Of a stretch of DNA of 64,000 nt, positions 1 through 64,000 are shown piece by piece. Source of the stretch: Aquamicrobium zhengzhouense (GTDB lineage Bacteria; Pseudomonadota; Alphaproteobacteria; Rhizobiales; Rhizobiaceae); the NCBI RefSeq assembly GCF_016124105.1, contig NZ_JADGMQ010000007.1, forward strand, positions 1-64,000, given 5' to 3'. Positions within the stretch are counted from its first letter, which is position 1. Every line of letters starts with the position of its first letter. The translations under genes were made by a program, and so were the position numbers. The notes below the pieces were generated by a model. That model was not told the DNA's origin. It saw only the letters and a list, made by a program, of their open reading frames with translations, and ran no database searches.

Positions 1-93
1 GACGATTTCGCCTCGCTCGGCGACACCTCAACGCTTGCCGATCCGGCGGTTGTCACCGACCTCATCGACAACCGCCAGAACAAGAGCGCCTGA
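1..93 (+). CDS. acsA: Acetyl-CoA synthetase, C-terminal fragment
   Basis: Only the last 30 codons and the stop lie in the window. The residues include [12 protein letters not shown], which matches the very end of bacterial AMP-forming acetyl-CoA synthetases (Acs of E. coli ends with an almost identical [12 protein letters not shown] stretch). The enzyme activates acetate with ATP and CoA in the cytoplasm. A strong hairpin terminator follows 24 bases after the stop, so this is the end of its transcript. The family call rests on this short tail alone. Confidence 0.75.
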
Positions 94-117
94 GGCAGCA
101 GCCCGACCAACCAACCA

Positions 118-150
118 GCACCGCGCCTATCCCGCGCGGTGCTTTTGTTT
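118..150 (+). terminator. Rho-independent terminator after acsA
   Basis: GCACCGCGC (118-126) pairs perfectly with GCGCGGTGC (134-142) around a 7-base loop and is followed by TTTTGTTT. It ends the rightward acsA transcript before the convergent Lrp-type regulator gene. Confidence 0.85.
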
Positions 151-166
151 ATGTAGCGCCTGCTTC

Positions 167-643
167 CTAAAACGACAGCCGCGCGCTTTCCTTCACTTCC
201 TTCATGACGAAGAAGGTTCGCGTCTGTCGCACGCCCGGCAATGCAATCAGCAACTGCCCGTGCAACTTGTTGAAATCAGCGATGTCCCGGACCCGTATTT
301 TCAGCAGATAGTCAAAATCGCCAGCGACGAGGTTGCAATCGAGGACCTCCTTGATTTCGAGCACCGCCGCTTCGAATTCGGTGAAACTTTCCGGCGTCGA
401 ACGATCCAGCACCACGCCGACCATCACCAGAGCGCCCAAACCGACCGAGGCCGGTGCGATCTCTGCCCGCACACCAAGGATATGGCCTTCATCGAACAGG
501 CGCTGCGTCCGGCGATGACAGGTGGCAGCGCTGACGTTCACCCGATTGGCGAGTTCCGCATTTGTCAGCCGTCCGTCAGCCTGCAACGCGCGCATGATCT
601 TCACGTCGATACGATCCAGAACCGGTCCGGAAGAAACTTTCAT
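167..643 (-). CDS. acdR: Lrp/AsnC-family regulator, probable AcdR
   Basis: A 158-residue protein of normal Lrp/AsnC length, with an N-terminal helix-turn-helix (about residues 10-55, including [19 protein letters not shown]) and a C-terminal RAM ligand domain. It is transcribed away from acdS, with 136 bp between the two start codons. A divergent Lrp-type gene next to acdS is the arrangement described for AcdR in other proteobacteria, where the protein controls ACC deaminase expression. That role is inferred from family and position. A TTTCAA-n10-TTGAAA palindrome lies in the shared promoter region. Confidence 0.8.
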
Positions 644-704
644 TTTATTCGCTCCTTTGCTGCGGAAGCGCGAGTTAAGTCTGGATGCTGTGCTTCAGAG
701 ATTA

Positions 705-726
705 TTTCAAGCCGTGATAATTGAAA
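705..726. promoter_or_regulatory. Candidate AcdR operator between acdR and acdS
   Basis: TTTCAA (705-710) and TTGAAA (721-726) form a perfect 6-base inverted repeat with a 10-base spacer, inside the 136-bp region between the divergent starts. Size and AT-rich arms suit an Lrp/AsnC dimer. Assignment to the neighbouring regulator is inference. Confidence 0.4.
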
Positions 727-779
727 GCACCTTCCATCTGCATTTCGCTAGGATCTTTGCGAAGAAACGGGAGGCATCC

Positions 780-1799
780 ATGTCTTTGCTTACGAAATTC
801 GAACGCTATCCTCTTACTTTCGGCCCAACGCCGATCGAGCATCTGCCGCGCCTGACGGAAGCCCTGGGCGGTGACGTCGAAATCTACGCCAAGCGCGACG
901 ACTGCAATTCGGGCCTCGCCATGGGCGGCAACAAGCTGCGCAAGCTTGAATATATTGTCCCGGACGCGATTGCTTCCGGGGCGGACACGCTGGTGTCCAT
1001 TGGCGGTGTCCAGTCCAACCACACCCGCATGGTGGCGGCGACGGCGGCCAAGATCGGCATGAAATGCGTCGTCATCCAGGAAAAGTGGGTTCCCCATTAT
1101 GACGCTGTCTATGATCGGGTCGGCAACATCATGATGACCCGTTTGATGGGCGCGGACAGCCGGCTGGTTGATGACGGCTTCGACATCGGTATCCGCAAGA
1201 GCTGGGAAGATGCCATTCGATCGGTGGAAGAGGCCGGGGGCAAGCCATACGCTATTCCGGCAGGTGCCTCCGTCCATAAATACGGTGCGCTTGGCTATAT
1301 CGGCTTTGCCGAGGAAGTCGCCGAACAGGAAAAAGAACTCGGTTTCCGCTTTGACTACATCGTCGTTTGTGTTGTGACCGGGTCCACACAGGGCGGCATG
1401 ATCGTCGGCTTTGCCGCGCAGGACCGAGCGGATCGCGTCATCGGCATCGATGCGTCAGGCACTCCGGAGCAGACCCGAGCGCAGGTTCGCGGCATCGTCG
1501 ACAACACGGCAGAACTGGTTGGCCTTGGCCGCGCAATTCGCGAGGACGAGATCGTCATCAACAATGATTATGCCTATCCTGCCTATGGCGTTCCGTCAGA
1601 GGAGACGAACGAAGCGATCCGCCTTGCCGCGCGCACCGAAGCGATGATCACCGACCCTGTCTATGAGGGCAAATCGATGCAGGGTATGATCGACCTGACG
1701 CGCAAGGGTTTTTTCCCCAAGGGGTCGCGCGTCCTTTACGCCCATCTCGGCGGCGCACCCGCGCTCAACGGCTATAGCTATTACTATCGCGAGGGCTGA
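780..1799 (+). CDS. acdS: 1-aminocyclopropane-1-carboxylate deaminase
   Basis: A 339-residue PLP enzyme that cleaves ACC, the plant ethylene precursor, to 2-oxobutyrate and ammonia in the cytoplasm. The PLP lysine sits in [10 protein letters not shown] (K52). Two residues that separate true ACC deaminases from D-cysteine desulfhydrases are present: E296 in DPVYEGKSM and L323 in YAHLGG, matching E295 and L322 of characterised Pseudomonas AcdS. The ATG at 780 is chosen because GGGAGG ends six bases upstream; the longer open frame back to 522 crosses the promoter and the divergent regulator. The gene suggests contact with plants or with plant- or alga-derived ACC. Confidence 0.93.
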
Positions 1800-1892
1800 C
1801 GCCGTCCGCTTAGGGAAGGTGCAGGGCGAAGGGTGGAACGATGGACCATCCTCCCGCATTGACAGGCGTTGCTCCTGCCATGGTCACTGCAA

Positions 1893-2498
1893 ATGCTTCG
1901 CGCCTTCCCGTTCCATTCCTTCTTCCAACGACACGCGACCAATGTCGCACAGGATCTCATCGGCGCAGAGATTGAGTTGGGCGAGGCCGCCGGGATCATC
2001 GTCGAGACGGAAGCCTACACGCAAGACGATCCCGCCTCTCACAGCTTTCGTGGCAAGACCCCGCGCAACGCCGCGATGTTCGGCGAACCGGGCACGGCCT
2101 ATATCTACCGCTCATACGGGCTGCATTGGTGCCTCAATATCGTTTGCAAGCCGGGCAGCGCAGTCCTCATCCGGGCACTTGAGCCGACGCGCGGGATTGC
2201 GAAGATGCGCGAGCGCCGCGGCCTGGATGCGGTCCGTCTGCTTGCCGCCGGTCCGGGCCGAATGAGCCAGGCACTCGGGGTTGACCACACGCTGAACGGC
2301 ATCCCGATCTATGAGGAGCCATTCGCCCTCAATTTTGCGGAAGGTGAAGTTCCGCTGATTTGCGGACCGCGCATTGGCATCAGCAAAGCGACAGAGCGAC
2401 CCTGGCGCTACGGCCTTGCCGGCTCGGCTTTCCTGTCCAGATCATTCCCGCCACCTTCTTCGCCCGTGCAGGCCGGATCCGACCTGATCATTGCCTGA
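1893..2498 (+). CDS. 3-methyladenine DNA glycosylase (AAG/MPG family)
   Basis: A 201-residue member of the monofunctional alkyladenine glycosylase family, which removes alkylated purines in base-excision repair. It carries the family landmarks IIVETEAY, with the catalytic Glu, then HSFRGKTPRNAAMFG and YIYRSYGLHWCLN; all lie in the first 110 residues. Length is typical. The ATG at 1893 gives the usual N-terminus, but an in-frame TTG at 1869 would add eight residues and neither has a clear ribosome-binding site. It follows acdS by 93 bases on the same strand and may be read through from it. Confidence 0.88.
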   Translation: MLRAFPFHSFFQRHATNVAQDLIGAEIELGEAAGIIVETEAYTQDDPASHSFRGKTPRNAAMFGEPGTAYIYRSYGLHWCLNIVCKPGSAVLIRALEPTRGIAKMRERRGLDAVRLLAAGPGRMSQALGVDHTLNGIPIYEEPFALNFAEGEVPLICGPRIGISKATERPWRYGLAGSAFLSRSFPPPSSPVQAGSDLIIA

Positions 2499-2542
2499 CA
2501 AGGGGCTACCTCGACCGTCTCCATCAACCGAAAGGACATTGC

Positions 2543-4342
2543 ATGACCGCAGGCGTTGGAAGCTCGAGCCTTGATCTTGGGGTTGTCGGCAATGCCGCCG
2601 CCGCGGCGCTCGTTGACCGGAATGCGAATATCGTCTGGATGTGCGCGCCGCGCATGGATGGAGATCCCGTGTTCTGCAGCCTCTTGCGCGGTGAGCAGAC
2701 CGGCGAAGGAGCCTGGTCGGTGGCGCTTGAAGATGCGGTCAGCAGTCAGCAGACCTATTTGCGCAACACGGCAATCATCGAGACGATCCTGACCGACAGC
2801 GACGGCAACCGTCTCCGGATCACCGATTTTGCGCCGCGTTTCAAATCCGCAGGCCGGATTTTTCGACCGCAGATGATCGTGCGGCTGGTTGAGCCTGTGG
2901 AAGGTTCCCCACGGATGCGGATGGGTCTTCAGCCGCTTTACGATTACGGCGCATCAATTCCACAAACCACCAGAGGGTCCAGCCATATACGCTACCTGCT
3001 GGGCGAGCAGGTCCTGCGCTTGACCACCAATGCGCCGGTGGAGTTCATCGAGCGGGGAAGGCCGTTTCTTGTCGACCGCGCCTACGCCTTCATCCTCGGA
3101 CCCGATGAACGACTGGCGCAGGGGCCGGTTTCGCTGGCACGCGATTTCCTTGAGCAGACGCGGGATTATTGGTCCGAATGGGTCCGCTACCTCTCCGTCC
3201 CGATCGATTATCAGGAGGTGGTGATCCGCTCGGCAATAACCCTCAAGCTGTGCTCACATGAGGAGACGGGCGGTATTGTTGCGGCGCTGACGACGTCGAT
3301 TCCCGAATATGGCTCGAGCGGGCGCACCTGGGATTATCGCTTCTGCTGGCTCAGAGATTCCTATTTCACCGTGAAGGCGCTCAATCTGTTGGGCGCAACC
3401 AAGACGATGGAGGATTACCTCTCCTATGTCTCAAACATCGCGGCAAGTTCACAGGATGGGTACTTGCAGCCCTTGTTCGGTCTCGGGCTTGAGCGGCGAG
3501 TTGATGAGGTGATCGTTGGCTCGCTTGCAGGCTATCGCGGTTTCGGGCCGGTGCGTCGCGGCAATGCGGCATATACGCAGGTGCAAAATGACGGCTACGG
3601 CTCCGTCATCCTGGCCATCACCCAGTGCTTCTTCGATGAACGCCTGCCTACCATGGGTGGCCCTGCGCTCTATGAACGACTGGAATTGCTGGGCAGGCAG
3701 GCGGTGGAACGCTGGGACCAGCCCGATGCCGGGATCTGGGAGTTTCGCACGCGAGGAGCAATACACACCCACTCGGCGCTGATGTGCTGGGCGGCTTGCG
3801 ACCGGCTGGCGAAGATCGGTGCCAGACTTGGGTTGCCCGAGCGCGCCGCATTCTGGCGAACGCACGCAGATCACATTCACGCCGGCATCGTGAGTAGCGC
3901 ATGGAATGAGGAACTGAAGAGCTTTGTGTCCGCCTTTGGCGGCTCAGATCTTGATGCTAGCCTGCTGATGATCGCTGAACTTGGCTTCCTCCCCGCCGAT
4001 GACAAGCGCTTCCTCAGCACCTTGTCTGCCTGCGAGAACCATCTTCGGTTCGGCAATCACCTCTACCGCTACCGAACCGCAGACGATTTCGGCGAACCGG
4101 AAACGGCCTTCACCGCGTGCACCTTCTGGCTGATCGACGCGCTTTCGCGTGCAGGACGCTATGACGACGCCCGTGTCGTCTTTGAAGACGTTCTCGCCCA
4201 CCGCAATCACCTGGGCCTGCTTTCAGAAGGGCTGCATGTGGAGAGCGGCGAATTGTGGGGAAATTTCCCGCAGACCTATTCGATGGTGGGGCTCATCTAC
4301 GCCGCCATGCATCTGTCGCGACGTTGGGAAGACGTGCTTTAG
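2543..4342 (+). CDS. Glycoside hydrolase family 15 (glucoamylase or trehalase type)
   Basis: A 599-residue cytoplasmic protein with no signal peptide. The GH15 (alpha/alpha)6-barrel is marked by TWDYRFCWLRDS near residue 260, GIWEFRTRG with the likely general acid near residue 400, and VESGELWGNFPQTYSMVG near the C-terminus with the likely general base. AAAGGAC lies six bases before the ATG at 2543; an open frame extends upstream into the glycosylase gene but has no supported start. The stop codon overlaps that of the convergent otsA. Bacterial GH15 proteins include trehalases, so degradation of OtsA/OtsB-made trehalose is plausible, but substrate cannot be read from the sequence. Confidence 0.85.
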   Translation: MTAGVGSSSLDLGVVGNAAAAALVDRNANIVWMCAPRMDGDPVFCSLLRGEQTGEGAWSVALEDAVSSQQTYLRNTAIIETILTDSDGNRLRITDFAPRFKSAGRIFRPQMIVRLVEPVEGSPRMRMGLQPLYDYGASIPQTTRGSSHIRYLLGEQVLRLTTNAPVEFIERGRPFLVDRAYAFILGPDERLAQGPVSLARDFLEQTRDYWSEWVRYLSVPIDYQEVVIRSAITLKLCSHEETGGIVAALTTSIPEYGSSGRTWDYRFCWLRDSYFTVKALNLLGATKTMEDYLSYVSNIAASSQDGYLQPLFGLGLERRVDEVIVGSLAGYRGFGPVRRGNAAYTQVQNDGYGSVILAITQCFFDERLPTMGGPALYERLELLGRQAVERWDQPDAGIWEFRTRGAIHTHSALMCWAACDRLAKIGARLGLPERAAFWRTHADHIHAGIVSSAWNEELKSFVSAFGGSDLDASLLMIAELGFLPADDKRFLSTLSACENHLRFGNHLYRYRTADDFGEPETAFTACTFWLIDALSRAGRYDDARVVFEDVLAHRNHLGLLSEGLHVESGELWGNFPQTYSMVGLIYAAMHLSRRWEDVL

Positions 4343-5781
4343 GGCGTCCCGGCCCGTTGAGATCGAGGGGCGATCTCATCCGAAGAGCGTGCCGGCTCGT
4401 CGTTCGATCCGCCTCCTGCTTGCTCAAGGACCGCCATGAAATTGTTCAGCCATGATCTGGCATCGTCCTGGAAAACCTTCCGGCGCAGCGCTGAATGTCG
4501 CTCGCGCCGTTCCTCCAGCGGCATCACCAGTGCACGATGCAGCTGCCTCGCCATTTCATCGATGTCGTAGGGATTGACGATCAGCGCTTCAGTCAGTTCC
4601 TCGGCGGCTCCGGCAAATTGCGACAGGACGAGGACGCCTGGATCGTTCGGCCTTTGCGCAGCGATGTACTCCTTGGCGACAAGGTTCATTCCATCGCGCA
4701 ACGGCGTTACGAAGCCGACCTGGCTGCCGCGAAACAGCGGTGCGAGAATTTCGCGCGCAACGGCGCGGTTGATGTAGCGCAACGGTGTCCAGTTGAAATC
4801 GGCGAACTTGCCATTGATGGAGCCGGCAAGGGTTTCAAGTTCGGTGCGAATGTCTGCATAGGCATCGACCGCTTCTCGGGTAGGCGACGCGACCTGAAGG
4901 AAACTGACCTTTTTCGACAGTTCCGGATGCTGTTCGACCAGGCGGCCAAAGGCCTTGAACCGCTCTGGCAGCCCTTTGGAATAATCAAGCCGATCAACGC
5001 CAATGATCTGCCGCCGCCCCAGAACCTTGAGCCGCATGAGATCCATCTCGACTTCATCATTCGAGTCCGTCGCCATCTCGGCGAAGGAAGCCGCGTCTAT
5101 GCCGATCGGGAATCGATCGATCAGGACTGAGCGGCCGTCGACAACAAACTCATTGTCACCGTGCTGCACGGCGCCGGTGCTTTCAGTGAGGTAGTGCTTG
5201 AGATTGTTTACGTCGGTCTGGGTCTGGAACCCGATGAGGTCGAACTGCAGCAAGGCCTCGACCAGACGCGTATGTTCGGGCGCGGCCGAGAACAGATCGC
5301 TGGGCGGAAAGGGGATGTGCAGAAAGAAGCCGATCTTCTGCTTACAGCCCATTGTTCTCAGGCAGCTCGCAAGCGGGATGAGATGGTAATCATGGATCCA
5401 GACAATATCGTCGGGCCGCAAGAAGCCGTTGAGCTGGCGCGCGAAGGTTTCGTTGACGCGCCAATAGCTTTCGGAGAATTCAGGGCGATAATCAACGAGA
5501 TCCAGCCGATAGTGAAACATCGGCCATAGAACGCTGTTGGCGTAGCCGAGATAGTAATTGGCAAGGTCTTCGGCGGAAAGGGGAGCGGCGATCCTGACGA
5601 CGTTGCCGATTGTCTCGACCTGCGGGGCCGCGCCGGTGACGCCGTCATCGGCACCATCCCAACCGAACCAGATACCGCCTCTTTCTTTCAGCGCATCGGC
5701 AAGTGCCACTGCCAATCCGCCCGACTGCGTACCCGTCTTGAGGTCAGCAACGCGATTTGAAACGATAACAAGTCTGCTCAT
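4339..5781 (-). CDS. otsA: Trehalose-6-phosphate synthase
   Basis: A 480-residue GT20 glycosyltransferase that joins UDP-glucose and glucose-6-phosphate to trehalose-6-phosphate in the cytoplasm. Family landmarks occur in order: GGLAVAL, VWIHDYHL, GFFLHIPFPPSDLF, GVDRLDYSKGLPERF and TPLRDGMNLVAKEY. Length is normal. It lies 86 bases downstream of otsB on the same strand, giving the order otsB-otsA, so both steps of synthesis are probably one transcript. Its 3' end overlaps that of the convergent GH15 gene by four bases, leaving no room for a terminator between them. Confidence 0.95.
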   Translation of the reverse strand: MSRLVIVSNRVADLKTGTQSGGLAVALADALKERGGIWFGWDGADDGVTGAAPQVETIGNVVRIAAPLSAEDLANYYLGYANSVLWPMFHYRLDLVDYRPEFSESYWRVNETFARQLNGFLRPDDIVWIHDYHLIPLASCLRTMGCKQKIGFFLHIPFPPSDLFSAAPEHTRLVEALLQFDLIGFQTQTDVNNLKHYLTESTGAVQHGDNEFVVDGRSVLIDRFPIGIDAASFAEMATDSNDEVEMDLMRLKVLGRRQIIGVDRLDYSKGLPERFKAFGRLVEQHPELSKKVSFLQVASPTREAVDAYADIRTELETLAGSINGKFADFNWTPLRYINRAVAREILAPLFRGSQVGFVTPLRDGMNLVAKEYIAAQRPNDPGVLVLSQFAGAAEELTEALIVNPYDIDEMARQLHRALVMPLEERRERHSALRRKVFQDDARSWLNNFMAVLEQAGGGSNDEPARSSDEIAPRSQRAGTP

Positions 5782-5867
5782 GGTTTTTCGGCTCTCGAGA
5801 AGAATGCTTCCTTGCGCAGTGCGCCCAACAGCATGCCAACCAACTCGAAGCGTGCCTGTTCCCCCGC

Positions 5868-6617
5868 TCAGCTTTTGAGGACCATCTGGATATATCGGGT
5901 GACGTCGCGAACCCCCTCCAGGCGATAATTCGCGTGCGTGAGGCCGGGGCCGACCTTCACCGAAACGCCAAGCATGCTGTTGACGACGTCGAAGCCCGCC
6001 TCATCGGTCACATCGTCGCCGATAAAGAGTGGCACCCGTCCTGCAAAAGGCCGCAGCGTCATGAACTCGGCAATTGCATCGCCCTTGGTCAGACTGCCAA
6101 GGGTAAGCTCGATCACCATCTTGCCGGGCATGAGCCGGATGCGGCGATCCCGATTGGCGAGCGTGGCGGCGAAGGCTCGGCATGTTGTTTCAAGCTCGGG
6201 CCGCTTGCGATAATGAAGCGCGACAGAGCCGGACTTCGCTTCGGTAAGCAGGCCGCGCTGCCGGGAGGTGAAATCGACGACGTCAGTGACAAGATCGGCA
6301 AGCAGGTCGGAATCCACCTCGGCCCTGCGAACATAGCCGTCGCTTTCCCGGCGCTCGAACCCATGGACACCTGCAAGCGGAAGGTGAAGAGGATGGAGCA
6401 TCGTTTCCAACTGCACGAGGCTGCGGCCGGAAACAACGGCGAGTGCGCCCTGCGTCGCTTCCTGTAGACGCGCAAGAGCCTCTAGCGTCTCTGGTGCGAC
6501 ACGAGCTTCAAGCGGATCGGCAACAATTTCCGCCAGTGTTCCATCGAGGTCCAGAAAAAAAGCCGTTCCGGTTGGAGACAACACAGGCGGTGCGGGTAAC
6601 ACTGTTTGATTGGTCAT
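5868..6617 (-). CDS. otsB: Trehalose-6-phosphate phosphatase
   Basis: A 249-residue HAD-superfamily phosphatase that removes phosphate from trehalose-6-phosphate. The DxDGT nucleophile motif appears as FFLDLDGT around residue 23 and the Mg-binding motif as FIGDDVTDE near residue 196. The ATG at 6617 (MTNQTV) is chosen; an in-frame TTG two codons upstream is possible and neither has a strong ribosome-binding site. It precedes otsA in the same direction and probably starts the trehalose operon. Confidence 0.92.
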   Translation of the reverse strand: MTNQTVLPAPPVLSPTGTAFFLDLDGTLAEIVADPLEARVAPETLEALARLQEATQGALAVVSGRSLVQLETMLHPLHLPLAGVHGFERRESDGYVRRAEVDSDLLADLVTDVVDFTSRQRGLLTEAKSGSVALHYRKRPELETTCRAFAATLANRDRRIRLMPGKMVIELTLGSLTKGDAIAEFMTLRPFAGRVPLFIGDDVTDEAGFDVVNSMLGVSVKVGPGLTHANYRLEGVRDVTRYIQMVLKS

Positions 6618-6660
6618 TTCCAACCAAATGCGTGTGGGCCGGACTTCGTTCCCGGCTTGC

Positions 6661-7995
6661 TCAGATGAGTTTTGTTGGCAGCGAAAGGGTGAAGCAAACG
6701 CCTGGATCTCGCGGTGACATGGTCAGCCAACCTCCCGCTGCCTCGGCAATGTCCTTTGCGATGGACAAGCCAAATCCGGTGCCGTTGCTGCTCTGATCAA
6801 GGCGCATGCCGCGCTGGGCAAGATCAACGAGATCCTTGTTCGCCGGGCCCTCGCCATCATCGATGATGTGGAGTTCAACGAACTCATCCGCGTCGCCCGC
6901 GCGAATGGTGACAGCAGAGACCGCATGGCGCATGGCGTTCTCGGCAAGGGCACCGACCGCCTCGGCAAGGTCGGCAGGGTCGAGCGCTGCGGACAGGTGA
7001 TCGGGAACATCCAGATGCCAATCGATCTCTTTGCCGCGCGGCGTGCGCTTCAGCACCCCGAGAACCCGGTCGACAACGTCAGCGATTTCAGCCCTTGCGT
7101 GTCCCGGCGACAGGGCGGCGCGAGCCCGCGCAAGCTCACGTTCGACATGCGCCTGCATCGCCTCGGTCACGCCTTCGATTGCATTGGCGGGATCGTCTTC
7201 ACCGCGCTGGCGCAAACGGCTTGCCTCGCCCATCAGCGCCTGAAGCGGTGTTTTCAAGCCATGGGCGAGGTCGGCGGCGCGAAAGCGCGCCTTTTCGATT
7301 GCTGCTTCGCGCGCCTCGAGCAGCCCGTCAATCTCGCGTGCAAGCGGTTTCATCTCTTGCGGCCAGTCGTCGCCCATCCGCTTCTCATCACCAGATCGAA
7401 GCGCGGCAATGTGGGAGCCGATGCGGCGAAGGGGTCGCAGCCCGTATGTCAGCTGGAAGAGCTGCCCGACGATCAAAAACGCGCCGAGAAGGATGATGTA
7501 GGGATAAAGATCCTGGCTGAACTCGCGTCGGGCCTGCGAAAGTTCTGTGGCGTTCATCGCCGTGCTGACGACGGCCTTCGCGCCAGATGGAAACTGCACA
7601 TGACGGCGAAGGGCGAGCAGCTGCTCTCCGTCAGGCCCCGGCAAATTTGTGGTCTGGATCGATCCCGGCTGCAGATCGGTGCGGGGCAGCTCGTAGTCCC
7701 ACAGCGAGCGCGACCTCAATGTCTGGTTGTTCGCATCCACCTGCCAGTATCGGCCGCCATAGGGTCTGGCGAAACGCGGATCATTCAGCGGTTGGGCGGC
7801 AAAGTGAAAACCGTCCTCTTGTTCCTGTATTGCAGCAATGACCTGCTCAAGCTGAAACTCCATCTCCGCCAGTGCCTGGCGCTCGACATGGATGGAGAAC
7901 AGATGAACGAGGACGTAGCCTGCAGCCGTAAGCGAGAGGATGACGGCCAGCGCGCCAAGCGCTGCGAGCCGGAAGCGAAGCGAGGAACCCCTCAC
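6661..7995 (-). CDS. Sensor histidine kinase, PhoQ/QseC-like
   Basis: A 444-residue membrane kinase: transmembrane segment near residues 9-31, periplasmic sensor about 36-160, second segment about 164-183, HAMP-like region, H-box LAHGLKTPLQAL with phosphoacceptor H245, N-box ENAMRHA and G-boxes DDGEGPA and GTGFGLSIAK. The start is taken as GTG at 7995 because GTG overlaps the regulator's TGA in a GTGA coupling; an open frame back to TTG 8010 adds five residues without a better signal. It is the partner of the response regulator just upstream and the last gene of a PepSY-regulator-kinase operon. Confidence 0.92.
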   Translation of the reverse strand: MRGSSLRFRLAALGALAVILSLTAAGYVLVHLFSIHVERQALAEMEFQLEQVIAAIQEQEDGFHFAAQPLNDPRFARPYGGRYWQVDANNQTLRSRSLWDYELPRTDLQPGSIQTTNLPGPDGEQLLALRRHVQFPSGAKAVVSTAMNATELSQARREFSQDLYPYIILLGAFLIVGQLFQLTYGLRPLRRIGSHIAALRSGDEKRMGDDWPQEMKPLAREIDGLLEAREAAIEKARFRAADLAHGLKTPLQALMGEASRLRQRGEDDPANAIEGVTEAMQAHVERELARARAALSPGHARAEIADVVDRVLGVLKRTPRGKEIDWHLDVPDHLSAALDPADLAEAVGALAENAMRHAVSAVTIRAGDADEFVELHIIDDGEGPANKDLVDLAQRGMRLDQSSNGTGFGLSIAKDIAEAAGGWLTMSPRDPGVCFTLSLPTKLI

Positions 7996-8660
7996 CGCTC
8001 TGCGCCACAATTGATCGCGTAGCCAAAGCCGCGCCGCGTGGTGATCTTCTCCGAACCGATCTTGCGGCGCAGCCGTGCGATCAAAGCCTCGACGGCATTG
8101 GCTTCCCTCGCATCATCGTCGCCGTAAAGGTGCTCGCGCAGTTCGCTGGTGGAGACGGCGCGTTCCTGATTGAGCGCCAGATAGGCAAGGGCGCGATATT
8201 CCAGCCCGGTCAGCGTCACCGGCACTCCGTTCAGCGAAACGCTCATGCGGTTCATGTCGATGGACAGCGATCCGATTTCATGGATCGATCCGCTCTTGCC
8301 TGCAGAACGCCGAACGAGTGCGCGCACCCGCGCGACGACTTCCTCCATCCGGAAGGGCTTTGGCAGATAGTCGTCTGCGCCCGCATCGATGCCCTCGACA
8401 CGTTCCTGCCAGGTGCCACGGGCGGAAAGGACGATGACCGGCATTTCGCGGCCAGCAGCGCGCCAGCGCTTGAGGACCGACAGCCCATCCATCTTCGGAA
8501 GCCCGAGGTCGAGCATGATCAGTGCGTAATCTTCGGTATCGCCAAGAAACCAGGCTTCTTCCCCATCTCGCGCTTCTTCAACGAGAAAACCGGCGGAACT
8601 CAGCGCCGCCACCAGATCCGCGAGGAGCCGCGGATCGTCCTCAACTGCAAGTATACGCAT
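7992..8660 (-). CDS. OmpR-family response regulator
   Basis: A 222-residue two-domain regulator. The receiver domain has the acidic pair EDD near residue 6, phosphoacceptor D51 in IMLDLGLPKMDG and the conserved Lys in YLPKPF. The C-terminal winged helix ends in RRKIGSEKITTRRGFGYAI, typical of OmpR/PhoB DNA-binding domains. It starts on an ATG overlapping the PepSY gene's TGA by one base and ends overlapping the kinase start, so the three genes are translationally coupled. Its likely binding site is the set of 11-bp-spaced CTGAC repeats between the divergent PepSY genes. Confidence 0.95.
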   Translation of the reverse strand: MRILAVEDDPRLLADLVAALSSAGFLVEEARDGEEAWFLGDTEDYALIMLDLGLPKMDGLSVLKRWRAAGREMPVIVLSARGTWQERVEGIDAGADDYLPKPFRMEEVVARVRALVRRSAGKSGSIHEIGSLSIDMNRMSVSLNGVPVTLTGLEYRALAYLALNQERAVSTSELREHLYGDDDAREANAVEALIARLRRKIGSEKITTRRGFGYAINCGAER

Positions 8661-8956
8661 CAGTCGTCGATCTCACGCTCCAGAACCCGGCCATTCGCGG
8701 CGTCGAGCTTCATCTCGATAACGCGACCGCGCGAATCCAGCAGCTCTATTTCATAGACAAATCGATCATCGTCATCATCAAGTTCGACGTCGATGATCTT
8801 GCCGGGCGTGTCTTTTCTCGCAATCTCGATGATCCGGCTGAGCGGCAATATCTGGCCACGTTCCAGCGCTCTGCGTGCGCGGTCATGGTCATCATCGGCC
8901 ATGGCGGGTGCGAGCGCCGCAAGAAGCGCGAATGCTATGAGCGAACTCCTGATCAT
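8660..8956 (-). CDS. PepSY-domain periplasmic protein
   Basis: A 98-residue exported protein. A signal peptide (IRSSLIAFALLAALAPAMA) ends near residue 20, followed by a PepSY domain with the pattern IIDVELDDDDDRFVYEIELLD and a second short beta section RGRVIEMKLDAANGRV. PepSY modules are small inhibitory or sensory domains common beside kinases of this type. It heads the regulator-kinase operon and is divergent from a second PepSY gene. A role as periplasmic modulator of the kinase is inference from context. Confidence 0.85.
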   Translation of the reverse strand: MIRSSLIAFALLAALAPAMADDDHDRARRALERGQILPLSRIIEIARKDTPGKIIDVELDDDDDRFVYEIELLDSRGRVIEMKLDAANGRVLEREIDD

Positions 8957-8975
8957 CCCCTCTCCATAGCAGATC

Positions 8976-9018
8976 GAAGCTGACAGGAAGCTGACAGACG
9001 GCGTCAGGATGCTGTCAG
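8976..9018. promoter_or_regulatory. Mirrored direct-repeat operator between PepSY genes
   Basis: GAAGCTGACAG occurs twice in exact tandem (8976-8986 and 8987-8997), placing CTGAC at an 11-bp pitch. On the opposite strand CTGAC appears again twice (9014-9018 and 9003-9007), also at an 11-bp pitch. Tandem half-sites spaced one helical turn are the normal target of OmpR/PhoB-type dimers. Two opposed pairs between divergent genes suggest autoregulation of the operon and control of the rightward PepSY gene. Confidence 0.7.
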
Positions 9019-9087
9019 AGGCGATGTGCCAAAACCGGTTTCAGGCAGCGAGGACAGCCCGCCGCCATGAACTGAAAGGAACACGTC

Positions 9088-9354
9088 ATGAAAATCGCCG
9101 CAATCGCATCGTCCGCTGCAATCTTCCTCGGTCTGGCAGCAGGGGCAGCATTTGCAGACAGCGCGAAGGCCGGGAACTGGCTCAACATCGGTGAACTCAA
9201 CAACCGCCTTGAAGCACAGGGCTACACCGTGCTGGAGGTCGAGCGTGACGACGGCCGCTATGAGGTGGAGCTTCTGGGCCAGGATGGCGTGCGCTATGAA
9301 GCCAAGGTCGATCGCACATCCGGCGAGATTCTTTCCCGCGAACGGGACGACTGA
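9088..9354 (+). CDS. PepSY-domain periplasmic protein
   Basis: An 88-residue exported protein with a signal peptide cut after AAGAAFA (about residue 23) and one PepSY domain, including GYTVLEVERDDGRYEVELL and RDDGRYEVELLGQDGVRYEA-type beta strands. GAAAGGA lies eight bases upstream of the ATG. It is a paralogue of the leftward PepSY protein and shares its regulatory region, so it is a likely target of the adjacent response regulator. A bidirectional-looking terminator follows the stop. Confidence 0.85.
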   Translation: MKIAAIASSAAIFLGLAAGAAFADSAKAGNWLNIGELNNRLEAQGYTVLEVERDDGRYEVELLGQDGVRYEAKVDRTSGEILSRERDD

Positions 9355-9382
9355 TTTCGCGAGTTACCCGATCCCACAAAGA

Positions 9383-9411
9383 AACGGCCCGGTGAAATTC
9401 ACCGGGCCGTT
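9383..9411 (-). terminator. Terminator between PepSY gene and CASDH gene
   Basis: AACGGCCCGGTG (9383-9394) and CACCGGGCCGTT (9400-9411) form a perfect 12-bp stem with a 5-base loop between two convergent genes. On the minus strand it is followed by TTTCTTTG, so it mainly ends the leftward polyamine operon. It may also block the rightward PepSY transcript. Confidence 0.8.
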
Positions 9412-9417
9412 CTGCAA

Positions 9418-10656
9418 TCAGAACTCGAGGGCGCGGTCGCCGTTCTCGTCCTTGATCCGGGTCGGAAGACCGATCTTGTTGAGAAGGCCGAGGAATGGCT
9501 GCGCCGGCAGCTCTTCGACGTTTGCCATCTTCTTCACATCCCACTCGCCCGTCGCGACCAGCATGGCTGCAGCCACGGCCGGTACGCCGGCGGTGTAGGA
9601 AATGCCCTGCGAGCCGACTTCTTCGTAGGCTTCCTTGTGGTCGGCCACGTTGTAGATGAAGACTTCGCGCTCCTTGCCATCCTTGGTGCCTTTGACGAAG
9701 TCACCGATGCAGGTCTTGCCGGTGTAGTTCGGTGCGAGCGAGCCCGGATCCGGGAGCACTGCCTTGACGACCTTGAGCGGCACCACTTCCACGCCTTCTG
9801 CGGTCTTCACCGGCTGCTCGGAAAGCAGGCCAAGGTTCTTCAGAACGGTGAAGACGTTGATGTAGTGGTCGCCAAAACCCATCCAGAAGCGGACGTTCGG
9901 AACGCCGAGGATCTGCGACAGCGAATGAACCTCGTCGTGGCCGGTCATGTAGGCTTTCTGCTTGCCGACGACAGGCAGGTCCCACTCCTTGCCGATCTCG
10001 AACATCTTGTTCGAGATCCACTCATTGTTCTGCCATGACCAGACCTGGCCGGTGAACTCGCGGAAGTTGATCTCCGGGTCGAAATTGGTCGCAAAGTAGC
10101 GGCCGTGGTTGCCAGCATTGATATCGACGATGTCGATGGAATCGATCTTGTCGAAATACTCGTCATAGGCGAGCTTGGCATAGGCATTGACGACGCCGGG
10201 GTCGAAGCCCGCACCGAGGATCACGGTCGCGCCAGCCTTCTCGGCCTCTTCGCGGCGCTTCCACTCGTAGTTCGCGTACCATGGCGGCGTCTCGCAGATC
10301 TTCATCGGATCTTCGTGGATCGCGGTGTCGATGTAGGCTGCGCCGGTTTCGATGCAAGCCGACATGACCGACATGTTCAGGAATGCAGAACCGACATTGA
10401 TGACGATCTGAGCGCCGGTCTTTTCGATCAGCGCCTTTGTCGCGTCCACATCCATCGCGTCGAGCGCATGGGCTTCCAGCTTGCCGTCAGTCTTCAGAGC
10501 GTTTTTCTCTTTGACGGAAGCGATGATGGCCTCGCACTTGGCCAGCGTGCGCGAAGCGATATGGATATCGCCAAGCACATCGTTGTTTTGCGCACATTTA
10601 TGCGCGACGACCTGCGCCACGCCTCCGGCGCCGATGATGAGGACGTTCTTTTTCAT
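9418..10656 (-). CDS. Carboxyspermidine (carboxynorspermidine) dehydrogenase
   Basis: A 412-residue saccharopine-dehydrogenase-like enzyme that condenses aspartate semialdehyde with putrescine or diaminopropane and reduces the imine with NADPH. The N-terminus has the Rossmann motif LIIGAGGVAQVVAHKCA. The conserved ILGAGFDPGVVNAY, AGNHGRYFATNFDPEIN and TGHDEVHSLSQ segments mark the CASDH/CANSDH subfamily. The gene follows the matching decarboxylase by 45 bases. The start MKKNVL is preferred by analogy to the family; an in-frame ATG six codons upstream at 10674 is also possible. Confidence 0.9.
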   Translation of the reverse strand: MKKNVLIIGAGGVAQVVAHKCAQNNDVLGDIHIASRTLAKCEAIIASVKEKNALKTDGKLEAHALDAMDVDATKALIEKTGAQIVINVGSAFLNMSVMSACIETGAAYIDTAIHEDPMKICETPPWYANYEWKRREEAEKAGATVILGAGFDPGVVNAYAKLAYDEYFDKIDSIDIVDINAGNHGRYFATNFDPEINFREFTGQVWSWQNNEWISNKMFEIGKEWDLPVVGKQKAYMTGHDEVHSLSQILGVPNVRFWMGFGDHYINVFTVLKNLGLLSEQPVKTAEGVEVVPLKVVKAVLPDPGSLAPNYTGKTCIGDFVKGTKDGKEREVFIYNVADHKEAYEEVGSQGISYTAGVPAVAAAMLVATGEWDVKKMANVEELPAQPFLGLLNKIGLPTRIKDENGDRALEF

Positions 10657-10701
10657 TCCGTGGGTAGTCTCCATGCAAGAGGGGGAGGGGATAGGTAACT
10701 C

Positions 10702-11814
10702 TCAGGAGAGGCTCGACTCGTAATCGTCGTAGCCAAATTCACGAACGGTGCGGATCGATCCGTCCAGCTCGCGAATAGCGATTGCGGGCATTGCCACGCC
10801 ATTGAACCAGTTCTTCTTGACCATCGTGTAACCGGCCGCATCCTGAACGGAGATGCGGTCGCCCACCTTCAGCGGCTGCGGGAAGCGGAAGGTGCCGAAG
10901 ACGTCGCCGGCAAGGCACGACTTGCCGCAGACCATGATTTCGTGATCGCCCTGATCCGGCTCGATCTTCGCGTCTTCGCGGTAGATCAGAAGGTCGAGCA
11001 TATGCGCCTCGATCGATGAATCGACCACGGCCAGATGCTTGCCGTTGAAGAGCGTGTCGAGGACCGTCACTTCCAGTGTGGTCGACTTGGTGATCGAGGC
11101 TTCGCCCGGTTCCAGATAGACCTGTACGTCGAACTTGTTCGAAAACGCCTTGAGGCGGGCGCAGAACTCGTCGATCGGATAGTCGTCGCCGGTGAAATGG
11201 ATGCCGCCGCCAAGGCTGACCCACTCGGCGCGCTTGAGCAATTCGCCGAACCGCTCCTCGATCTGCGCAAGCATGCGATCAAACAGGCCGAAGTCGCTGT
11301 TTTCGCAATTGTTATGGATCATGAAGCCCGTGATCTTGTCCATCACCGGCAGAACTTTCTCCTGATCCCACTCACCAAGACGCGAGAAGGGGCGCGCCGG
11401 GTCGGCAAGGTCGAACGAAGATGAGGATATCCCAGGGTTCAGGCGCAGGCCGCGAACGATACCCGACGCATTGCCGGAAAAGCGCTCAAGCTGCTGGATC
11501 GAGTTGAAGATGATCTTGTCGGCATAGGAAACCGCCTCATCGATCTCGTGGTCGGCCCATGCCACTGAATAAGCATGCGTCTCGCCGCCAAAGCGCTGCC
11601 GGCCAAGCCGAACCTCGTTGAGCGAGGATGAGGTGGTTCCGTCCATATGCTCGCGCATCAGGTCGAACACGGACCAGGTTGCAAAGCACTTCAGCGCCAG
11701 CAAGGCCTTTGCGCCGGACTGTTCGCGGACGCGATCAATCTTCTGCATGTTGGCCAGAAGTCTGGACTTGTCGATCAGATAATAGGGCGTGCGCGGTTCG
11801 CGTGTGGCGGACAT
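10702..11814 (-). CDS. nspC: Carboxyspermidine (carboxynorspermidine) decarboxylase
   Basis: A 370-residue fold-III PLP decarboxylase that releases CO2 from carboxyspermidine or carboxynorspermidine to give spermidine or norspermidine. The PLP lysine is K42 in LLALKCFATW and the catalytic cysteine lies in CGKSCLAGDVFG. DGTTSSSLNEVRLG and WVSLGGGIHFTG are also typical of CANSDC. The ATG at 11814 has AGG seven bases upstream; the open frame back to 11943 crosses the leader hairpin and is unlikely to be translated. In alphaproteobacteria this gene pair usually makes spermidine, so that product is inferred. Confidence 0.92.
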   Translation of the reverse strand: MSATREPRTPYYLIDKSRLLANMQKIDRVREQSGAKALLALKCFATWSVFDLMREHMDGTTSSSLNEVRLGRQRFGGETHAYSVAWADHEIDEAVSYADKIIFNSIQQLERFSGNASGIVRGLRLNPGISSSSFDLADPARPFSRLGEWDQEKVLPVMDKITGFMIHNNCENSDFGLFDRMLAQIEERFGELLKRAEWVSLGGGIHFTGDDYPIDEFCARLKAFSNKFDVQVYLEPGEASITKSTTLEVTVLDTLFNGKHLAVVDSSIEAHMLDLLIYREDAKIEPDQGDHEIMVCGKSCLAGDVFGTFRFPQPLKVGDRISVQDAAGYTMVKKNWFNGVAMPAIAIRELDGSIRTVREFGYDDYESSLS

Positions 11815-11858
11815 GAGTAACCTGCTGGTTTTTGCGCGGCAGTAGCCGAAGGGCGGAG

Positions 11859-11895
11859 AAAAAAGGGGCGTCAGGCGGTTCGTTCCACCGCTGAC
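11859..11895 (-). terminator. Leader terminator/attenuator before nspC
   Basis: On the minus strand, 45 bases before the nspC ATG, GTCAG-CGGT pairs with ACCG-C-CTGAC around a 7-base loop (11870-11895, one bulged base). It is followed by GCCCC and six T residues (11864-11859). A factor-independent stop inside the 5' leader, rather than after a gene, suggests attenuation. Just upstream an alternative hairpin, CAACC with GGTTG around 11919-11936, uses a GGGG run that could otherwise pair with the CCCC before the T tract. Confidence 0.5.
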
Positions 11896-12233
11896 ATGGT
11901 GCGAAATGCGGGAAAGCCAACCCCTCAGGAGGTTGACCTGCATCGTCTATGCCGAAGTAAGGAGCGCTTTCGCGCTGTTACCTCTTGGACGGTAAGTTGA
12001 TTTTTGCGGAAAAGACGCGCGCAAAGGCAGCGTTATACCGGCATCGGTATCACGGAGACTGGCATCGCACGCTCGACGGAGCGGCATGCTCATAGGTTCT
12101 TCCGTTTGGGTGGCTTCCAGAACGACTGGACCCATCCCCAATTGGAAGAGGGCGTCGCACATCATGGCGTCCTCTCCAACCAGTAGATGAAGGTGCATCA
12201 TCAGCAGGCGCGCCTTATAGCACCATCGAAGCA
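11896..12233. other. Intergenic stretch upstream of nspC leader
   Basis: No convincing gene is visible. A minus-strand frame at 11947-12201 (84 codons) has no recognisable domain or good ribosome-binding site. The segment probably carries the nspC promoter and a long 5' leader. Leader elements are known before alphaproteobacterial polyamine genes, but I could not match one here. Confidence 0.4.
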
Positions 12234-12256
12234 GCGATCAATGTTTTCTTGATCGC
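12234..12256 (-). terminator. Hairpin downstream of the Nudix gene
   Basis: GCGATCAA (12234-12241) and TTGATCGC (12249-12256) make a perfect 8-bp stem with a 7-base loop, 25 bases past the Nudix stop. No T tract follows on the minus strand, so it may be a processing or weak termination hairpin. Confidence 0.4.
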
Positions 12257-12281
12257 CACACCGAAATGTCATCGTCATTCG

Positions 12282-12794
12282 TCAGGATACCGGCAGGATC
12301 CGTTCCCTTGGATGTTTCGTCAGGCGCTCGGGATCATCGACCAGAGCTTCAAAATATTCAGCAAGTTCCGGCTCGGAAACCATTTTTGCCGCTTCACTGA
12401 CGTTGAACCAGCGGCGCTTGCGTTTGCCGGCATCCTTCCAATGGGTCAGGGTTCCGCGAACCTGGAATCCGAACAGGGAAACGAGGCATGGCAGATCCGA
12501 ACCGTCCTTCAGTTCCTTGAAATATCGGTACTCGGTCAGGATCTGCGGGCCGATATCCCCGATGACGCCAGCTTCCTCGAATGCTTCGATGGCGGCTGAC
12601 ATGAACGGCGCCTGGCCCTTTTCAGGCCAGCCCTTCGGGACGATCCAGCGCCTGCTGGTCATCGAGGTGATGAGCAGGATCTGCAGATGCCCTTCATTGG
12701 AAATGCGCCAGGGAAGCACGCCATACTGGCGCGCGACCTCGCCGGAGACCGGTTCACGATCCCAATCCTCAGCCAGATTGCTAAAGTGAGTCAT
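12282..12794 (-). CDS. Nudix hydrolase
   Basis: A 170-residue Nudix-fold pyrophosphatase similar to the diphosphoinositol/diadenosine polyphosphate subgroup, with the entry WIVPKGWPEKGQ. The Nudix box is G-x5-Q-x7-I-E-A-F-E-E-A-G-V: the final metal-binding IEAFEEAGV is present, but the usual Arg before the first Glu is Ile and the upstream Glu is Gln. The three catalytic glutamates are still available. AAGGAG lies eight bases before the ATG. Substrate is unknown and the gene looks monocistronic. Confidence 0.85.
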   Translation of the reverse strand: MTHFSNLAEDWDREPVSGEVARQYGVLPWRISNEGHLQILLITSMTSRRWIVPKGWPEKGQAPFMSAAIEAFEEAGVIGDIGPQILTEYRYFKELKDGSDLPCLVSLFGFQVRGTLTHWKDAGKRKRRWFNVSEAAKMVSEPELAEYFEALVDDPERLTKHPRERILPVS

Positions 12795-13251
12795 CGCTGT
12801 TCTCCTTCGCCATCGCGGGAAGGGACAACGCCCGGCAGCTTACACCAGGGGCAACGCGCAGCCGCCCTGGGCAGGGTTCGATTGCAAGAAGGACACACCG
12901 CACGATGGCGATGAAAATACATGGGCACGCTCCAATCTTCGGATGCCGAGAAGCATCGCATTGTTGAACCGCATTTTTATGAAGCTGTGCCCGGAGCGTT
13001 CGGACTATGTGCGGCGTTCAGGTTCGGAAACGACGCCCCGGGCTGAAGAACGTGCTTCGCCTGCGAGCCTCGAGATCCTGATGAACGTTTTCATGCACAT
13101 GTCTCTAATGTGGAGATTTTTTCCGCACTTTCAAGGGGTTAAACAGGCCTGTTGATTGCGACCTTTGGCGCTCGCTGCCACAGCCGACAATCGTTAGAAA
13201 TCTGCATTCGCTGCCGTTATGGTGCCCCGTTCTTTTGATTCCGTGTGAGTT
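12795..13251. other. Intergenic region between Nudix gene and tex
   Basis: A 457-base divergent region. Short frames, such as 12943-13155 on the plus strand, lack recognisable domains and usable ribosome-binding sites. I see no tRNA fold, strong hairpin or repeat. It should hold the promoters of the leftward Nudix gene and rightward tex. Confidence 0.4.
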
Positions 13252-15579
13252 ATGGCTACAGACATCAAACAGCTCGCCGCCCGCATCTCGCAAGAGATCG
13301 GGTCCCGTCCTCAACAGGCTGAGGCCGCAATCGGGCTGCTGGATGAAGGCGCAACGGTTCCCTTCATCGCGCGCTACCGCAAGGAAGTCACCGGCGGTCT
13401 CGATGATACCCAGCTGCGGCTTCTGTCCGAACGGCTGATCTATCTTCGTGAACTGGAAGCTCGCCGCACCACCATCGTCAATTCGATCCGCGAACAGGGA
13501 AAGCTGACCCCCGAACTGGAAGCGACGATTGCCGCCGCTGAGACCAAGGCTGACCTTGAGGACATCTACCTTCCCTATAAACCGAAGCGGCGCACCAAGG
13601 CGCAGATCGCCATTGAGCGCGGACTTCTGCCGCTGGCTGAAGCAATCCTCGCTGATCGCGCATCCCTGCCTGGCGAGCTTGCGGCCGCTTACGTCACGGA
13701 TGAAGTTGCCGACATCAAGAGCGCCCTTGAAGGCGCACGCGATATTATCGCCGAGCGCATTTCGGAAAATGCGGAGCTGATAGGCAAGCTTCGCAACTAT
13801 ATGAAGGAACACGCTTATCTTCGCTCGCGCGTCATTGACGGCAAGCAGGAGGCGGGCGCCAAGTTCTCCGATTATTTCGATCATGTCGAGCGCTGGGCAA
13901 ACGTGCCGAGCCATCGTGCCCTGGCAATGCTACGCGGGCGCAACGAAGACATTCTGGCGTTGGACATCGAGATCGACGCCGCTGATATCGGTCCAATCAA
14001 GCCCGTTGTTCGCCTGATTGCCGACGCTTACCAGATCGGATCTTCGCTGCCCGGCGATGCCTGGCTTCTGGAGGTCGCGGGCTGGACCTGGCGCGTCAAG
14101 CTTTCGCTTTCTCTCTCCCTCGACCTCATGCGCGACATGAGAGAGCGGGCGGATGAGGAAGCGATCAACGTCTTTGCCCGCAATTTGAAGGATCTGCTCC
14201 TCGCGGCACCCGCAGGTTCGCGGCCCACCATGGGGCTTGATCCCGGCATCCGCACGGGCGTCAAGGTCGCGGTGGTCGACGGCACCGGCAAAGTGCTTGC
14301 GACGACGACGGTCTACCCGTTCCCGCCAAGAAATGATCTTCGCGGAACCCAGGCGGAGCTTGCTTCGCTGATCAGGAAGCACGACGTCGAATTGATCGCG
14401 ATTGGCAACGGCACTGGCAGCCGCGAGACGGAAAAGCTTGTCGCCGACATGCTTTCGGACATGCCTGCACCCAAGCCTTTGAAGGTCATCGTCTCCGAGG
14501 CTGGCGCATCAGTCTATTCGGCGTCGGAAACGGCGGCTGCGGAATTCCCTGACCTCGACGTGTCGCTCCGCGGTGCCGTCTCGATCGCGCGCCGTCTGCA
14601 GGACCCACTGGCGGAACTCGTCAAGATCGAACCGAAGTCGATCGGTGTTGGCCAGTACCAGCACGATGTCGACCAGTATCGACTGGCGCGCTCGCTCGAT
14701 GCGGTGGTTGAAGATGCGGTGAACGCGGTTGGAGTTGATCTCAACACCGCCTCCGCGTCGCTTCTGGCGCGCGTTTCGGGACTCGGCGCGTCGCTTGCCG
14801 AGGCCATCGTGGCACACCGCAACGCGAACGGTCCTTTCAAGAGCCGCAAGGAGTTGCTCAAGGTGACACGGCTTGGCCAGAGGACCTTTGAGCAAAGCGC
14901 GGGCTTCCTGCGCATTCGTGATGGCGATGAGCCGCTCGATGCTTCGGCAGTTCACCCGGAAGCCTATGGCGTTGCTCGCAAGATCGTCAGCGCATGTGGC
15001 CGCGATGTCCGGGCGCTGATGAACGATCCCGCCGCGATCAAGGCGCTAGACCCTCGAATCTTCGTCGATGACCGTTTCGGTCTGCCGACGGTGAAGGACA
15101 TCATTTCGGAGCTTGAAAAGCCGGGCCGCGACCCGCGCCCTGCGTTCAAGACCGCAACCTTCGCCGACGGTATTGACGACATCAAGGATCTGAAGCCTGG
15201 AATGGTGCTTGAAGGGACGGTCACCAACGTCGCAGCCTTCGGCGCATTCGTTGATGTCGGCGTCCATCAGGACGGCCTCGTCCACGTCTCCCAGCTGGCG
15301 GACCGCTTCATCAAGGATCCGCATGAAGTCGTGAAGGCAGGCGATGTCGTCAAGGTCACCGTCACCGAGGTCGATATCAAGCGCAAACGCATCGGCCTTA
15401 CGATGCGAAAGGATGGCGGTGCAGGCACGCCTGCGCGATCAAATGACCGTGGACCGGCTAATTCGCGCCAGAACTTCTCGTCTCAGGGCAAGGGGGGCAA
15501 AGGCAGCCGAGACCGTGACAGCGGAGGAAGCCAGGGCGCGCTTGGTGCGGCTCTCGCTGCCGCGTTGAAGAAGAAGTAG
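13252..15579 (+). CDS. tex: Tex/YhgF-family RNA-binding protein
   Basis: A 775-residue nucleic-acid-binding protein of the normal Tex length, linked in other bacteria to transcription accuracy and stress tolerance. Domains in order: N-terminal Tex helical region (1-190), YqgF/RNase H-like core starting at [19 protein letters not shown] near residue 328, helix-hairpin-helix repeats around 500-560 ([20 protein letters not shown]), and an S1 domain from about 649 ([21 protein letters not shown]). A Gly/Ser/Arg-rich tail of about 50 residues ends in [10 protein letters not shown]. It is a single gene followed by a hairpin. Confidence 0.95.
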
Positions 15580-15586
15580 CGTATTC

Positions 15587-15613
15587 GATGGGCGATCCTC
15601 TGGGTCGCCCATC
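15587..15613 (+). terminator. Hairpin after tex
   Basis: GATGGGCGA (15587-15595) pairs with TCGCCCATC (15605-15613) across a 9-base loop, eight bases after the tex stop and between convergent genes. There is no clear T tract, so termination strength is uncertain. Confidence 0.5.
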
Positions 15614-15630
15614 ATGCCTGATGACCGACA

Positions 15631-15822
15631 TCACTTGTCTTTTGAGACGTGCTCCGGCTTGCCCTTGCGTTTGGTCGAGGCGAATTCGTCGAGCTGCTTT
15701 TCGCTCATCGACTCGTACATTTCGCGTGATGCGCCCTTGAGGTCGCTCTTTTTGGCGTCGCCACGTTTGGCCGCGAGGGCGGCACCTTCCGCCTTCTGCT
15801 GTGCCTTGGATTTTGCAGGCAT
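15631..15822 (-). CDS. DUF3008-family small basic protein
   Basis: A 63-residue lysine-rich protein. It starts MPAKSKAQQKAEGAALAAKR and has the MSEKQLDEFASTKRKGKPEHV tail region, which is the DUF3008 pattern of short cytoplasmic proteins with unknown function. AGGAGAAG ends five bases before the ATG, a strong site. It lies alone between tex and the Fbp-type ABC operon. Similar proteins are often stress- or stationary-phase associated, but nothing here shows its role. Confidence 0.8.
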   Translation of the reverse strand: MPAKSKAQQKAEGAALAAKRGDAKKSDLKGASREMYESMSEKQLDEFASTKRKGKPEHVSKDK

Positions 15823-15888
15823 CGGACTTCTCCTCTTTCAGCCGCAACCACCGAACGCGGAAAGAGGAGAAATGTTCGGACTGCCGCT

Positions 15889-16953
15889 TTACGGAAGGAC
15901 GTGAAGCGAGGCTTGTGAGGGCGAAACGAATATGCGCGAGCCGCGCTCGTGCAGGCCGACCTCGCCGGGGTTGGAGACATCGACGAGCCATTCGCCAATG
16001 CCATCCACCTCAAGCAGATATTCCGCCACATTGCCGAGGAACATCGCTCGCTTGACGGTCGCGGCGAACACACCGCTATCCGCAGACAAGGCTACGGCCT
16101 CAGGGCGCAATACGAGTTCGACATCAGAGCCGTTCGGCTGATCGGTCGGGTGGGCGAGCGAGAATTTCTGCCCCGCAATCTCGACGCCGCCATCGACCAC
16201 CTTGCCGGGAACGAAATTTGCCTTGCCGATGAAATCTGCAACGAACCGGGTTGCGGGCCGAGCATAGACTTCCCACGGCGCGCCGACCTGCTCAACGACG
16301 CCACCGTTCATCACGACGATGCGGTCGGAGATGCTCATGGCCTCGATCTGATCGTGGGTCACGTAAAGCGCAGTGATGCCGAGACGCTGCTGCAATTCGC
16401 GGATCTCGACGCGCATTGTCTCGCGCAGCTTGGCGTCGAGGTTCGAAAGCGGCTCGTCGAACAGAAGCACCTTCGGCTCCATGACGATTGCGCGGGCAAG
16501 CGCGACGCGCTGCTGCTGGCCGCCCGAAAGCTGGTTCGGCGAGCGGTTCTGCATCGCGGTCAGCCCGGTGATTTCCAGAATGCGATCCGCCTTCGCCTTA
16601 AGGTCGGCTGCCGGCAGCGACTTCAAGCGCAGCCCGAAGACGACGTTTTCGTAGACGGAAAGGTGCGGGAAAATGGCGTAGGACTGGAACACCATCGCAG
16701 CATCACGCCGGTTCGGCGCTACATCGTTCATCCGGCGATCGCCGAACATGATGTCGCCCGAGGTCGGTTCTTCAAAGCCTGCGATCATGCGCAGCAACGT
16801 GGTCTTGCCGCAGCCCGATGGCCCAAGCAGCGTTACCAGCTGACCCGGTTCCACCGTCAGATTGACGTCGCGCACCGCATGGACGGTCCGGTCCGGTGAA
16901 TCAGGGCTTGAGAACTGCTTGTTCAATCCCCGGATGACGACAGCCTCAGCCAT
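15889..16953 (-). CDS. ABC transporter ATP-binding protein (Fbp/Pot type)
   Basis: A 354-residue ATPase that powers the importer encoded just upstream. Walker A is GPSGCGKTT, the signature [14 protein letters not shown], Walker [14 protein letters not shown], and the switch His follows in [14 protein letters not shown]-terminal TOBE domain starts near residue 245. The ATG overlaps the permease stop by one base (TGATG), so translation is coupled. It closes the order binding protein, permease, ATPase on the minus strand. Confidence 0.92.
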
Positions 16954-18632
16954 CAGAACCTCACCATGTTTGTATGTCGCGTCATTCGATTGACGAAGGC
17001 GTTGATGACGCCGATTGCCACGAGGACGATCAGGATCACGAGGATCGAATATGCGGCGGCCACACCAAGACGTCCCGATCCGACCTGGTTCAGAATCTGC
17101 ACCGTCATCAGGTTCCAGTTGGCCGAGACGAGGAAGATCGCTGCGCTGATTGCGGTCATTGCCCGCACAAACGCGTAGACGAGGCCGGAGAAGAACGCAG
17201 GTGCAATAAGCGGCAGCGTCACCTTCCGGAACGTCGTCAGCGAGCTTGCACCAAGATTTTGCGCCGCTTCCTCAATCGAGGGATCGATCTGTCGCAGCAC
17301 CGCGATGCCCGACTGGATGCCAACCGGGACATAGCGGAAGACGAAGCAGAGGACGAGGATCGTCAGCGTGCCCGTCAGGACGATTGGGTAATCGTTGAAG
17401 GCGAGAATGTAGCCGATACCGACGACCGTACCCGGCACCGCGTAAGACAGGATCGAGCCGAACTCCATCGCGCTTTTGCCCGGGAATGTCTTGCGCACCA
17501 CCAGATACGCGATGAGCATGCCGAGAATGCCGCTGATCGGGGTGGTGATGATCGCGATGATCAGCGTGTCGATGACCGTCTTGAAGCCGACATTGAAGAC
17601 ATAGGCGAAGTGCGCCAGCGTCGGCGTATAGTCGAAGCCCCAGACTTGGGTGAATGCGCCGACGATGATGACAGCGTAGAACATCACGACGATCAGGGCG
17701 AAAAGCAGCACAAAGGCATAGAGCAGCCATTTGACCGGATCGCTGACGATCTTCGAGGTCGAAGCGGTCGGTTTGCCGGTGACGGTCACATATTGGCGCT
17801 TGGCCAGCCAGTAGCGTTGGATCGCAAATGCGGTGATCGAGGGGATGATCAGGATGACCGCGAGCATCGCGCCGCGCGGAAGATTGAACGAGCCTGTGAT
17901 TTCCAGATAGGCCTGCGGCGCAAGCATCGGGAATGCAGCGCCTGCAAGGACAAGCGGGTTGCCGAAATCGGCGAGCGACTCGATGAAGACGATAAGGAAA
18001 GCGCTGGCAATGCCGGGCAGGGTGAGCGGGAAGGTCACCTTCCAGAACGTCTGCCACCTTGTCGCGCCAATATTGAGCGCCGCGTCCTCAAGCGTCGGAG
18101 AGATTGAAGCAAGGACACCGCGCAGGGAAAGGTAGGCGATTGGCGCGAAGGTAAAGACCTGCGACCACACTACGCCATGGAAGCCGTAAATGCTGAAATC
18201 CTGCAGGCCCAGCATCTGCTTGGTGATCAGCCCGTTGAAGCCGAACAGGAAAAGGATCGACACCGCAGAGACAAAGGGCGGGGAGATGATCGGCAGGATC
18301 GTGATTAGATGCAGCAGTTTCTTGAACGGCACGTCGAGCCGCGTCAGGACGAATGCCGCAATATAGCCGATCACGACGCCGAGAAATCCGACCATCGCGC
18401 CAACGGACAAGCTGTTGGCCAGAGCGTTCTTGTAAAGGCGGCGCTCCGCCAGCAATCCGTAATGGTCCAGTGTCCACTGGCCGCGGTCCTGGAAGCTGGT
18501 GATGAACACCATCGCCAGCGGATAGACGACGAACACGAGGATTGCTGCGAAGATGACCCCGACCAGCGCGAGAAGAATAGGATCCCGCGCCAGAATCCGG
18601 AGCTGCGACCTGGCGTTCGTCAGCACGATCAA
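16953..18632 (-). CDS. ABC transporter permease, two fused domains (Fbp type)
   Basis: A 559-residue inner-membrane protein with about 12 transmembrane segments arranged as two homologous permease halves. Each half carries an EAA loop: LEDAALNIGATRWQTFWKVT in the first, and IEEAAQNLGASSLTTFRKVT in the second. This one-chain arrangement is typical of FbpB-type importers. The start is TTG at 18632, with AAGGCGAG just upstream; a GTG two codons in is possible. It sits between the binding protein (12 bases away) and the ATPase (one-base overlap). Confidence 0.9.
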   Translation of the reverse strand: MIVLTNARSQLRILARDPILLALVGVIFAAILVFVVYPLAMVFITSFQDRGQWTLDHYGLLAERRLYKNALANSLSVGAMVGFLGVVIGYIAAFVLTRLDVPFKKLLHLITILPIISPPFVSAVSILFLFGFNGLITKQMLGLQDFSIYGFHGVVWSQVFTFAPIAYLSLRGVLASISPTLEDAALNIGATRWQTFWKVTFPLTLPGIASAFLIVFIESLADFGNPLVLAGAAFPMLAPQAYLEITGSFNLPRGAMLAVILIIPSITAFAIQRYWLAKRQYVTVTGKPTASTSKIVSDPVKWLLYAFVLLFALIVVMFYAVIIVGAFTQVWGFDYTPTLAHFAYVFNVGFKTVIDTLIIAIITTPISGILGMLIAYLVVRKTFPGKSAMEFGSILSYAVPGTVVGIGYILAFNDYPIVLTGTLTILVLCFVFRYVPVGIQSGIAVLRQIDPSIEEAAQNLGASSLTTFRKVTLPLIAPAFFSGLVYAFVRAMTAISAAIFLVSANWNLMTVQILNQVGSGRLGVAAAYSILVILIVLVAIGVINAFVNRMTRHTNMVRF

Positions 18633-18644
18633 TACTCGCCTTGT

Positions 18645-19640
18645 TTACTGGCCAAGCACTTCATCGACCCAACGGTCGACGAGACGCTGACGGTTTTCCG
18701 ACGCGAAACTGGCGTCGTACGGCACGAGCTTGATGTCGGCGAGCGTCGGAATGCCCTCGCCAGCCGACACGTCCGAACGGATCGGCAGGAAGTAGGTCTT
18801 GTTCTCGGAAAGCTTGGCCTGGCCGGAGGCCGAAGTCATCCAGTCGACCAGCTTCTTGGCGTCGTCGAGATTTGCCGCATCCTTCAGGATCGACATGGCC
18901 GCAACTTCGTAGCCGACGCCCTCGCTCGGGAACATCACCTGAACAGGGAAGCCTTCATCGACAAGCTTGAGGAAGCCCGGCGAGAACTGCAGCGCGATCG
19001 GCGTTTCGCCAACGCCGAGTGCTCCCGACGGCGCGGTGCCGCTCTGGGTGTAGGTCTGGACGTTCGGGTTGAGCGCCTTCATGTACTCGTACGCCTTGTC
19101 TTCACCCCAAAGCTCGTTGAGCGTCAGGATGACGGCATAGGCGGTGCCCGACGATTGCGGCGACGGCATCTGGATCAGGCCGCGATAGGCCTCGTTGGTC
19201 AGATCTTCCCAGGAAGACGGGATCGGCGCGCCGCGGCTCTCGAGGATGTCGGTGCGAACGCCGACTGCCAGCGGGTTGGTGTAGATGGCGTGCCAATAGC
19301 CGTCCGCGTCCTTCATATTGTCGGCGAGGTCACCCGCGCTTGCCGAAACGTAAGGCTGCGTCAGGTTACGTTCCTTGGCGAGGATGTGGTTTTCGCTCGG
19401 CGCACCGAACCAGACGTCGGCCTGCGGGCGGTTCGCCTCTGCCTCGATGCGCGACAGCGCCGGGCCGGACGACAGGAAAACCATCTGCACATCAACGCCG
19501 GTATCGGCCTTGAACGCGTCAAGGATCTTGGTCGCGTTCTCCTCGTCCACGCTGGTGTAGACGACCAGCGCGTGAGCCGAACTTGCGGCCATCAGGGTTG
19601 CAAAAGATGCGGCGATAATCTGGGTAAAGGGAAACTTCAA
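18645..19640 (-). CDS. Extracellular solute-binding protein, Fbp-like family
   Basis: A 331-residue periplasmic protein with a signal peptide ending after ASSAHA (about residue 24). The start VVYTSVDEENATKILDAF and the segments ADVWFGAPSENH and YTNPLAVGVRTDIL fit the ferric-iron/phosphonate group of family 1 binding proteins. The adjacent tyrosine pair used for iron in FbpA is not seen, so iron should not be assumed; phosphonates or organophosphates are alternatives. The start is TTG, decided by a perfect GGAGG five bases upstream (19646-19650). It is first in the importer operon. Confidence 0.85.
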   Translation of the reverse strand: MKFPFTQIIAASFATLMAASSAHALVVYTSVDEENATKILDAFKADTGVDVQMVFLSSGPALSRIEAEANRPQADVWFGAPSENHILAKERNLTQPYVSASAGDLADNMKDADGYWHAIYTNPLAVGVRTDILESRGAPIPSSWEDLTNEAYRGLIQMPSPQSSGTAYAVILTLNELWGEDKAYEYMKALNPNVQTYTQSGTAPSGALGVGETPIALQFSPGFLKLVDEGFPVQVMFPSEGVGYEVAAMSILKDAANLDDAKKLVDWMTSASGQAKLSENKTYFLPIRSDVSAGEGIPTLADIKLVPYDASFASENRQRLVDRWVDEVLGQ

Positions 19641-19823
19641 TCTTACCTCCCAAGGTTCGAGCCGATGTCAGGCGGCCGGGCGTAAATTCGCCGGCAAACT
19701 ATCCGCCGCCCCATGGCCCGTCAACGAGTGCTAGAATGTCCGAAAAGGAACGGTGGATAAACATTATTCGGCGGCCTGAAAAAGGTCTGCCCGTCAGCGG
19801 TAAATGACGCTTGAAAGTGAAGG

Positions 19824-19856
19824 GTCGTGCGGCCCCGCAGGGCAGGGCCGCACGAC
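19824..19856 (-). terminator. Terminator after the CocE-type hydrolase
   Basis: GTCGTGCGGCCC (19824-19835) and GGGCCGCACGAC (19845-19856) form a perfect 12-bp stem with a 9-base loop, starting eight bases past the hydrolase stop on the minus strand. The following bases are only moderately T-rich. Confidence 0.75.
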
Positions 19857-19864
19857 GCGTCCTG

Positions 19865-21859
19865 CTAGGTGTGATCCCGCGCAATCTGGGCGGTACGGGT
19901 GCGGTCGAACACCGGGTCTCCGTCGTGGAAGGCCTCTATACGCTCGGACATCAGCCAGTCATCGGCGGTGCATGAGAGCGTCATCGTGCTGCGCGTCAGG
20001 GTCTCCCAGCCTTCGCGGGCGGTGAGGCATGTCGAGATGATCTGCCCTTTCACGGACAATGGATCATCTGCGTCGATGGACCACTCGATTTCGGTCGTAT
20101 CGCGAGAGATCAGTCCATTTTCCGGGTGACGGCTCAGGCCGGTATCGTCGCTGACGCGATAGCGGGTTACGCCGTTCTGAAGATCCCGCTCGAGGCTGCG
20201 CGCGGCCGTTCCTTCTTCCAGCACGTCATAGTGCGGCAGAGGATCTGGATTGCTTGGCTCCGGGATATCGATTTTCTGATGGTCGCCAAGAAGCGGCAAC
20301 GCAATTTCGATTGAGCCCGTGTCGATTGCGAATGTGGCGTCGGCGGGCGGCGGCACGATTGTCGGCCAATAGGCGTTCGACAGAGACAGGCGGATGCGGT
20401 GACCGGGATTGAAGCGATAGCCGCAGGCGTCCAGATCGAGTTCCACCTCGGTCATCTTGCCGGTTTCCATGGGGACAGGATCTGCATTTCCCGCCCTGTG
20501 GGCCAGGTTGAGGACACCGAGGCTGACGCGGGTTCCGCAGCCGTCCGGATGGACGTCCACCAGACGCGCGATCAGGTTCGCGACCGGTGCATCGCTGGAA
20601 AGGCGCAGCTTCAGCCGTGGCTGGCCGAGCAACGTGCATTCTTCGGACAAAATCTCGCTGTCGAAGGTCACGGATCCGGCATCATCCAGTCTCTGATCGC
20701 CCGGCATCTCCGTGTCAGGCTTGAGCGTAAACCACTCTCCGGCAGCGGTTCCCGTGTCGAGTGGCGAGCGCAATATCGCGGTGCCGGACGCCTTTTGGCC
20801 GGGCGCGGTCTCAAGATGGCCGGAGGCGCTGAGGCGAAGGTTTTGCGTTTCAGGAGATGTCCAGCGTTCCTTGGCTACCCAGAAACCCGGATCGGTCTCG
20901 CGCCAGCGTGACGGACGCGGTCCATCAAGGATGAAGGCGCGCATTTCCGGCACATCCTTTGCGCCGGTTTCTTCGCCGCACAGCCATTGCTTCCACCAGG
21001 CAATTGCTTCCTGATGGAAATCAGCGCGAGGTTTCGGATAGGCGAAATGCGGATATTTGTGGATCCAGGGGCCAATCAGCGCCCTGGCCTTGCCCGGCAT
21101 GCCTTCAACCGCTTTCAGCGGTGTGTTGCGATAGCCGTCCGCCCAGCCTGCAATGACCAGGGCAGGGATCGGAAAGCCCTCGAAATCCTCGCAGATCGAA
21201 CCGTGCTGCCAAAACTCGTCGCGGCGTTGGTGCCTGAGCCAATCCTCGAGGAAGAAGGGCTCTTGTTCCAGTCGCTCCAGCCACATGCTTTTCCAGCGGT
21301 CCCCGACAATTTCCGGGTCCGGGGCACGGGTCTGGTAGATGCTCATCGTGGCAGCCCAGGTAAACTGCGCCGATAGATGCGCCCCATTCTTGTAGTGGAT
21401 GTCGTCATTGTAGCGATCGACCGTCGAGGCGATGGAAATGACCGCCTTGAGGGCGGGAGGCTTGAGTGCAGCGACCTGCAGAGAATTGAACCCGCCCCAG
21501 GAAATTCCCATCATGCCGACGCTGCCATTCGACCATGGCTGGGCGGCGATCCATTCGATGACCTCAACCGCGTCGGAAAGCTCGCGCGGGGTGTACTCCC
21601 CGTCGATAACTCCCTCCGACTCGCCGCAGCCACGAATATCGACGCGCACGCCGACGATTCCTGCTGCCGCGAATATTGGATAGGTGGATTCATCGCGCGG
21701 CGCGGTTCCGTTTCGCTTGCGATAGGGGAGTATCTCCAGAACGGCAGGAGCAGGAACGGCGGGCGCATTGTCCGGCATCCAGATACGCGCGGCCAGGCGC
21801 GTTCCATCCTTGAGGGTGATCCATTCGTTCTCGATGACGTGGAAGGTTGTGCTTGTCAT
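19865..21859 (-). CDS. CocE/NonD-family serine hydrolase (X-Pro dipeptidyl-peptidase type)
   Basis: A 664-residue alpha/beta hydrolase with the peptidase S15 N-terminal domain: DGTRLAARIWMPD, VDIRGCGESEG and the nucleophile elbow GISWGG with S120. The C-terminal half is the jelly-roll domain of CocE and X-prolyl dipeptidyl aminopeptidases (SVTFDSEILSEECTLLGQP and GHRIRLSLSNAYWPT). No signal peptide is seen. Members hydrolyse esters or N-terminal Xaa-Pro dipeptides. It lies 81 bases behind a peptide-type binding protein in the same direction, so processing of an imported peptide or amide is plausible. Confidence 0.85.
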   Translation of the reverse strand: MTSTTFHVIENEWITLKDGTRLAARIWMPDNAPAVPAPAVLEILPYRKRNGTAPRDESTYPIFAAAGIVGVRVDIRGCGESEGVIDGEYTPRELSDAVEVIEWIAAQPWSNGSVGMMGISWGGFNSLQVAALKPPALKAVISIASTVDRYNDDIHYKNGAHLSAQFTWAATMSIYQTRAPDPEIVGDRWKSMWLERLEQEPFFLEDWLRHQRRDEFWQHGSICEDFEGFPIPALVIAGWADGYRNTPLKAVEGMPGKARALIGPWIHKYPHFAYPKPRADFHQEAIAWWKQWLCGEETGAKDVPEMRAFILDGPRPSRWRETDPGFWVAKERWTSPETQNLRLSASGHLETAPGQKASGTAILRSPLDTGTAAGEWFTLKPDTEMPGDQRLDDAGSVTFDSEILSEECTLLGQPRLKLRLSSDAPVANLIARLVDVHPDGCGTRVSLGVLNLAHRAGNADPVPMETGKMTEVELDLDACGYRFNPGHRIRLSLSNAYWPTIVPPPADATFAIDTGSIEIALPLLGDHQKIDIPEPSNPDPLPHYDVLEEGTAARSLERDLQNGVTRYRVSDDTGLSRHPENGLISRDTTEIEWSIDADDPLSVKGQIISTCLTAREGWETLTRSTMTLSCTADDWLMSERIEAFHDGDPVFDRTRTAQIARDHT

Positions 21860-21940
21860 GGAATCCGTCGAAAGCCTGATGATTGGTCAGGGCAAGGGGA
21901 ACGCCTTGCCCTGAAAATGAGGGGGTATCTGGCGACCGGA

Positions 21941-23503
21941 TCAGCCTTCGAGCCACACCCTGCTGGCGATACGTCCGTTGGAGATGTCGTTGCCGATGTC
22001 GTGCACGTAGCCCTTGAGCCTGCGCGAACCGGCGTTCACATAGTCGTTGAACACCGGCAGGATCAGCCCACCTTCATTGTGGATCATCAGCGCCATGTCG
22101 CGATAAAGGGCGCGGCGCTTTTCCTCATCAAGTTCTCCGCGCGCCTCGACCGCCATCCGGTCGAAATCGGGCCGCATGAACCTCGTGTCGTTCCATTCCG
22201 CGTTGGAGACGTAGGACGTCGAATAGCGGGAATCCTGGGTTGGACGTCCGCCCCAGTAAGATGCGCAAAATGGCTGCTTGTTCCACACTTCGGACCAGTA
22301 GCCATCTGCAGGCTCGCGCCGCACCTCGAGCTGAATGCCAGCCTGGGCCGCGCTCTGCTGGAACAATTGTGCTGCATCTACCGCGCCCGGGAAGGCTGCG
22401 TCCGACGTTCGAAGGAGGATCGGTCCGTCATGTCCCGATTTCTTGAAGTGGAATGCAGCCTTGTCCGGATCAAAGACGCGCTGCTCGATCTCGGTGGGAG
22501 CAAGTGCGTAGTTGGCGTTGACCGGATAGTCGTTGCCGATGGTGCCGAAACCGCCGAGCACCTGTGTGAGGATGGCCTCGCGATCGATCGCGTATTTCAG
22601 GGCCATACGCAGGTCGTTGTTGTCGAATGGCGCCGTGTCGCAGTGCATCAGGAAGGAGTAGAAGCCCTTGCCCGAAGTTTGCAGGATCTCGACATTGCCG
22701 CGCGACAGAAGCGGGACAACCTTGGGATCCACCAGATTGATAAAATCGACCTGACCCGCGCTGAGGGCACTCATGCGCGCTGTCGTGTCATTCATGACGA
22801 TGATCTCGACGCTGTCGACGAAACCACGGTCGTCGCGCCAGTCATCCGCATTCCGTTCAAATGCCGCGCGAATGCCTGGCTCGAACGCCACCAGCTTGTA
22901 GGGGCCAGTGCCAATCGCGGCATTGGGGTCGCCGGTGCCGCCATCGGGCTGGATCTGGAGGTGGTAGTCGGTGAGGACCAGCGGAAGGTCGGCATTGGCC
23001 TCCTTCAGCGTAATCACAAGGTCGCCGCCTCGATCTTCAATCGCGGAGACACCCGAAAAGAGCCCGAGAGCACCCGACTGAGAGCCTTCGTCGGCATGGC
23101 GGCGCAAAGTGGCGACCACGTCGGCGATCGTCATCGGCTTGCCATTATGGAAACTGACGTCCTGGCGAATCTTGAAAGTCCATTCGGTCGCGTCCGCCGA
23201 AGGTGTCCACGATTCCGCAAGGGATGGCAGTGGTTCGCCCGTTTCGGGATCGGATTCGACAAGCGTATCGCCCCAGCAATGGCAAATCGTGAACATGACG
23301 CTGGCCGAGGCGAGCGCCGGGTCCAGCGTGTCCGCCGAAGCGCCGCCCGCAAGTCCCATTCGCAATGTTCCACCATGCACCGGTGTCTGCGCGCGTGCTG
23401 GTGATGCGCTGAGGAGGCCAGTCGCAGCCGTTGCTCCAACTAGGGCGCTGCCATACAGGAAGCCACGCCTGGTTACGGAAAATGGATCAGAAAATCTGCT
23501 CAT
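21941..23503 (-). CDS. Peptide/opine-type ABC solute-binding protein with Tat signal
   Basis: A 520-residue family 5 binding protein (DppA/OppA group). The N-terminus has a twin-arginine motif, SVTRRGFLYG, and a cleavage region ASPARAQ near residue 38, so export by Tat is expected. The body shows LRMGLAGGASADTLDPALAS and the usual SFHNGKPMTIADVV segment. No permease or ATPase of a Dpp-type system is in the window, so it is an orphan that must use components encoded elsewhere. It precedes the CocE-type hydrolase and is divergent from an XRE regulator. Confidence 0.9.
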   Translation of the reverse strand: MSRFSDPFSVTRRGFLYGSALVGATAATGLLSASPARAQTPVHGGTLRMGLAGGASADTLDPALASASVMFTICHCWGDTLVESDPETGEPLPSLAESWTPSADATEWTFKIRQDVSFHNGKPMTIADVVATLRRHADEGSQSGALGLFSGVSAIEDRGGDLVITLKEANADLPLVLTDYHLQIQPDGGTGDPNAAIGTGPYKLVAFEPGIRAAFERNADDWRDDRGFVDSVEIIVMNDTTARMSALSAGQVDFINLVDPKVVPLLSRGNVEILQTSGKGFYSFLMHCDTAPFDNNDLRMALKYAIDREAILTQVLGGFGTIGNDYPVNANYALAPTEIEQRVFDPDKAAFHFKKSGHDGPILLRTSDAAFPGAVDAAQLFQQSAAQAGIQLEVRREPADGYWSEVWNKQPFCASYWGGRPTQDSRYSTSYVSNAEWNDTRFMRPDFDRMAVEARGELDEEKRRALYRDMALMIHNEGGLILPVFNDYVNAGSRRLKGYVHDIGNDISNGRIASRVWLEG

Positions 23504-23573
23504 CGGATTTGCCTCCTCGGATTGTTTTGCGAGGTAGTAAGGACCTTATCCGATATTGGCGCAATTTCGCTTC

Positions 23574-23601
23574 TTGACGCGAATTTAAGCATCTTTACGC
23601 T
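23574..23601 (+). promoter_or_regulatory. Candidate promoter of the XRE regulator
   Basis: TTGACG (23574-23579) and TACGCT (23596-23601) are separated by 16 bases. The expected transcription start falls within a base or two of the ATG at 23609, which would give a leaderless mRNA. A GGCGG just before the ATG would then be promoter DNA rather than a ribosome-binding site. Confidence 0.4.
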
Positions 23602-23608
23602 ATGGCGG

Positions 23609-24391
23609 ATGAAACACGACAGATCCAGTTTCCAGGAAAATCTGAAGCTCGCCTGCGCCACGCGCCGATCAATATCCCAGCTTTGCCGCGAGATCGGCAT
23701 TAACCGGCAGCAGTTCAATCGCTACATCAATGGCGAGACGCAGCCCTCGGCAAACAACCGGTTGAGGATAGCCAACGGTTTCGACCTGGCACCTGCGGAC
23801 TTCGATCTTCCGGCAACAGTGTTCCGGCGCAAGCTGGAGGGAAGAAAACAGTCGCGGATCGTCAGCACACCGCTTGAGGGCGCGTTTCCGGGCGATCTGC
23901 ATGCTCTCACGCCGTATCTGGGCTTTTACCAGACCTGGCACATGTCCCTTTCGTGGCCGGGATGGGTGGTATGCTCATGTGCGCATCTGCGGGTGCAAGG
24001 CGATCAGGTCATCGCCACCTCGCGAGAGCGCATAATTGATGGCGAGAGCGGTGTTCGCCAGCGTTCGCGATATGTGGGGCTGGCGGGGATCCAGCGTCAG
24101 CGCATCTTCATAACGGAGTTGACGAGCGGTCAGATGCCTACATTCGGCCAGACGGTACTGTTGCCGTTTGAAGTGCACCAACGCGAATATCTGCGTGGGC
24201 TCACCATGGGACTGTCATGGCGCTGCGATAACCGCCCTTATGCGACCCGCACCATGTGGCGCTACCGGGGAAGGGATACCGACAAGCGCGCCCTGATCCG
24301 GAACTGCGGAATTTACCGCCTGGATTCCGCTGACGTACCTTCAGTGGTCGTATCATTCCTAAAGACTGTTGAACCGCTCGATGTGACGTAA
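23609..24391 (+). CDS. XRE-family helix-turn-helix regulator
   Basis: A 260-residue protein with an N-terminal HTH (RRSISQLCREIGINRQQFNR, residues about 19-40) followed by NGETQPSANNRLRIANGF, typical of XRE/Cro-type DNA-binding domains. The C-terminal 180 residues form an uncharacterised domain, probably ligand-sensing. The ATG at 23609 is chosen; the frame opens upstream to 23522, inside the divergent promoter. It faces away from the peptide-binding protein/hydrolase operon and is its likely regulator. Confidence 0.8.
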   Translation: MKHDRSSFQENLKLACATRRSISQLCREIGINRQQFNRYINGETQPSANNRLRIANGFDLAPADFDLPATVFRRKLEGRKQSRIVSTPLEGAFPGDLHALTPYLGFYQTWHMSLSWPGWVVCSCAHLRVQGDQVIATSRERIIDGESGVRQRSRYVGLAGIQRQRIFITELTSGQMPTFGQTVLLPFEVHQREYLRGLTMGLSWRCDNRPYATRTMWRYRGRDTDKRALIRNCGIYRLDSADVPSVVVSFLKTVEPLDVT

Positions 24392-24560
24392 GGTCTGTCG
24401 CAAACAGAGGCGGGGCTTTTCTTCCGTACCGGGTCATCATCTCATTGCTCAGCCGCTAACCGTCAGAATTTGCTCACTGACATGGCATGCCTTAAGGGAA
24501 GGGTCGATGTGCCCAGCTATGGGCCCGCTATAGGATTCCCGCGGCAGGAAGAGTCTCAAA

Positions 24561-25349
24561 TTGCAGCCTCAGAAAGCGTCAGAAACGATTTCGAGTCTTG
24601 GACGGGGGCTCGAAGTACTGTCACTACTGGAAAAGGGCGGTGGAGTTAGTCTCGCAAATCTTCATCGAGCGACGGGCTTTTCAAAATCGAGCCTGGTGCG
24701 CATTCTAAACACGCTGGCCGAACATGGGTTCATCCGGCGGCGCGGCGATGGGACCTGGTGGTTGTGCTGGCGCGCCGGGCGTAATGCGGCCGCTCAGCGC
24801 AAGATGCTGCTTGCGGATCGCGCTCTCGAATTGCTGCCTGCTCTGACGAAGCTGATCGGCTGGCCAATCGATGTTTTCGTCTATGACCGCGGCATGATGG
24901 AACTGATCGAGACCACGCGGGATAATCTGAATTTCGAAGTCGTCTCTGTCGGACATAGAGTGCCGGTGCTCGCATCGGCGGTCGGGCGATGCTGGCTCGG
25001 GCTCTGTTCCGATGAGGAGCGTGCGCAGATGATCGAGCGGTTGCGTCGCTCGGCATCGGGATATGACAGGCCCGCGCATAATGAGGACTATTGCCGGGAA
25101 CTCGTCGAGACCGTCCGCGCCGAGGGCCACGCGACCAGGATTCGTGGTTACCACAGCGCGATTACCCGGCCCGGTAACTCGAATATGGCGATGGCCGTAC
25201 CCGTCCTTACGTCGGCCGGCATTGCGGCCTGCCTCAACGTGGTCTGGGATACGCGGTTTGCTGCAATCCCCGACTTTGCAGAAAAATGGCTCTCGACCCT
25301 GCAAGATGCCGCGTCCCGGTTGGGACAGCGAATTGCCGACGACGTCTAG
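24561..25349 (+). CDS. IclR-family transcriptional regulator
   Basis: A 262-residue regulator with an N-terminal winged helix (SLANLHRATGFSKSSLVRIL, residues about 30-50) and an IclR effector domain from about residue 85 (ELIETTRDNLNFEVV and GYHSAITRPGNSNMAMAVPV). The start is TTG at 24561, with AGGAAGAG about eight bases upstream. Its stop is four bases from that of the convergent formylglycine-generating enzyme gene, so it probably controls the sulfatase locus. Effector unknown. Confidence 0.88.
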   Translation: MQPQKASETISSLGRGLEVLSLLEKGGGVSLANLHRATGFSKSSLVRILNTLAEHGFIRRRGDGTWWLCWRAGRNAAAQRKMLLADRALELLPALTKLIGWPIDVFVYDRGMMELIETTRDNLNFEVVSVGHRVPVLASAVGRCWLGLCSDEERAQMIERLRRSASGYDRPAHNEDYCRELVETVRAEGHATRIRGYHSAITRPGNSNMAMAVPVLTSAGIAACLNVVWDTRFAAIPDFAEKWLSTLQDAASRLGQRIADDV

Positions 25350-25353
25350 GCCA

Positions 25354-26244
25354 TCATTTTGGCCGGAATATCCGCCGAAATCCGATATGCGATGTGGCAA
25401 AATCAATGGTCTGGGACGAGCGCGCTGCCGGGCGATAGCGAAAGCAATAATTGGGGGCGCAGAGATGAGATCCGCCCTTGAGCACCACCTTCGTTTCGGT
25501 TGAGTTGGAAAGACCGCAGCAACCAGCGCCACCCTCAATGGTTGAGGTCAGCTCCCACACATTGCCAACAATGTCGAAAAGTCCGTAGCCGTTGGCGGGG
25601 AATGCTTTGACGGGCGATGTGTATTCATACCCGTCTTCCCGGCTATTGAGCGTCGGGAAGTGTCCTTGCCATGTGTTTGCCAGCGGACGGTTCTTTGCAT
25701 CGCGTTCGCGGTTCCCCCATGCAAAGATCGCACCATCAAGGCCGCCGCGAGCGGCAAACTCCCACTCTTCTTCGGTTGGCAGCTGCGTGTTCGACCATGC
25801 ACAGAATGCAAGTGCATCTTCATAGGTGATTTGCACGACCGGATGCAGCGCCAGGCGAGTAATGTCGCTTTTGATCCCGCGAGGATGACGCCAGCTGGCT
25901 TTTTCGAGGCTCCACCATGCGCGGGGATCATCGAGCGAGACTTCGCCGCGCAGCTTCCGAAACACAGCCGTGGTGGGTACTTCAGCAGCCTCGGCTGCCG
26001 TGACATAGCCGGTTTCCTTGACGAACTGGGCAAATTGCCGGTTTGTTACCGGCGTCTCGTCCATCCAGAAGCCTTTGACCGACGCGGTGCGGACCGGCTT
26101 TTCTTCGGGATAAAAGTGTTCACACCCCATATTGAACTCGCCGCCGGGGATCCAGACCATCCCGGCGAGGGCCTCTCCAATCGGCGCGGATTGGTCCAAA
26201 TATTCTTGGCGTCGATCAGTGAAGGGTTGTGGTCTTATGAGCAT
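25354..26244 (-). CDS. Formylglycine-generating enzyme (sulfatase maturase)
   Basis: A 296-residue SUMF1/FGE-fold protein that oxidises the active-site Cys of type I sulfatases to formylglycine. The fold begins at MVWIPGGEFNMGCEHFYPEE. The catalytic pair is C262 and C267 in GGSHLCAPNYCFRYRPAARS, which closely matches the active segment of known FGEs and separates it from catalytically different FGE-like proteins. It lies 39 bases downstream of a sulfatase carrying CAPTR, so the pair is matched. No clear ribosome-binding site precedes the ATG, but a hairpin lies between the genes. Confidence 0.92.
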   Translation of the reverse strand: MLIRPQPFTDRRQEYLDQSAPIGEALAGMVWIPGGEFNMGCEHFYPEEKPVRTASVKGFWMDETPVTNRQFAQFVKETGYVTAAEAAEVPTTAVFRKLRGEVSLDDPRAWWSLEKASWRHPRGIKSDITRLALHPVVQITYEDALAFCAWSNTQLPTEEEWEFAARGGLDGAIFAWGNRERDAKNRPLANTWQGHFPTLNSREDGYEYTSPVKAFPANGYGLFDIVGNVWELTSTIEGGAGCCGLSNSTETKVVLKGGSHLCAPNYCFRYRPAARSSQTIDFATSHIGFRRIFRPK

Positions 26245-26254
26245 GATGAATTAG

Positions 26255-26276
26255 GGGGCGAGCAAAAGCCCGCCCC
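26255..26276 (-). other. Intercistronic hairpin between sulfatase and FGE genes
   Basis: On the minus strand GGGGCGGGC and GCTCGCCCC pair over nine positions (one G-U) around TTTT, directly after the sulfatase stop. No T tract follows. It could stabilise the sulfatase mRNA or give partial termination, lowering maturase relative to sulfatase. Confidence 0.5.
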
Positions 26277-26283
26277 GTTTCTC

Positions 26284-27921
26284 CTATCGTCTTGCCGAGG
26301 CAGGTCGCAGCTGGTCGTCGACTTCGACGTTGTTGCTCTTAACGAATGCCTTCCACAGACGCATCATCTCGCGCGCCTTGTCAGGGTTTTCCTCCATCCT
26401 GTCCTTCCACTCGCCCTCGGGGCTGCTGAGGTCGAAGAGTTGGAACTGATCGGAGACTGCCGGCACAAATGCCAGCTTCCAGTCGCCCTTGCGCAACGAA
26501 GAGAAAAGGTTCAGCTCCCAGCCAAATGCAGCGTCATCATCATGGATGGTGTCATCTTCCCCGAAGAGATGCGGCACCATCGAGCTTCCGGAGATCGGGA
26601 AAATGTCCCGCTCCTTGAACTTGATGCCAGGATGTCCGGTGCCGGCAAGTTCCAGGAAGGTCGGCAGAAGATCCCGGACCGTTGCAATGGCGTCAGTACG
26701 GCCTGGCGCAATGTTCTTCGGGAAATGGGCGATGGCTGGCACGTGATTGCCGCCCTCGAATGCGGTGTACTTCACCGACCGGAACGGAGTGGAGCTGACC
26801 TGCGCCCATTCCGGTCCCATCTCGATGAAGGAGTTCTTGCGTCCGACATTCTCGAGGCTGTTGTCGAAATTCTGAGCGGCGATCCAATCGGGGCGGCCTC
26901 GAGCAACACCTTCGGCGCCATTGTCCGACAGGACCATGATGAAGGTGTTGTCATACTGGTCGGTCGACTTCAGATGGTCGATGAGCCTGCCGATCTCATG
27001 GTCGAGATTGGCAACCATCGCCGCATAGGCTTCCATCTTCCTTGCGGAGAATGCCTTTTTTTCATCCGTCAGCGTGTCCCATGGGCGATGGCCATCCATG
27101 AAGCGCCGGGGCTCATCTGACTGCGGGGCGAGCCCCAGTTCGCGCTGGCGATCAAGCCTTTGATTGGCGATGACGTCATAGCCTGCATCATAATTGCCGC
27201 GCTGGGCTTCAAGGAAGCTGTCCGGTGCCTGGACCGGCCAGTGTGGCGACGTATACGCGGCATAGGCGAAGAAAGGCTCTTCACCACCTTCGCCGATGGT
27301 GTTGATCAGATAATCAGTGAAATAGGTGGTCGTATAGAAATCTTCTGGGAGTTCGACAGGCTTGCCATTCTCGAGGAAGGTGAAGCCGTAGCCCTGAAGG
27401 ACGCCCATCTGCTTCTGGTTGAAGTGCGCGGAACCAGCTTCAAGGATTGCCAAAGATTCGTCAAAGCCGCGTTTGTGCGGCTGGCGCGATGGCTCCGATC
27501 CCAGATGCCATTTGCCTGCCATGATGGTCCGATAGCCGGCGTCCTGCAGAAGTTCCGGCATCGTCGCGATGCGATGATTGAGCTTGGCTTCGTAGCCAGG
27601 CCGCATCTCGACGTGGATCGGAATCGGGGACTGCTGACCTACCCCCACCAGATGGTTGTCCAGGCCCGACATCAGCATCGCGCGCGTCGGTGCACATGAA
27701 GCCTGGGTGTAGAAGTTGGTAAACATCATGCCGTCGGCGGCCAGGGCATCCATGTTCGGGGTGCTGATCTCGCCGCCATAAGCGCCGATATCCGAATAGC
27801 CAAGGTCGTCAGCCAGGATCAGCAAAACGTTGGGGCGTTGCGCTTCCTGGGCGCTCACCATAGCCACGCTGCTGGCAGTAGCCAAAGCAGCTGCAAAGAA
27901 TGTCGTAAGCCGCATTCTCAT
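26284..27921 (-). CDS. Secreted type I sulfatase (arylsulfatase family)
   Basis: A 545-residue alkaline-phosphatase-fold sulfatase that hydrolyses sulfate esters outside the cytoplasm. A signal peptide ends at VSAQ (about residue 24). Metal ligands lie in LLILADDLGYSD and VLSDNGAEG. The nucleophile is C76 in SCAPTRAML, a CxPxR motif, which must be converted to formylglycine by the maturase encoded next. The ATG at 27921 has AGAGGAG upstream; the open frame back to 27957 has no support. Substrate is not deducible. It is divergent from a TRAP transporter operon. Confidence 0.92.
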   Translation of the reverse strand: MRMRLTTFFAAALATASSVAMVSAQEAQRPNVLLILADDLGYSDIGAYGGEISTPNMDALAADGMMFTNFYTQASCAPTRAMLMSGLDNHLVGVGQQSPIPIHVEMRPGYEAKLNHRIATMPELLQDAGYRTIMAGKWHLGSEPSRQPHKRGFDESLAILEAGSAHFNQKQMGVLQGYGFTFLENGKPVELPEDFYTTTYFTDYLINTIGEGGEEPFFAYAAYTSPHWPVQAPDSFLEAQRGNYDAGYDVIANQRLDRQRELGLAPQSDEPRRFMDGHRPWDTLTDEKKAFSARKMEAYAAMVANLDHEIGRLIDHLKSTDQYDNTFIMVLSDNGAEGVARGRPDWIAAQNFDNSLENVGRKNSFIEMGPEWAQVSSTPFRSVKYTAFEGGNHVPAIAHFPKNIAPGRTDAIATVRDLLPTFLELAGTGHPGIKFKERDIFPISGSSMVPHLFGEDDTIHDDDAAFGWELNLFSSLRKGDWKLAFVPAVSDQFQLFDLSSPEGEWKDRMEENPDKAREMMRLWKAFVKSNNVEVDDQLRPASARR

Positions 27922-28164
27922 TGTGTTTTCTCCTCTCACTTGCGCAAGGCGCGGCATCTAACTGACATCGATAAACATGTTCACCAACCCGGAAATGGAG
28001 AGCGTACCGCTGTGCGGTACGCGGGGAAAATCTGTTTGGTGTTGATTCTAGCTGCTTCTGCTACTGCCGAAAATTCGTGCTGTTTCAGCAGGTTGTATCG
28101 ATTCGCGTCTGGTGCACCCGGCAGAATTGCAGCGTATCAGCCCTCGGCTGACGCACGGCCGCGC
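27922..28164. promoter_or_regulatory. Sulfatase/TRAP divergent regulatory region
   Basis: No gene is visible in this 307-base divergent region (27922-28228). A perfect inverted repeat, GCGTACCGC-TGT-GCGGTACGC, lies at 28002-28022 and is a good candidate operator, perhaps for the nearby IclR regulator. The TRAP promoter with its own palindromes lies further right. Confidence 0.55.
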
Positions 28165-28217
28165 TTGACACAATATGTCATCGCCGGATTATTATGAACC
28201 ATACGCATATTGTGCGT
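28165..28217 (+). promoter_or_regulatory. TRAP operon promoter with two related palindromes
   Basis: TTGACA (28165-28170) is followed after 17-19 bases by an AT-rich -10 (TATTAT at 28190-28195). TGACA-n5-TGTCA (28166-28180) overlaps the -35. ACGCA-n5-TGCGT (28203-28217) lies between promoter and ribosome-binding site. Both share the core CACAATATG, in opposite orientation. They look like two operators for one dimeric repressor, probably the MarR protein of the same operon. Confidence 0.6.
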
Positions 28218-28228
28218 GGGAGGGATTT

Positions 28229-29230
28229 ATGAATTTTCTGAAGCAGCTCCAAAAGCTGGCATTTGGTGTCGCACTGGCCTCAACTTTGACCGTGCCTGCC
28301 TTTGCGCAGGAAGTGTGGTCCATGGGATCGGCCAAGCGTGCACCCGATATCGGCGCAACCTTTGATGAGGAGACCGTTGCGGCGCTTCTCGGCGCGACCG
28401 ACGCCGTCGAAAATGTTGAGATCCAGTTCATCGGCAACGAGCAGGAGATGATCCAGCAGGTCATCCGCGGCCGGTTGAACATGGGCGGATCGACCCCGCT
28501 CGGCCTCGCGGCGGCATTCCCTGATATCTCGGTTCTCAACGTTCCCTATCTGTGGGACGACGCCGAGCAGCGTCAGTACGTTTACGAGAACCACGTCATC
28601 CCGCAGCTGAATGAGACGTTCGCTTCCAGCGGCCTGGTCGTGCTGAGCGTTCAGGAGGCGGGCTTCAATGGCGTGTTCTGCACCTTTGACTGCTCCGATC
28701 CGGCGACGCTGAAGGAAAAGCGCATTCGCGTTTCGGCCAGCGCCAGCAGTCGCCTGTTTTGGGATTCGCTCGGGTCAATGGCAATCCAGCTTCCGCTTCC
28801 GGACACCTGGTCGGCGTTGGAGCAGGGCCTCGTTGTCGCGGGCGAATTGCCGATCGCCTATTTTGCGACCACACCGGCTGCAGCAACCGCAAAGCATTTC
28901 GTTTACACCGACCACACCCACAGCCCGTGGATCTACTTCGTCAACAAGCGTAGCTGGAGCAAGCTGAGCGAAGAGGATCAGAAGGCGGTTCTCGAGGCAA
29001 TGCCGGGAGCATTCTCGACCTCGGAACGCTTCTTTGCGGACAATGACGCCCGTGCAACCAGCTTCACCGACAATGGCGGTACTCTCTACAAGCTGGATGA
29101 TGCACAGCGTAAGGCCTGGGCTGATCTTGTGGTCCCGAATATCGGCAAGCTCGTAGAAGAAATGTCGCCCGGCGCGCGTAAGCTCTACGAAGCTATCGAA
29201 GCCGGAAAGAAGGAATACGCTGCGCGCTGA
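28229..29230 (+). CDS. TRAP transporter substrate-binding protein (DctP family)
   Basis: A 333-residue periplasmic protein with a signal peptide ending in TVPAFAQ (about residue 24). The DctP fold is supported by EMIQQVIRGRLNMGG, the LNVPYLWDD segment and the substrate-clamping region KEKRIRVSASAS, where the usual carboxylate-binding Arg lies. GGGAGGG ends four bases before the ATG at 28229. It heads an operon with an ene-reductase, both TRAP membrane subunits, a MarR regulator and a SnoaL-like protein. An organic anion is the likely substrate. Confidence 0.88.
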   Translation: MNFLKQLQKLAFGVALASTLTVPAFAQEVWSMGSAKRAPDIGATFDEETVAALLGATDAVENVEIQFIGNEQEMIQQVIRGRLNMGGSTPLGLAAAFPDISVLNVPYLWDDAEQRQYVYENHVIPQLNETFASSGLVVLSVQEAGFNGVFCTFDCSDPATLKEKRIRVSASASSRLFWDSLGSMAIQLPLPDTWSALEQGLVVAGELPIAYFATTPAAATAKHFVYTDHTHSPWIYFVNKRSWSKLSEEDQKAVLEAMPGAFSTSERFFADNDARATSFTDNGGTLYKLDDAQRKAWADLVVPNIGKLVEEMSPGARKLYEAIEAGKKEYAAR

Positions 29231-29300
29231 CGCAGCTGTTCCTGCGGAGGCCTCTGCGCCTCCGCCTTCTCTTAAGATACATCAAACCAGGAGCATCTGG

Positions 29301-30410
29301 GTGGCCAATTCCCTTTTCTCGCCGCTCACCCTGCGGTCGGTTGTCTTGCCGAACCGCATCGCCATGTCGCCGATGTGCCAGTACATGGCGCTTGATGGTG
29401 TCGCGAGCGCGTGGCACATGGCGCATCTCGGCGCGCGGGCAATCGGGGGCACCGGGCTCATTACTGTAGAGGCAACGGCGGTCGAGCCGGCTGGGCGCCT
29501 GACCCTCGGCTGCGTCGGTCTATGGAATGATGCGCAGGCGGATGCCTTGCGCCCGGTAACCGATTTCATCCGCAGTCAGGGCTCAGTCTCTGCCGTCCAG
29601 CTTGCACACTCCGGTCGAAAGGGAGCCCGCACGCGCCCTTGGGAAGAGGGAGGTCGTGCATTGCGCTCCGACGAAGGCGGATGGGAGCTACTGGCGCCAA
29701 GTGCAATTCCCTTCGGCGATTACGCCATGCCGAGGGAGATGAACGCGGAAGACCTTGAGGCGGTTGAGGCAGCGTTTGCCAATGCGGCTCGCCTTGCGCT
29801 GCGCGCCGGGTTCGACGCGATCAACCTGCATTTCGCCCACGGGTACCTTCTCCATTCATTTTTGTCTCCGCTGACGAACCAGCGCGGGGATGAATATGGC
29901 GGGTCCCTCGAAAACCGAGCCCGCTTTCCGCGCCGGATCGTGCGCGCCGTCCGATCTGCGTGGCCGGATCATCTTCCGATCATTGTTCGCCTGAGCTGCA
30001 GCGATTGGGCCGATGGCGGCTTCGAGATCGACGAGGCGATCACCGTCGCGCGGTGGTTTGCTGAAGACGGTGCAGATCTGATCGATTGCTCGAGCAGCGG
30101 TCTCGTCGATTGGGAAAAGGTGACAACGGGCCTGAATTATCAGGTTGAATTTGCCCGCCGGATCGGCGCTGAAACCGGTTTGCCGACCGGCGCCGTGGGG
30201 ATGATCGTCGATCCTGCCCAAGCCGAGAACATTATCAGCTCCGGCGACGCGGCTCTCGTTTTTCTGGGTCGCGCGCTTCTTGATGATCCCAACTGGGCGC
30301 ATCACGCAGCAGACACCCTGTCCACCCAGAACAGCTGGCCGTTGCCATATCGGCGCGCCGTCGGTCGCCTGAAGAATATCCGCGCTTTGCTGCCTGCAGA
30401 AGGTCACTGA
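29301..30410 (+). CDS. Old yellow enzyme, YqjM-type ene-reductase
   Basis: A 369-residue FMN-dependent TIM-barrel oxidoreductase that reduces activated C=C bonds using NAD(P)H. It has the YqjM-type cysteine C26 in SPMCQYM, substrate-binding H177 and H180 in NLHFAHGYLLH, and Y182. The start is GTG at 29301, with AGGAG ten bases upstream. It lies inside the TRAP operon, between the binding protein and DctQ, two bases before the latter, which ties it to metabolism of the imported compound, probably an enone or unsaturated acid. Confidence 0.9.
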   Translation: MANSLFSPLTLRSVVLPNRIAMSPMCQYMALDGVASAWHMAHLGARAIGGTGLITVEATAVEPAGRLTLGCVGLWNDAQADALRPVTDFIRSQGSVSAVQLAHSGRKGARTRPWEEGGRALRSDEGGWELLAPSAIPFGDYAMPREMNAEDLEAVEAAFANAARLALRAGFDAINLHFAHGYLLHSFLSPLTNQRGDEYGGSLENRARFPRRIVRAVRSAWPDHLPIIVRLSCSDWADGGFEIDEAITVARWFAEDGADLIDCSSSGLVDWEKVTTGLNYQVEFARRIGAETGLPTGAVGMIVDPAQAENIISSGDAALVFLGRALLDDPNWAHHAADTLSTQNSWPLPYRRAVGRLKNIRALLPAEGH

Positions 30411-30412
30411 GC

Positions 30413-30913
30413 ATGAACGCCACCGCCGCATTTTTGCGTGGCTTGACGAAATTTGAGAGCATCGTCGCGGTCACGGCACTTTTCATCTCCGCCGCCGCCC
30501 TTCTGGCGGACATTTTCGCCCGCGAGTTCTTCAAGGTCGGATTGTTCGGATCTTTCCGCGTTGCGGTCTACGCAACAGCTGCCAGCGCTCTGGTCGGTTT
30601 TTGCGTGTGCATTTCGCACGGGTCGCATCTGCGGATCAGCTTCCTCGACAACGCAGCACCCGCAGCGTTCCGCCCTCTCGTCCAGCGGATCGGGCACCTG
30701 ATCTCGTTCTCGATCTGCGTGTTTTTCGCATATTGGGCGATCTTCTACGTCCGCCAGACCGCAGAACTTGGCGAAACCGATCCGTCGCTGCAGGTGGTTG
30801 TATGGCCGATGCAGCTGTTCATGCCCTGGATGTTTATCTCCGGTGCCGTCCGCTACTTTGCCTATTTCATGTTTCCGATGATTGCGGCTCAAGACGAGGA
30901 GATCGTCCAATGA
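30413..30913 (+). CDS. TRAP transporter small membrane subunit (DctQ)
   Basis: A 166-residue inner-membrane protein with four predicted transmembrane segments (about 12-35, 50-70, 92-112, 128-150). It has the low-similarity pattern of DctQ subunits, including GSHLRISFL near residue 70. Position before DctM and after DctP supports the call. Its TGA overlaps the DctM ATG (ATGA). Confidence 0.88.
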   Translation: MNATAAFLRGLTKFESIVAVTALFISAAALLADIFAREFFKVGLFGSFRVAVYATAASALVGFCVCISHGSHLRISFLDNAAPAAFRPLVQRIGHLISFSICVFFAYWAIFYVRQTAELGETDPSLQVVVWPMQLFMPWMFISGAVRYFAYFMFPMIAAQDEEIVQ

Positions 30914-32172
30914 GCGGCATGCTGCTGATCCCGATTTTTCTTCTCCTGACCTTCTTCCGCCAGAACGTGATCCTGACCCTGGCGGTCATCATCGGTCTCG
31001 TTCACAGCTATATCGCCCGCAACAGTTCGGTCGAATATCTGGTCCAGGACCTGTGGTTCACGCTCGATCGCGAACTTCTGCTCTCGATCCCGATGTTCAT
31101 CTTCGCCGGGGTGATCATGTCGAGCGGTTCGATTTCCGCGCGGCTGGTCCGGCTGATGAAAGCGCTCACCTCTCCATTTCGTGGTGGTCTGGCGATCGCG
31201 ACCATCCTCGCCATGGCGGTGTTCTCTTCAATCTCCGGCTCGGCGATCGTGACGATGATGGCCGTGGGCACGCTGATGTATCCTGCCCTCATCCAGAGTG
31301 GATACAGCGTGCGGTTCACACTTGGCCTGCTCTGCACTGGGGGAACGCTCGGGGTTATCATTCCGCCCAGCATCCTGATGATCCTCTATGGACTGTCGAC
31401 TGATGTTTCGGTCACCAACATGTTCATGGCGGGCTGGGGGCCGGGCCTCCTGATGGTGCTGGTGCTCTGCGTCTATTCGGTGATCTGCAACCGCAGTGCC
31501 GAAACCAGCCCCTTCGACATTGCCGAGGTTTGGGCGGCGCTCAAACATGGAATTACCGCGCTTTTGATGCCGGTCATCCTCATGGGCGGTATCTATTCCG
31601 GTATTTTCACGGTTACCGAGGCAGCCGCTGTCTCGCTCCTCTATGCCCTGCTGATCGAGGTGGTGCTCTTTCGCAATCTCGGCGCGAAGGATGTGTTCCG
31701 GCTGGGCCTCGATACTGTGAAGCTGCTTGGCACCCTGATGCCGCTCGTTGCGTTTGCGGGCAGCCTCAACGTCATCCTCCAATATGAGGGCGTTCCTCAG
31801 GCATTGGTTGCCTGGACGCAGGAAACCTTCACCGCTGACTGGCAGATGTTGATCATGGTCAACCTCATGCTGCTGGTGGCAGGCGCGCTGATGGATGAAT
31901 CGTCCGCGATCATCATCCTCGCACCATTGCTTGCACCGCTGGGCCTCGCCTACGGGTACGACCCGGTCCATTTCGCGATCATGGTGATTGTCAATCTCCA
32001 GATCGGTTATGTGATGCCGCCCGTCGCACTCAGCGTCATCGTGGCGACGAGCGTGTTCCGTCAGACTTTCCTGACGGTCAGCCGCGCTGTCCTCCCTTTT
32101 GTGGCGCTGATGTTGATGGTGCTGTTGATCACCATCATGGTGCCCCAGCTCAGCCTGATGTTCATCCGATGA
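30910..32172 (+). CDS. TRAP transporter large membrane subunit (DctM)
   Basis: A 420-residue permease with about 12 transmembrane segments. Typical DctM signatures include MFIFAGVIMSSG, SGSAIVTMMAVGTLMYPAL, LGVIIPPSILMILYG and NLQIGYVMPPVALSV. Translation starts at 30910, overlapping the DctQ stop by four bases; the longer open frame to 30601 is a frame overlap within dctQ. It carries out sodium- or proton-driven uptake with the DctP and DctQ partners. Confidence 0.93.
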   Translation: MSGMLLIPIFLLLTFFRQNVILTLAVIIGLVHSYIARNSSVEYLVQDLWFTLDRELLLSIPMFIFAGVIMSSGSISARLVRLMKALTSPFRGGLAIATILAMAVFSSISGSAIVTMMAVGTLMYPALIQSGYSVRFTLGLLCTGGTLGVIIPPSILMILYGLSTDVSVTNMFMAGWGPGLLMVLVLCVYSVICNRSAETSPFDIAEVWAALKHGITALLMPVILMGGIYSGIFTVTEAAAVSLLYALLIEVVLFRNLGAKDVFRLGLDTVKLLGTLMPLVAFAGSLNVILQYEGVPQALVAWTQETFTADWQMLIMVNLMLLVAGALMDESSAIIILAPLLAPLGLAYGYDPVHFAIMVIVNLQIGYVMPPVALSVIVATSVFRQTFLTVSRAVLPFVALMLMVLLITIMVPQLSLMFIR

Positions 32173-32185
32173 TTGGAGGTGCCCG

Positions 32186-32680
32186 ATGACGACTTCGGAT
32201 GAACGCCCTCCTTCGGCCGAGAAGTCGAGGAAGGCGGCGGGCGAGGTTAACCCGCTCGACCGTATCGTCGGTTTTCAGCTTCGCCGCGCGCAGCTGAAAA
32301 CTTTCAACGAACTGATCAGGCTGTTCGACAAACTGGATCTGAAGCCGCCGCAATTTGCCGTGCTGAAGGTCCTGGAAACCCATCCGGGGATCAACCAGAC
32401 CCGCGCCGCGAAGATGCTCGCGATCAAGCGCACCAATTTCGTCACGCTGGTCGACGGGCTTGAACAGCGTGGGCTGGCCGAGCGGCGTGTCTCCGCAAAA
32501 GACAGGCGCGGACGTCCTTTGTTTTTGACCGAAGCCGGCACGAAGCTGATGGCCAAGGCTGGCTCAATCCAGGCAAAACACGAGCGCGATCTGATGCACC
32601 GGCTGGGAGGGGCAGAAGAGCTCGAAACGTTCCTGAGACTGCTGCATCGGCTGATCGCCGGAACGAATGCTGATGAATAA
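32186..32680 (+). CDS. MarR-family transcriptional regulator
   Basis: A 164-residue winged-helix regulator. DNA-contact elements are GINQTRAAKMLAIKRTNFVT (residues about 67-86) and the wing VSAKDRRGRPLFLTEAG. It lies 13 bases after dctM and 19 before a SnoaL-like gene, so it belongs to the operon. The two CACAATATG-centred palindromes at the operon promoter are its likely targets; binding would be relieved by the imported substrate or a metabolite. Confidence 0.88.
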   Translation: MTTSDERPPSAEKSRKAAGEVNPLDRIVGFQLRRAQLKTFNELIRLFDKLDLKPPQFAVLKVLETHPGINQTRAAKMLAIKRTNFVTLVDGLEQRGLAERRVSAKDRRGRPLFLTEAGTKLMAKAGSIQAKHERDLMHRLGGAEELETFLRLLHRLIAGTNADE

Positions 32681-32699
32681 TTGTGGAGGAGAGTAGCAA

Positions 32700-33224
32700 A
32701 TGCGGCCGATGAGTTCGGACATTCCTGAGATTCAATATTTGCTGGACAGGCAGGCGATCCTCGACTGCGTCAACAAATATGCGCGGGCCATCGATCGTCA
32801 TGATGTCGATCTGATGATGGAAGTCTATCATGAGGATGCGCTCGACGAGCACGGTCACTTCCGGGGCAATCCGATCCCGTTCGCCGAGTGGGCCAACGAC
32901 TTCCATGCCAAGGGTTTCGCCGCGCACACCCACAACATCACCACGCATAATTGCGAAATCAACGGTGATGAGGCGCATGCCGAATCCTACTGCCTCTATG
33001 TGCTGCGCCGTCGTGAACCTGCCCAGGTCATTCTTGGCGGCGGGCGATATATGGACCGGCTGGAAAAGCGCGATGGCGTGTGGCGCATTTCTCTTCGCAA
33101 GCTGTATATCGACTGGCGCGCCGAGGCCGACGCAACGATCTTCCTGACACCGAACGGCTATCCCGAAGGAGCGCGCGACCGCACGGATCCTTCCTACGAT
33201 CGTCCGCTCAAGCCGTCTGAATAA
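32700..33224 (+). CDS. SnoaL-like/NTF2-fold protein
   Basis: A 174-residue protein of the SnoaL-like cone-fold superfamily (PF13577 type): IQYLLDRQAILDCVNKYARA, RHDVDLMMEVYHEDA and a later HTHNITTHNCEINGDEAHAE. In this group Asp/His pairs act in dehydration, isomerisation or hydroxylation of small cyclic compounds; here DRHD near residue 33 and the HTHN cluster near 80 are candidates. GGAGGAGAG lies before the ATG. It ends the TRAP/ene-reductase operon. Catalytic role is inferred only from family and neighbours. Confidence 0.75.
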   Translation: MRPMSSDIPEIQYLLDRQAILDCVNKYARAIDRHDVDLMMEVYHEDALDEHGHFRGNPIPFAEWANDFHAKGFAAHTHNITTHNCEINGDEAHAESYCLYVLRRREPAQVILGGGRYMDRLEKRDGVWRISLRKLYIDWRAEADATIFLTPNGYPEGARDRTDPSYDRPLKPSE

Positions 33225-33239
33225 CTGAAACCATACTCC

Positions 33240-33276
33240 AAAAAACGAATGCCGCGGCTCTTGCGAGCCACGGCAT
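33240..33276 (-). terminator. Terminator of the second Fbp-type ABC operon
   Basis: ATGCCG-C-GGCTC (33249-33260) pairs with GAGCC-A-CGGCAT (33265-33276) with one mismatch and a TTGC loop. On the minus strand a T6 tract follows (33245-33240). It ends the leftward ABC operon 30 bases past its last stop; the same hairpin lies 25 bases after the rightward SnoaL gene. Confidence 0.8.
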
Positions 33277-33305
33277 CGATCGATCAGTGTACGTAAGCGA
33301 GAAGC

Positions 33306-34307
33306 TTACTGTAGGCCCATCAACTGATAGATCTTTTCGGACGCCGCCATGGCGTCAGCTGGTTCGATGTTGACGATCTGCGGCATCTCGCGGGTGTTCT
33401 CGATGCCTTCGATCGGCGCGAAGCCATCGAAATTATTGATCGTCTGCGCTTCCCTGGTCATCAGGAAGGCGACGAAAAGCTTGGCTGCGTCGGCATGCGG
33501 TGCCTTGGCGACAAGGCTGGCGACGTTGTTGGAGGAGATTGACGGCTCCGGGAAGCTTTCGCCGAGCGGCGCGCCATTGGCGGCAAGGCCGGTGACGACC
33601 TGGTGGATGCCCGGTGCGTAGATCGCCTGTGCGCCAGCAGCAACCTGCTGAATGCCCGGAACCGCGCTTGGCGAATAGGTCGCGTGGGTGCCGAGCTTTT
33701 CCAGGAACTCGTCACCGTAAAGGTCGTGCAGCATCTTGTAGAACTGGTTCGAGGTCACGCTTGAGCGTGGGTCGGTCAGGATGACCTGGCCCTCGAATTC
33801 CGGATCGTTCAGCTGCTCCCAGCTCGTCAGGCCTTCCGGCACCAAATCGGTGTTCCAGACCAGCGAGTAGGGGTTGTAACCGATGGTGATTGTGCCTTCG
33901 GACTTGGCTTCTTCCGGCCACTGCGCATAGCCCGGCACGTCTTCCACCTTTGAGAACAGACCTTTGGCGAAGAGGTCGTCATGGAAGGCGCGGTCGGTCG
34001 AGTAATAGACGTCAGCGATGGTGTTGTCCGTGTCGTTCTCGGCCATGAAGCGCTGTGCGAGCGCGGACGAGGACTGACGCTGGATGTCGACATTGATGCC
34101 GTGGGCAGCGGTGAAGGCCGAGGAGAGCTTCTCCATCAGCGCCGGGTCAATATTGGTGTAGACGGTCAGCGAACCGTCTGCCTTCGCGGCTTCCACGAGT
34201 TCGGCCGGTATCTCGGCCTGCGCTCCAACCAGCGAAGCCGACAACGCCAGCGCGGCAGCCGAGACCAGCATGGTCAGGCGTGATTTGATCTTTGCAGTTT
34301 CAGTCAT
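33306..34307 (-). CDS. Extracellular solute-binding protein, Fbp-like family
   Basis: A 333-residue periplasmic binding protein with a signal peptide ending near LVGAQA (about residue 31). The body starts GSLTVYTNIDPALMEKLSSA and has ADVYYSTDRAFHDDL and YNPYSLVWNTDLVPEG, as in family 1 proteins of the ferric/phosphonate group. No adjacent tyrosine pair for iron is seen. The ATG at 34307 has GGGAGG seven bases upstream. It is last in an ATPase-permease-binding protein operon divergent from a CoA-transferase operon, suggesting an organic acid substrate. Confidence 0.85.
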   Translation of the reverse strand: MTETAKIKSRLTMLVSAAALALSASLVGAQAEIPAELVEAAKADGSLTVYTNIDPALMEKLSSAFTAAHGINVDIQRQSSSALAQRFMAENDTDNTIADVYYSTDRAFHDDLFAKGLFSKVEDVPGYAQWPEEAKSEGTITIGYNPYSLVWNTDLVPEGLTSWEQLNDPEFEGQVILTDPRSSVTSNQFYKMLHDLYGDEFLEKLGTHATYSPSAVPGIQQVAAGAQAIYAPGIHQVVTGLAANGAPLGESFPEPSISSNNVASLVAKAPHADAAKLFVAFLMTREAQTINNFDGFAPIEGIENTREMPQIVNIEPADAMAASEKIYQLMGLQ

Positions 34308-34351
34308 TGCATTCCTCCCGTTAAACTTTGCAGGCGGTATTCCAATCTGGT

Positions 34352-36079
34352 TCACGACGTCGTCACGCGCTGGCTGCGGCGGGTGACATAGAGCATGAGG
34401 CCGACCAGCGACGTCGAAATCGCAGTGACCACGAGCGCCAATGCGGCGACTTGCGGGAAATTGCCGAAATTCCACAAATCGAGCAGGACGCGGCCAATGA
34501 CCGGATTGTGCGTGCCCGACAGGAACGCCGAGGCGGTCACTTCGCCAACGGTGTGAACGAAGACCATGATCCACCCGGCGACGAGGCCAGGCATGGCCAG
34601 CGGCAGCGAAATCCTGAACAGGGTGCGCAGGTCAGACGCCTTGGCGACACGCGATGCTTCCGACAATTCGCCACCGATAGAGGCTGCGGCAGAGGCGGCA
34701 GCGCGCGCGGCATAGCTGAGTGTCATGACGATATAGGCCAGCAGCAGGATCGTCGTCGTACCGTAGATGCGCAGCGGCTCACGGCTGAAGGCGAGGATAA
34801 ACGCAACGCCAATCACCGTGTGCGGGATTGTTGCGGGCAATCCCGTCAGGATATCGGCCAGCTTGCGCGCCTTGCCATTGCGGGCAAAGTGCAGAGCAAA
34901 CGTGCCGGTCACCAGCATGTTGAAGGAGGCGACAATGAAGCCGAGCGTCACGCTGTTGATCAGTGCGCTCACCGTCTGGCGGTTTTCAAACAGGACGAAG
35001 TTGAAATTCGCGAGCGTCAGGGTCGAGAAGTTGACAGCTGGCGTCCAGAACGGCTGCAGCGAAACGAGAAGCAGGCCAAGGATCGGCAGCACCGCGGTCG
35101 CGAGCAGATAGAAGACCGCCAGCGCATAGGCGAACCAGCGCAATTTGCCGAGACGCACGGGCGTCGCACGGAAACCCTTGCCCGAAATTGCAGCGTTGCG
35201 GCCGGGGCGGGCGACCATGTTTTGCACGACCAGCAGGACCTGAACGAGGACGAGGAGGCCGATCGACAGGGTGATCGCGGGTCCAGTCTGGGCCGGATAG
35301 GCCTGAAGCAGGCGGAAGATATAGACCGAGATCACGTCAATCCGCGCGCCTGCGCCGAGGACCGCCGGAACCGAGAAGAGGCTGAGGCCGGAGATGACGC
35401 CAAGCAGCACCGAAGCGGCGAGCGCCGGACGGATCGCCGGCAAGGTGATGCGCATCATGGTCTTGAGGGGGCCGGCGCCGCCCGTGCGCGAGGCTTCTTC
35501 CATTGCCGGATCGACACGCTGAAGCGCTGCCGAGACGACGAGGAAGACGTAAGGCACGGTGTAGAGGCTGGTGATGATCACCAGACCCCACATCGAATAG
35601 ATATTGAACGGCCCCGTGCGCATGGTGATCCCGAAGACATCGAGGACGTTGCGCAGCGCGAAATTGGCAAGTCCGGCGCGCGGGTCGAGCAGAACCGCCC
35701 AGCCAATCACGCCGGCGACGGGCGGCACGATCAGTGCGCAAAGCGGCAGAAGCTGCCCCATGAAGCCAAGGCTGGCATCGCTGCGCTCATTGATCCAGGC
35801 AAGAAACGAGCCGATCAAAAGCGCGATCGTGGTTGCGCCGAAAACGACGATCAGCGTGTTGAGAATGACAGTCGGTACGGTGCGCGATAGCGGCCCATCC
35901 AGGCGCGAATGGAAACTCGCGACGATGTTGTCGTACTCATAGACGATCGCGAGACCGAGCGGATAGATGATCAGGAGCGCGATGAGCGCGAGGACCAGCC
36001 AGAGCGCGAGTGAAAAGGGCGTCAGACCTGATCTGGTCCACCAGCTGAAGCCGGTCCCGGCTTTCGGGTTGACGCTCAT
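34352..36079 (-). CDS. ABC transporter permease, two fused domains (Fbp type)
   Basis: A 575-residue membrane protein with two permease halves on one chain and about 12 transmembrane segments. EAA loops read MEEASRTGGAGPLKTMMRIT and LSEASRVAKASDLRTLFRIS. The start MSVNPKAG at 36079 follows the ATPase stop by one base (TGAGATG) and has AAGG upstream; an open frame eight codons longer exists within the ATPase gene. It has the same architecture as the permease at 16953-18632 but is clearly diverged from it. Confidence 0.9.
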   Translation of the reverse strand: MSVNPKAGTGFSWWTRSGLTPFSLALWLVLALIALLIIYPLGLAIVYEYDNIVASFHSRLDGPLSRTVPTVILNTLIVVFGATTIALLIGSFLAWINERSDASLGFMGQLLPLCALIVPPVAGVIGWAVLLDPRAGLANFALRNVLDVFGITMRTGPFNIYSMWGLVIITSLYTVPYVFLVVSAALQRVDPAMEEASRTGGAGPLKTMMRITLPAIRPALAASVLLGVISGLSLFSVPAVLGAGARIDVISVYIFRLLQAYPAQTGPAITLSIGLLVLVQVLLVVQNMVARPGRNAAISGKGFRATPVRLGKLRWFAYALAVFYLLATAVLPILGLLLVSLQPFWTPAVNFSTLTLANFNFVLFENRQTVSALINSVTLGFIVASFNMLVTGTFALHFARNGKARKLADILTGLPATIPHTVIGVAFILAFSREPLRIYGTTTILLLAYIVMTLSYAARAAASAAASIGGELSEASRVAKASDLRTLFRISLPLAMPGLVAGWIMVFVHTVGEVTASAFLSGTHNPVIGRVLLDLWNFGNFPQVAALALVVTAISTSLVGLMLYVTRRSQRVTTS

Positions 36080-36080
36080 C

Positions 36081-37181
36081 TCAAGCACCTTGCGCGAAGA
36101 CATGGACGCGGTGCGAGGCGCAGGTCACGGTCAGCGTGCCATCAGAATCTGCCGTCACGGGTGCCTGCGTCGTAATCAGCAACTCGCCGCCATCGGTTTC
36201 AAGGAAGTGCTGACGAACTGCGCCGAGATAAAGCGAGCGGGTGAGGCGGCCCGTTATGAGGTTTTCGCTCTCGCCGAGAGCGGCAACGTTGCAGTGCTCC
36301 GGGCGGATCATGACGGCAACTTTCTGGCCGACGGACATGGATGCGGGGAAGTTGGCGGATTCGATCTCGCCAAAGGCAGTCTTCACCAGCAATTTGGCTC
36401 CTACTGAGAGGACAATGCCCTCAAGCTCATTGGCCGAGCCGACGAAGTCCGCAACATAGCGCGATGCCGGATGATCATAGATTTGTTCAGGTGCCCCGAT
36501 CTGCGCGACCGTGCCGACATCCATGACGGCAATGCGGTCGGCAAGTGCCAGTGCTTCGACCTGATCATGGGTCACGTAGACAGCGGCAAAGCCGATCTGC
36601 GTCTGCAGCGACAGCAATTCGAGGCGGAGCCGTTCACGCACCTTGGCGTCAAGGTTTGACAGCGGCTCGTCGAAGAGAACGAGGCCGTCGCCGGAAACAA
36701 TCGCGCGGGCGAGGGCGACGCGCTGCTGCTGGCCACCGGAAAGCTGGCCGGGATAGGCGGCAGAAAACTTGCCAAGGCCGACCTTTTCCAGCGCTTCCTG
36801 TGCGAGCGGTGCAGCCTCACGCTGCGACTTTCCCGAATTGCGGATCGGATAGATGACGTTTTCCAGAACGCTGAGGTGCGGCCACAGCGCATAGGACTGG
36901 AAAACCATCGACAGGTTGCGCTTTTCCGGCGGCACATAGATGCCGTCCCTGGATGAAAACACCACCTTGCCGTCGATGAGAATTTCGCCGGAATCAGGCT
37001 CTTCCAGACCCGCGATGCAACGCAGGAGCGTCGTCTTTCCGCAGCCGCTTGGCCCCAGAAGAACGACAAATTCGGCGGGATCAATATCCAGAGAAACGTT
37101 GTCCAGCGCCACGTGCGAGCCACGACGGGTCCGATAGACCTTCGTCAGATTGCGCACAGATACGCGTGGTGCAGCTGTCAT
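36081..37181 (-). CDS. ABC transporter ATP-binding protein (Fbp/Pot type)
   Basis: A 366-residue ATPase with Walker [10 protein letters not shown], signature [14 protein letters not shown], Walker [13 protein letters not shown] and switch region [11 protein letters not shown], then a C-terminal TOBE domain from about residue 250. It is first in the operon, followed directly by the permease. Its start lies 149 bases from the divergent CoA-transferase start, so both operons can share regulation. Confidence 0.92.
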
Positions 37182-37239
37182 CGCCCCTCACTCCCGATCG
37201 AGCCCTTGAGCCCGCTCATCCGAATTCCTCTTGCATATG

Positions 37240-37288
37240 TTTCTCAGAAAGTATCATGTTATGCAATAAAAAATCACATTGTGATAAT
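37240..37288. promoter_or_regulatory. Divergent promoter/operator region, ABC operon and CoA-transferase operon
   Basis: TTTCT-C-AGAAA (37240-37250) and ATCACA-T-TGTGAT (37273-37285) are near-perfect palindromes in the 149-base gap. The second overlaps TGTGATAAT (37280-37288), a full extended -10 for the rightward operon. Either could bind the IclR regulator encoded at the end of that operon. A clear -35 was not found. Confidence 0.5.
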
Positions 37289-37330
37289 TCGTCGACTGCA
37301 ACATCGGCGATTGAAGGCTGGAGGAAATTC

Positions 37331-38530
37331 ATGGCGGGTGCGATGCAGGGCATGAAGGTGCTCGATATGACCCACGTTATGGCGGGGCCATTCTGCACGC
37401 GGCAGCTGGTGCTGCTTGGCGCGGATGTCATCAAGATCGAGCGGCCGGGTGAAGGCGACGTGATGCGCTATTACGGCCACGACCCGCGCTTTGGCCGCAA
37501 CTCGCCGAACTTTGTCGGCTACAATGCTGGCAAGAAATCCGTTGCGCTCGACTGGACCACGGAACTTGGCGCTGAAGCGTTGCGCCGGCTTGTCGCCGAA
37601 GCGGACGTCATTGTCGAAAACTTTCGCCCAGGTGTTCTCCAGGCGCGTGGCTTTGGCTACGAGGCCTGCAAGGCGATCAAGCCGGACATCATCTACTGCT
37701 CGATCTCAGGCTACGGGCAGGAATCCATCCTTCGCGACAACCCGGCCTATGATCACATCGCGCAGGCGATGTCCGGGCTGATGTCGCTGCAGGGCACCGA
37801 GCAGGACCCGCCGATGAAGGTCGGCTTCCCGCTGGTCGACACCTTCTCCGGTCACATGGCCGCATTCGCGATCGTCTCAGCTCTGCTGCGCCGCGCGCAG
37901 ACCGGCGAAGGCCAGCGTCTTGACGTGTCGATGCTGGATGCCTCGATGGTGCTCATGTCGGCGATGATCCTGAAATACAACGCGACCGGCGACGTTCCAA
38001 AGCGCGTTGGCAACAAGGGGTTCAGCCTGTCGGCAACCGCCGACATGTTCCCGACCAAGGATCGTCCGATCTCGATCGGTGCCAACACCGACAAGCAATT
38101 TGCAGCCCTGTGCAAGGTGCTGGGCGTTGAAGAACTTGTCGCTGACCCGCGCTATCAGGATGCGTCAGGCCGCTGGGAGCATGCCGATACGCTTCGCCCT
38201 GTCGTTTCGGCCAAGATCGCCGAATGGGAAGCCGAAGTTCTGGAGGTCGAGCTCAACAAGGCGAGCGTTCCGGCGGCAGTCGTTCGCGATCTCAAGGGCA
38301 TCGTCGCCCATCCGCACTTTGAGGGCCGCCCGACGTTCCAGTCGATCGACGTTCCGGCTTGGGGCCGTGAAATGAAGGTCCTGAACGGCGGCTTCATTGC
38401 CAATGAGGACACGCCGCAATCGACCGTTACGTCGCCGGACCTTGGGGAGCACACGGAAGAGGTCCTGCGCTCGCTCGGCTTCGAAGGTGAGAAGCTCGAG
38501 AGCCTGATCGCGGGAGCTCAACTGTCATGA
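37331..38530 (+). CDS. Class III CoA-transferase (CaiB/BaiF family)
   Basis: A 399-residue CoA-transferase that moves CoA between carboxylic acids. The N-terminus MKVLDMTHVMAGPFCTRQL, IKIERPGEGD and VENFRPGVLQARGFGYE are family hallmarks, and the catalytic Asp is probably D141 in NPAYDHIAQAMSG. GGAGGAAAT lies before the ATG at 37331; the open frame upstream to 37049 runs antisense to the ATPase gene. It starts an operon with a dehydratase-like pair and so likely makes their acyl-CoA substrate. The stop overlaps the next ATG (ATGA). Confidence 0.9.
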   Translation: MAGAMQGMKVLDMTHVMAGPFCTRQLVLLGADVIKIERPGEGDVMRYYGHDPRFGRNSPNFVGYNAGKKSVALDWTTELGAEALRRLVAEADVIVENFRPGVLQARGFGYEACKAIKPDIIYCSISGYGQESILRDNPAYDHIAQAMSGLMSLQGTEQDPPMKVGFPLVDTFSGHMAAFAIVSALLRRAQTGEGQRLDVSMLDASMVLMSAMILKYNATGDVPKRVGNKGFSLSATADMFPTKDRPISIGANTDKQFAALCKVLGVEELVADPRYQDASGRWEHADTLRPVVSAKIAEWEAEVLEVELNKASVPAAVVRDLKGIVAHPHFEGRPTFQSIDVPAWGREMKVLNGGFIANEDTPQSTVTSPDLGEHTEEVLRSLGFEGEKLESLIAGAQLS

Positions 38531-39660
38531 GCCTCGAATCTGCAATGCAGCGGCTAGATGCTGCCTGGGAAAACCCGGAAGGAACCGCGCGCAAGATGCA
38601 TGCGGATGGCTGCAAGGTCGTCGGCTTCCTTGGCGCAACCGTACCGGTCGAATTGATCGCGGCCTCTGGTGCCTATCCGTTTCGCCTCAAGGGATCCGCA
38701 CCCGGCGTCGATTACGGAGCAACCGATCTTTCCGACACGCTGATGGAGCCGGTGCGCGAAACCTATCTGCGTCAGCTTTTTGACCGGATGCTCAAGGGCG
38801 ATCTGGAGTGGATTGACCTTCTCGTCATCCCGCGCACCTCCGAGGGGCTGCTGCAGCTCTACTATCTGATCGACTATGCACGCAGCCTCGACATCGGGCA
38901 GAGGATGCCGAGGGTATATCTTCTCGATCTCCTGCAAACCCAGCACGACTACAGCATTCGCTATAACCGTAAGGTGCTTTCGGATTTCGCGGAGCGACTT
39001 GGCGAAATCACCGGCACATTGCCGGATGAGGCAGCGATCACGCTGGAAATTGCCGCGACAAATGAAACGCGCCGGGCATTTCGCGATCTTTGCACCTCCG
39101 GAAAACTCACCGGAATCCAGCGCCTGAAGCTTTCCGCCTTTGGCCAGCACGAGCCACGCGCCGAGTTCAAGGCGCTGATTGGCGAGTTTCAGAAGGCCGA
39201 GCCGAAGGCCGTTTCAAAGGCTATCGCTCTCTCCGGCTCGACCCAGGAGAATGCAGCCGTCTACGACGCATTCGCTGCCCATGGCGTCGACATCGCGATC
39301 GAAGATCACGATTGGGGCGCAGCCATTTACGAGCACGATGCAAGTCTCGAAGATGACCCGATTGCAGCGCTCGAAGCACGCTATCGCGTTCACGGATTAA
39401 GCTTGCGCCAGTTTGTGCGCCGGCAGCCTGAGCTTGGCGTCGATGGCAAGCCAACTCAAATCAGCGCCGTCGCCTTCTTCTTTGAGGAAAATGACGACAC
39501 GCTCGGCTGGGAATATCCCGACGAGAAAACACGTCTTGAACGCGTCAATTTGAAGAGCATCGTATTGCGCGGCCCGGTCGGCAGCGAGGCATGCCAAAAG
39601 GCGATTTCAGATTTTGCCGCACAGCTTCCGGTCAGAGCAGGGGGAACGGCCAATGACTGA
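38527..39660 (+). CDS. 2-hydroxyacyl-CoA dehydratase-family protein, subunit 1
   Basis: A 377-residue protein with the fold of HgdB/BcrB-type subunits: VVGFLGATVPVELIAASGAY aligns with the family start (GYxxxYVPEELIxAAG). However, the usual cluster-binding cysteines are not where expected: the CPxxKS region reads DLSDTLMEPVRE and the TCDG-like motif reads IPRTSEGLLQLY. Only three cysteines occur in the whole chain. Canonical members carry an oxygen-sensitive [4Fe-4S] cluster and need an ATP-dependent activase; none is encoded here. Function is unknown but linked to CoA chemistry by the flanking genes. Confidence 0.75.
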   Translation: MSLESAMQRLDAAWENPEGTARKMHADGCKVVGFLGATVPVELIAASGAYPFRLKGSAPGVDYGATDLSDTLMEPVRETYLRQLFDRMLKGDLEWIDLLVIPRTSEGLLQLYYLIDYARSLDIGQRMPRVYLLDLLQTQHDYSIRYNRKVLSDFAERLGEITGTLPDEAAITLEIAATNETRRAFRDLCTSGKLTGIQRLKLSAFGQHEPRAEFKALIGEFQKAEPKAVSKAIALSGSTQENAAVYDAFAAHGVDIAIEDHDWGAAIYEHDASLEDDPIAALEARYRVHGLSLRQFVRRQPELGVDGKPTQISAVAFFFEENDDTLGWEYPDEKTRLERVNLKSIVLRGPVGSEACQKAISDFAAQLPVRAGGTAND

Positions 39661-40942
39661 CATGGTCTTTCAATCGGTCGCTGATGAGCCGCTGGCAACC
39701 ACAGCGCTCGCCAAGGAAAAGCAGAAGAACTGGTTCAAGGATTTCCGCACCCGCTCGATGGAGCAGGGCGAGCCCTATGTGATCGCGGCGGCGGTCAGCC
39801 CACACGAGATTTTCCATACGATGGACGTGCCGGTGGTGACCAACACCTGGTATTCGTCGATCATCTCCGCCAAGCGCCAGTCGCCCTACTATTTCGACCT
39901 CATGGAAAAACTCGGCTTTCACGGCGACTTGCCGCGATATCTGAGCCTGCCCATGATGACGACGCTCGACAATGATCCAGAGCGCGCACCCTATGGCGGG
40001 CTGCCGAAGCCAGCGCTGATCCTTGACCGGCTACGCGGTGACTACGCCCAGCGCATCTCGACGAAATGGGCAGCGGCCTTCGACACCGAAACCTTCTTCC
40101 TTGACGTTCCGGCACAAAAGAAGCTGATCCCGAATTGGTGGGAACTGGCGCAGTGCGACTGGGAAACGCTCTATGAAAGCCATCGCCTCGACTATCAGGT
40201 CGAGCAGATCAAGGCGCTGATCGAGGTCGCAGAACGCACCTGCGGCCGCCGCTTCGACATGGACCATTTTGAAGGCGAGATGCACCGCATCAACCAGGCT
40301 GGCGAGAATGTCGCCCGCGCCCGCGATGCGATTGCTTCGGCTGAAAAGTGCCCGGTCAGCCTGCCCGACCAGCTCACCAATGTGATGGCCGCAACCTGGA
40401 ACCGTGGTTCCCAATGGTCGGTCGATCACACGGCTGCCTATGCCGGCGAGATCGAAGCGCGTGTCGCCAACAAGCAGGCCATCTGCCCTGGCGAGAAGAC
40501 CCGTCTTTTGTGGCTCAACACCGGTCTGTGGTTCAACACCGGCTTCTACCGAGCCTTTGAAGAGAGCCATAACGCAACCTTCGTCTGGTCAATGTATTCG
40601 AACTATTTCTCGGACGGCTACCGGAAATATTTTGACGGCGATCCACTGCGGGCGCTTGCCGCACGTTCGATCTCGATGAACGAGCAATTGCACCTGCCGC
40701 CATGGATGGCAGGCTGGATCTTGAAGCAGGCAGAAGAGTTCCGCGCTTCTGGGGCCGTCATGCTGACACCGATCGGCGATCGGCTGTCATCCTATGGCAC
40801 CCGTGCCTGCATCGACATGCTGGAGCGTGCTGGCCTTCCGGTGCTTGAACTCAGCGCCAGCATGGTTGATGCCCGATTGTGGGACAATGACGCGATGATC
40901 GCCAGGGTTGGCGACTTCATCGATCAACGCGTAAAGGCCTGA
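39653..40942 (+). CDS. 2-hydroxyacyl-CoA dehydratase-family protein, subunit 2
   Basis: A 429-residue partner that overlaps subunit 1 by eight bases. It retains family features: VVTNTWYSSIISAKRQSPYY, YGGLPKPALIL, STKWAAAF and FFLDVPAQK. The positions where canonical alpha subunits have cluster cysteines read GDLPRYLS and RLRGDYAQ instead. It has other cysteines (ERTCGRR, AEKCPVS, AICPGEK), so an altered cluster cannot be excluded. The ATG at 39653 is internal to the longer open frame at 39614 and follows GGGGGAAC. Likely a heterodimer with subunit 1. Confidence 0.75.
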   Translation: MTDMVFQSVADEPLATTALAKEKQKNWFKDFRTRSMEQGEPYVIAAAVSPHEIFHTMDVPVVTNTWYSSIISAKRQSPYYFDLMEKLGFHGDLPRYLSLPMMTTLDNDPERAPYGGLPKPALILDRLRGDYAQRISTKWAAAFDTETFFLDVPAQKKLIPNWWELAQCDWETLYESHRLDYQVEQIKALIEVAERTCGRRFDMDHFEGEMHRINQAGENVARARDAIASAEKCPVSLPDQLTNVMAATWNRGSQWSVDHTAAYAGEIEARVANKQAICPGEKTRLLWLNTGLWFNTGFYRAFEESHNATFVWSMYSNYFSDGYRKYFDGDPLRALAARSISMNEQLHLPPWMAGWILKQAEEFRASGAVMLTPIGDRLSSYGTRACIDMLERAGLPVLELSASMVDARLWDNDAMIARVGDFIDQRVKA

Positions 40943-40965
40943 CCTGACAGGCAAGGAGAATGAAG

Positions 40966-41949
40966 ATGGCGATGATGCAAGCTATCGAGATCAGCGAAGC
41001 TGGTGGCCCCGAAGTTCTGCGCCTTTGCGAGCGCCCGGTGCCGCAGGCTGCTGCTGGCGAGGTTCTGATCAAAGTTGCAGCCGCGGGCCTTAACGGCGCG
41101 GACCTTGCGCAGCGCCGCGGCGTCTACCCGCCGCCGAAGGGCGCATCGGACATTCCGGGTCTTGAAGTGTCCGGTACCATCGAAGCGCTCGGCGAAGGCG
41201 TCGATGGTTTCGCCGTTGGCGACCGTGTCGTCGCGCTTCTAGCTGGCGGCGGCTATGCGCAATATTGCAATGTCCCCGCAAGCCAGGTTCTGCCGCTTCC
41301 CGACCATCTGAGCTTCGTTGAGGGCGCAGGCCTGATGGAGACGATCGTCACGGTTTGGGCGAACGTTTTCGACATTGGGGGACTGCGTGAGGGCGAAACC
41401 CTGCTCGTGCACGGCGGCACCAGCGGCATCGGCACCACGGCGATCCAGCTGGCCAAGGCGTTTGGTGCGCGCGTTGCAGCCACCAGCGGCAGCGAAGGGA
41501 AGGCAGAACTTTGCCGCCAGATCGGAGCCGAAACCGCGATCAACTATAAAACCGAGGAGTTCGCCTCAATCGTGCGCGAACGTCACGGTGGCGCAAATGT
41601 TGTGCTCGACATCATTGGCGGGCCGTATCTTGAAGGCAACATCCGCGCCATGGCACCCAAGGGCCGGCTGGTCTTCATTGCCTTCAATCAGGGACGCATG
41701 GGCCAGCTCGACATTGCCCGCGTCATGATGAATGGGCTGACGGTGACGGGGTCAACACTGCGCAGCCGTCCGTTGGCGGAAAAGGCACGCCTCGTGTCGG
41801 AAGTTCGCGAGAAGGTCTGGCCGCTGGTTGAATCCGGATCGTTCAAGCCGGTCATCGATCAGGTTTTCCCGCTTGCCGAAGCCACTGCCGCGCATGTGCG
41901 GATGGAAAGCGGCTCGCACATGGGTAAAATCATCCTCACGCTCGATTAG
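40966..41949 (+). CDS. Zinc-independent MDR oxidoreductase (quinone reductase-like)
   Basis: A 327-residue medium-chain dehydrogenase/reductase of the zeta-crystallin/QOR group. LNGADLAQRRGVYPPP and GLEVSGTIEALGEGV form the GroES-like half; the Rossmann motif LLVHGGTSGIGTTAIQLAK lies near residue 145. No zinc ligands are apparent. Such enzymes reduce quinones or enoyl compounds with NADPH. The ATG at 40966 is preferred because AAGGAG is seven bases upstream; the ATG at 40960 is only one base from it. Operon position suggests it reduces a product of the dehydratase-like pair. Confidence 0.88.
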   Translation: MAMMQAIEISEAGGPEVLRLCERPVPQAAAGEVLIKVAAAGLNGADLAQRRGVYPPPKGASDIPGLEVSGTIEALGEGVDGFAVGDRVVALLAGGGYAQYCNVPASQVLPLPDHLSFVEGAGLMETIVTVWANVFDIGGLREGETLLVHGGTSGIGTTAIQLAKAFGARVAATSGSEGKAELCRQIGAETAINYKTEEFASIVRERHGGANVVLDIIGGPYLEGNIRAMAPKGRLVFIAFNQGRMGQLDIARVMMNGLTVTGSTLRSRPLAEKARLVSEVREKVWPLVESGSFKPVIDQVFPLAEATAAHVRMESGSHMGKIILTLD

Positions 41950-41964
41950 AGTTGGGGAGGAACC

Positions 41965-42762
41965 ATGGCCAGCGAGATTGATGAGGATGAAGGCGGTGCG
42001 CGCCAGTACAAGGTCAACGTGCTTGACCGCGCCGTGTCGATCCTCGATGCGCTCTCGCGCTATGGCCCAAGCCTGACGCAGACCGAACTGGCAAAGCTGA
42101 CCGGTCTGCATGTCAGCACCTGCATGCGCCTTCTGATGAATTTGCGCCACCACGGCTTCGTCACCAAGGACGAAGACAGTGGGCGCTATCGTCTCGGCTA
42201 TCGCCTGGTGGCGCTGGCCGAGGATGCGCGCGGCAATGCCGGCCTCGTCGAAGTCGCCCGTCCGGTCATGCGCGACCTGTGCCGCGCGTTCAATGAGACC
42301 GTGGTGCTGAGCGTCACCTCCGGCGATTTTCGCGTCGATCTGGAGCAGGTCGTCGGGCGGCAGTCGATCCGCCGCGTCGTTGCGCTTGGCGTAGAAAAGC
42401 CGCTCTATGCCGGCGCTGCCAGCCGGCTTCTTCTGGCAGGGTTTTCGGACGTGGAGTTCGAGAGCTATTTGAAGCGGGTTCAGCTCGAGCCATTGGCTCC
42501 GCACACGATCACGGAACCTGAAGCGTTGCGAAGCTCCATTGAGGACATCCGCAAGAACGGTTTCTCCGAGGGGAGCCAGGAACAATATGCCGATAGCGGC
42601 TACGGCATCGTCGCGCCGGTGAAGGGGCTGCGTGGTGAGACCATCGCGGTTCTTGGCGTCTCCGTTCCTCGCTTTCGGTTCACGGACGAACTGCGCGAAC
42701 AGCTTCTACCCGCTGTGATTTCGGCTGCCGACGATGTGTCGCGGCGCATGCGCGGAAAATAG
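41965..42762 (+). CDS. IclR-family transcriptional regulator
   Basis: A 265-residue regulator. The winged helix (LTQTELAKLTGLHVSTCMRL, residues about 37-56) precedes an IclR effector domain (FNETVVLSVTSGDFRVDLEQ through GYGIVAPVKGLRGETIAVLG). GGGGAGG lies six bases before the ATG. As the last gene of the CoA-transferase operon it is the likely regulator of that operon and perhaps of the divergent ABC transporter. It is not closely similar to the IclR protein at 24561. Confidence 0.9.
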   Translation: MASEIDEDEGGARQYKVNVLDRAVSILDALSRYGPSLTQTELAKLTGLHVSTCMRLLMNLRHHGFVTKDEDSGRYRLGYRLVALAEDARGNAGLVEVARPVMRDLCRAFNETVVLSVTSGDFRVDLEQVVGRQSIRRVVALGVEKPLYAGAASRLLLAGFSDVEFESYLKRVQLEPLAPHTITEPEALRSSIEDIRKNGFSEGSQEQYADSGYGIVAPVKGLRGETIAVLGVSVPRFRFTDELREQLLPAVISAADDVSRRMRGK

Positions 42763-42869
42763 GGGCGCATCTTGCTTCTCGACATCACCTCCTGACTGAG
42801 CGGAACAAGCCCCCGTCTTGAAGGTTGGGGCGCGTGCCTTGAGCACGAGAAACCTATCAGGAGGAAGCC

Positions 42870-43256
42870 ATGTCCATGAAATATGCTTCTCAACCTGCAG
42901 CCTTGGCTGCAGCCATCGCGCTAGCGCTGGGCTCCAGCGCTTTTGCTCAGACGATGGTCGGTAGCCAGGAAGTGAGCGAACAGGATTTGCCACGCGTCAC
43001 AGAGCATTGCGCATCACTGTCAAAGGCGGACGAAGGCGCGGCCGATGCCGATGCTGGCGGTCCGGCAACCGATGATATCGAAGCTGACGATTACGCTGCC
43101 GACGTTGACACCGAGGCGATGGACGATGCTGCTGACGATAAGGGTGCAGCCGAGGGCGCGACCGCCGAAAACGCGCAGGACAATGCGAGTGGCGAACTGG
43201 ACCTCGACGCGATTACTGCTGCCGATTGCAGTGAAGCAGGTCTGGCCACGAATTAA
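42870..43256 (+). CDS. Acidic secreted protein, unknown function
   Basis: A 128-residue protein with a signal peptide cut near SSAFA-QT (residue 26). The mature part is very rich in Asp, Glu and Ala with almost no Lys or Arg, a low-complexity middle (residues 52-115) and two cysteines, C47 and C120, that could form a disulfide. CAGGAGG lies six bases before the ATG. I recognise no family. Composition suggests a disordered, perhaps cation-binding periplasmic protein, but that is speculation. Confidence 0.65.
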   Translation: MSMKYASQPAALAAAIALALGSSAFAQTMVGSQEVSEQDLPRVTEHCASLSKADEGAADADAGGPATDDIEADDYAADVDTEAMDDAADDKGAAEGATAENAQDNASGELDLDAITAADCSEAGLATN

Positions 43257-43527
43257 ATTGTAACTGCGGGTATCATGCAAGCTCGCCGCAGTCAGAGAGG
43301 AAAGAGCTCAGGCGGAAATGCTGGGGTTCTTTTTCCGTCGCCTTTTGCGGAGCTTCTTTCTGCTGGCGAAACATTAGATTACGGCGCGACCACTTCCAAT
43401 ATTTAGCGTCTGCGTCTCGTGCCGATTGACCCAGCGGCACCAGTCAATAGCTTCCATTTGATCCGGCATCAGCTGGGTTCGTCAGCGCTCCAGGAGGTTG
43501 GGCCTGACGGAAATTGGGAGAGTCAGC
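43257..43527. other. Intergenic region before the tannase-like gene
   Basis: A 271-base stretch with pyrimidine-rich runs but no gene, strong hairpin or clear promoter hexamers visible. It presumably carries the promoter of the tannase-like gene. Confidence 0.35.
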
Positions 43528-45110
43528 ATGAAGATTGGGTACATTTCGTTATTGGGCGGCCTGTTGGTCTCTACGGCCCTTCCTGCCGCTGCCGCTGGTA
43601 TTGCCTGCGATGAACTGGCAAGCGCGTCGATTGAGGGGCTGAGCATCGTCTCCGCAGCCAAGGTGGATGCCACCGAAGCAATGCCGGCTCATTGCGAGGT
43701 CATGGCCGAAGTGCCGCAGAAGTCGGAAGATGGCTGGCCGATCAAGATGCGCGTTGTGTTGCCTGAAGACTGGAACGGCAATTCGATCCAGTTCGGCGGT
43801 GGCGGCTTTAATGGCGTGATCCCGCCTCAGATCGGAGGCCGCTGGCAGACAGACGCAGCCGCACAGGAATTCCCGCACAAGGGTTACGCAACTTTCTCAG
43901 GCGATTCCGGGCATGATCTGAACGATCTGCCTTTCGGGCCGGAGGATGATCCTCGCCGGGCCTCGTTTGCCCTGCAGAAAGAGGCATTCGAACGCTATGC
44001 CCGCAAGTCGGTCAACGAGACCTATGTTGCGGCAATGTCGATCATTGAGACGCGTTATGGCGCTGCGCCGAAGCTCCGGCATTTTGTGGGCTTCTCGCAG
44101 GGCGGCAAGGAAGCCATGGTCGCGGCACGGATCATCCTGAAGATTACGATGGCATCCTGGTCGGTGATCCGGTCTCCAACCTGACCGGCCTGAAACTTGC
44201 GCACCTGCAGTCATCCGGTGGCTTCTACAAGGATGGTGGTGCAGGCTGGGTGTCGCCCGAGCTTGCCGTGATCGTTACCAAGGAGGTCTATGCACAGTGC
44301 GACCCGCTGGATGGCGTGGAAGATGGCTGGATCGCCAATTTCGAAGGCTGCAGTCCGGATCTGTCGAGCCTGCTGTGCGAAGCGGACAATCAGGAAAACT
44401 GCCTGACGCAGGCGCAGATCGATGCGGTCAACAATGTCGCTCGCCCTGTCGAGCTTGAATATGAGATCGCCAACGGCCTGACAGGTCATTCCGGCTATCC
44501 GTGGGGTAACGTCGCCTGGCAGGGAAGCTTTGCCGGATCGCGCCCGCAGCCTTCAACGCCTGCGCCAAATGTGGGTGGCAATGACAGCTATGTTTACGGT
44601 TTGGGTGACGGCTACCATCGCTTCATGATCGCTCAGGACGCCGAGGCGGTGTCGCTTGGCTTTGACCCCAATGACGAGAGCGTGCGCGACCGGATTGTAG
44701 AAGTCTCAAGCATCCTCGACGCCACCAACCCTGATCTGTCGCCGCTCCACGCCAGGAACGGAAAGCTCATCCTCTACGCGGGCGGCGCTTCGGAAGTCCC
44801 TCCGGCTGAGGTCGCGGCCTATTGGAAGCGGGTGCTCGAGACTGTCGGCGAAGATAAGGTTGCCGAATTTTCTCGCTTCTACATCTTTCCGTCGATCAAC
44901 CATGGCGGGGTAGGGCCGGAAGGCATGCCGAACCAGTCCGACCTTTTCAGCGCGCTGGAAGCATGGGTCGAGACCGGCGAAGCGCCGGGGGAGCTGATCA
45001 ACCAGTCGAAGTCTGGTGAGATCACACGTCCACTCTGCCAGTACCCGACCTGGCCGCAATATCAGTCGGGCGACGTCAACGCGGCGTCCAGCTTCAAATG
45101 CGTTAACTGA
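43528..45110 (+). pseudogene. Tannase/feruloyl esterase-family gene, frameshifted
   Basis: Two frames together encode one secreted tannase-family protein of about 526 residues. The first (from ATG 43528, GGGAGAG upstream) has a signal peptide ending LPAAAA and the nucleophile S190 in GFSQGGKEAM. After codon CGG at 44128-44130 only two bases (AT) precede CAT, and the reading continues in the next frame as HPEDYDGILVGDPVSN, exactly the family sequence. One base is therefore missing near 44131. The normal catalytic Asp region (HGWADP type) reads YAGGASEVPP, while the His region SINHGGVG is intact. Either a true frameshift or a sequencing error. Confidence 0.85.
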
Positions 45111-45120
45111 TCTGCGAGGC

Positions 45121-45149
45121 ACGGGGCGGCGATGGTCGCCCCGTATTTT
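45121..45149 (+). terminator. Terminator after the tannase-like gene
   Basis: ACGGGGCG (45121-45128) pairs with CGCCCCGT (45137-45144) around an 8-base loop and is followed by ATTTT. It separates the gene from convergent nrdB. Confidence 0.75.
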
Positions 45150-45167
45150 GCTTGAATTCGCGCCCAC

Positions 45168-46283
45168 TCAATCCCAGCTGAGCGCGCCGCCACTCTGATA
45201 TTCGATGACCCTTGTTTCGAAGAAGTTCTTTTCCTTCTTCAAATCCATCGCTTCCGACATCCACGGGAACGGGTTCTCGACATCTGCAAATACCGGCTTC
45301 AGGCCAAGCTGCGCGCAGCGGCGATTGGCGATGAAGTGCATATATTGTTCGCACAGCGCAGCATTGAGCCCAAGGAAGCCGCGCGGCATCGTATCGCGCC
45401 CGTAAGCCGCCTCAAGCTCCGCCGCTTCGAGGATCATGCCGCGAATTTCATCCTGAAATTCCGGGGTCCAGAGGTCAGGGTTCTCGATCTTGATCTGGTT
45501 GATGACATCGATGCCGAAATTGAGGTGGATCGATTCATCGCGCAAGATGTACTGGTACTGTTCGGCGATGCCGACCATCTTGTTGCGGCGGCCAAGCGAG
45601 AGGATCTGAGCGAAGCCGGTGTAGAACCACATCCCTTCAAAGATGACGTAGAACGCGACCAGATCGCGCATGAACGCCTGATCCGCCTCGGGCGTGCCTG
45701 TCTTGAAATCCGGGTCGTCGAGGTTCTGGGTGTATTTCAACGCCCACGCCGCCTTGTCGGTGATCGACGGCACCTCCCGGTACATGTTGAACAACTCGCC
45801 CTCGTCCAGAGCGAGGCTTTCGACGATATATTGGAAGGTATGCGTGTGGATCGCTTCTTCGAATGCCTGGCGCAGCAAATATTGGCGGCATTCCGGGTTC
45901 GTCAGATGGCGATAGATCGCCAGAACGATGTTGTTGGCGACCAAAGATTCCGAAGCGGCGAAGAAGCCGAGATTGCGCTTGAGCATCCGGCGTTCATCTT
46001 CGGTCAGCCCGTCCTTTGATTTCCACAAGGCAATGTCGGCCTGCATCGACACTTCGGTCGGCATCCAGTGATTGTTGCAACCGGCGAGATATTTTTCCCA
46101 GGCCCAGCGGTATTTCAGGGGCAATAGCTGGTTCACGTCCGCGCGGGCATTGATCATCCGCTTGTCGTCAACCGAAACGCGGGCACCGCCGCGTTCGATT
46201 TCACCAAGTCCGGTGGCGTCAGCTTCGCCGCTGTCGGTCGAAGCCGCCAGTGAAGACGGCTTGGTTTCTGACCAATCGAGCAT
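45168..46283 (-). CDS. nrdB: Ribonucleotide reductase beta subunit, class Ic
   Basis: A 371-residue ferritin-like R2 protein. Metal ligands E112, E143, H146, E216, E250 and H253 fit exactly the spacing of Chlamydia R2 (E89, E120, H123, E193, E227, H230). The position of the radical tyrosine is F150 in [11 protein letters not shown], as in Chlamydia F127, which defines class Ic and a Mn/Fe cofactor. The ATG at 46283 has GGAG seven bases upstream; the longer frame to 46433 overlaps nrdA. It follows nrdA by 43 bases and shares its B12-controlled leader. Confidence 0.93.
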
Positions 46284-46326
46284 GTTCTTACTCCAGATTT
46301 CGATGTGAGGTGCGTTTTTGGCAGGC

Positions 46327-49203
46327 CTATTGGCAGGCCTCGCAATCCGGATCGTCGATGGAACAGGCCTTTGCCCAGGCGCCGTTCTGATCAATCGTGA
46401 TCGAAGACGCGGCAACAGACGCCGACACCGCATTCAGCTTGCCATCGGTGCCTTTCAGTGTCGATTTTTCGACATGCGTCGCGGAGCGCGAGCGCAGATA
46501 GTAGGTGGTCTTCAGGCCCTTGTTCCACGCCAGCCGGTACAGCTCATCGAGCTTCTTGCCGCTCGGGTTGGCGATGTAGAGATTGAGTGACTGCGATTGG
46601 TCGATCCATTTCTGCCGACGGGATGCGGCCTCGATCAGCCAGCTCGATTCCAGTTCGAATGCGGTTGCGTAGAGCGCTTTCAAATCGTCCGGAATGCGAT
46701 CGATCTGGCCGACAGAACCATCAAAATATTTGAGGTCCGAGACCATCACCTCATCCCACAGACCGCGAGCTTTCAGGTCGTGAACCAGCTGGGCATTCAC
46801 CACGGTGAAGTCGCCGGACATGTTCGATTTGACGAAGAGGTTCTGATAGGCGGGCTCGATTGACTGCGAGACGCCGCAGATGTTGGAAATCGTCGCGGTT
46901 GGGGCAATCGCCATCGTGTTGGAGTTGCGCATGCCAACGGTTATGACGCGGCTGCGCAACGCCTCCCAGTCGAGCGTCATGCTTTCATCCATGTCGACGC
47001 TTGGACGTGCCTCTTTCATCAGCCGGATCGAGTCGATCGGCAGGATGCCCTGCGACCACAGCGACCCATCAAAGCTGCCATAGCGACCGCGCTCGGCGGC
47101 AAGATCTACCGATGCTGAAATCGCGTGGTAGCTGATCGCTTCCATTGACAGATCGGCAAATTCCACCGCAGCTGCCGAGGCATAAGGGATCCGCAGTTTC
47201 TGCAGCGCGTCCTGGAAGCCCATGAGCCCAAGGCCGACCGGGCGATGACGCAAATTCGACGCGCGTGCTTCCGGGATGGTGTAGAAATTGATGTCAACGA
47301 CATTATCCAGCATCCGCATCGCGGTTTTCACCGTCGCGGCAAGCCGGTCGAAGTCGAGACCGTTCTCGCCCAGATGATTGACGAGATTGACGGAACCGAG
47401 ATTGCAGACCGCGACCTCGTCCTTCGAGGTGTTGAGCGTGATCTCGGTGCACAGATTTGACGAGTGGACGACGCCGACATGGCCTTGGGGCGAGCGGATG
47501 TTGCACGGATCCTTGAAGGTAATCCACGGATGTCCGGTCTCGAACAGCATGGTCAGCATCTTGCGCCACAGATCGAGTGCCCGAACGGTGCGGTGCACAC
47601 GCATCTCGCCACGCTCGGCCTTGGCCTCATAGGCCTCGTAAGCTGCGCGAAATTTCGCGCCGTAGAGGTCGTGCAGATCAGGCGTTTCATCTGGAGAGAA
47701 CAGCGTCCAGTCGCTGTCCATTGAAACCCGCTCCATGAAGAGGTCCGGAACCCAGTTGGCCGTGTTCATGTCATGGGTGCGGCGCCGGTCATCGCCGGTG
47801 TTCTTGCGAAGATCGAGGAATTCCTCGATGTCGATGTGCCAGGTCTCGAGATAGGCGCACACCGCACCCTTGCGCTTGCCACCCTGATTGACCGCAATCG
47901 CGGTGTCATTGGCGACCTTCAGGAACGGCACCACGCCCTGGCTCTCGCCATTGGTGCCTTTGATATGCGCACCAAGACCGCGAACCGGCGTCCAGTCATT
48001 GCCAAGGCCGCCGGAGTATTTCGCCAGAAGCGCGTTGTCCTTGATGCCCTTGAAGATCGCCTCGAGATCATCGCCAATGGTGGTCAGGAAGCAGGATGAC
48101 AGCTGCGGCCGGGTCGTTCCCGAGTTGAACAGTGTCGGCGTGGAGGCCATGAAATCGAACGAGGACAAAAGATTGTAGAACTCGATCGCGCGGTTCTCGC
48201 GGTCGATCTCGCGCAGAGCCAGTCCCATCGCCACCCGCATGAAGAATGCCTGCGGCAGCTCGAACCGCTTGCCGTCGCGATGCAGGAAGTAGCGATCATA
48301 GAGGGTCTGCAAGCCGAGATACTGGAAATTGAGATCGCGCTCCGGCTTGAGAGCCGCGCTTATCCGTTGCAGGTCGAAGCGCTCCAGCTCCGAATCGATC
48401 AGGCCTGCCTTGATGCCGGTCGCGATGAACTGAGGAAAATAGCTGGCGTAACGCGATGCCATCTCCGACTGCGTCGCCTGTTCGGCACGACCGGAAACGA
48501 GGCTCAGTGCCTCACGGCGCAGTTTGTCCATCAGGAGACGAGCGGCAACGAACGCATAGTTCGGCTCCTGCTCGATCAGCGTGCGCGCAGCCATGATCGG
48601 TGCCAGTGACAGCTCGTCCTGCGTGATGCCATCGTAGAGGTTTCTGCGGGTCTCTGTCAGGATGGGCGACGCCGAAACCGCGTCCAGCCCATTGCATGCT
48701 TCTTCAACGATACGCGTCAGCCGCGTTTCATCGAGCGCAACAAGCTCTCCGTCTTCCGAAGTCATTTTCAATGCGGGGGCTGACGGAGCGGTTGCAAATT
48801 CCTTCTCCGCCGTACGTTCACGCGCACGCTCCTCGCGATAAAGCACGTATGCCCGCGCAATCTTGTGGTGTTCGCCGCGCATCAGCGCGAGTTCCACCTG
48901 ATCCTGCACGTCTTCGATGTGGAACAGGCGGCCTTCGCCAACGCGGCGGGTAAGCGCCGAAACGACTTGTCCGGTCAGTTCTTCGACTGCCTCGTGTACC
49001 CGGCGGGAACCGGCGGCAGTTGACCCTTCCACGGCCAGAAAGGCCTTGGTCAGCGCGATGCTGATTTTGCGCGCGTCAAAGGGCGTGACGGCACCATTGC
49101 GGCGCAAAAGCTGATAGCCCGGAGCCGCGGTTGCTTCTGACGAAATTCCAAGTGGAACGAAGCTCGCTCCGTCCGTGCGGTGGGTTGCAGTCGCCGACAT
49201 CAT
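46327..49203 (-). CDS. nrdA: Ribonucleotide reductase alpha subunit, class I
   Basis: A 958-residue catalytic subunit that reduces ribonucleoside diphosphates. It begins with an ATP-cone ([20 protein letters not shown]) and a second cone-like region near residues 150-235. The active site includes [16 protein letters not shown] and [13 protein letters not shown], giving the redox cysteines and the Cys-Glu pair. A C-terminal [12 protein letters not shown] carries the thiol-exchange cysteines. Start is ATG 49203 (or the adjacent ATG 49200); the frame to 49314 crosses the riboswitch. The weak GGGG ribosome-binding site is held in a hairpin. Confidence 0.94.
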
Positions 49204-49205
49204 AT

Positions 49206-49228
49206 CCCCGTGTCGTTGACGAACGGGG
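49206..49228 (-). promoter_or_regulatory. Hairpin sequestering the nrdA ribosome-binding site
   Basis: On the minus strand CCCCGT (49228-49223) pairs with ACGGGG (49211-49206), with an inner TCGT/ACGA helix and one bulged base. The GGGG just before the nrdA ATG is thereby paired. This is the likely expression platform by which the upstream riboswitch blocks translation. Confidence 0.65.
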
Positions 49229-49313
49229 AAGGGTGGGAACACCGGCTGAACGCAATTGTCCAACCGCTGCGCACCACCGGGACACCCCGCCCGAGGTTCG
49301 AAACAATGCGTCA

Positions 49314-49482
49314 CGGCAGGTCTCCTGGCTCACAGGTCATTGTTTCTGCCAGCCTTCCCAGTGAACCCACCAGTGGCAAAATCGACAGAAACTCGCTGCT
49401 TACAGTTGCGGGGGCAGCGCCGGAGTTCCCTTTCAGGTCACCGGCTTCCCTCTTAGCTCTCGCACCAAGGCACGAGAGACCG
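49314..49482 (-). promoter_or_regulatory. Cobalamin riboswitch in the nrdA leader
   Basis: On the minus strand the leader contains CCGCAACTGTAAGC (49411-49398), then CCACTGG, GGGAAGGC and the B12 box GCCAGGAGACCTGCC near 49329-49315, all in the order of the AdoCbl riboswitch. A closing hairpin TCTCGTGCC/GGTGCGAGA lies at the 5' end. It is 111 bases upstream of nrdA. B12 riboswitches normally repress in the presence of cobalamin, so class I reductase would be made when B12 is short. Confidence 0.92.
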
Positions 49483-49537
49483 TAACGGCTAGATATTGCG
49501 CGTCAGGGTGCGAGGATGTCAATTGATAGTAGAGGGG

Positions 49538-49568
49538 CGGCTCGTCAAAGCTGTGTATGGACGAGCCG
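49538..49568 (-). terminator. Hairpin after the bd oxidase operon
   Basis: CGGCTCGTC (49568-49560 on the minus strand) pairs with GACGAGCCG (49546-49538) in a perfect 9-bp stem with a 13-base loop, 27 bases after the last stop. It is followed by pyrimidines without a clear T tract. Confidence 0.55.
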
Positions 49569-49595
49569 GCTGAAAAGCGTGGGGCAGTTAAACGG

Positions 49596-49709
49596 TCACA
49601 TCAGCCAGAGGCGAATGATGTAACCGACCGTCGCAACGCAAGCGACGCCTCCCGCCCACAACAGGACGAACCAGAGAAGCCGCTGCCAGACAGGTCCAGG
49701 TGCAGACAT
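49596..49709 (-). CDS. Small bd-oxidase accessory subunit (DUF2474/CydX-like)
   Basis: A 37-residue protein beginning MSAPGPVWQRLLWFVLLWAG and ending YIIRLWLM, with one transmembrane helix (about residues 11-33) preceded by a Trp/Arg N-terminus. This is the form of DUF2474 or CydX-like subunits that stabilise cytochrome bd. The ATG lies two bases after the cydB stop. It is too short for most automatic gene finders. Position and form support it; no direct homology search was possible. Confidence 0.85.
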   Translation of the reverse strand: MSAPGPVWQRLLWFVLLWAGGVACVATVGYIIRLWLM

Positions 49710-49711
49710 GC

Positions 49712-50707
49712 TCAATGGTAGCCTTCATGCCCGACTTTTCCGCGAAACACCCAATAGCTGTAGGCGGTATAGGCAAGGATGATCGGGATAAGGATCCCCG
49801 CACCTACCAGCATGAATATCAGGCTGGATTCGGGTGATGCGGCTTCATGAATGGTGATCCGGCCGGGGATGACGTCGGGAAACACACTGATCCCAAGCCC
49901 CAGCATGCTGAGCGCGAACAGCCCGAGAGCCAGGAGGAATGGGAAGATCTCCCAGCGGCGGTGGAGGCTGTAGAAATACGCTGCCGCGGCGATCGTCACC
50001 AGCAAGGGCACCTGCGCAGTGAAGAGGATGTTTGGCCAGGCGAACCAGCGCTCGTAGAAGGCTTCTTCAAGGAACGGCGTTGCAAGGCTTACCGCGGCCA
50101 CGCACGCAACCGTCGCGAGTCCACACGTCTTCGCGTAGTAAAACGCCTTGTCCTGCAATGCTCCTTCAGTCTTCATGATCAGCCAGGTGGAGCCGAGTAG
50201 CGCATAGCCGATGACGAGGCTGACGCCGGTCAGAAGGCTGAATGGCGAGAGCCAGTCCCACCATCCGCCGCCATAGGCCCGCCCATCGACATTGATACCC
50301 TGGAGCAATGCGCCCAGCGTCACCCCTTGCGCGAAGGCGGCGACCAGTGATCCACCCGCAAATGACATGTCCCAGAACCATTCGTGAGCAGGATCGCGCC
50401 ACCGAAATTCGAACGCGACCCCGCGAAAGACCAGAGCCAGAAGCATTGCAATGATCGGTGCGTAAAGCGCGGGCATGATGATGGCATAGGCGAGCGGGAA
50501 GGCGGCCATGAGTCCGCCTCCGCCCATGATCAGCCAAGTCTCGTTTCCGTCCCAGACCGGAGCCACGGAATTCATCGCCTGGCTGCGCTGAGAGCCTGCC
50601 TCCAGGGTTGGGAACAAGATGCCGACCCCAAGATCAAACCCGTCCAGCACCACATAGGCGAAGACTGCAAAGGCGAGGATGAAGGCCCACAAGACTGGTA
50701 GATCCAT
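49712..50707 (-). CDS. cydB: Cytochrome bd-type quinol oxidase subunit II
   Basis: A 331-residue membrane protein with about eight transmembrane helices. DGFDLGVGILFP, VWDGNETWLIMGGG and FPLAYAIIMPALY are typical of CydB/CioB. GGGAGAAT lies before the ATG at 50707, one base after the cydA stop. The longer frame to 50806 is inside cydA. It partners CydA in quinol oxidation by oxygen at the inner membrane. Confidence 0.93.
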   Translation of the reverse strand: MDLPVLWAFILAFAVFAYVVLDGFDLGVGILFPTLEAGSQRSQAMNSVAPVWDGNETWLIMGGGGLMAAFPLAYAIIMPALYAPIIAMLLALVFRGVAFEFRWRDPAHEWFWDMSFAGGSLVAAFAQGVTLGALLQGINVDGRAYGGGWWDWLSPFSLLTGVSLVIGYALLGSTWLIMKTEGALQDKAFYYAKTCGLATVACVAAVSLATPFLEEAFYERWFAWPNILFTAQVPLLVTIAAAAYFYSLHRRWEIFPFLLALGLFALSMLGLGISVFPDVIPGRITIHEAASPESSLIFMLVGAGILIPIILAYTAYSYWVFRGKVGHEGYH

Positions 50708-50708
50708 C

Positions 50709-52139
50709 TCATTCTCCCTTGGAATCAGAGCCGATGGCAAGATCAGGCCGGACTGCTGCAGCGGGTGTAATGCCCGCCGTCCGGATCGGTGCCGTGCCGC
50801 CCTCAAGGCCCGACTCTGCCGGCATGGGCGCGTGCGCCATCAGTCGCAAAATGTACCAGATGCCGACCGAGAACACCGCGAAATAGACAATGATGAAGGC
50901 GATGAGCGAGGCAGCGACAGCGGGCGCATCAAGCGGAGAGACAGAATCTGCCGTCCGCAACAGGCCGTAAATCGTGTAGGGCTGTCGCCCGACCTCCGTC
51001 GTCACCCAACCGGCGATGACGGCAACAAACCCTGCTGGCCCCATCACAATCGCGAAACGGTGCAGGAGGGGCCAGTCGTAAAGTCGCCCTCGCAGATGGG
51101 CCAGCAGCGAAATCCCGCCCAGCGCCAGCATCAGCATTCCAAGCCCGACCATGATGCGGAAAGACCAGAAGATGATGGCAACGGGCGGCCACTCTTCCCG
51201 AGCAACGGTTTCGAGCCCATCCATCGGCGCCGTGAGGCTGTGCTTGAGAATGAGCGAGCCAAGATTTGGAATCGCAATCGGATAGCGAAGGGTGGCGTTC
51301 TCCTCGTCAGGAATTCCGAACAGGTAAAGCGGAGCACCGTCGGGATGGCTGTCGAAATGCCCCTCCATAGCCATGATCTTGACCGGCTGATTCTCAAGCG
51401 TGTTGAGCCCGTGCAGATCACCGACAAAGATTTGGATCGGCGCGGTCACGACGATCATCCCCATCGCCATCGTAAACATGACCCGCGTGCCGTGCGTGTT
51501 GTGCTTGCGCAAGAGGTGCCACGCAGCCACCGCTCCCACCACCAGTGCGGTGGTGAGATACGAGCCGAGCACCGTGTGAACGAGCCGATAGGGGAAGGAG
51601 GGTGTGAAGATGATCGCCCACCAGTCTTCCGGAACAAACTGCCCGACCTCATTGAAGGTATGTCCGGCTGGCGTCTGCATCCAGGAATTTGCGGCGATGA
51701 TCCAGAATGAGGAAAGGAGCGTACCGAATGCGACGGCGAGCGTTGCCGCAAAGTGCAACCCCTTGCCGACCCGGCTGAGCCCGAAAAGCATGATGCCGAG
51801 GAAGCCGGCCTCAAGGAAGAAAGCGGTGAGCACCTCATAAGCCATCAAGGGACCGACAATGGGCCCTGCAAGATCAGAGAAGACCGACCAGTTGGTGCCG
51901 AACTGGTAGGAAAGCACGATACCGGAGACGACGCCCATGCCAAAATTGATGGCGAATATCTTGATCCAGTAGCGGAAGAGATCGAGGTAGACCGATTTTC
52001 CGGTCCATAGCCACAGACCTTCCAGAACCGCCAGATAACTTGCCAGGCCGATCGTGAGAGCGGGAAAGATGAAGTGGAAGGAGACGGTGAATGCGAACTG
52101 GATGCGAGCCAGAAGCAGGGCATCAAAGCCTTCGAACAT
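50709..52139 (-). CDS. cydA: Cytochrome bd-type quinol oxidase subunit I (CIO-like)
   Basis: A 476-residue subunit carrying the hemes. RIQFAFTVSFHFIFPALTIG holds the high-spin heme ligand His, and GWVTTEVGRQPYTIYGLLRT is the signature of the short-Q-loop cyanide-insensitive oxidase (CioA) branch. GGAGGATC lies before the ATG. First gene of a three-gene operon with cydB and the small subunit. It offers oxygen respiration that bypasses the bc1 complex and resists cyanide, sulfide or low oxygen. The regulator at 52279 on the same strand belongs to the ectoine genes instead. Confidence 0.93.
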   Translation of the reverse strand: MFEGFDALLLARIQFAFTVSFHFIFPALTIGLASYLAVLEGLWLWTGKSVYLDLFRYWIKIFAINFGMGVVSGIVLSYQFGTNWSVFSDLAGPIVGPLMAYEVLTAFFLEAGFLGIMLFGLSRVGKGLHFAATLAVAFGTLLSSFWIIAANSWMQTPAGHTFNEVGQFVPEDWWAIIFTPSFPYRLVHTVLGSYLTTALVVGAVAAWHLLRKHNTHGTRVMFTMAMGMIVVTAPIQIFVGDLHGLNTLENQPVKIMAMEGHFDSHPDGAPLYLFGIPDEENATLRYPIAIPNLGSLILKHSLTAPMDGLETVAREEWPPVAIIFWSFRIMVGLGMLMLALGGISLLAHLRGRLYDWPLLHRFAIVMGPAGFVAVIAGWVTTEVGRQPYTIYGLLRTADSVSPLDAPAVAASLIAFIIVYFAVFSVGIWYILRLMAHAPMPAESGLEGGTAPIRTAGITPAAAVRPDLAIGSDSKGE

Positions 52140-52278
52140 ACGATCCTCCGATCACATGAGCGGAAATTAGCGCACGAATCCCGCCGACTGGCAAACTGCA
52201 AATTCGTCTCTCAACTCATGAGGCGTGTTTTCGATCCTTCTTCTTCCCTCATTTCAGTGACCGGGGCTTTCGCGCTGT

Positions 52279-52989
52279 TCAGGAATTTTCCGCAAAAGCG
52301 CGGCGAATGCGGGCATAGCTGAGCGCGATGTGCACGCGCCTGACATAAGCCGCCGCCGCGACATCGCCATGCTCCACCGCCTCGGCAATATCGGCGACCT
52401 CGCGTTGAAAGGTGCGGAACTCGTTGTCGAGAAGCTCCTGATAGTCCCGAATCTGCAATGCGGTTTTCATCCAGATGCGGCTGGTCTGATAGTAGAGACG
52501 CTCGCTGAGTTCACGCAGCGGCTCGTTCCTCGTCAGGCTGGTGAAGAGATGGAAGAACTCCATATTCAGCCACGCGAATTGCCGGACATCGCTGCCTTCT
52601 GTCAGCTGCTCGCAACGCGCGCGTATGTCGCGAAATTTCTCGATCAGCTCTTCATTGACTTCAACCGGCGAGAGCTTGCCGATCAGTTCCGCCAGTTCGA
52701 CGCGGATTTCGTAGACCTGCGCCAATTCCTCGGCATCGATATCGGTAACGATGGTCCCGACGCCGTGGACGGAACGCAGCAGCCCCTCGGCTTCCAGCTT
52801 GACGAGAACCCGGCGCACCGGCGTGCGCGACACCCCGAATTCCTCCGCAAGGTCCTCCTCTCGCAAACGTTTGCCGGGTGGATAGTCGAGAAGGCAGATA
52901 CGCGAGCGAAGCGCCTGATAGATGCGCGCAAAGCGTCCTCGGGCGCTGTCATCGGCCGGCGCTTGTTCCTCTGCGACAGTCTGCGCCAC
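52279..52989 (-). CDS. GntR-family regulator, FadR/FCD type
   Basis: A 236-residue regulator with an N-terminal winged helix (LREEDLAEEFGVSRTPVRRV) and an all-helical FCD effector domain. The start is taken as GTG at 52989, because GAGGGGG, overlapping the stop of the upstream deacetylase, sits at the right distance; a frame back to TTG 53028 lies inside that gene. It ends the leftward ectoine operon (doeA, deacetylase, regulator). The perfect palindrome ATGTTGTGCACAACAT at the divergent promoter is a likely target. An ectoine-derived effector is inferred. Confidence 0.85.
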   Translation of the reverse strand: MAQTVAEEQAPADDSARGRFARIYQALRSRICLLDYPPGKRLREEDLAEEFGVSRTPVRRVLVKLEAEGLLRSVHGVGTIVTDIDAEELAQVYEIRVELAELIGKLSPVEVNEELIEKFRDIRARCEQLTEGSDVRQFAWLNMEFFHLFTSLTRNEPLRELSERLYYQTSRIWMKTALQIRDYQELLDNEFRTFQREVADIAEAVEHGDVAAAAYVRRVHIALSYARIRRAFAENS

Positions 52990-52999
52990 AATATCCCCC

Positions 53000-54178
53000 T
53001 CAAGCAAAAGAGGCCCCCTGATCACCAAGCTTCAGCACCAGCTTGTCGAGCATTTCCAGGCAGGCAGCAAGCTGGCTGATCTCGATGAATTCATCCGGTT
53101 TGTGGGCCTGGGCAATTGAACCCGGCCCGCAGATTATGGACGAGATACCGGCGGTCTGAAAAAGGCCCGCTTCGGTGCCGAACGGCACGACATCGGCGTG
53201 GCGACAGCCTGTAAGTTCGAAGACGATTTCACGTGCTTCCGAAGCCTCCACCACCTGAAGCCCCTCGACCTCGCCAACGGTACGGGTGATGATCGCGCAA
53301 TCCGACGAGACTCTGCGCATCAAGGGCAGAAGCACGCTGTCCGCATAATTTCCCAGATCGCGTTTGACGAAATTTGCGTCGTCGATGTTGATGGGGCGCA
53401 TTTCCCATTCGACGGAACAGTTCCCGGCAATCACGTTGCGCGCGGTGCCACCTTCGATGCGTCCGACCTGAAGCGTCGTCCAGGGTGGATCGAAACGGCT
53501 TGCCTGCGGCGCGCGCGCCTTCATCTGTTCGCCAAGTTCGAGCATCCGCGAGATGTAACGCGTTGCATATTCGATGGCGTTGACACCCTTGTCGGGCTGC
53601 GAGCCATGGCCCTCGATGCCGGAAAATTCGGTGGTGTATTCGTAGCAGCCCTTGTGTCCCTCGATCACCCTCATCTCGGTCGGTTCGCCGATGATCGCAA
53701 CTGAAGGACGAATGCCAGCCCGCTCCAGTTCCTGGACGAGGGCGCGTGCGCCGAAGCAGCCAACCTCCTCGTCATAGGTCAAGGCAAAGTGGAGCGGTCG
53801 GGCAAGATCCACATCAGCAAAGCGCGGCGCCATCGCGATTGCAGCGGCGATGAAGCCCTTCATGTCGCAGGTGCCACGTCCATAAAGGCGATCACCGCGC
53901 CGCGTCATTTCAAACGGATCGCTCGACCACTCCTCGGGATTTGCCGGCACGACATCCGAATGGCCGGAAAGGACGATCCCGCCATCGCCCGCCGGGCCAA
54001 GTGTGGCGAACAGATTTGCCTTGGTGCCGGTTTCGTCGCGAGAGAGCGAGATCGTTGCCCCTGCATCCGACAAGAGGTCCGCAGCATAGGTGATCAGCTC
54101 AAGGTTGCTGTCGGATGAGACCGTCGGAAAGGCGATCAGATCGCCAAGGATCTGGCTGGTGCGGGCGAGCATGTCCAT
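53000..54178 (-). CDS. M20-family deacetylase, probable N-acetyl-diaminobutyrate deacetylase
   Basis: A 392-residue metallopeptidase of the ArgE/acetylornithine deacetylase group. Metal and catalytic residues are present: SGHSDVVPA, TCDMKGF, YDEEVGCFGA (Glu-Glu), GEPTEM and a late AHKPDEF His. Next to ectoine hydrolase, its likely substrate is N-alpha-acetyl-L-2,4-diaminobutyrate, one carbon shorter than N-acetylornithine. Classical DoeB/EutE is of the unrelated AstE/AspA fold, which is absent here, so this looks like a functional replacement. It follows doeA by nine bases. Confidence 0.75.
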   Translation of the reverse strand: MDMLARTSQILGDLIAFPTVSSDSNLELITYAADLLSDAGATISLSRDETGTKANLFATLGPAGDGGIVLSGHSDVVPANPEEWSSDPFEMTRRGDRLYGRGTCDMKGFIAAAIAMAPRFADVDLARPLHFALTYDEEVGCFGARALVQELERAGIRPSVAIIGEPTEMRVIEGHKGCYEYTTEFSGIEGHGSQPDKGVNAIEYATRYISRMLELGEQMKARAPQASRFDPPWTTLQVGRIEGGTARNVIAGNCSVEWEMRPINIDDANFVKRDLGNYADSVLLPLMRRVSSDCAIITRTVGEVEGLQVVEASEAREIVFELTGCRHADVVPFGTEAGLFQTAGISSIICGPGSIAQAHKPDEFIEISQLAACLEMLDKLVLKLGDQGASFA

Positions 54179-54187
54179 GAAGGGATC

Positions 54188-55372
54188 TCAATCCTTGATG
54201 TAGAGCTTGCGCGGGCGATCGCAGAAGCACTCTGCGGGGCCGCTTTCACGGATCAGGATGCTCTCGGTGATTTCCAGACCCCAGTCTTCCATCCACAGCC
54301 CCGGCATGAAGTGGAAGGTCATGCCTGGCTCCAGAATGGTCTCCTCTTCCTTGCGGAACGAGATCGTGCGCTCGCCCCAGTCTGGCGGGTAGGAAATGCC
54401 GATCGGATAGCCGCAGCGGCTGTCCTTCTTGATGCCGGCGCGCTCGAGCGAGCCGAACAGAGCCTTGGCGACTTCACCGGCAGGACCCCCAGGCCGTGCG
54501 GCGTCTAGCCCGGCTTCCAGCCCTTCGACCAGAGCCTTTTCGGCATCGACCATCTCCTGCGGCGGCTTTCCAAGGAAAAGCGTGCGGCAGAACGGCACGT
54601 GATAGCGGCGATAGCAGCCAGCAATTTCGAAGAAGGTTGCCTCGCCCTTTTGGAAGGGACGGCCATCCCAGGTCAGGTGCGGCGCGGCTGCGTCGGTGCC
54701 GGAAGGCAGCAGCGGAACGATGGACGCGTAGTCTCCCCACGCACCATCCACGCCCCGGATCGCATCGCCATAAATTTCCGCGACAATCTCGTTCTTTGGC
54801 CGGCCCGGCTCAACGCGCTCCATGACGCCATCGATCATGTTCTCCACAATCCTGGCAGCCTTGCGCATGAAGGCGATTTCTTCGTCAGATTTGACGCCGC
54901 GCTGCCAGTTGACGAGCGCCGTCGCATCCACCAGTTCGGCCTCGGCAAGCTCTTCGCGCAGGACGAGGTAGGCTTTCGCTGAGAAGTAGTAATTTTCCAG
55001 CTCAACGCCGATGCGCTTGTTGGCGTAACCCTTCTCGCGCAGGATCGAGGCAAGGTCTTGCATCGGGTGGCGTACGGTAGACTGGACGTAATTGTCCGCG
55101 TAGCCGAACACGCGATCATCGCTCATCCAGACCGTGCGTACTGCGCCATTTGCATCCTGGCTGCGGCCCCACCAGATCGGATCAGCATCATGGAACACCA
55201 GCACGCCCTGATGCACGTAAAACGACCAGCCATCATAGCCGGTCAGCCACGCCATGTTCGACGGATCCTCGACGAAAAGAACGTCGAGACCCTGCTTTTC
55301 CATGGCCTTGCGGACCTTGGTCAGGCGGCGAGTGTACTCGTTTCTGGTGAATGGCAGATCAACGGCCGGCAT
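54188..55372 (-). CDS. doeA: Ectoine hydrolase (M24 family)
   Basis: A 394-residue creatinase/prolidase-fold enzyme that opens the ectoine ring to N-alpha-acetyl-diaminobutyrate. WLTGYDGWSFYVHQGVL, WWGRSQDANGAVRTVWM and CGYPIGISYPPDWGE are typical of DoeA/EutD, and the ehu/eut neighbours confirm it. GGGAGGAGC lies directly before the ATG. First gene of the leftward operon; its promoter candidate (TTGCTT, 16 bases, TACACA) overlaps a TGTACA element. Confidence 0.92.
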   Translation of the reverse strand: MPAVDLPFTRNEYTRRLTKVRKAMEKQGLDVLFVEDPSNMAWLTGYDGWSFYVHQGVLVFHDADPIWWGRSQDANGAVRTVWMSDDRVFGYADNYVQSTVRHPMQDLASILREKGYANKRIGVELENYYFSAKAYLVLREELAEAELVDATALVNWQRGVKSDEEIAFMRKAARIVENMIDGVMERVEPGRPKNEIVAEIYGDAIRGVDGAWGDYASIVPLLPSGTDAAAPHLTWDGRPFQKGEATFFEIAGCYRRYHVPFCRTLFLGKPPQEMVDAEKALVEGLEAGLDAARPGGPAGEVAKALFGSLERAGIKKDSRCGYPIGISYPPDWGERTISFRKEEETILEPGMTFHFMPGLWMEDWGLEITESILIRESGPAECFCDRPRKLYIKD

Positions 55373-55411
55373 ATGCTCCTCCCGGAAGCGCTCTCAGGCA
55401 AACTCACCTAA

Positions 55412-55439
55412 TGTGTACATCTAGCGAGAAGGAAAGCAA
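55412..55439 (-). promoter_or_regulatory. Candidate doeA promoter
   Basis: On the minus strand TTGCTT (55439-55434) and TACACA (55417-55412) are spaced by 16 bases. The -10 overlaps ATGTGTACAT (55411-55420), which contains a TGTACA resembling half of the stronger palindrome at 55501. Confidence 0.45.
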
Positions 55440-55477
55440 CACGCGATGCGTGACGAGCAAAAATACCGGAAAAACCG

Positions 55478-55516
55478 TTGACATGGCCGCGCAGTACATG
55501 ATGTTGTGCACAACAT
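55478..55516 (+). promoter_or_regulatory. ehuB promoter with GntR-type operator
   Basis: TTGACA (55478-55483) is a consensus -35. Seventeen bases later begins ATGTTGTGCACAACAT (55501-55516), a perfect 16-bp palindrome covering the -10/start region and ending 37 bases before the ehuB ATG. Such TTGT-ACAA palindromes suit FCD-type GntR repressors, one of which is encoded in the divergent operon. Confidence 0.65.
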
Positions 55517-55553
55517 AAGAAGAAAGCACATCGGTGGAACACAGGAGAGAGCC

Positions 55554-56408
55554 ATGAAGAGCAAGTTTTTCAAAAGCGTTGCCGCGGCCAGCATGGCCGT
55601 CTTGGTCGTGGGCGCGACAGCCGGATCGAGCCTTGCGCAGTCCTTGCTGGAAAAGGCGGAAGCGGGCGAAGCGATCCGGATCGGCTTCGCGAACGAGATC
55701 CCGTTTGCCTATCCGGGTGACGACGGCAGCCCCAAAGGTTTCGTCAACGTGATGACGATCGGCATTCTCAAGCAGATGGGCTACGAGAACATCGAGGCTG
55801 TGCAGACGGAGTGGGGCGGGCTGATCCCCGGGCTCAACGCCAACCGCTTCGATATCGTTACCGGCGGCATGAACATCCTTGCCAGCCGCTGTGAGAACAT
55901 CGCCTTCTCCGAACCAATCGCGACGGTGGGCGACGGTTTCATCGTGGCACCTGGAAATCCGAAGAACATCGGCAATTACGAGAGCCTGAACGAAGCCAGC
56001 GCCATCATGGTCACCGGAGCGGGTTACTCGAACATTGAAGCCGCCAAGGGTGCTGGCGTTCCGGAAGCTAGCATCATGCAGGTGCCCGGACCAACGGAAA
56101 TCCTTGCAGCGGTCAGGGCAGGACGCGCTGACGCTGGAGCCGGCACCTATTTCACCATGAAGCAGCTTGCGGACAGTTCCAACGGAACAGTTGAGGCAAC
56201 TGATCCGACCGCGATGCCGGAAGAATCCTTCAACTGGGCAGGCATCGGTTTCCGCAAGTCCGACCAGGAATTCCTCGACAAGTTCAACGCGGCGCTGAAG
56301 GAATATGTCGGGTCGGAAGGCATGATGTCGGCCGTTGCCGAATATGGCTACGCCGAAGCATCGTTGCCGGGCGATCAGACCACCGAATGGGTCTGCGCCA
56401 ACCGATAA
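55554..56408 (+). CDS. ehuB: Ectoine/hydroxyectoine-binding protein
   Basis: A 284-residue periplasmic binding protein of the polar amino acid class, with a signal peptide ending AGSSLAQ (about residue 29). EIPFAYPGDDGSPKGFVNVM and GGMNILASRCENIAFSEPI are typical of EhuB. Two cysteines, in ASRCEN and EWVCANR, may pair. AGGAGAG lies before the ATG at 55554. First gene of the rightward ectoine operon and probably its most abundant product, given the hairpin that follows it. Confidence 0.92.
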   Translation: MKSKFFKSVAAASMAVLVVGATAGSSLAQSLLEKAEAGEAIRIGFANEIPFAYPGDDGSPKGFVNVMTIGILKQMGYENIEAVQTEWGGLIPGLNANRFDIVTGGMNILASRCENIAFSEPIATVGDGFIVAPGNPKNIGNYESLNEASAIMVTGAGYSNIEAAKGAGVPEASIMQVPGPTEILAAVRAGRADAGAGTYFTMKQLADSSNGTVEATDPTAMPEESFNWAGIGFRKSDQEFLDKFNAALKEYVGSEGMMSAVAEYGYAEASLPGDQTTEWVCANR

Positions 56409-56422
56409 CAGCACGACCTTGC

Positions 56423-56444
56423 GCGGGCCGCGTCGCCGGCCCGC
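56423..56444 (+). other. Intercistronic hairpin after ehuB
   Basis: GCGGGCCG (56423-56430) and CGGCCCGC (56437-56444) form a perfect 8-bp stem with a 6-base loop and no T tract, 15 bases after ehuB. Stable hairpins after binding-protein genes often protect the upstream mRNA and raise its level relative to permease genes. Confidence 0.55.
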
Positions 56445-56515
56445 CGCTCCTTGCTGAACCTGGCAACAGGTGACTGCCTCCGCCCTCGTGGCGCTGTCGG
56501 AAAAGGCCGAGCGGC

Positions 56516-57181
56516 ATGTCCTACTTCGAATTCCTCAGCCAGTACGGCGACCGGATCATCAGCGGCACGCTGGTCACCATCGTCCTGACCGTCCTTGCTG
56601 CGCTGCTTGCCATGGCCATCGCGCTTGCCGCCGGGCTAATGCGCATGGCACCGAATGCCCTCGTTCGCGGGGTGGCGGTCGTCTATATCGAGATTTTCCG
56701 GGGAACGTCCCTTCTGGTCCAGCTCTACTGGATCTTCTTTGTTCTGCCGCTCTTTGGCATTTCGCTTGAGAAGTTTACCGCTGGCTTCGTCGCGGTCGGC
56801 ATGAACCTTGGCGCCTATGGCGCGGAACTCGTGCGCGGTGCCATCTTGTCCGTGCCCAAAGGGCAATGGGAAGCATCACTCGCTCTCAACATGTCGCCGG
56901 CCAAGCGAATGGTGCGGGTGATCTTGCCGCAAGCCCTGCTGATCATGCTGCCGTCCTGGGGCAACCTCCTGATCGAGCTGTTGAAGGGCACGGCGCTCGT
57001 TGCGCTGATCGCGGTCGCCGATCTCATGTTCCAGGTCAAGCAGATCAACGGCACCACCTTCCTGTCCGCTGAAACCTTCGGCACGGCGCTCGTCATCTAC
57101 TACATCATCGCCCGCTTCATGATCACGCCCTTCATGCGCTGGTTGGAGCGGGTCATGCAGCGCAAGCTGGGGAGGGCGTAG
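56516..57181 (+). CDS. ehuC: Ectoine/hydroxyectoine ABC transporter permease
   Basis: A 221-residue permease of the polar amino acid HisM/HisQ class with about five transmembrane segments. EIFRGTSLLVQLYWIFF and the EAA-type loop QWEASLALNMSPAKRMVRVI mark the family. It pairs with EhuD as a heterodimer. Its start follows AAAAGG; a 107-base gap with a hairpin separates it from ehuB. Confidence 0.9.
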   Translation: MSYFEFLSQYGDRIISGTLVTIVLTVLAALLAMAIALAAGLMRMAPNALVRGVAVVYIEIFRGTSLLVQLYWIFFVLPLFGISLEKFTAGFVAVGMNLGAYGAELVRGAILSVPKGQWEASLALNMSPAKRMVRVILPQALLIMLPSWGNLLIELLKGTALVALIAVADLMFQVKQINGTTFLSAETFGTALVIYYIIARFMITPFMRWLERVMQRKLGRA

Positions 57182-57183
57182 CG

Positions 57184-57852
57184 ATGCTTGACTGGCGCTG
57201 GGATTTTACCTTCGACATCCTGCCCCGGCTTCTTGTTGCCACCGGCAATACGCTGATGGCTGCCGGTTTCGGCTATGCGATTGCGGTGGTGCTGGGGCTC
57301 GTCTTTGCTCTGGCCCAACGCACGCCATCGCGCGTTCTCACCGTGCTCGTGCGCGAGATTGTCGAGTTCATCCGCTCGACGCCGCTCGTCTTGCAGATCT
57401 TCTTCGTCTTCTATGTCGGGCCGCAATTCGGGCTCAGGCTGTCACCCTGGACAGCCGGCATGATCGCGATCGGATTGCACTACGCGGCCTATCTTTCCGA
57501 GGTCTATCGCGGTGGTCTCGACAGTGTGCCGAAGGGCCAGTGGGAAGCCGCCACATCCCTGAACCTCTCGACCGCACGCACCTATTTTCGCGTCATCATT
57601 CCGCAGGCGATGCCACCGTCACTGGCGGGCATGGGCAATTACCTCGTCGGCATTCTCAAGGATACGCCGATGCTTTCCGTCATCGGCGTTGCCGAACTCA
57701 TGCACACCGCCAATGCGATCGGCTCCGAGACCTATCGCTTCCTTGAGCCCTACACGCTGGTCGGGATCATCTTCCTGGCCCTGTCACTACCGACCGCAGC
57801 CGCCATCCGCATTTTCGAAAGCTGGCTGCGCAAGAAACTGGGAATGATTTGA
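57184..57852 (+). CDS. ehuD: Ectoine/hydroxyectoine ABC transporter permease
   Basis: A 222-residue HisM/HisQ-class permease. EIVEFIRSTPLVLQIFFVFY and QWEAATSLNLSTARTYFRVI show the conserved N-terminal and EAA-loop segments. It starts two bases after ehuC and its TGA overlaps the ehuA ATG by one base, so stoichiometric translation of the membrane complex is likely. Confidence 0.9.
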   Translation: MLDWRWDFTFDILPRLLVATGNTLMAAGFGYAIAVVLGLVFALAQRTPSRVLTVLVREIVEFIRSTPLVLQIFFVFYVGPQFGLRLSPWTAGMIAIGLHYAAYLSEVYRGGLDSVPKGQWEAATSLNLSTARTYFRVIIPQAMPPSLAGMGNYLVGILKDTPMLSVIGVAELMHTANAIGSETYRFLEPYTLVGIIFLALSLPTAAAIRIFESWLRKKLGMI

Positions 57853-58673
57853 TGAGCGAAAAGCACCTGAGCGGCTTTCCCCTGAGCCTGGACGGACCGG
57901 ACCGGCCAATGGTCAGCTTTCGCAAGGTCACCAAGAGCTATGGCAGCCTGACCGTGCTGGACTCGCTGGATCTCGATGTTGCCGAGGGAGAGATGGTGAC
58001 GATCATCGGCCCCTCCGGGTCGGGGAAGACAACCGTCTTGCGCATGTTGATGACGCTCGAAAGCATTAATGGCGGGGTGATCTATGTCGACGGTGAGCCG
58101 CTGACCCACATGCCAAAGGGCGACCATCTCGTACCGGCAAACAGCCGCCATGTACGCCAGATCCGGTCGAAGATCGGCATGTGTTTCCAGCAGTTCAATC
58201 TGTTCCCGCACATGACGGCGCTGGAGAACTGCATGGAAGGCCCGGTGCACGTCCTTGGCATGTCCAAAAAGGACGCGCGTGAGCGTGCCGAAGACCTTCT
58301 CGCCATGGTTGGCATGGCGGATAAGCGCGATCAGCATCCTTCGCGGCTGTCTGGCGGGCAGCAGCAGCGGGTTGCAATTGCCCGTGCGCTGGCGATGCGA
58401 CCAAAGGTGATGCTGTTTGACGAGGTCACCTCCGCGCTTGATCCGGAAGTCATCGGCGAGGTCACCAACGTCATCCGCAAGCTCGTGTCGGAGTACAACC
58501 TTACCATGCTGATGGTCACCCATCAGATGGGTTTCGCCAAGGACATTTCCGACCGTATCTGCTTCTTCTACGGCGGCAAGATCGAAGAGCAGGGCTCTCC
58601 GGATCAGCTTTTCAGCAATCCGCAAAAAGAACGTACGCAGCAGTTTCTCAGCGCCGTGAAGGAGGCGATGTGA
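57852..58673 (+). CDS. ehuA: Ectoine/hydroxyectoine ABC transporter ATPase
   Basis: A 273-residue ATPase with Walker A GPSGSGKTT, Q-loop FQQFNLFPH, signature [14 protein letters not shown], Walker B VMLFDEVTSALD and switch MVTHQMGFA. The ATG at 57852 overlaps the ehuD TGA; a TTG one codon earlier is unlikely. An N-terminal extension of about 18 residues precedes the ABC domain. Its stop overlaps the eutB GTG (GTGA). Confidence 0.92.
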   Translation: MSEKHLSGFPLSLDGPDRPMVSFRKVTKSYGSLTVLDSLDLDVAEGEMVTIIGPSGSGKTTVLRMLMTLESINGGVIYVDGEPLTHMPKGDHLVPANSRHVRQIRSKIGMCFQQFNLFPHMTALENCMEGPVHVLGMSKKDARERAEDLLAMVGMADKRDQHPSRLSGGQQQRVAIARALAMRPKVMLFDEVTSALDPEVIGEVTNVIRKLVSEYNLTMLMVTHQMGFAKDISDRICFFYGGKIEEQGSPDQLFSNPQKERTQQFLSAVKEAM

Positions 58674-59677
58674 AACTTCAGATCGCTCATGTACTTTCAG
58701 CGCGGCAGACCATCGAAAAGAGCGTCATTCGCACGCCGCTGATCCCTTCGCCGTATATGAGTGGCGTTGCGGGCCAGGATTTCCTGCTGAAACTGGAGAA
58801 CACCCAGCCAAGTGGCGCATTCAAGCTGCGTGGTGCAGCCAATGCGCTCGCCAACCTTCCCGCAGGCGCCTTTGGCGTTACATGCTGCTCGACCGGCAAT
58901 CATGGACGCGCAATTGCTTACGCAGCCCGAGCGCGGGGACTTCGCGCCGTCATCTGCATGTCGGAACTGGTCCCGCAGGCCAAGGTGGACGGCATCAAGG
59001 CGCTTGGCGCAGAGGTGCGCATCGTTGGCAGAAGCCAGGACGATGCACTTCTGGAAAGCAGGCGACTGGCGCGGGACGAAAACCTCGTTGAAGTCCCGCC
59101 ATTCGATGATCCGCTGGTCATTGCGGGGCAGGGCACGATCGGTCTCGAACTCCTCGAAGACTGTCCGGACCTTTCGGCAATTCTGGTCCCTCTCTCGGGG
59201 GGCGGTCTTGCAGCCGGCATTGCGCTCGCCGCCAAGGAGATCAAGCCCTGGATCAAGGTCATTGGCGTGTCGATGAATCGCGGCGCGGCGATGCACGGCT
59301 CCATTCGTGCCGGACGCCCGATAGAGGTCGAGGAAGTTGCCAGCCTCGCCGACTCGCTTGGCGGGGGTATCGGCGTGGACAACAGTTTCACCTTCGCGAT
59401 GTGCCGCGACCTTCTCGACGATGTCATTCTCGTCTCGGAAGGCGAGATCTATGACGCGATGCAGACGCTTTATTTCGAAGACCGGCTGGTTGCCGAGGGA
59501 GCGAGCGTTGTCGGTATCGCTGCCATGAAGGCGGGCAGGATCGCTTCTCTTCGCGGTCCCGTCGCGACGATCATCACCGGACGCAACCTCGATATGGCAG
59601 CGTTCACCGATGTGGTTACCGGGAAGAGGGTGACGCTGGGCTCCGTGACGGTGGAGGGGCGAGCCTATGGCGCATGA
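58670..59677 (+). CDS. eutB: Hydroxyectoine utilisation dehydratase EutB
   Basis: A 335-residue fold-II PLP enzyme of the threonine dehydratase family. The PLP lysine is K52 in PSGAFKLRGAANAL and the phosphate loop lies in PLSGGGLAAG. In ectoine clusters EutB works with EutC (and usually EutA) to convert hydroxyectoine to ectoine. The GTG start at 58670 overlaps the ehuA stop by four bases, with GGAGG just upstream. No eutA lies between ehuA and eutB, unlike the Sinorhizobium arrangement. Confidence 0.9.
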   Translation: MKLQIAHVLSARQTIEKSVIRTPLIPSPYMSGVAGQDFLLKLENTQPSGAFKLRGAANALANLPAGAFGVTCCSTGNHGRAIAYAARARGLRAVICMSELVPQAKVDGIKALGAEVRIVGRSQDDALLESRRLARDENLVEVPPFDDPLVIAGQGTIGLELLEDCPDLSAILVPLSGGGLAAGIALAAKEIKPWIKVIGVSMNRGAAMHGSIRAGRPIEVEEVASLADSLGGGIGVDNSFTFAMCRDLLDDVILVSEGEIYDAMQTLYFEDRLVAEGASVVGIAAMKAGRIASLRGPVATIITGRNLDMAAFTDVVTGKRVTLGSVTVEGRAYGA

Positions 59678-60659
59678 GATCAAGATCCTCACCGAGACTG
59701 AACTGCGCGCGCTGGTGAAGCTCGACCTTGAGGCGATTGACGTGGTTGAACGTGCGTTTCGCGCTCTCGGCTCCGGCGACGTCGTCATGCCGCCGATCCT
59801 GTCCATGGCGATCCCGGAAGCAAATGGCGAGGTCGATGTAAAAACGGCCTATATTCGCGGCTTCGACGGCTTCGCCATCAAGGTCAGCCCCGGCTTCTTC
59901 AACAATCCGGCGCTCGGGCTTCCCAGCCTCAACGGGCTGATGATCCTTTTTTCGGCGAAGACAGGTCTGGTCGAGGCGCTGCTGCTCGATAACGGTTATC
60001 TCACGGACATCCGCACCGCTGCGGCAGGTGCCGTTGCAGCCCGCCATCTCGCACCCCGCGAGGTCACGACGGCAGGCGTAATTGGCACCGGTGTTCAGGC
60101 ACGGTTGCAAATCGAGGCGGCACATCTCGTTCGCCCGTTCAGCCGTGTGCTTGTGTGGGGACGGGATGCGCAAAAGGCGCAACGCTGTGCCGACGATATA
60201 GGTAGGAAGCTTGGGATCGAAGCGTTCGCGGTTGCTGATGCTGAGGAAGTCGTTGCCCAAAGCCAGCTGGTGGTGACAACGACACCGGCAGAGGAGCCCG
60301 TCCTGAAAGCGGGCTGGCTTCACCCCGGCCTGCACATCACCGCGATGGGCTCGGATCAGACAGGGAAGAACGAGATCGACCCTGCCGCGCTTGCCGCTGC
60401 AGATCTTTATGTCTGCGACCGGCTCAGCCAGGTTGAAGTGCTGGGCGAACTACGTGCCGCGATCAGTTCCGGTGTCTGGCAGAAGGGCACACCCCCTGAA
60501 CTTGGCGACATCCTTTCCGGCAAGCATCGCGCGAGAACCTCCGACGACGAAATCACGATCTGCGACCTGACCGGAACCGGCGCGCAAGACACCGCGATCG
60601 CGACTTTCGCAATCGAGATGGCACGCCAAAAGCGTTCCGGAACGGCAATCATCACCTGA
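59667..60659 (+). CDS. eutC: Ectoine utilisation protein EutC (ornithine cyclodeaminase family)
   Basis: A 330-residue NAD(P)-binding protein of the ornithine cyclodeaminase/mu-crystallin family. FAIKVSPGFFNNPALGLPS, DIRTAAAGAVAARHLAP and the Rossmann motif VIGTGVQARLQ are typical. It overlaps eutB by 11 bases. It should convert the EutB product toward ectoine, though the exact step is inferred from the described pathway, not from this sequence. Confidence 0.9.
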   Translation: MAHEIKILTETELRALVKLDLEAIDVVERAFRALGSGDVVMPPILSMAIPEANGEVDVKTAYIRGFDGFAIKVSPGFFNNPALGLPSLNGLMILFSAKTGLVEALLLDNGYLTDIRTAAAGAVAARHLAPREVTTAGVIGTGVQARLQIEAAHLVRPFSRVLVWGRDAQKAQRCADDIGRKLGIEAFAVADAEEVVAQSQLVVTTTPAEEPVLKAGWLHPGLHITAMGSDQTGKNEIDPAALAAADLYVCDRLSQVEVLGELRAAISSGVWQKGTPPELGDILSGKHRARTSDDEITICDLTGTGAQDTAIATFAIEMARQKRSGTAIIT

Positions 60660-60673
60660 GAAGATGCCAGGGC

Positions 60674-61162
60674 ATGCTGAAGCTGGATGACCGCGACCTC
60701 AAGATATTAGCCATCCTCAGCCGGGAAGGTCGGATTTCCAAGGCGGAACTGGCCAAGCGCGTCAACCTTTCGGCAGCGCCAGCCTGGGAGCGCCTGAAGC
60801 GGCTCGAAGATGCCGGCATCATCACGGGCTATCGGGCCGATATTCAGCTGCGAAAACTGTCGCCGCACGTAACCGTCTTCATGGCGGCTGAACTGGAGAC
60901 ACATCGCGTTCAGGACTTTCAGCTCTTCGAGCGAGCCATCGCGCCGCTGGACGAAGTTGTCTTCTGCTGGGCCGTAGGCGGTGGCTTTGACTACATATTG
61001 CAGATCGTTACCCGCGATATCGACAGCTACCAGCGTCTCGTTGACCATTTGCTGGAGGCCCGTGTCGGCCTTGCGCGCTACTTCACCTATGTCGTCACCA
61101 AGGCTGTCAAAAGCGCATCGCTGCCCCTGGAACAGCTGCTTGAAGGGCAGGCAAAGGAATGA
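60674..61162 (+). CDS. doeX: Lrp/AsnC-family regulator of ectoine catabolism
   Basis: A 162-residue Lrp/AsnC protein with an HTH (RISKAELAKRVNLSAAPAWERL) and a RAM domain (AVGGGFDYILQIVTRDIDSY). Its place between eutC and the aldehyde dehydrogenase gene matches DoeX/AsnC in other ectoine clusters, where it responds to pathway intermediates. A palindrome ATGATC-n6-GATCAT lies in the 113-base gap downstream, before doeC, and may be its site. Confidence 0.88.
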   Translation: MLKLDDRDLKILAILSREGRISKAELAKRVNLSAAPAWERLKRLEDAGIITGYRADIQLRKLSPHVTVFMAAELETHRVQDFQLFERAIAPLDEVVFCWAVGGGFDYILQIVTRDIDSYQRLVDHLLEARVGLARYFTYVVTKAVKSASLPLEQLLEGQAKE

Positions 61163-61240
61163 ACCCTGCTGGCCTCACATACCGAAGAAAATTCGGCGCG
61201 CGCTCCTTCGAACCCAACAATCATCGGCACCGGGCAGGGC

Positions 61241-61258
61241 ATGATCGTAGCAGATCAT
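61241..61258. promoter_or_regulatory. Candidate DoeX operator before doeC
   Basis: ATGATC (61241-61246) and GATCAT (61253-61258) form a perfect inverted repeat with a 6-base spacer, 18 bases before the doeC GTG. It lies in the only sizeable gap downstream of ehuC in the rightward operon. Assignment to DoeX is inferred. Confidence 0.4.
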
Positions 61259-61275
61259 CCTTGGGAGGACCTGCC

Positions 61276-62760
61276 GTGACTTCACTCGCCATATTCGAAA
61301 AGGCCAATCTCTCGGCCTTGAAAGACCCGCGACTGTTTCGCGAATTCGCCTATGTCGGCGGGGCATGGACCCAGGGCTCGAGCGAACAGACGATCAACGT
61401 TACGAATCCGGCAGACGGCTCACGCGTCGGGACGGTGCCAGCGCTCAATAAGGTCGATACGCAAGCCGCGATCGAAATGGCGCAAGAGGCCTTCGCCGAT
61501 TGGTCGAATGAGAGCCCCGGCACGCGGTCGAAATTGCTTCGCCATTGGCATGATCAGATCGTCGCTGCGCGCGATGATCTTGCTCGCCTGATGGTGCAGG
61601 AGCAGGGAAAGCCGCTCTCCGAAGCTCTCGGCGAGATCGACTATGCCGCATCCTTCGTCGAATTCTATGCTGAGGAAGCGAAGCGTCTCAATGTCGAGAG
61701 CGTAACATCGCATCTTGCCGGCGCGGATATGCGTATCACCCGCCAGCCACTCGGCGTCGCCGCGCTGGTCACACCGTGGAACTTTCCTTCGGCGATGCTG
61801 ACGCGCAAGGCAGCGGCTGCGATTGCTGCGGGCTGCACGATCGTGGCTCATCCATCGTCGGAAACGCCGTTCTCGGCGCTCGCCCTTGCCGAGCTTGCGG
61901 AGCGGGCTGGTTTCCCGCCCGGCGTGTTCAACGTTGTGACCGGTCATGCACCGCAGATCGGCGAAGTTCTCACCGCTTCGCCTATAGTGCGGATCGTTTC
62001 GTTCACCGGGTCAACCGAAGTGGGACGCCTCCTTTACGGCCAGTCCGCCCCGACGATTAAGCGCCTCGTCATGGAGCTTGGCGGGCACGCCCCGTTCATC
62101 GCTTTTGCCGATTGCGATCTTGAGCGCACCGTGGAGCATGCGATAGCGGCAAAGTTTGCTACCTCGGGCCAGGATTGCCTTGCCGCAAACCGCCTCTACA
62201 TCGAGCGGCCCATCTATGATCGTTTCGTCGAGGCCTTCGCCGACAAGGTCAGAGCCATGCGGATCGGGCCGGGGCTCAGTGATCCCGATATCGGCCCCCT
62301 CATCAATGGCCGAGCCATCGAAAAGCAGATCGAACATGTGACGGATGCGATGGCACGCGGTGCAAGGCTCATCGCAGGCGGCAAGGTTCATCAAGCTGGC
62401 CCGCTCTATTTTGAACCTTCAGTTCTGGCGGACGTTCCTGAAGACGCTGCCATTTTCCGCCAGGAGACGTTCGGACCCATCGCCGCTTTCGCGCCGTTTG
62501 ATGATGAAACCGAAGTGCTTGCGAAAGCCAACAGCACGGAAACTGCGCTTGTTGCCTATCTGCACACGGCAGACGCTGGCAGGATTGAGCGCATGACACG
62601 CCAACTGGATTTCGGAATGGTTGCGGTCAACCGCACCAAGATCACCGGTGCGCCGGTGCCGTTTGGTGGCTTCAAGCAGGCTGGCATCGGCCGCGAAGGC
62701 TCCCGCCACGGCATCGAAGCCTACACCGACCTCAAATATGTCTGCCGCTCGAATTCTTGA
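61276..62760 (+). CDS. doeC: Aldehyde dehydrogenase, probable aspartate-semialdehyde dehydrogenase of ectoine breakdown
   Basis: A 494-residue NAD(P)-dependent aldehyde dehydrogenase. It has N169 in TPWNFPSAM, E267 in MELGGHAPF and catalytic C301 in TSGQDCLAANR. In DoeC the product aspartate semialdehyde is oxidised to aspartate. The cofactor-binding Lys expected in the VxKPa segment is replaced by His (IVAHPSSETP, H192). GGAGG precedes the GTG at 61276; the longer frame to 61159 overlaps doeX without support. Order asnC-aldehyde dehydrogenase-aminotransferase is as in Ruegeria. Confidence 0.85.
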   Translation: MTSLAIFEKANLSALKDPRLFREFAYVGGAWTQGSSEQTINVTNPADGSRVGTVPALNKVDTQAAIEMAQEAFADWSNESPGTRSKLLRHWHDQIVAARDDLARLMVQEQGKPLSEALGEIDYAASFVEFYAEEAKRLNVESVTSHLAGADMRITRQPLGVAALVTPWNFPSAMLTRKAAAAIAAGCTIVAHPSSETPFSALALAELAERAGFPPGVFNVVTGHAPQIGEVLTASPIVRIVSFTGSTEVGRLLYGQSAPTIKRLVMELGGHAPFIAFADCDLERTVEHAIAAKFATSGQDCLAANRLYIERPIYDRFVEAFADKVRAMRIGPGLSDPDIGPLINGRAIEKQIEHVTDAMARGARLIAGGKVHQAGPLYFEPSVLADVPEDAAIFRQETFGPIAAFAPFDDETEVLAKANSTETALVAYLHTADAGRIERMTRQLDFGMVAVNRTKITGAPVPFGGFKQAGIGREGSRHGIEAYTDLKYVCRSNS

Positions 62761-62785
62761 TGCGGGAATTGCAGGAGGAATACCA

Positions 62786-64000
62786 ATGCTGACCAACGAC
62801 GTTCTGGACCAGTGGGATCGCGAGAACTTTTTCCACCCATCCACCCATCTTGCCCAGCATGCGCGCGGTGAAACTCCGACCCGCATCATCTCGGGCGGTG
62901 AGGGCGTCTATATCGAAGATCGCGACGGCAAGAGGCTGCTCGACGCATTTGCGGGCCTCTACTGCGTCAATGTCGGGTATGGCCGGCAGGAAATCGCCGA
63001 AGCAATTGCCGCGCAGGCAAAGGAGCTCGCCTATTATCACGCCTATGTCGGTCATGGCACCGAAGTCTCCATCACCCTTGCCAAGATGGTTCTGGAGCGC
63101 GCGCCGAAGAACATGTCGAAGGTCTATTTTGGCCTTGGCGGGTCCGACGCGAATGAAACCAACGTCAAGCTGATCTGGTATTACAACAACATTCTAGGAC
63201 GGCCGAAAAAGAAGAAGATCATCTCGCGCTGGCGGGGCTATCACGGATCCGGTCTCGTCACTGGCTCGCTGACCGGGCTGAAGCTCTTCCATGACAAGTT
63301 TGACCTGCCGCTGGAGGGCATCCTCCATACCGAGGCGCCGTATTTTTTCCGCAGGCCGGATCTTGGAATGAGCGAGGCTGACTTCGTCGCCTATTGCGTC
63401 GACGAGCTTGAAAAGATGATCGCGCGCGAAGGGGCCGACACCATCGCGGCCTTCATCGCTGAGCCGGTTCTGGGCACGGGCGGCATCGTTCCGCCACCCG
63501 CCGGTTACTGGCCTGCGATCCAGAAAGTTCTGAACCGGCACGACATTTTGCTGATCGCCGATGAGGTCGTCACCGGCTTCGGACGCCTTGGCTCGATGTT
63601 CGGCTCGGACCATTACGGCATCGAGCCCGATATCATCACCATCGCTAAGGGACTGACGTCGGCCTACGCGCCATTGTCAGGATCGATCATATCGAAGCGC
63701 ATGTGGAGCGTTCTTGAGCGTGGAACGGATGAAAATGGCGCGATCGGCCATGGCTGGACCTATTCTGCCCATCCGATTGGCGCAGCAGCCGGGATTGCCA
63801 ACCTCAAGCTCGTCGATTCACTCGGGCTGGTGAAGAATGCAGGCGAGACCGGCGCGTTCTTCAACGAAGCGATGAAGGCAGCGCTTGGCGATCATCCGCA
63901 TGTCGGCGAGATCCGCGGAGAGGGCATGCTGTGCGCAATCGAGTTTGTCGAAGATCGCGAGCAGCGTCGCTTCTTCGGCGCTGAAAAGAAGGTCGGGCCA
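62786..64000 (+). CDS. doeD: Class III aminotransferase, probable diaminobutyrate transaminase (partial)
   Basis: The first 405 residues of a class III PLP transaminase; the 3' end runs off the window. GLGGSDANETNVKLIWYYNN, the AEPVLGTGGIVPPP segment, DEVVTGFGRLG and K288 in TIAKGLTSAY (PLP lysine) are typical of omega-aminotransferases. In ectoine clusters this enzyme turns diaminobutyrate into aspartate semialdehyde for DoeC. AGGAGGAAT lies before the ATG, 25 bases after doeC. Confidence 0.88.
   Translation, partial: MLTNDVLDQWDRENFFHPSTHLAQHARGETPTRIISGGEGVYIEDRDGKRLLDAFAGLYCVNVGYGRQEIAEAIAAQAKELAYYHAYVGHGTEVSITLAKMVLERAPKNMSKVYFGLGGSDANETNVKLIWYYNNILGRPKKKKIISRWRGYHGSGLVTGSLTGLKLFHDKFDLPLEGILHTEAPYFFRRPDLGMSEADFVAYCVDELEKMIAREGADTIAAFIAEPVLGTGGIVPPPAGYWPAIQKVLNRHDILLIADEVVTGFGRLGSMFGSDHYGIEPDIITIAKGLTSAYAPLSGSIISKRMWSVLERGTDENGAIGHGWTYSAHPIGAAAGIANLKLVDSLGLVKNAGETGAFFNEAMKAALGDHPHVGEIRGEGMLCAIEFVEDREQRRFFGAEKKVGP

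Follow-up and report, generated by a model that had tools for sequence, protein, structure and literature searches.

Two adjacent genes of Aquamicrobium zhengzhouense encode a protein pair, A and B, that belongs to the benzoyl-CoA reductase/2-hydroxyacyl-CoA dehydratase (BCR/HAD) superfamily but has no cysteine at any aligned iron-sulfur ligand position and no activase in its genome, and the pair suggests that an old enzyme fold has been adapted to chemistry compatible with air. This family is known for some of the hardest one-electron chemistry in biology and for its textbook oxygen sensitivity. The genes lie in the window, the whole 64,000-nucleotide stretch of DNA that was analyzed, as follows.

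38527..39660, plus strand: subunit A, 377 amino acids, homologous to HadC/BzdN, the relay (beta) subunits; PF06050, 65 bits
39653..40942, plus strand: subunit B, 429 amino acids, homologous to BzdO/MbdO/HadB, the active-site (alpha) subunits; PF06050, 125 bits

A and B are true homologues of the HGD-D family (PF06050), both scoring above its cut-off of 28.4 bits. In profile comparisons, A matched BzdN (5.9e-42) and HadC (1.3e-37), and B matched MbdO (3.9e-18), BzdO (6.5e-18), and HadB (5e-11). The best Foldseek matches to the predicted model of A (pLDDT 87.8) were HadC (3o3m_D, TM 0.80) and BzdN (8s02_B, TM 0.81), and the best to that of B (pLDDT 69.1) was BzdO (8s02_C, TM 0.71); at E<=0.001 there were 19 and 20 PDB matches for A and B, respectively, with the highest ranks all held by BCR/HAD family members. 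The pLDDT of the B model falls below 50 at residues 64-84 and 86-132, so that two features discussed below, D130 and an HExxH-like motif, are not placeable in space. The start codon of A overlaps the stop codon of the preceding CoA-transferase gene, and the ATG of B, at 39653, lies within an 8-base overlap with the 3' end of A. Conservation in 30 aligned rows rules out chance or a frame error as the source of the pair, and a sequencing accident is excluded because B is 61-93% identical to its counterparts in ten relatives that have the same losses.

Ligand columns were defined by alignment to HadC/BzdN and HadB/MbdO, together with canonical bacterial pairs. The six positions in the window pair are listed here with the cysteine counts of the clade and of the canonical rows.

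38758..38760, plus strand: A E78, first ligand column; Cys in 0/25 clade rows and 9/9 canonical rows
38839..38841, plus strand: A S105, second ligand column; Cys in 1/25 clade rows (a fused form) and 9/9 canonical rows
39493..39495, plus strand: A D323, third ligand column; Asp in 25/25 clade rows, Cys in 0/25 clade rows and 9/9 canonical rows
39932..39934, plus strand: B P94, first ligand column (BzdO Cys95); Cys in 10/30 clade rows and 11/11 canonical rows
40037..40039, plus strand: B G129, second ligand column (BzdO Cys128); Cys in 10/30 clade rows and 11/11 canonical rows
40778..40780, plus strand: B D376, third ligand column (BzdO Cys380); Cys in 1/30 clade rows and 11/11 canonical rows

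None of the six positions is a cysteine in the window pair, and no cysteine at all is invariant among the 30 clade B rows. Two alignment routes (MAFFT with the canonical rows and profile alignment against PDB chains) place five of the six columns identically, which rules out misaligned motifs as the cause; for the second column of B, the profile alignment to HadB is ambiguous, and its position is based on the MAFFT columns and the cysteine-bearing relatives. A sequence-only reading of this DNA had pointed by eye to IPRTSEGL and DLSDTLMEP in A and to GDLPRYLS and RLRGDYAQ in B as the emptied ligand sites. The strings are indeed there, and profile alignment upholds the absence of ligand cysteines from both subunits, but the first column of A falls on E78 within PVRETYL, a few residues past DLSDTLMEP. 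These counts are not independent events because the clade rows are related and some are near-identical (L060, L130). The motif table for A covers 25 rows; five further A partners (L110-L114) are known from tblastn.

The activase that reduces the canonical enzymes was found nowhere in the assembly (99.98% complete), where the best match to TIGR00241 scored 14.6 bits (cut-off, 125.4) and the best to PF01869 scored 21.2 bits (cut-off, 31.5). This extends to the whole genome what the sequence-only reading had said of the window, and it rules out an activase encoded elsewhere. Nor was one conserved alongside the pair in other clade members: 0 of 23 clade genomes encode an activase versus 17 of 17 genomes with canonical pairs, the label "canonical" resting on profile scores, with aligned cysteine columns for part of the 17. 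Completeness figures cover part of the relatives, and the genomes reached through named loci carry none; one genome (G011), with a single weak HGD-D match below cut-off and no activase, was placed in neither group. On three plasmids that carry canonical pairs, the activase is annotated alongside. The organism's genome encodes four heme-copper-type oxidases, in line with the aerobic host that had been supposed. Given no ligand cysteines, no activase, and these four oxidases, radical chemistry of the known type is therefore very unlikely. That the pair is nonetheless a classical radical dehydratase served by an unrecognized electron donor deserves almost no credence: its family fold speaks for it, as does a neighboring CoA-transferase III and reductase that we take to resemble the reductive branch of amino acid fermentation, but the window pair keeps nothing to hold either cluster, and with the active-site Glu gone and the activase absent this reading is nearly refuted already.

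What B has lost and kept around its putative active site bears on the chemistry that may have replaced the radical reaction. The relevant positions are as follows.

39845..39847, plus strand: B T65, in the column occupied by catalytic Glu65 of BzdO (equivalence judged from spacing); Glu in 0/30 clade rows and 11/11 canonical rows
39938..39940, plus strand: B Y96, aligned with BzdO Tyr97, which binds the thioester oxygen there; Tyr in 30/30 clade rows and 10/11 canonical rows
40595..40597, plus strand: B Y315, equivalent of BzdO Tyr298; Tyr in 30/30 clade rows and 9/11 canonical rows
40040..40042, plus strand: B D130, clade-specific invariant Asp adjoining the second ligand column; Asp in 30/30 clade rows and 0/11 canonical rows
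39803..39817, plus strand: B H51-E-I-F-H55, HExxH-like motif; both His in 27/30 clade rows and 0/3 fused forms

In place of the catalytic Glu the 30 clade rows have Gln (17), Thr (8), Pro (3), or Ala (2). PMC11971306 describes Tyr97 of BzdO as holding the thioester oxygen, and Tyr298 and Gln274 count among the ligands of that oxygen as well; both Tyr columns are kept in every clade row, the Gln274 column is not. Loss of the active-site Glu together with retention of the two thioester-binding Tyr residues favors redox-neutral acyl-CoA chemistry over an oxygen-tolerant radical enzyme. The sequence-only reading is upheld in part: neither of the outcomes that would have refuted it, Cys at every ligand column or a co-conserved activase, was observed, and its oxygen-tolerant enzyme of new chemistry and its cluster bound by other residues stay conjectures.

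The HExxH-like motif, in which two His have been gained on either side of a Glu common in the family, raises the question of a metal held by residues other than Cys. Such a center could be mononuclear or dinuclear, at H51 and H55 with carboxylates, or a cluster bound by Asp, Glu, or His, and it could act as a Lewis acid or a redox site. The motif is present in 27 of 30 B rows, the third ligand columns offer Asp or Asn at position 376 of B and D323 in A, and A has E74 in 22 of 25 rows and a Glu or Asp at position 78 in 18 of 25. Fe-S proteins with non-Cys ligands do exist, according to PMC11574389. However, both His are missing from the three fused forms, no Cys is invariant in B, and the literature we searched yielded no family member that has a cluster yet lacks any Cys ligand. 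We thus consider a non-Cys metal center unlikely.

The two subunits differ in how closely they are held by selection. B has 47 invariant columns across its 30 diverse rows. Between the window and locus L010, dN is 0.046 for B, 0.315 for A, and 0.053-0.096 for six other operon genes, with dS in these rate comparisons close to saturation. The A-to-B distance ratio has a median of 1.89 over 120 clade pairs versus 1.18 over 78 canonical pairs. The pattern has exceptions in that A is no faster than the neighboring oxidoreductase (QOR) between L013 and L014 (dN, 0.197 versus 0.181) and that another gene besides A is also fast-evolving between L105 and L106. Judged from these substitution rates, B is under strong constraint and A evolves faster. 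In A, D323 and W328 are invariant in 25/25 clade rows, and A is therefore not a mere scaffold by default. A noncatalytic, CoA-binding pseudo-enzyme that acts as a sensor or as a stabilizer of the CoA-transferase would account for the joint loss of cluster ligands, Glu column, and constraint on A, but it sits poorly with the 47 invariant columns of B and with a dN for B at or below that of its enzyme neighbors, and we hold it to be improbable.

The genes around the pair are as follows.

37322..38530, plus strand: family III CoA-transferase, encoded at the head of the operon; PF02515, 5.6e-114
40960..41949, plus strand: PIG3-type quinone/enoyl-reductase-like oxidoreductase (QOR); TIGR02824, 459 bits (cut-off, 296.8)
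41965..42762, plus strand: IclR-type regulator; PF01614 and PF09339 above cut-off
36081..37181, minus strand: ABC transporter ATPase, divergent from the operon; PF00005; place kept in relatives
34352..36103, minus strand: ABC transporter permease; PF00528; place kept in relatives
33306..34574, minus strand: extracellular solute-binding protein; PF13531, PF13416, and PF13343; place kept in relatives; the listed frame begins upstream of the likely real start

The CoA-transferase, which by comparison with HadA we presume to be the partner of the pair, has a homologue nearby in 27 of 30 loci and was not found in the examined stretches of L014 and L015. QOR adjoins the pair in all 13 members of the window's sub-clade. 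A tannase-family gene downstream (43498-45110) has no homologue in the other loci compared (the query being its 322-amino-acid C-terminal part) and is for that reason placed outside the operon. Among 29 loci, a p-hydroxycinnamoyl-CoA hydratase/lyase occurs within the examined stretch of four (L013, L014, L052, and L105; confirmed by NF006588 for L013 and L105), and a closely similar aldehyde dehydrogenase occurs in six.

Tight linkage to the CoA-transferase would also suit an acyl-CoA thioesterase or an acyl-transfer partner of that enzyme, and a carbonyl-oxygen site on two Tyr residues fits nucleophilic attack on a thioester equally well. Yet there is no invariant candidate nucleophile, an 800-amino-acid, two-gene complex would be costly for hydrolysis, and QOR and the downstream enzymes suggest further use of the CoA thioester; there is accordingly only a small chance that this is the answer. 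The reading we prefer derives the pair from radical dehydratases and makes it an acyl-CoA lyase or isomerase with redox-neutral chemistry; it seems to us about evenly poised between right and wrong. Under it, a carboxylic acid would be imported by the ABC transporter (as its genes suggest), and the family III CoA-transferase would probably link it to CoA as a thioester. A and B would form a heterodimer of the family fold that performs no electron chemistry, with A as the structural partner. In B, the thioester oxygen of the acyl-CoA may rest on Y96 and Y315, as it does on the aligned residues of BzdO, with D130 as a candidate acid or base of an enolate-type, redox-neutral reaction, which could be that of a lyase (removing or adding water, or cleaving a C-C bond) or that of an isomerase.

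PMC11574389 holds that removal of the alpha-hydroxyl requires the radical route. A cluster-free dehydration of a simple 2-hydroxyacyl-CoA would thus be chemically hard, which calls for another reaction or an activated substrate. A phenyllactate-type dehydration, to which the hydratase/lyase at four loci lends some appeal, was not adopted, since the window operon has no p-hydroxycinnamoyl-CoA hydratase/lyase and the alpha-hydroxyl problem remains.

Comparison with characterized relatives shows how far the pair has departed. The class I benzoyl-CoA reductases BzdNO (PDB 8s02) and MbdNO (9g87) share its fold and pairing, A being nearest BzdN and B nearest BzdO/MbdO, and the two Tyr residues are common to both; the ligands of the double-cubane or [4Fe-4S] clusters, Glu65, and a BzdPQ-type activase are what A/B and its genome lack. 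The (R)-2-hydroxyisocaproyl-CoA dehydratase HadBC (PDB 3o3m/3o3n), served by the activase HadI, also has the fold, but all six of its ligand Cys are replaced in A/B and the activase is absent. The double-cubane-cluster protein DCCP (PDB 6eno, 7yyl) shares the fold as well; PMC11971306 describes it as a homodimer that carries double-cubane clusters and is served by a dedicated ATP-dependent reductase, whereas A/B is a heterodimer without ligands. The same paper presents TudS, the 4-thiouridine-5'-monophosphate desulfidase, as a family member that has gone from radical to nonradical chemistry. It is a precedent for A/B, set apart by its single domain and its retained [4Fe-5S] cluster. Literature searches turned up reviews of the family and the BzdNO structure paper, and no account of cluster-free members or of this clade.

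An apparent intermediate survives at locus L035 (genome G012), where B has three Cys, A has none, and there is no activase. The tree places it with weak support (58/26) and carries a warning of long branches meeting. Aconitase-type hydro-lyases use an open-site [4Fe-4S] cluster as a Lewis acid without redox, and the three-Cys stage of L035 may work in an analogous way, although the hydro-lyase fold is unrelated and the window pair has no ligands. Descent may have run from Cys-bearing radical dehydratases through loss of relay and activase to a cluster site in B alone, as in L035, and then to loss of that site. Our tentative view, somewhat less probable than its opposite, is that in this unrecognized clade a radical enzyme sensitive to oxygen was converted, step by step, into an acyl-CoA lyase or isomerase that needs neither cluster nor activase and suits aerobic life: activase and relay went first, the three-Cys cluster of B served as a plain Lewis acid, complete loss followed on two or three lines, and D130 with the two old Tyr residues became the new catalytic core. 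So far the clade comprises Alphaproteobacteria, as found by a phylum search (E<=1e-20) weighted to relatives that implies no restriction to that class. On the aligned sequences, what is new beyond the earlier claims is this clade with its intermediates, the lost active-site Glu, and the two retained thioester-binding Tyr residues.

In the plasmid records examined, clade B-type genes with an annotated feature carry the name "2-hydroxyacyl-CoA dehydratase family protein," which implies a radical reaction that they can hardly perform. Sphingomonas, Novosphingobium, and Nitratireductor are examples of culturable aerobes in which the substrate of the pair can be tested. By retaining the fold and the thioester-binding Tyr residues yet shedding clusters, catalytic Glu, and activase, the clade would show how a radical enzyme can be remade to do redox-neutral chemistry, with living intermediates.

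The genes for A (377 aa) and B (429 aa) lie in an operon whose first three genes are linked by stop/start overlaps, in the following setting:

28175-33224, + strand, upstream of the ABC genes: genes for TRAP solute-binding and permease proteins, for an oxidoreductase of the old-yellow-enzyme type, for a regulator of the MarR type and for a SnoaL-like protein
33306-37181, divergent to the operon: ABC transporter
about 37322-38530, + strand: family III CoA-transferase, first operon gene
38527-39660, + strand: A, HGD-D family, score above cut-off
39653-40942, + strand: B, HGD-D family, score above cut-off
40960-41949, + strand: QOR, a PIG3-type oxidoreductase, operon gene
41965-42762, + strand: IclR regulator, operon gene
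43498-45110, + strand: tannase/feruloyl-esterase family gene (PF07519), split over two ORFs that differ in frame (profile 1-136 and 185-490)
45168-49314, - strand: two ORFs that we take, by eye, to resemble class I ribonucleotide reductase small and large subunits

Relatives from Nitratireductor and Chelativorans, from a Rhodobacterales isolate and from genome G641 share this gene order; in Devosia and on a Rhizobium plasmid it is mostly retained. The split PF07519 gene may be either broken or an assembly error, and its C-terminal part has no homologue in the other fetched loci. Nor did the old-yellow-enzyme-type oxidoreductase, the solute-binding protein or the SnoaL-like protein find a match there above threshold.

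In profile matching, A comes closest to BzdN (5.9e-42), followed by HadC (1.3e-37), and B to MbdO (3.9e-18), BzdO (6.5e-18) and HadB (5e-11). Single-chain AlphaFold models, built from the window sequence together with those of ten relatives, led Foldseek to HadC and BzdN for A (pLDDT 87.8; TM 0.80-0.81) and to BzdO for B (pLDDT 69.1, low at 64-84 and 86-132; TM 0.71). This agreement places A in the position of the electron-relay subunit and B in that of the active-site subunit. In HadBC the alpha cluster, with three cysteines and an open iron, is the active site and the beta cluster an electron relay (PMC11574389); PMC11971306 gives Cys95, Cys128 and Cys380 as the cluster ligands of BzdO.

The sequence-only reading that the pair lacks cluster cysteines held up on alignment with canonical, cysteine-bearing rows: none of the six ligand columns (A E78, S105 and D323; B P94, G129 and D376) is cysteine in the window. 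The three B columns hold cysteine in 10/30, 10/30 and 1/30 rows of the window's clade, versus 11/11 canonical rows each, and the three A columns in 0/25, 1/25 and 0/25, versus 9/9 each. The third A column is Asp in all 25 clade rows, with W328 also invariant; no cysteine is invariant across the 30 clade rows of B. The companion claim of a missing activase, made for the window only, extends to the whole genome, where nothing exceeded the TIGR00241 cut-off. The activase is absent from 23/23 clade genomes (11, and 12 added once a repeat and a copy of G276 had been removed), whereas 17/17 genomes with canonical pairs (16 plus G838) have it; the known-genome control was positive in Escherichia coli among others. 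Plasmids of Rhizobium leguminosarum, Rhodococcus ruber and Sphingopyxis macrogoltabida carry canonical pairs with an annotated activase nearby, and show that such pairs are also present in genera normally cultured aerobically.

Other residues of B have changed as well. PMC11971306 puts BzdO Glu65 at the iron-bound water and has the thioester oxygen held by Tyr97, Tyr298 and Gln274. The column that we equate with Glu65, from HadB/MbdO alignments and spacing, is Glu in 11/11 canonical rows versus 0/30 clade rows (Gln 17, Thr 8, Pro 3, Ala 2), and the Gln274 residue is not retained. Y96 (equated with Tyr97 by C-x-Y spacing) and Y315 (with Tyr298 by profile alignment) are Tyr in 30/30 clade rows; W66 and D130 are clade-specific invariants, D130 occurring in 0/11 canonical rows. 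From this pattern of residues, the thioester site of B seems to have been kept and the electron chemistry removed. The most likely course, to which we give an even chance, would begin with import of an acid and CoA transfer to it; B would then carry out redox-neutral chemistry of the enolate type, Y96/Y315 binding the carbonyl oxygen and D130 serving as acid or base. For an unactivated 2-hydroxyacyl-CoA, simple alpha,beta-dehydration is unlikely, since the radical serves exactly that step (PMC11574389). The main rival, which we consider rather improbable, is a metal held in A/B at carboxylates or at an HExxH motif, which B H51 and H55, also new to the clade (27/30 rows), form with a common Glu; the motif is missing from the fused A-B proteins (L054, L115 and L132; about 800-850 aa), in which the third ligand column is gapped as well. 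Such single-protein fusions occur at three loci, in G146, the second copy of G391, and G1160.

Intermediate states also exist. At locus L035 (genome G012), B has cysteine at all three columns, A has none and the genome lacks an activase; in a sphingomonad group of nine rows, B has two of the three. In a tree computed with the ligand columns excluded, one side of a branch (support 100/99) consists of the 30 clade rows and the nine two-cysteine rows form one group (100/99), with L035 weakly placed (58/26). The best tree requires three changes of cysteine state (bootstrap 2-3 for the cysteine-free label); if only loss is assumed, this means two to three complete losses, although cysteines may also have been regained.

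The two subunits differ in constraint. Between the window and the related locus L010, dN is 0.046 for B, 0.315 for A and 0.053-0.096 for six other operon genes. A is also faster than B in four further locus pairs, albeit only about twofold and not faster than QOR in L013/L014, and with DctP fast as well in L105/L106. The median A/B distance ratio is 1.89 in the clade (16 loci, 120 pairs) versus 1.18 in canonical loci (13 loci, 78 pairs). B is a working protein, and A is partly released from constraint.

Clade members were found in 4/387 genomes of the class, 3/297 of the order, 4/398 of the phylum and 7/196 of the sphingomonad order (one copy counted), and on seven plasmid records. The window's genome holds a second pair of this clade, likewise without ligand cysteines, on contig C2 (L016, 108000-127000; pair at 8649-11056); its neighbours are several CoA-transferases of family III, genes of a TRAP transporter and a MarR-like gene. 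The distance from A/B to a family III CoA-transferase is at most about 5 kb in 27/30 loci and about 7 kb in L013; none was found within the fetched stretches of L014 and L015. QOR adjoins A/B in 13/13 members of the sub-clade to which the window belongs, and none was found in the remaining loci; other sub-clades are marked by TRAP genes, CocE/NonD hydrolases and CapA-like proteins. The CapA-like protein (PF09587) beside sphingomonad members (L105 4090-5223 and nine other loci) weakly resembles MslH, a Trp epimerase of lasso peptides (78.6 bits, far under the cut-off of 700). In 4/29 loci there is a p-hydroxycinnamoyl-CoA hydratase/lyase, and closely similar aldehyde dehydrogenases appear in 6/29; these point tentatively to phenylpropanoid acids for some members, though not for the window.

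A search of the open-access literature, with subscription papers mostly outside it, found no description of a cluster-free family member. In the discussion of the BzdNO paper (PMC11971306), the members named all bear clusters, TudS being the one that has turned from radicals; unlike this cluster-bearing, non-radical enzyme, the window pair has lost all six ligand cysteines. A and B belong within the fold superfamily and outside the radical dehydratases.
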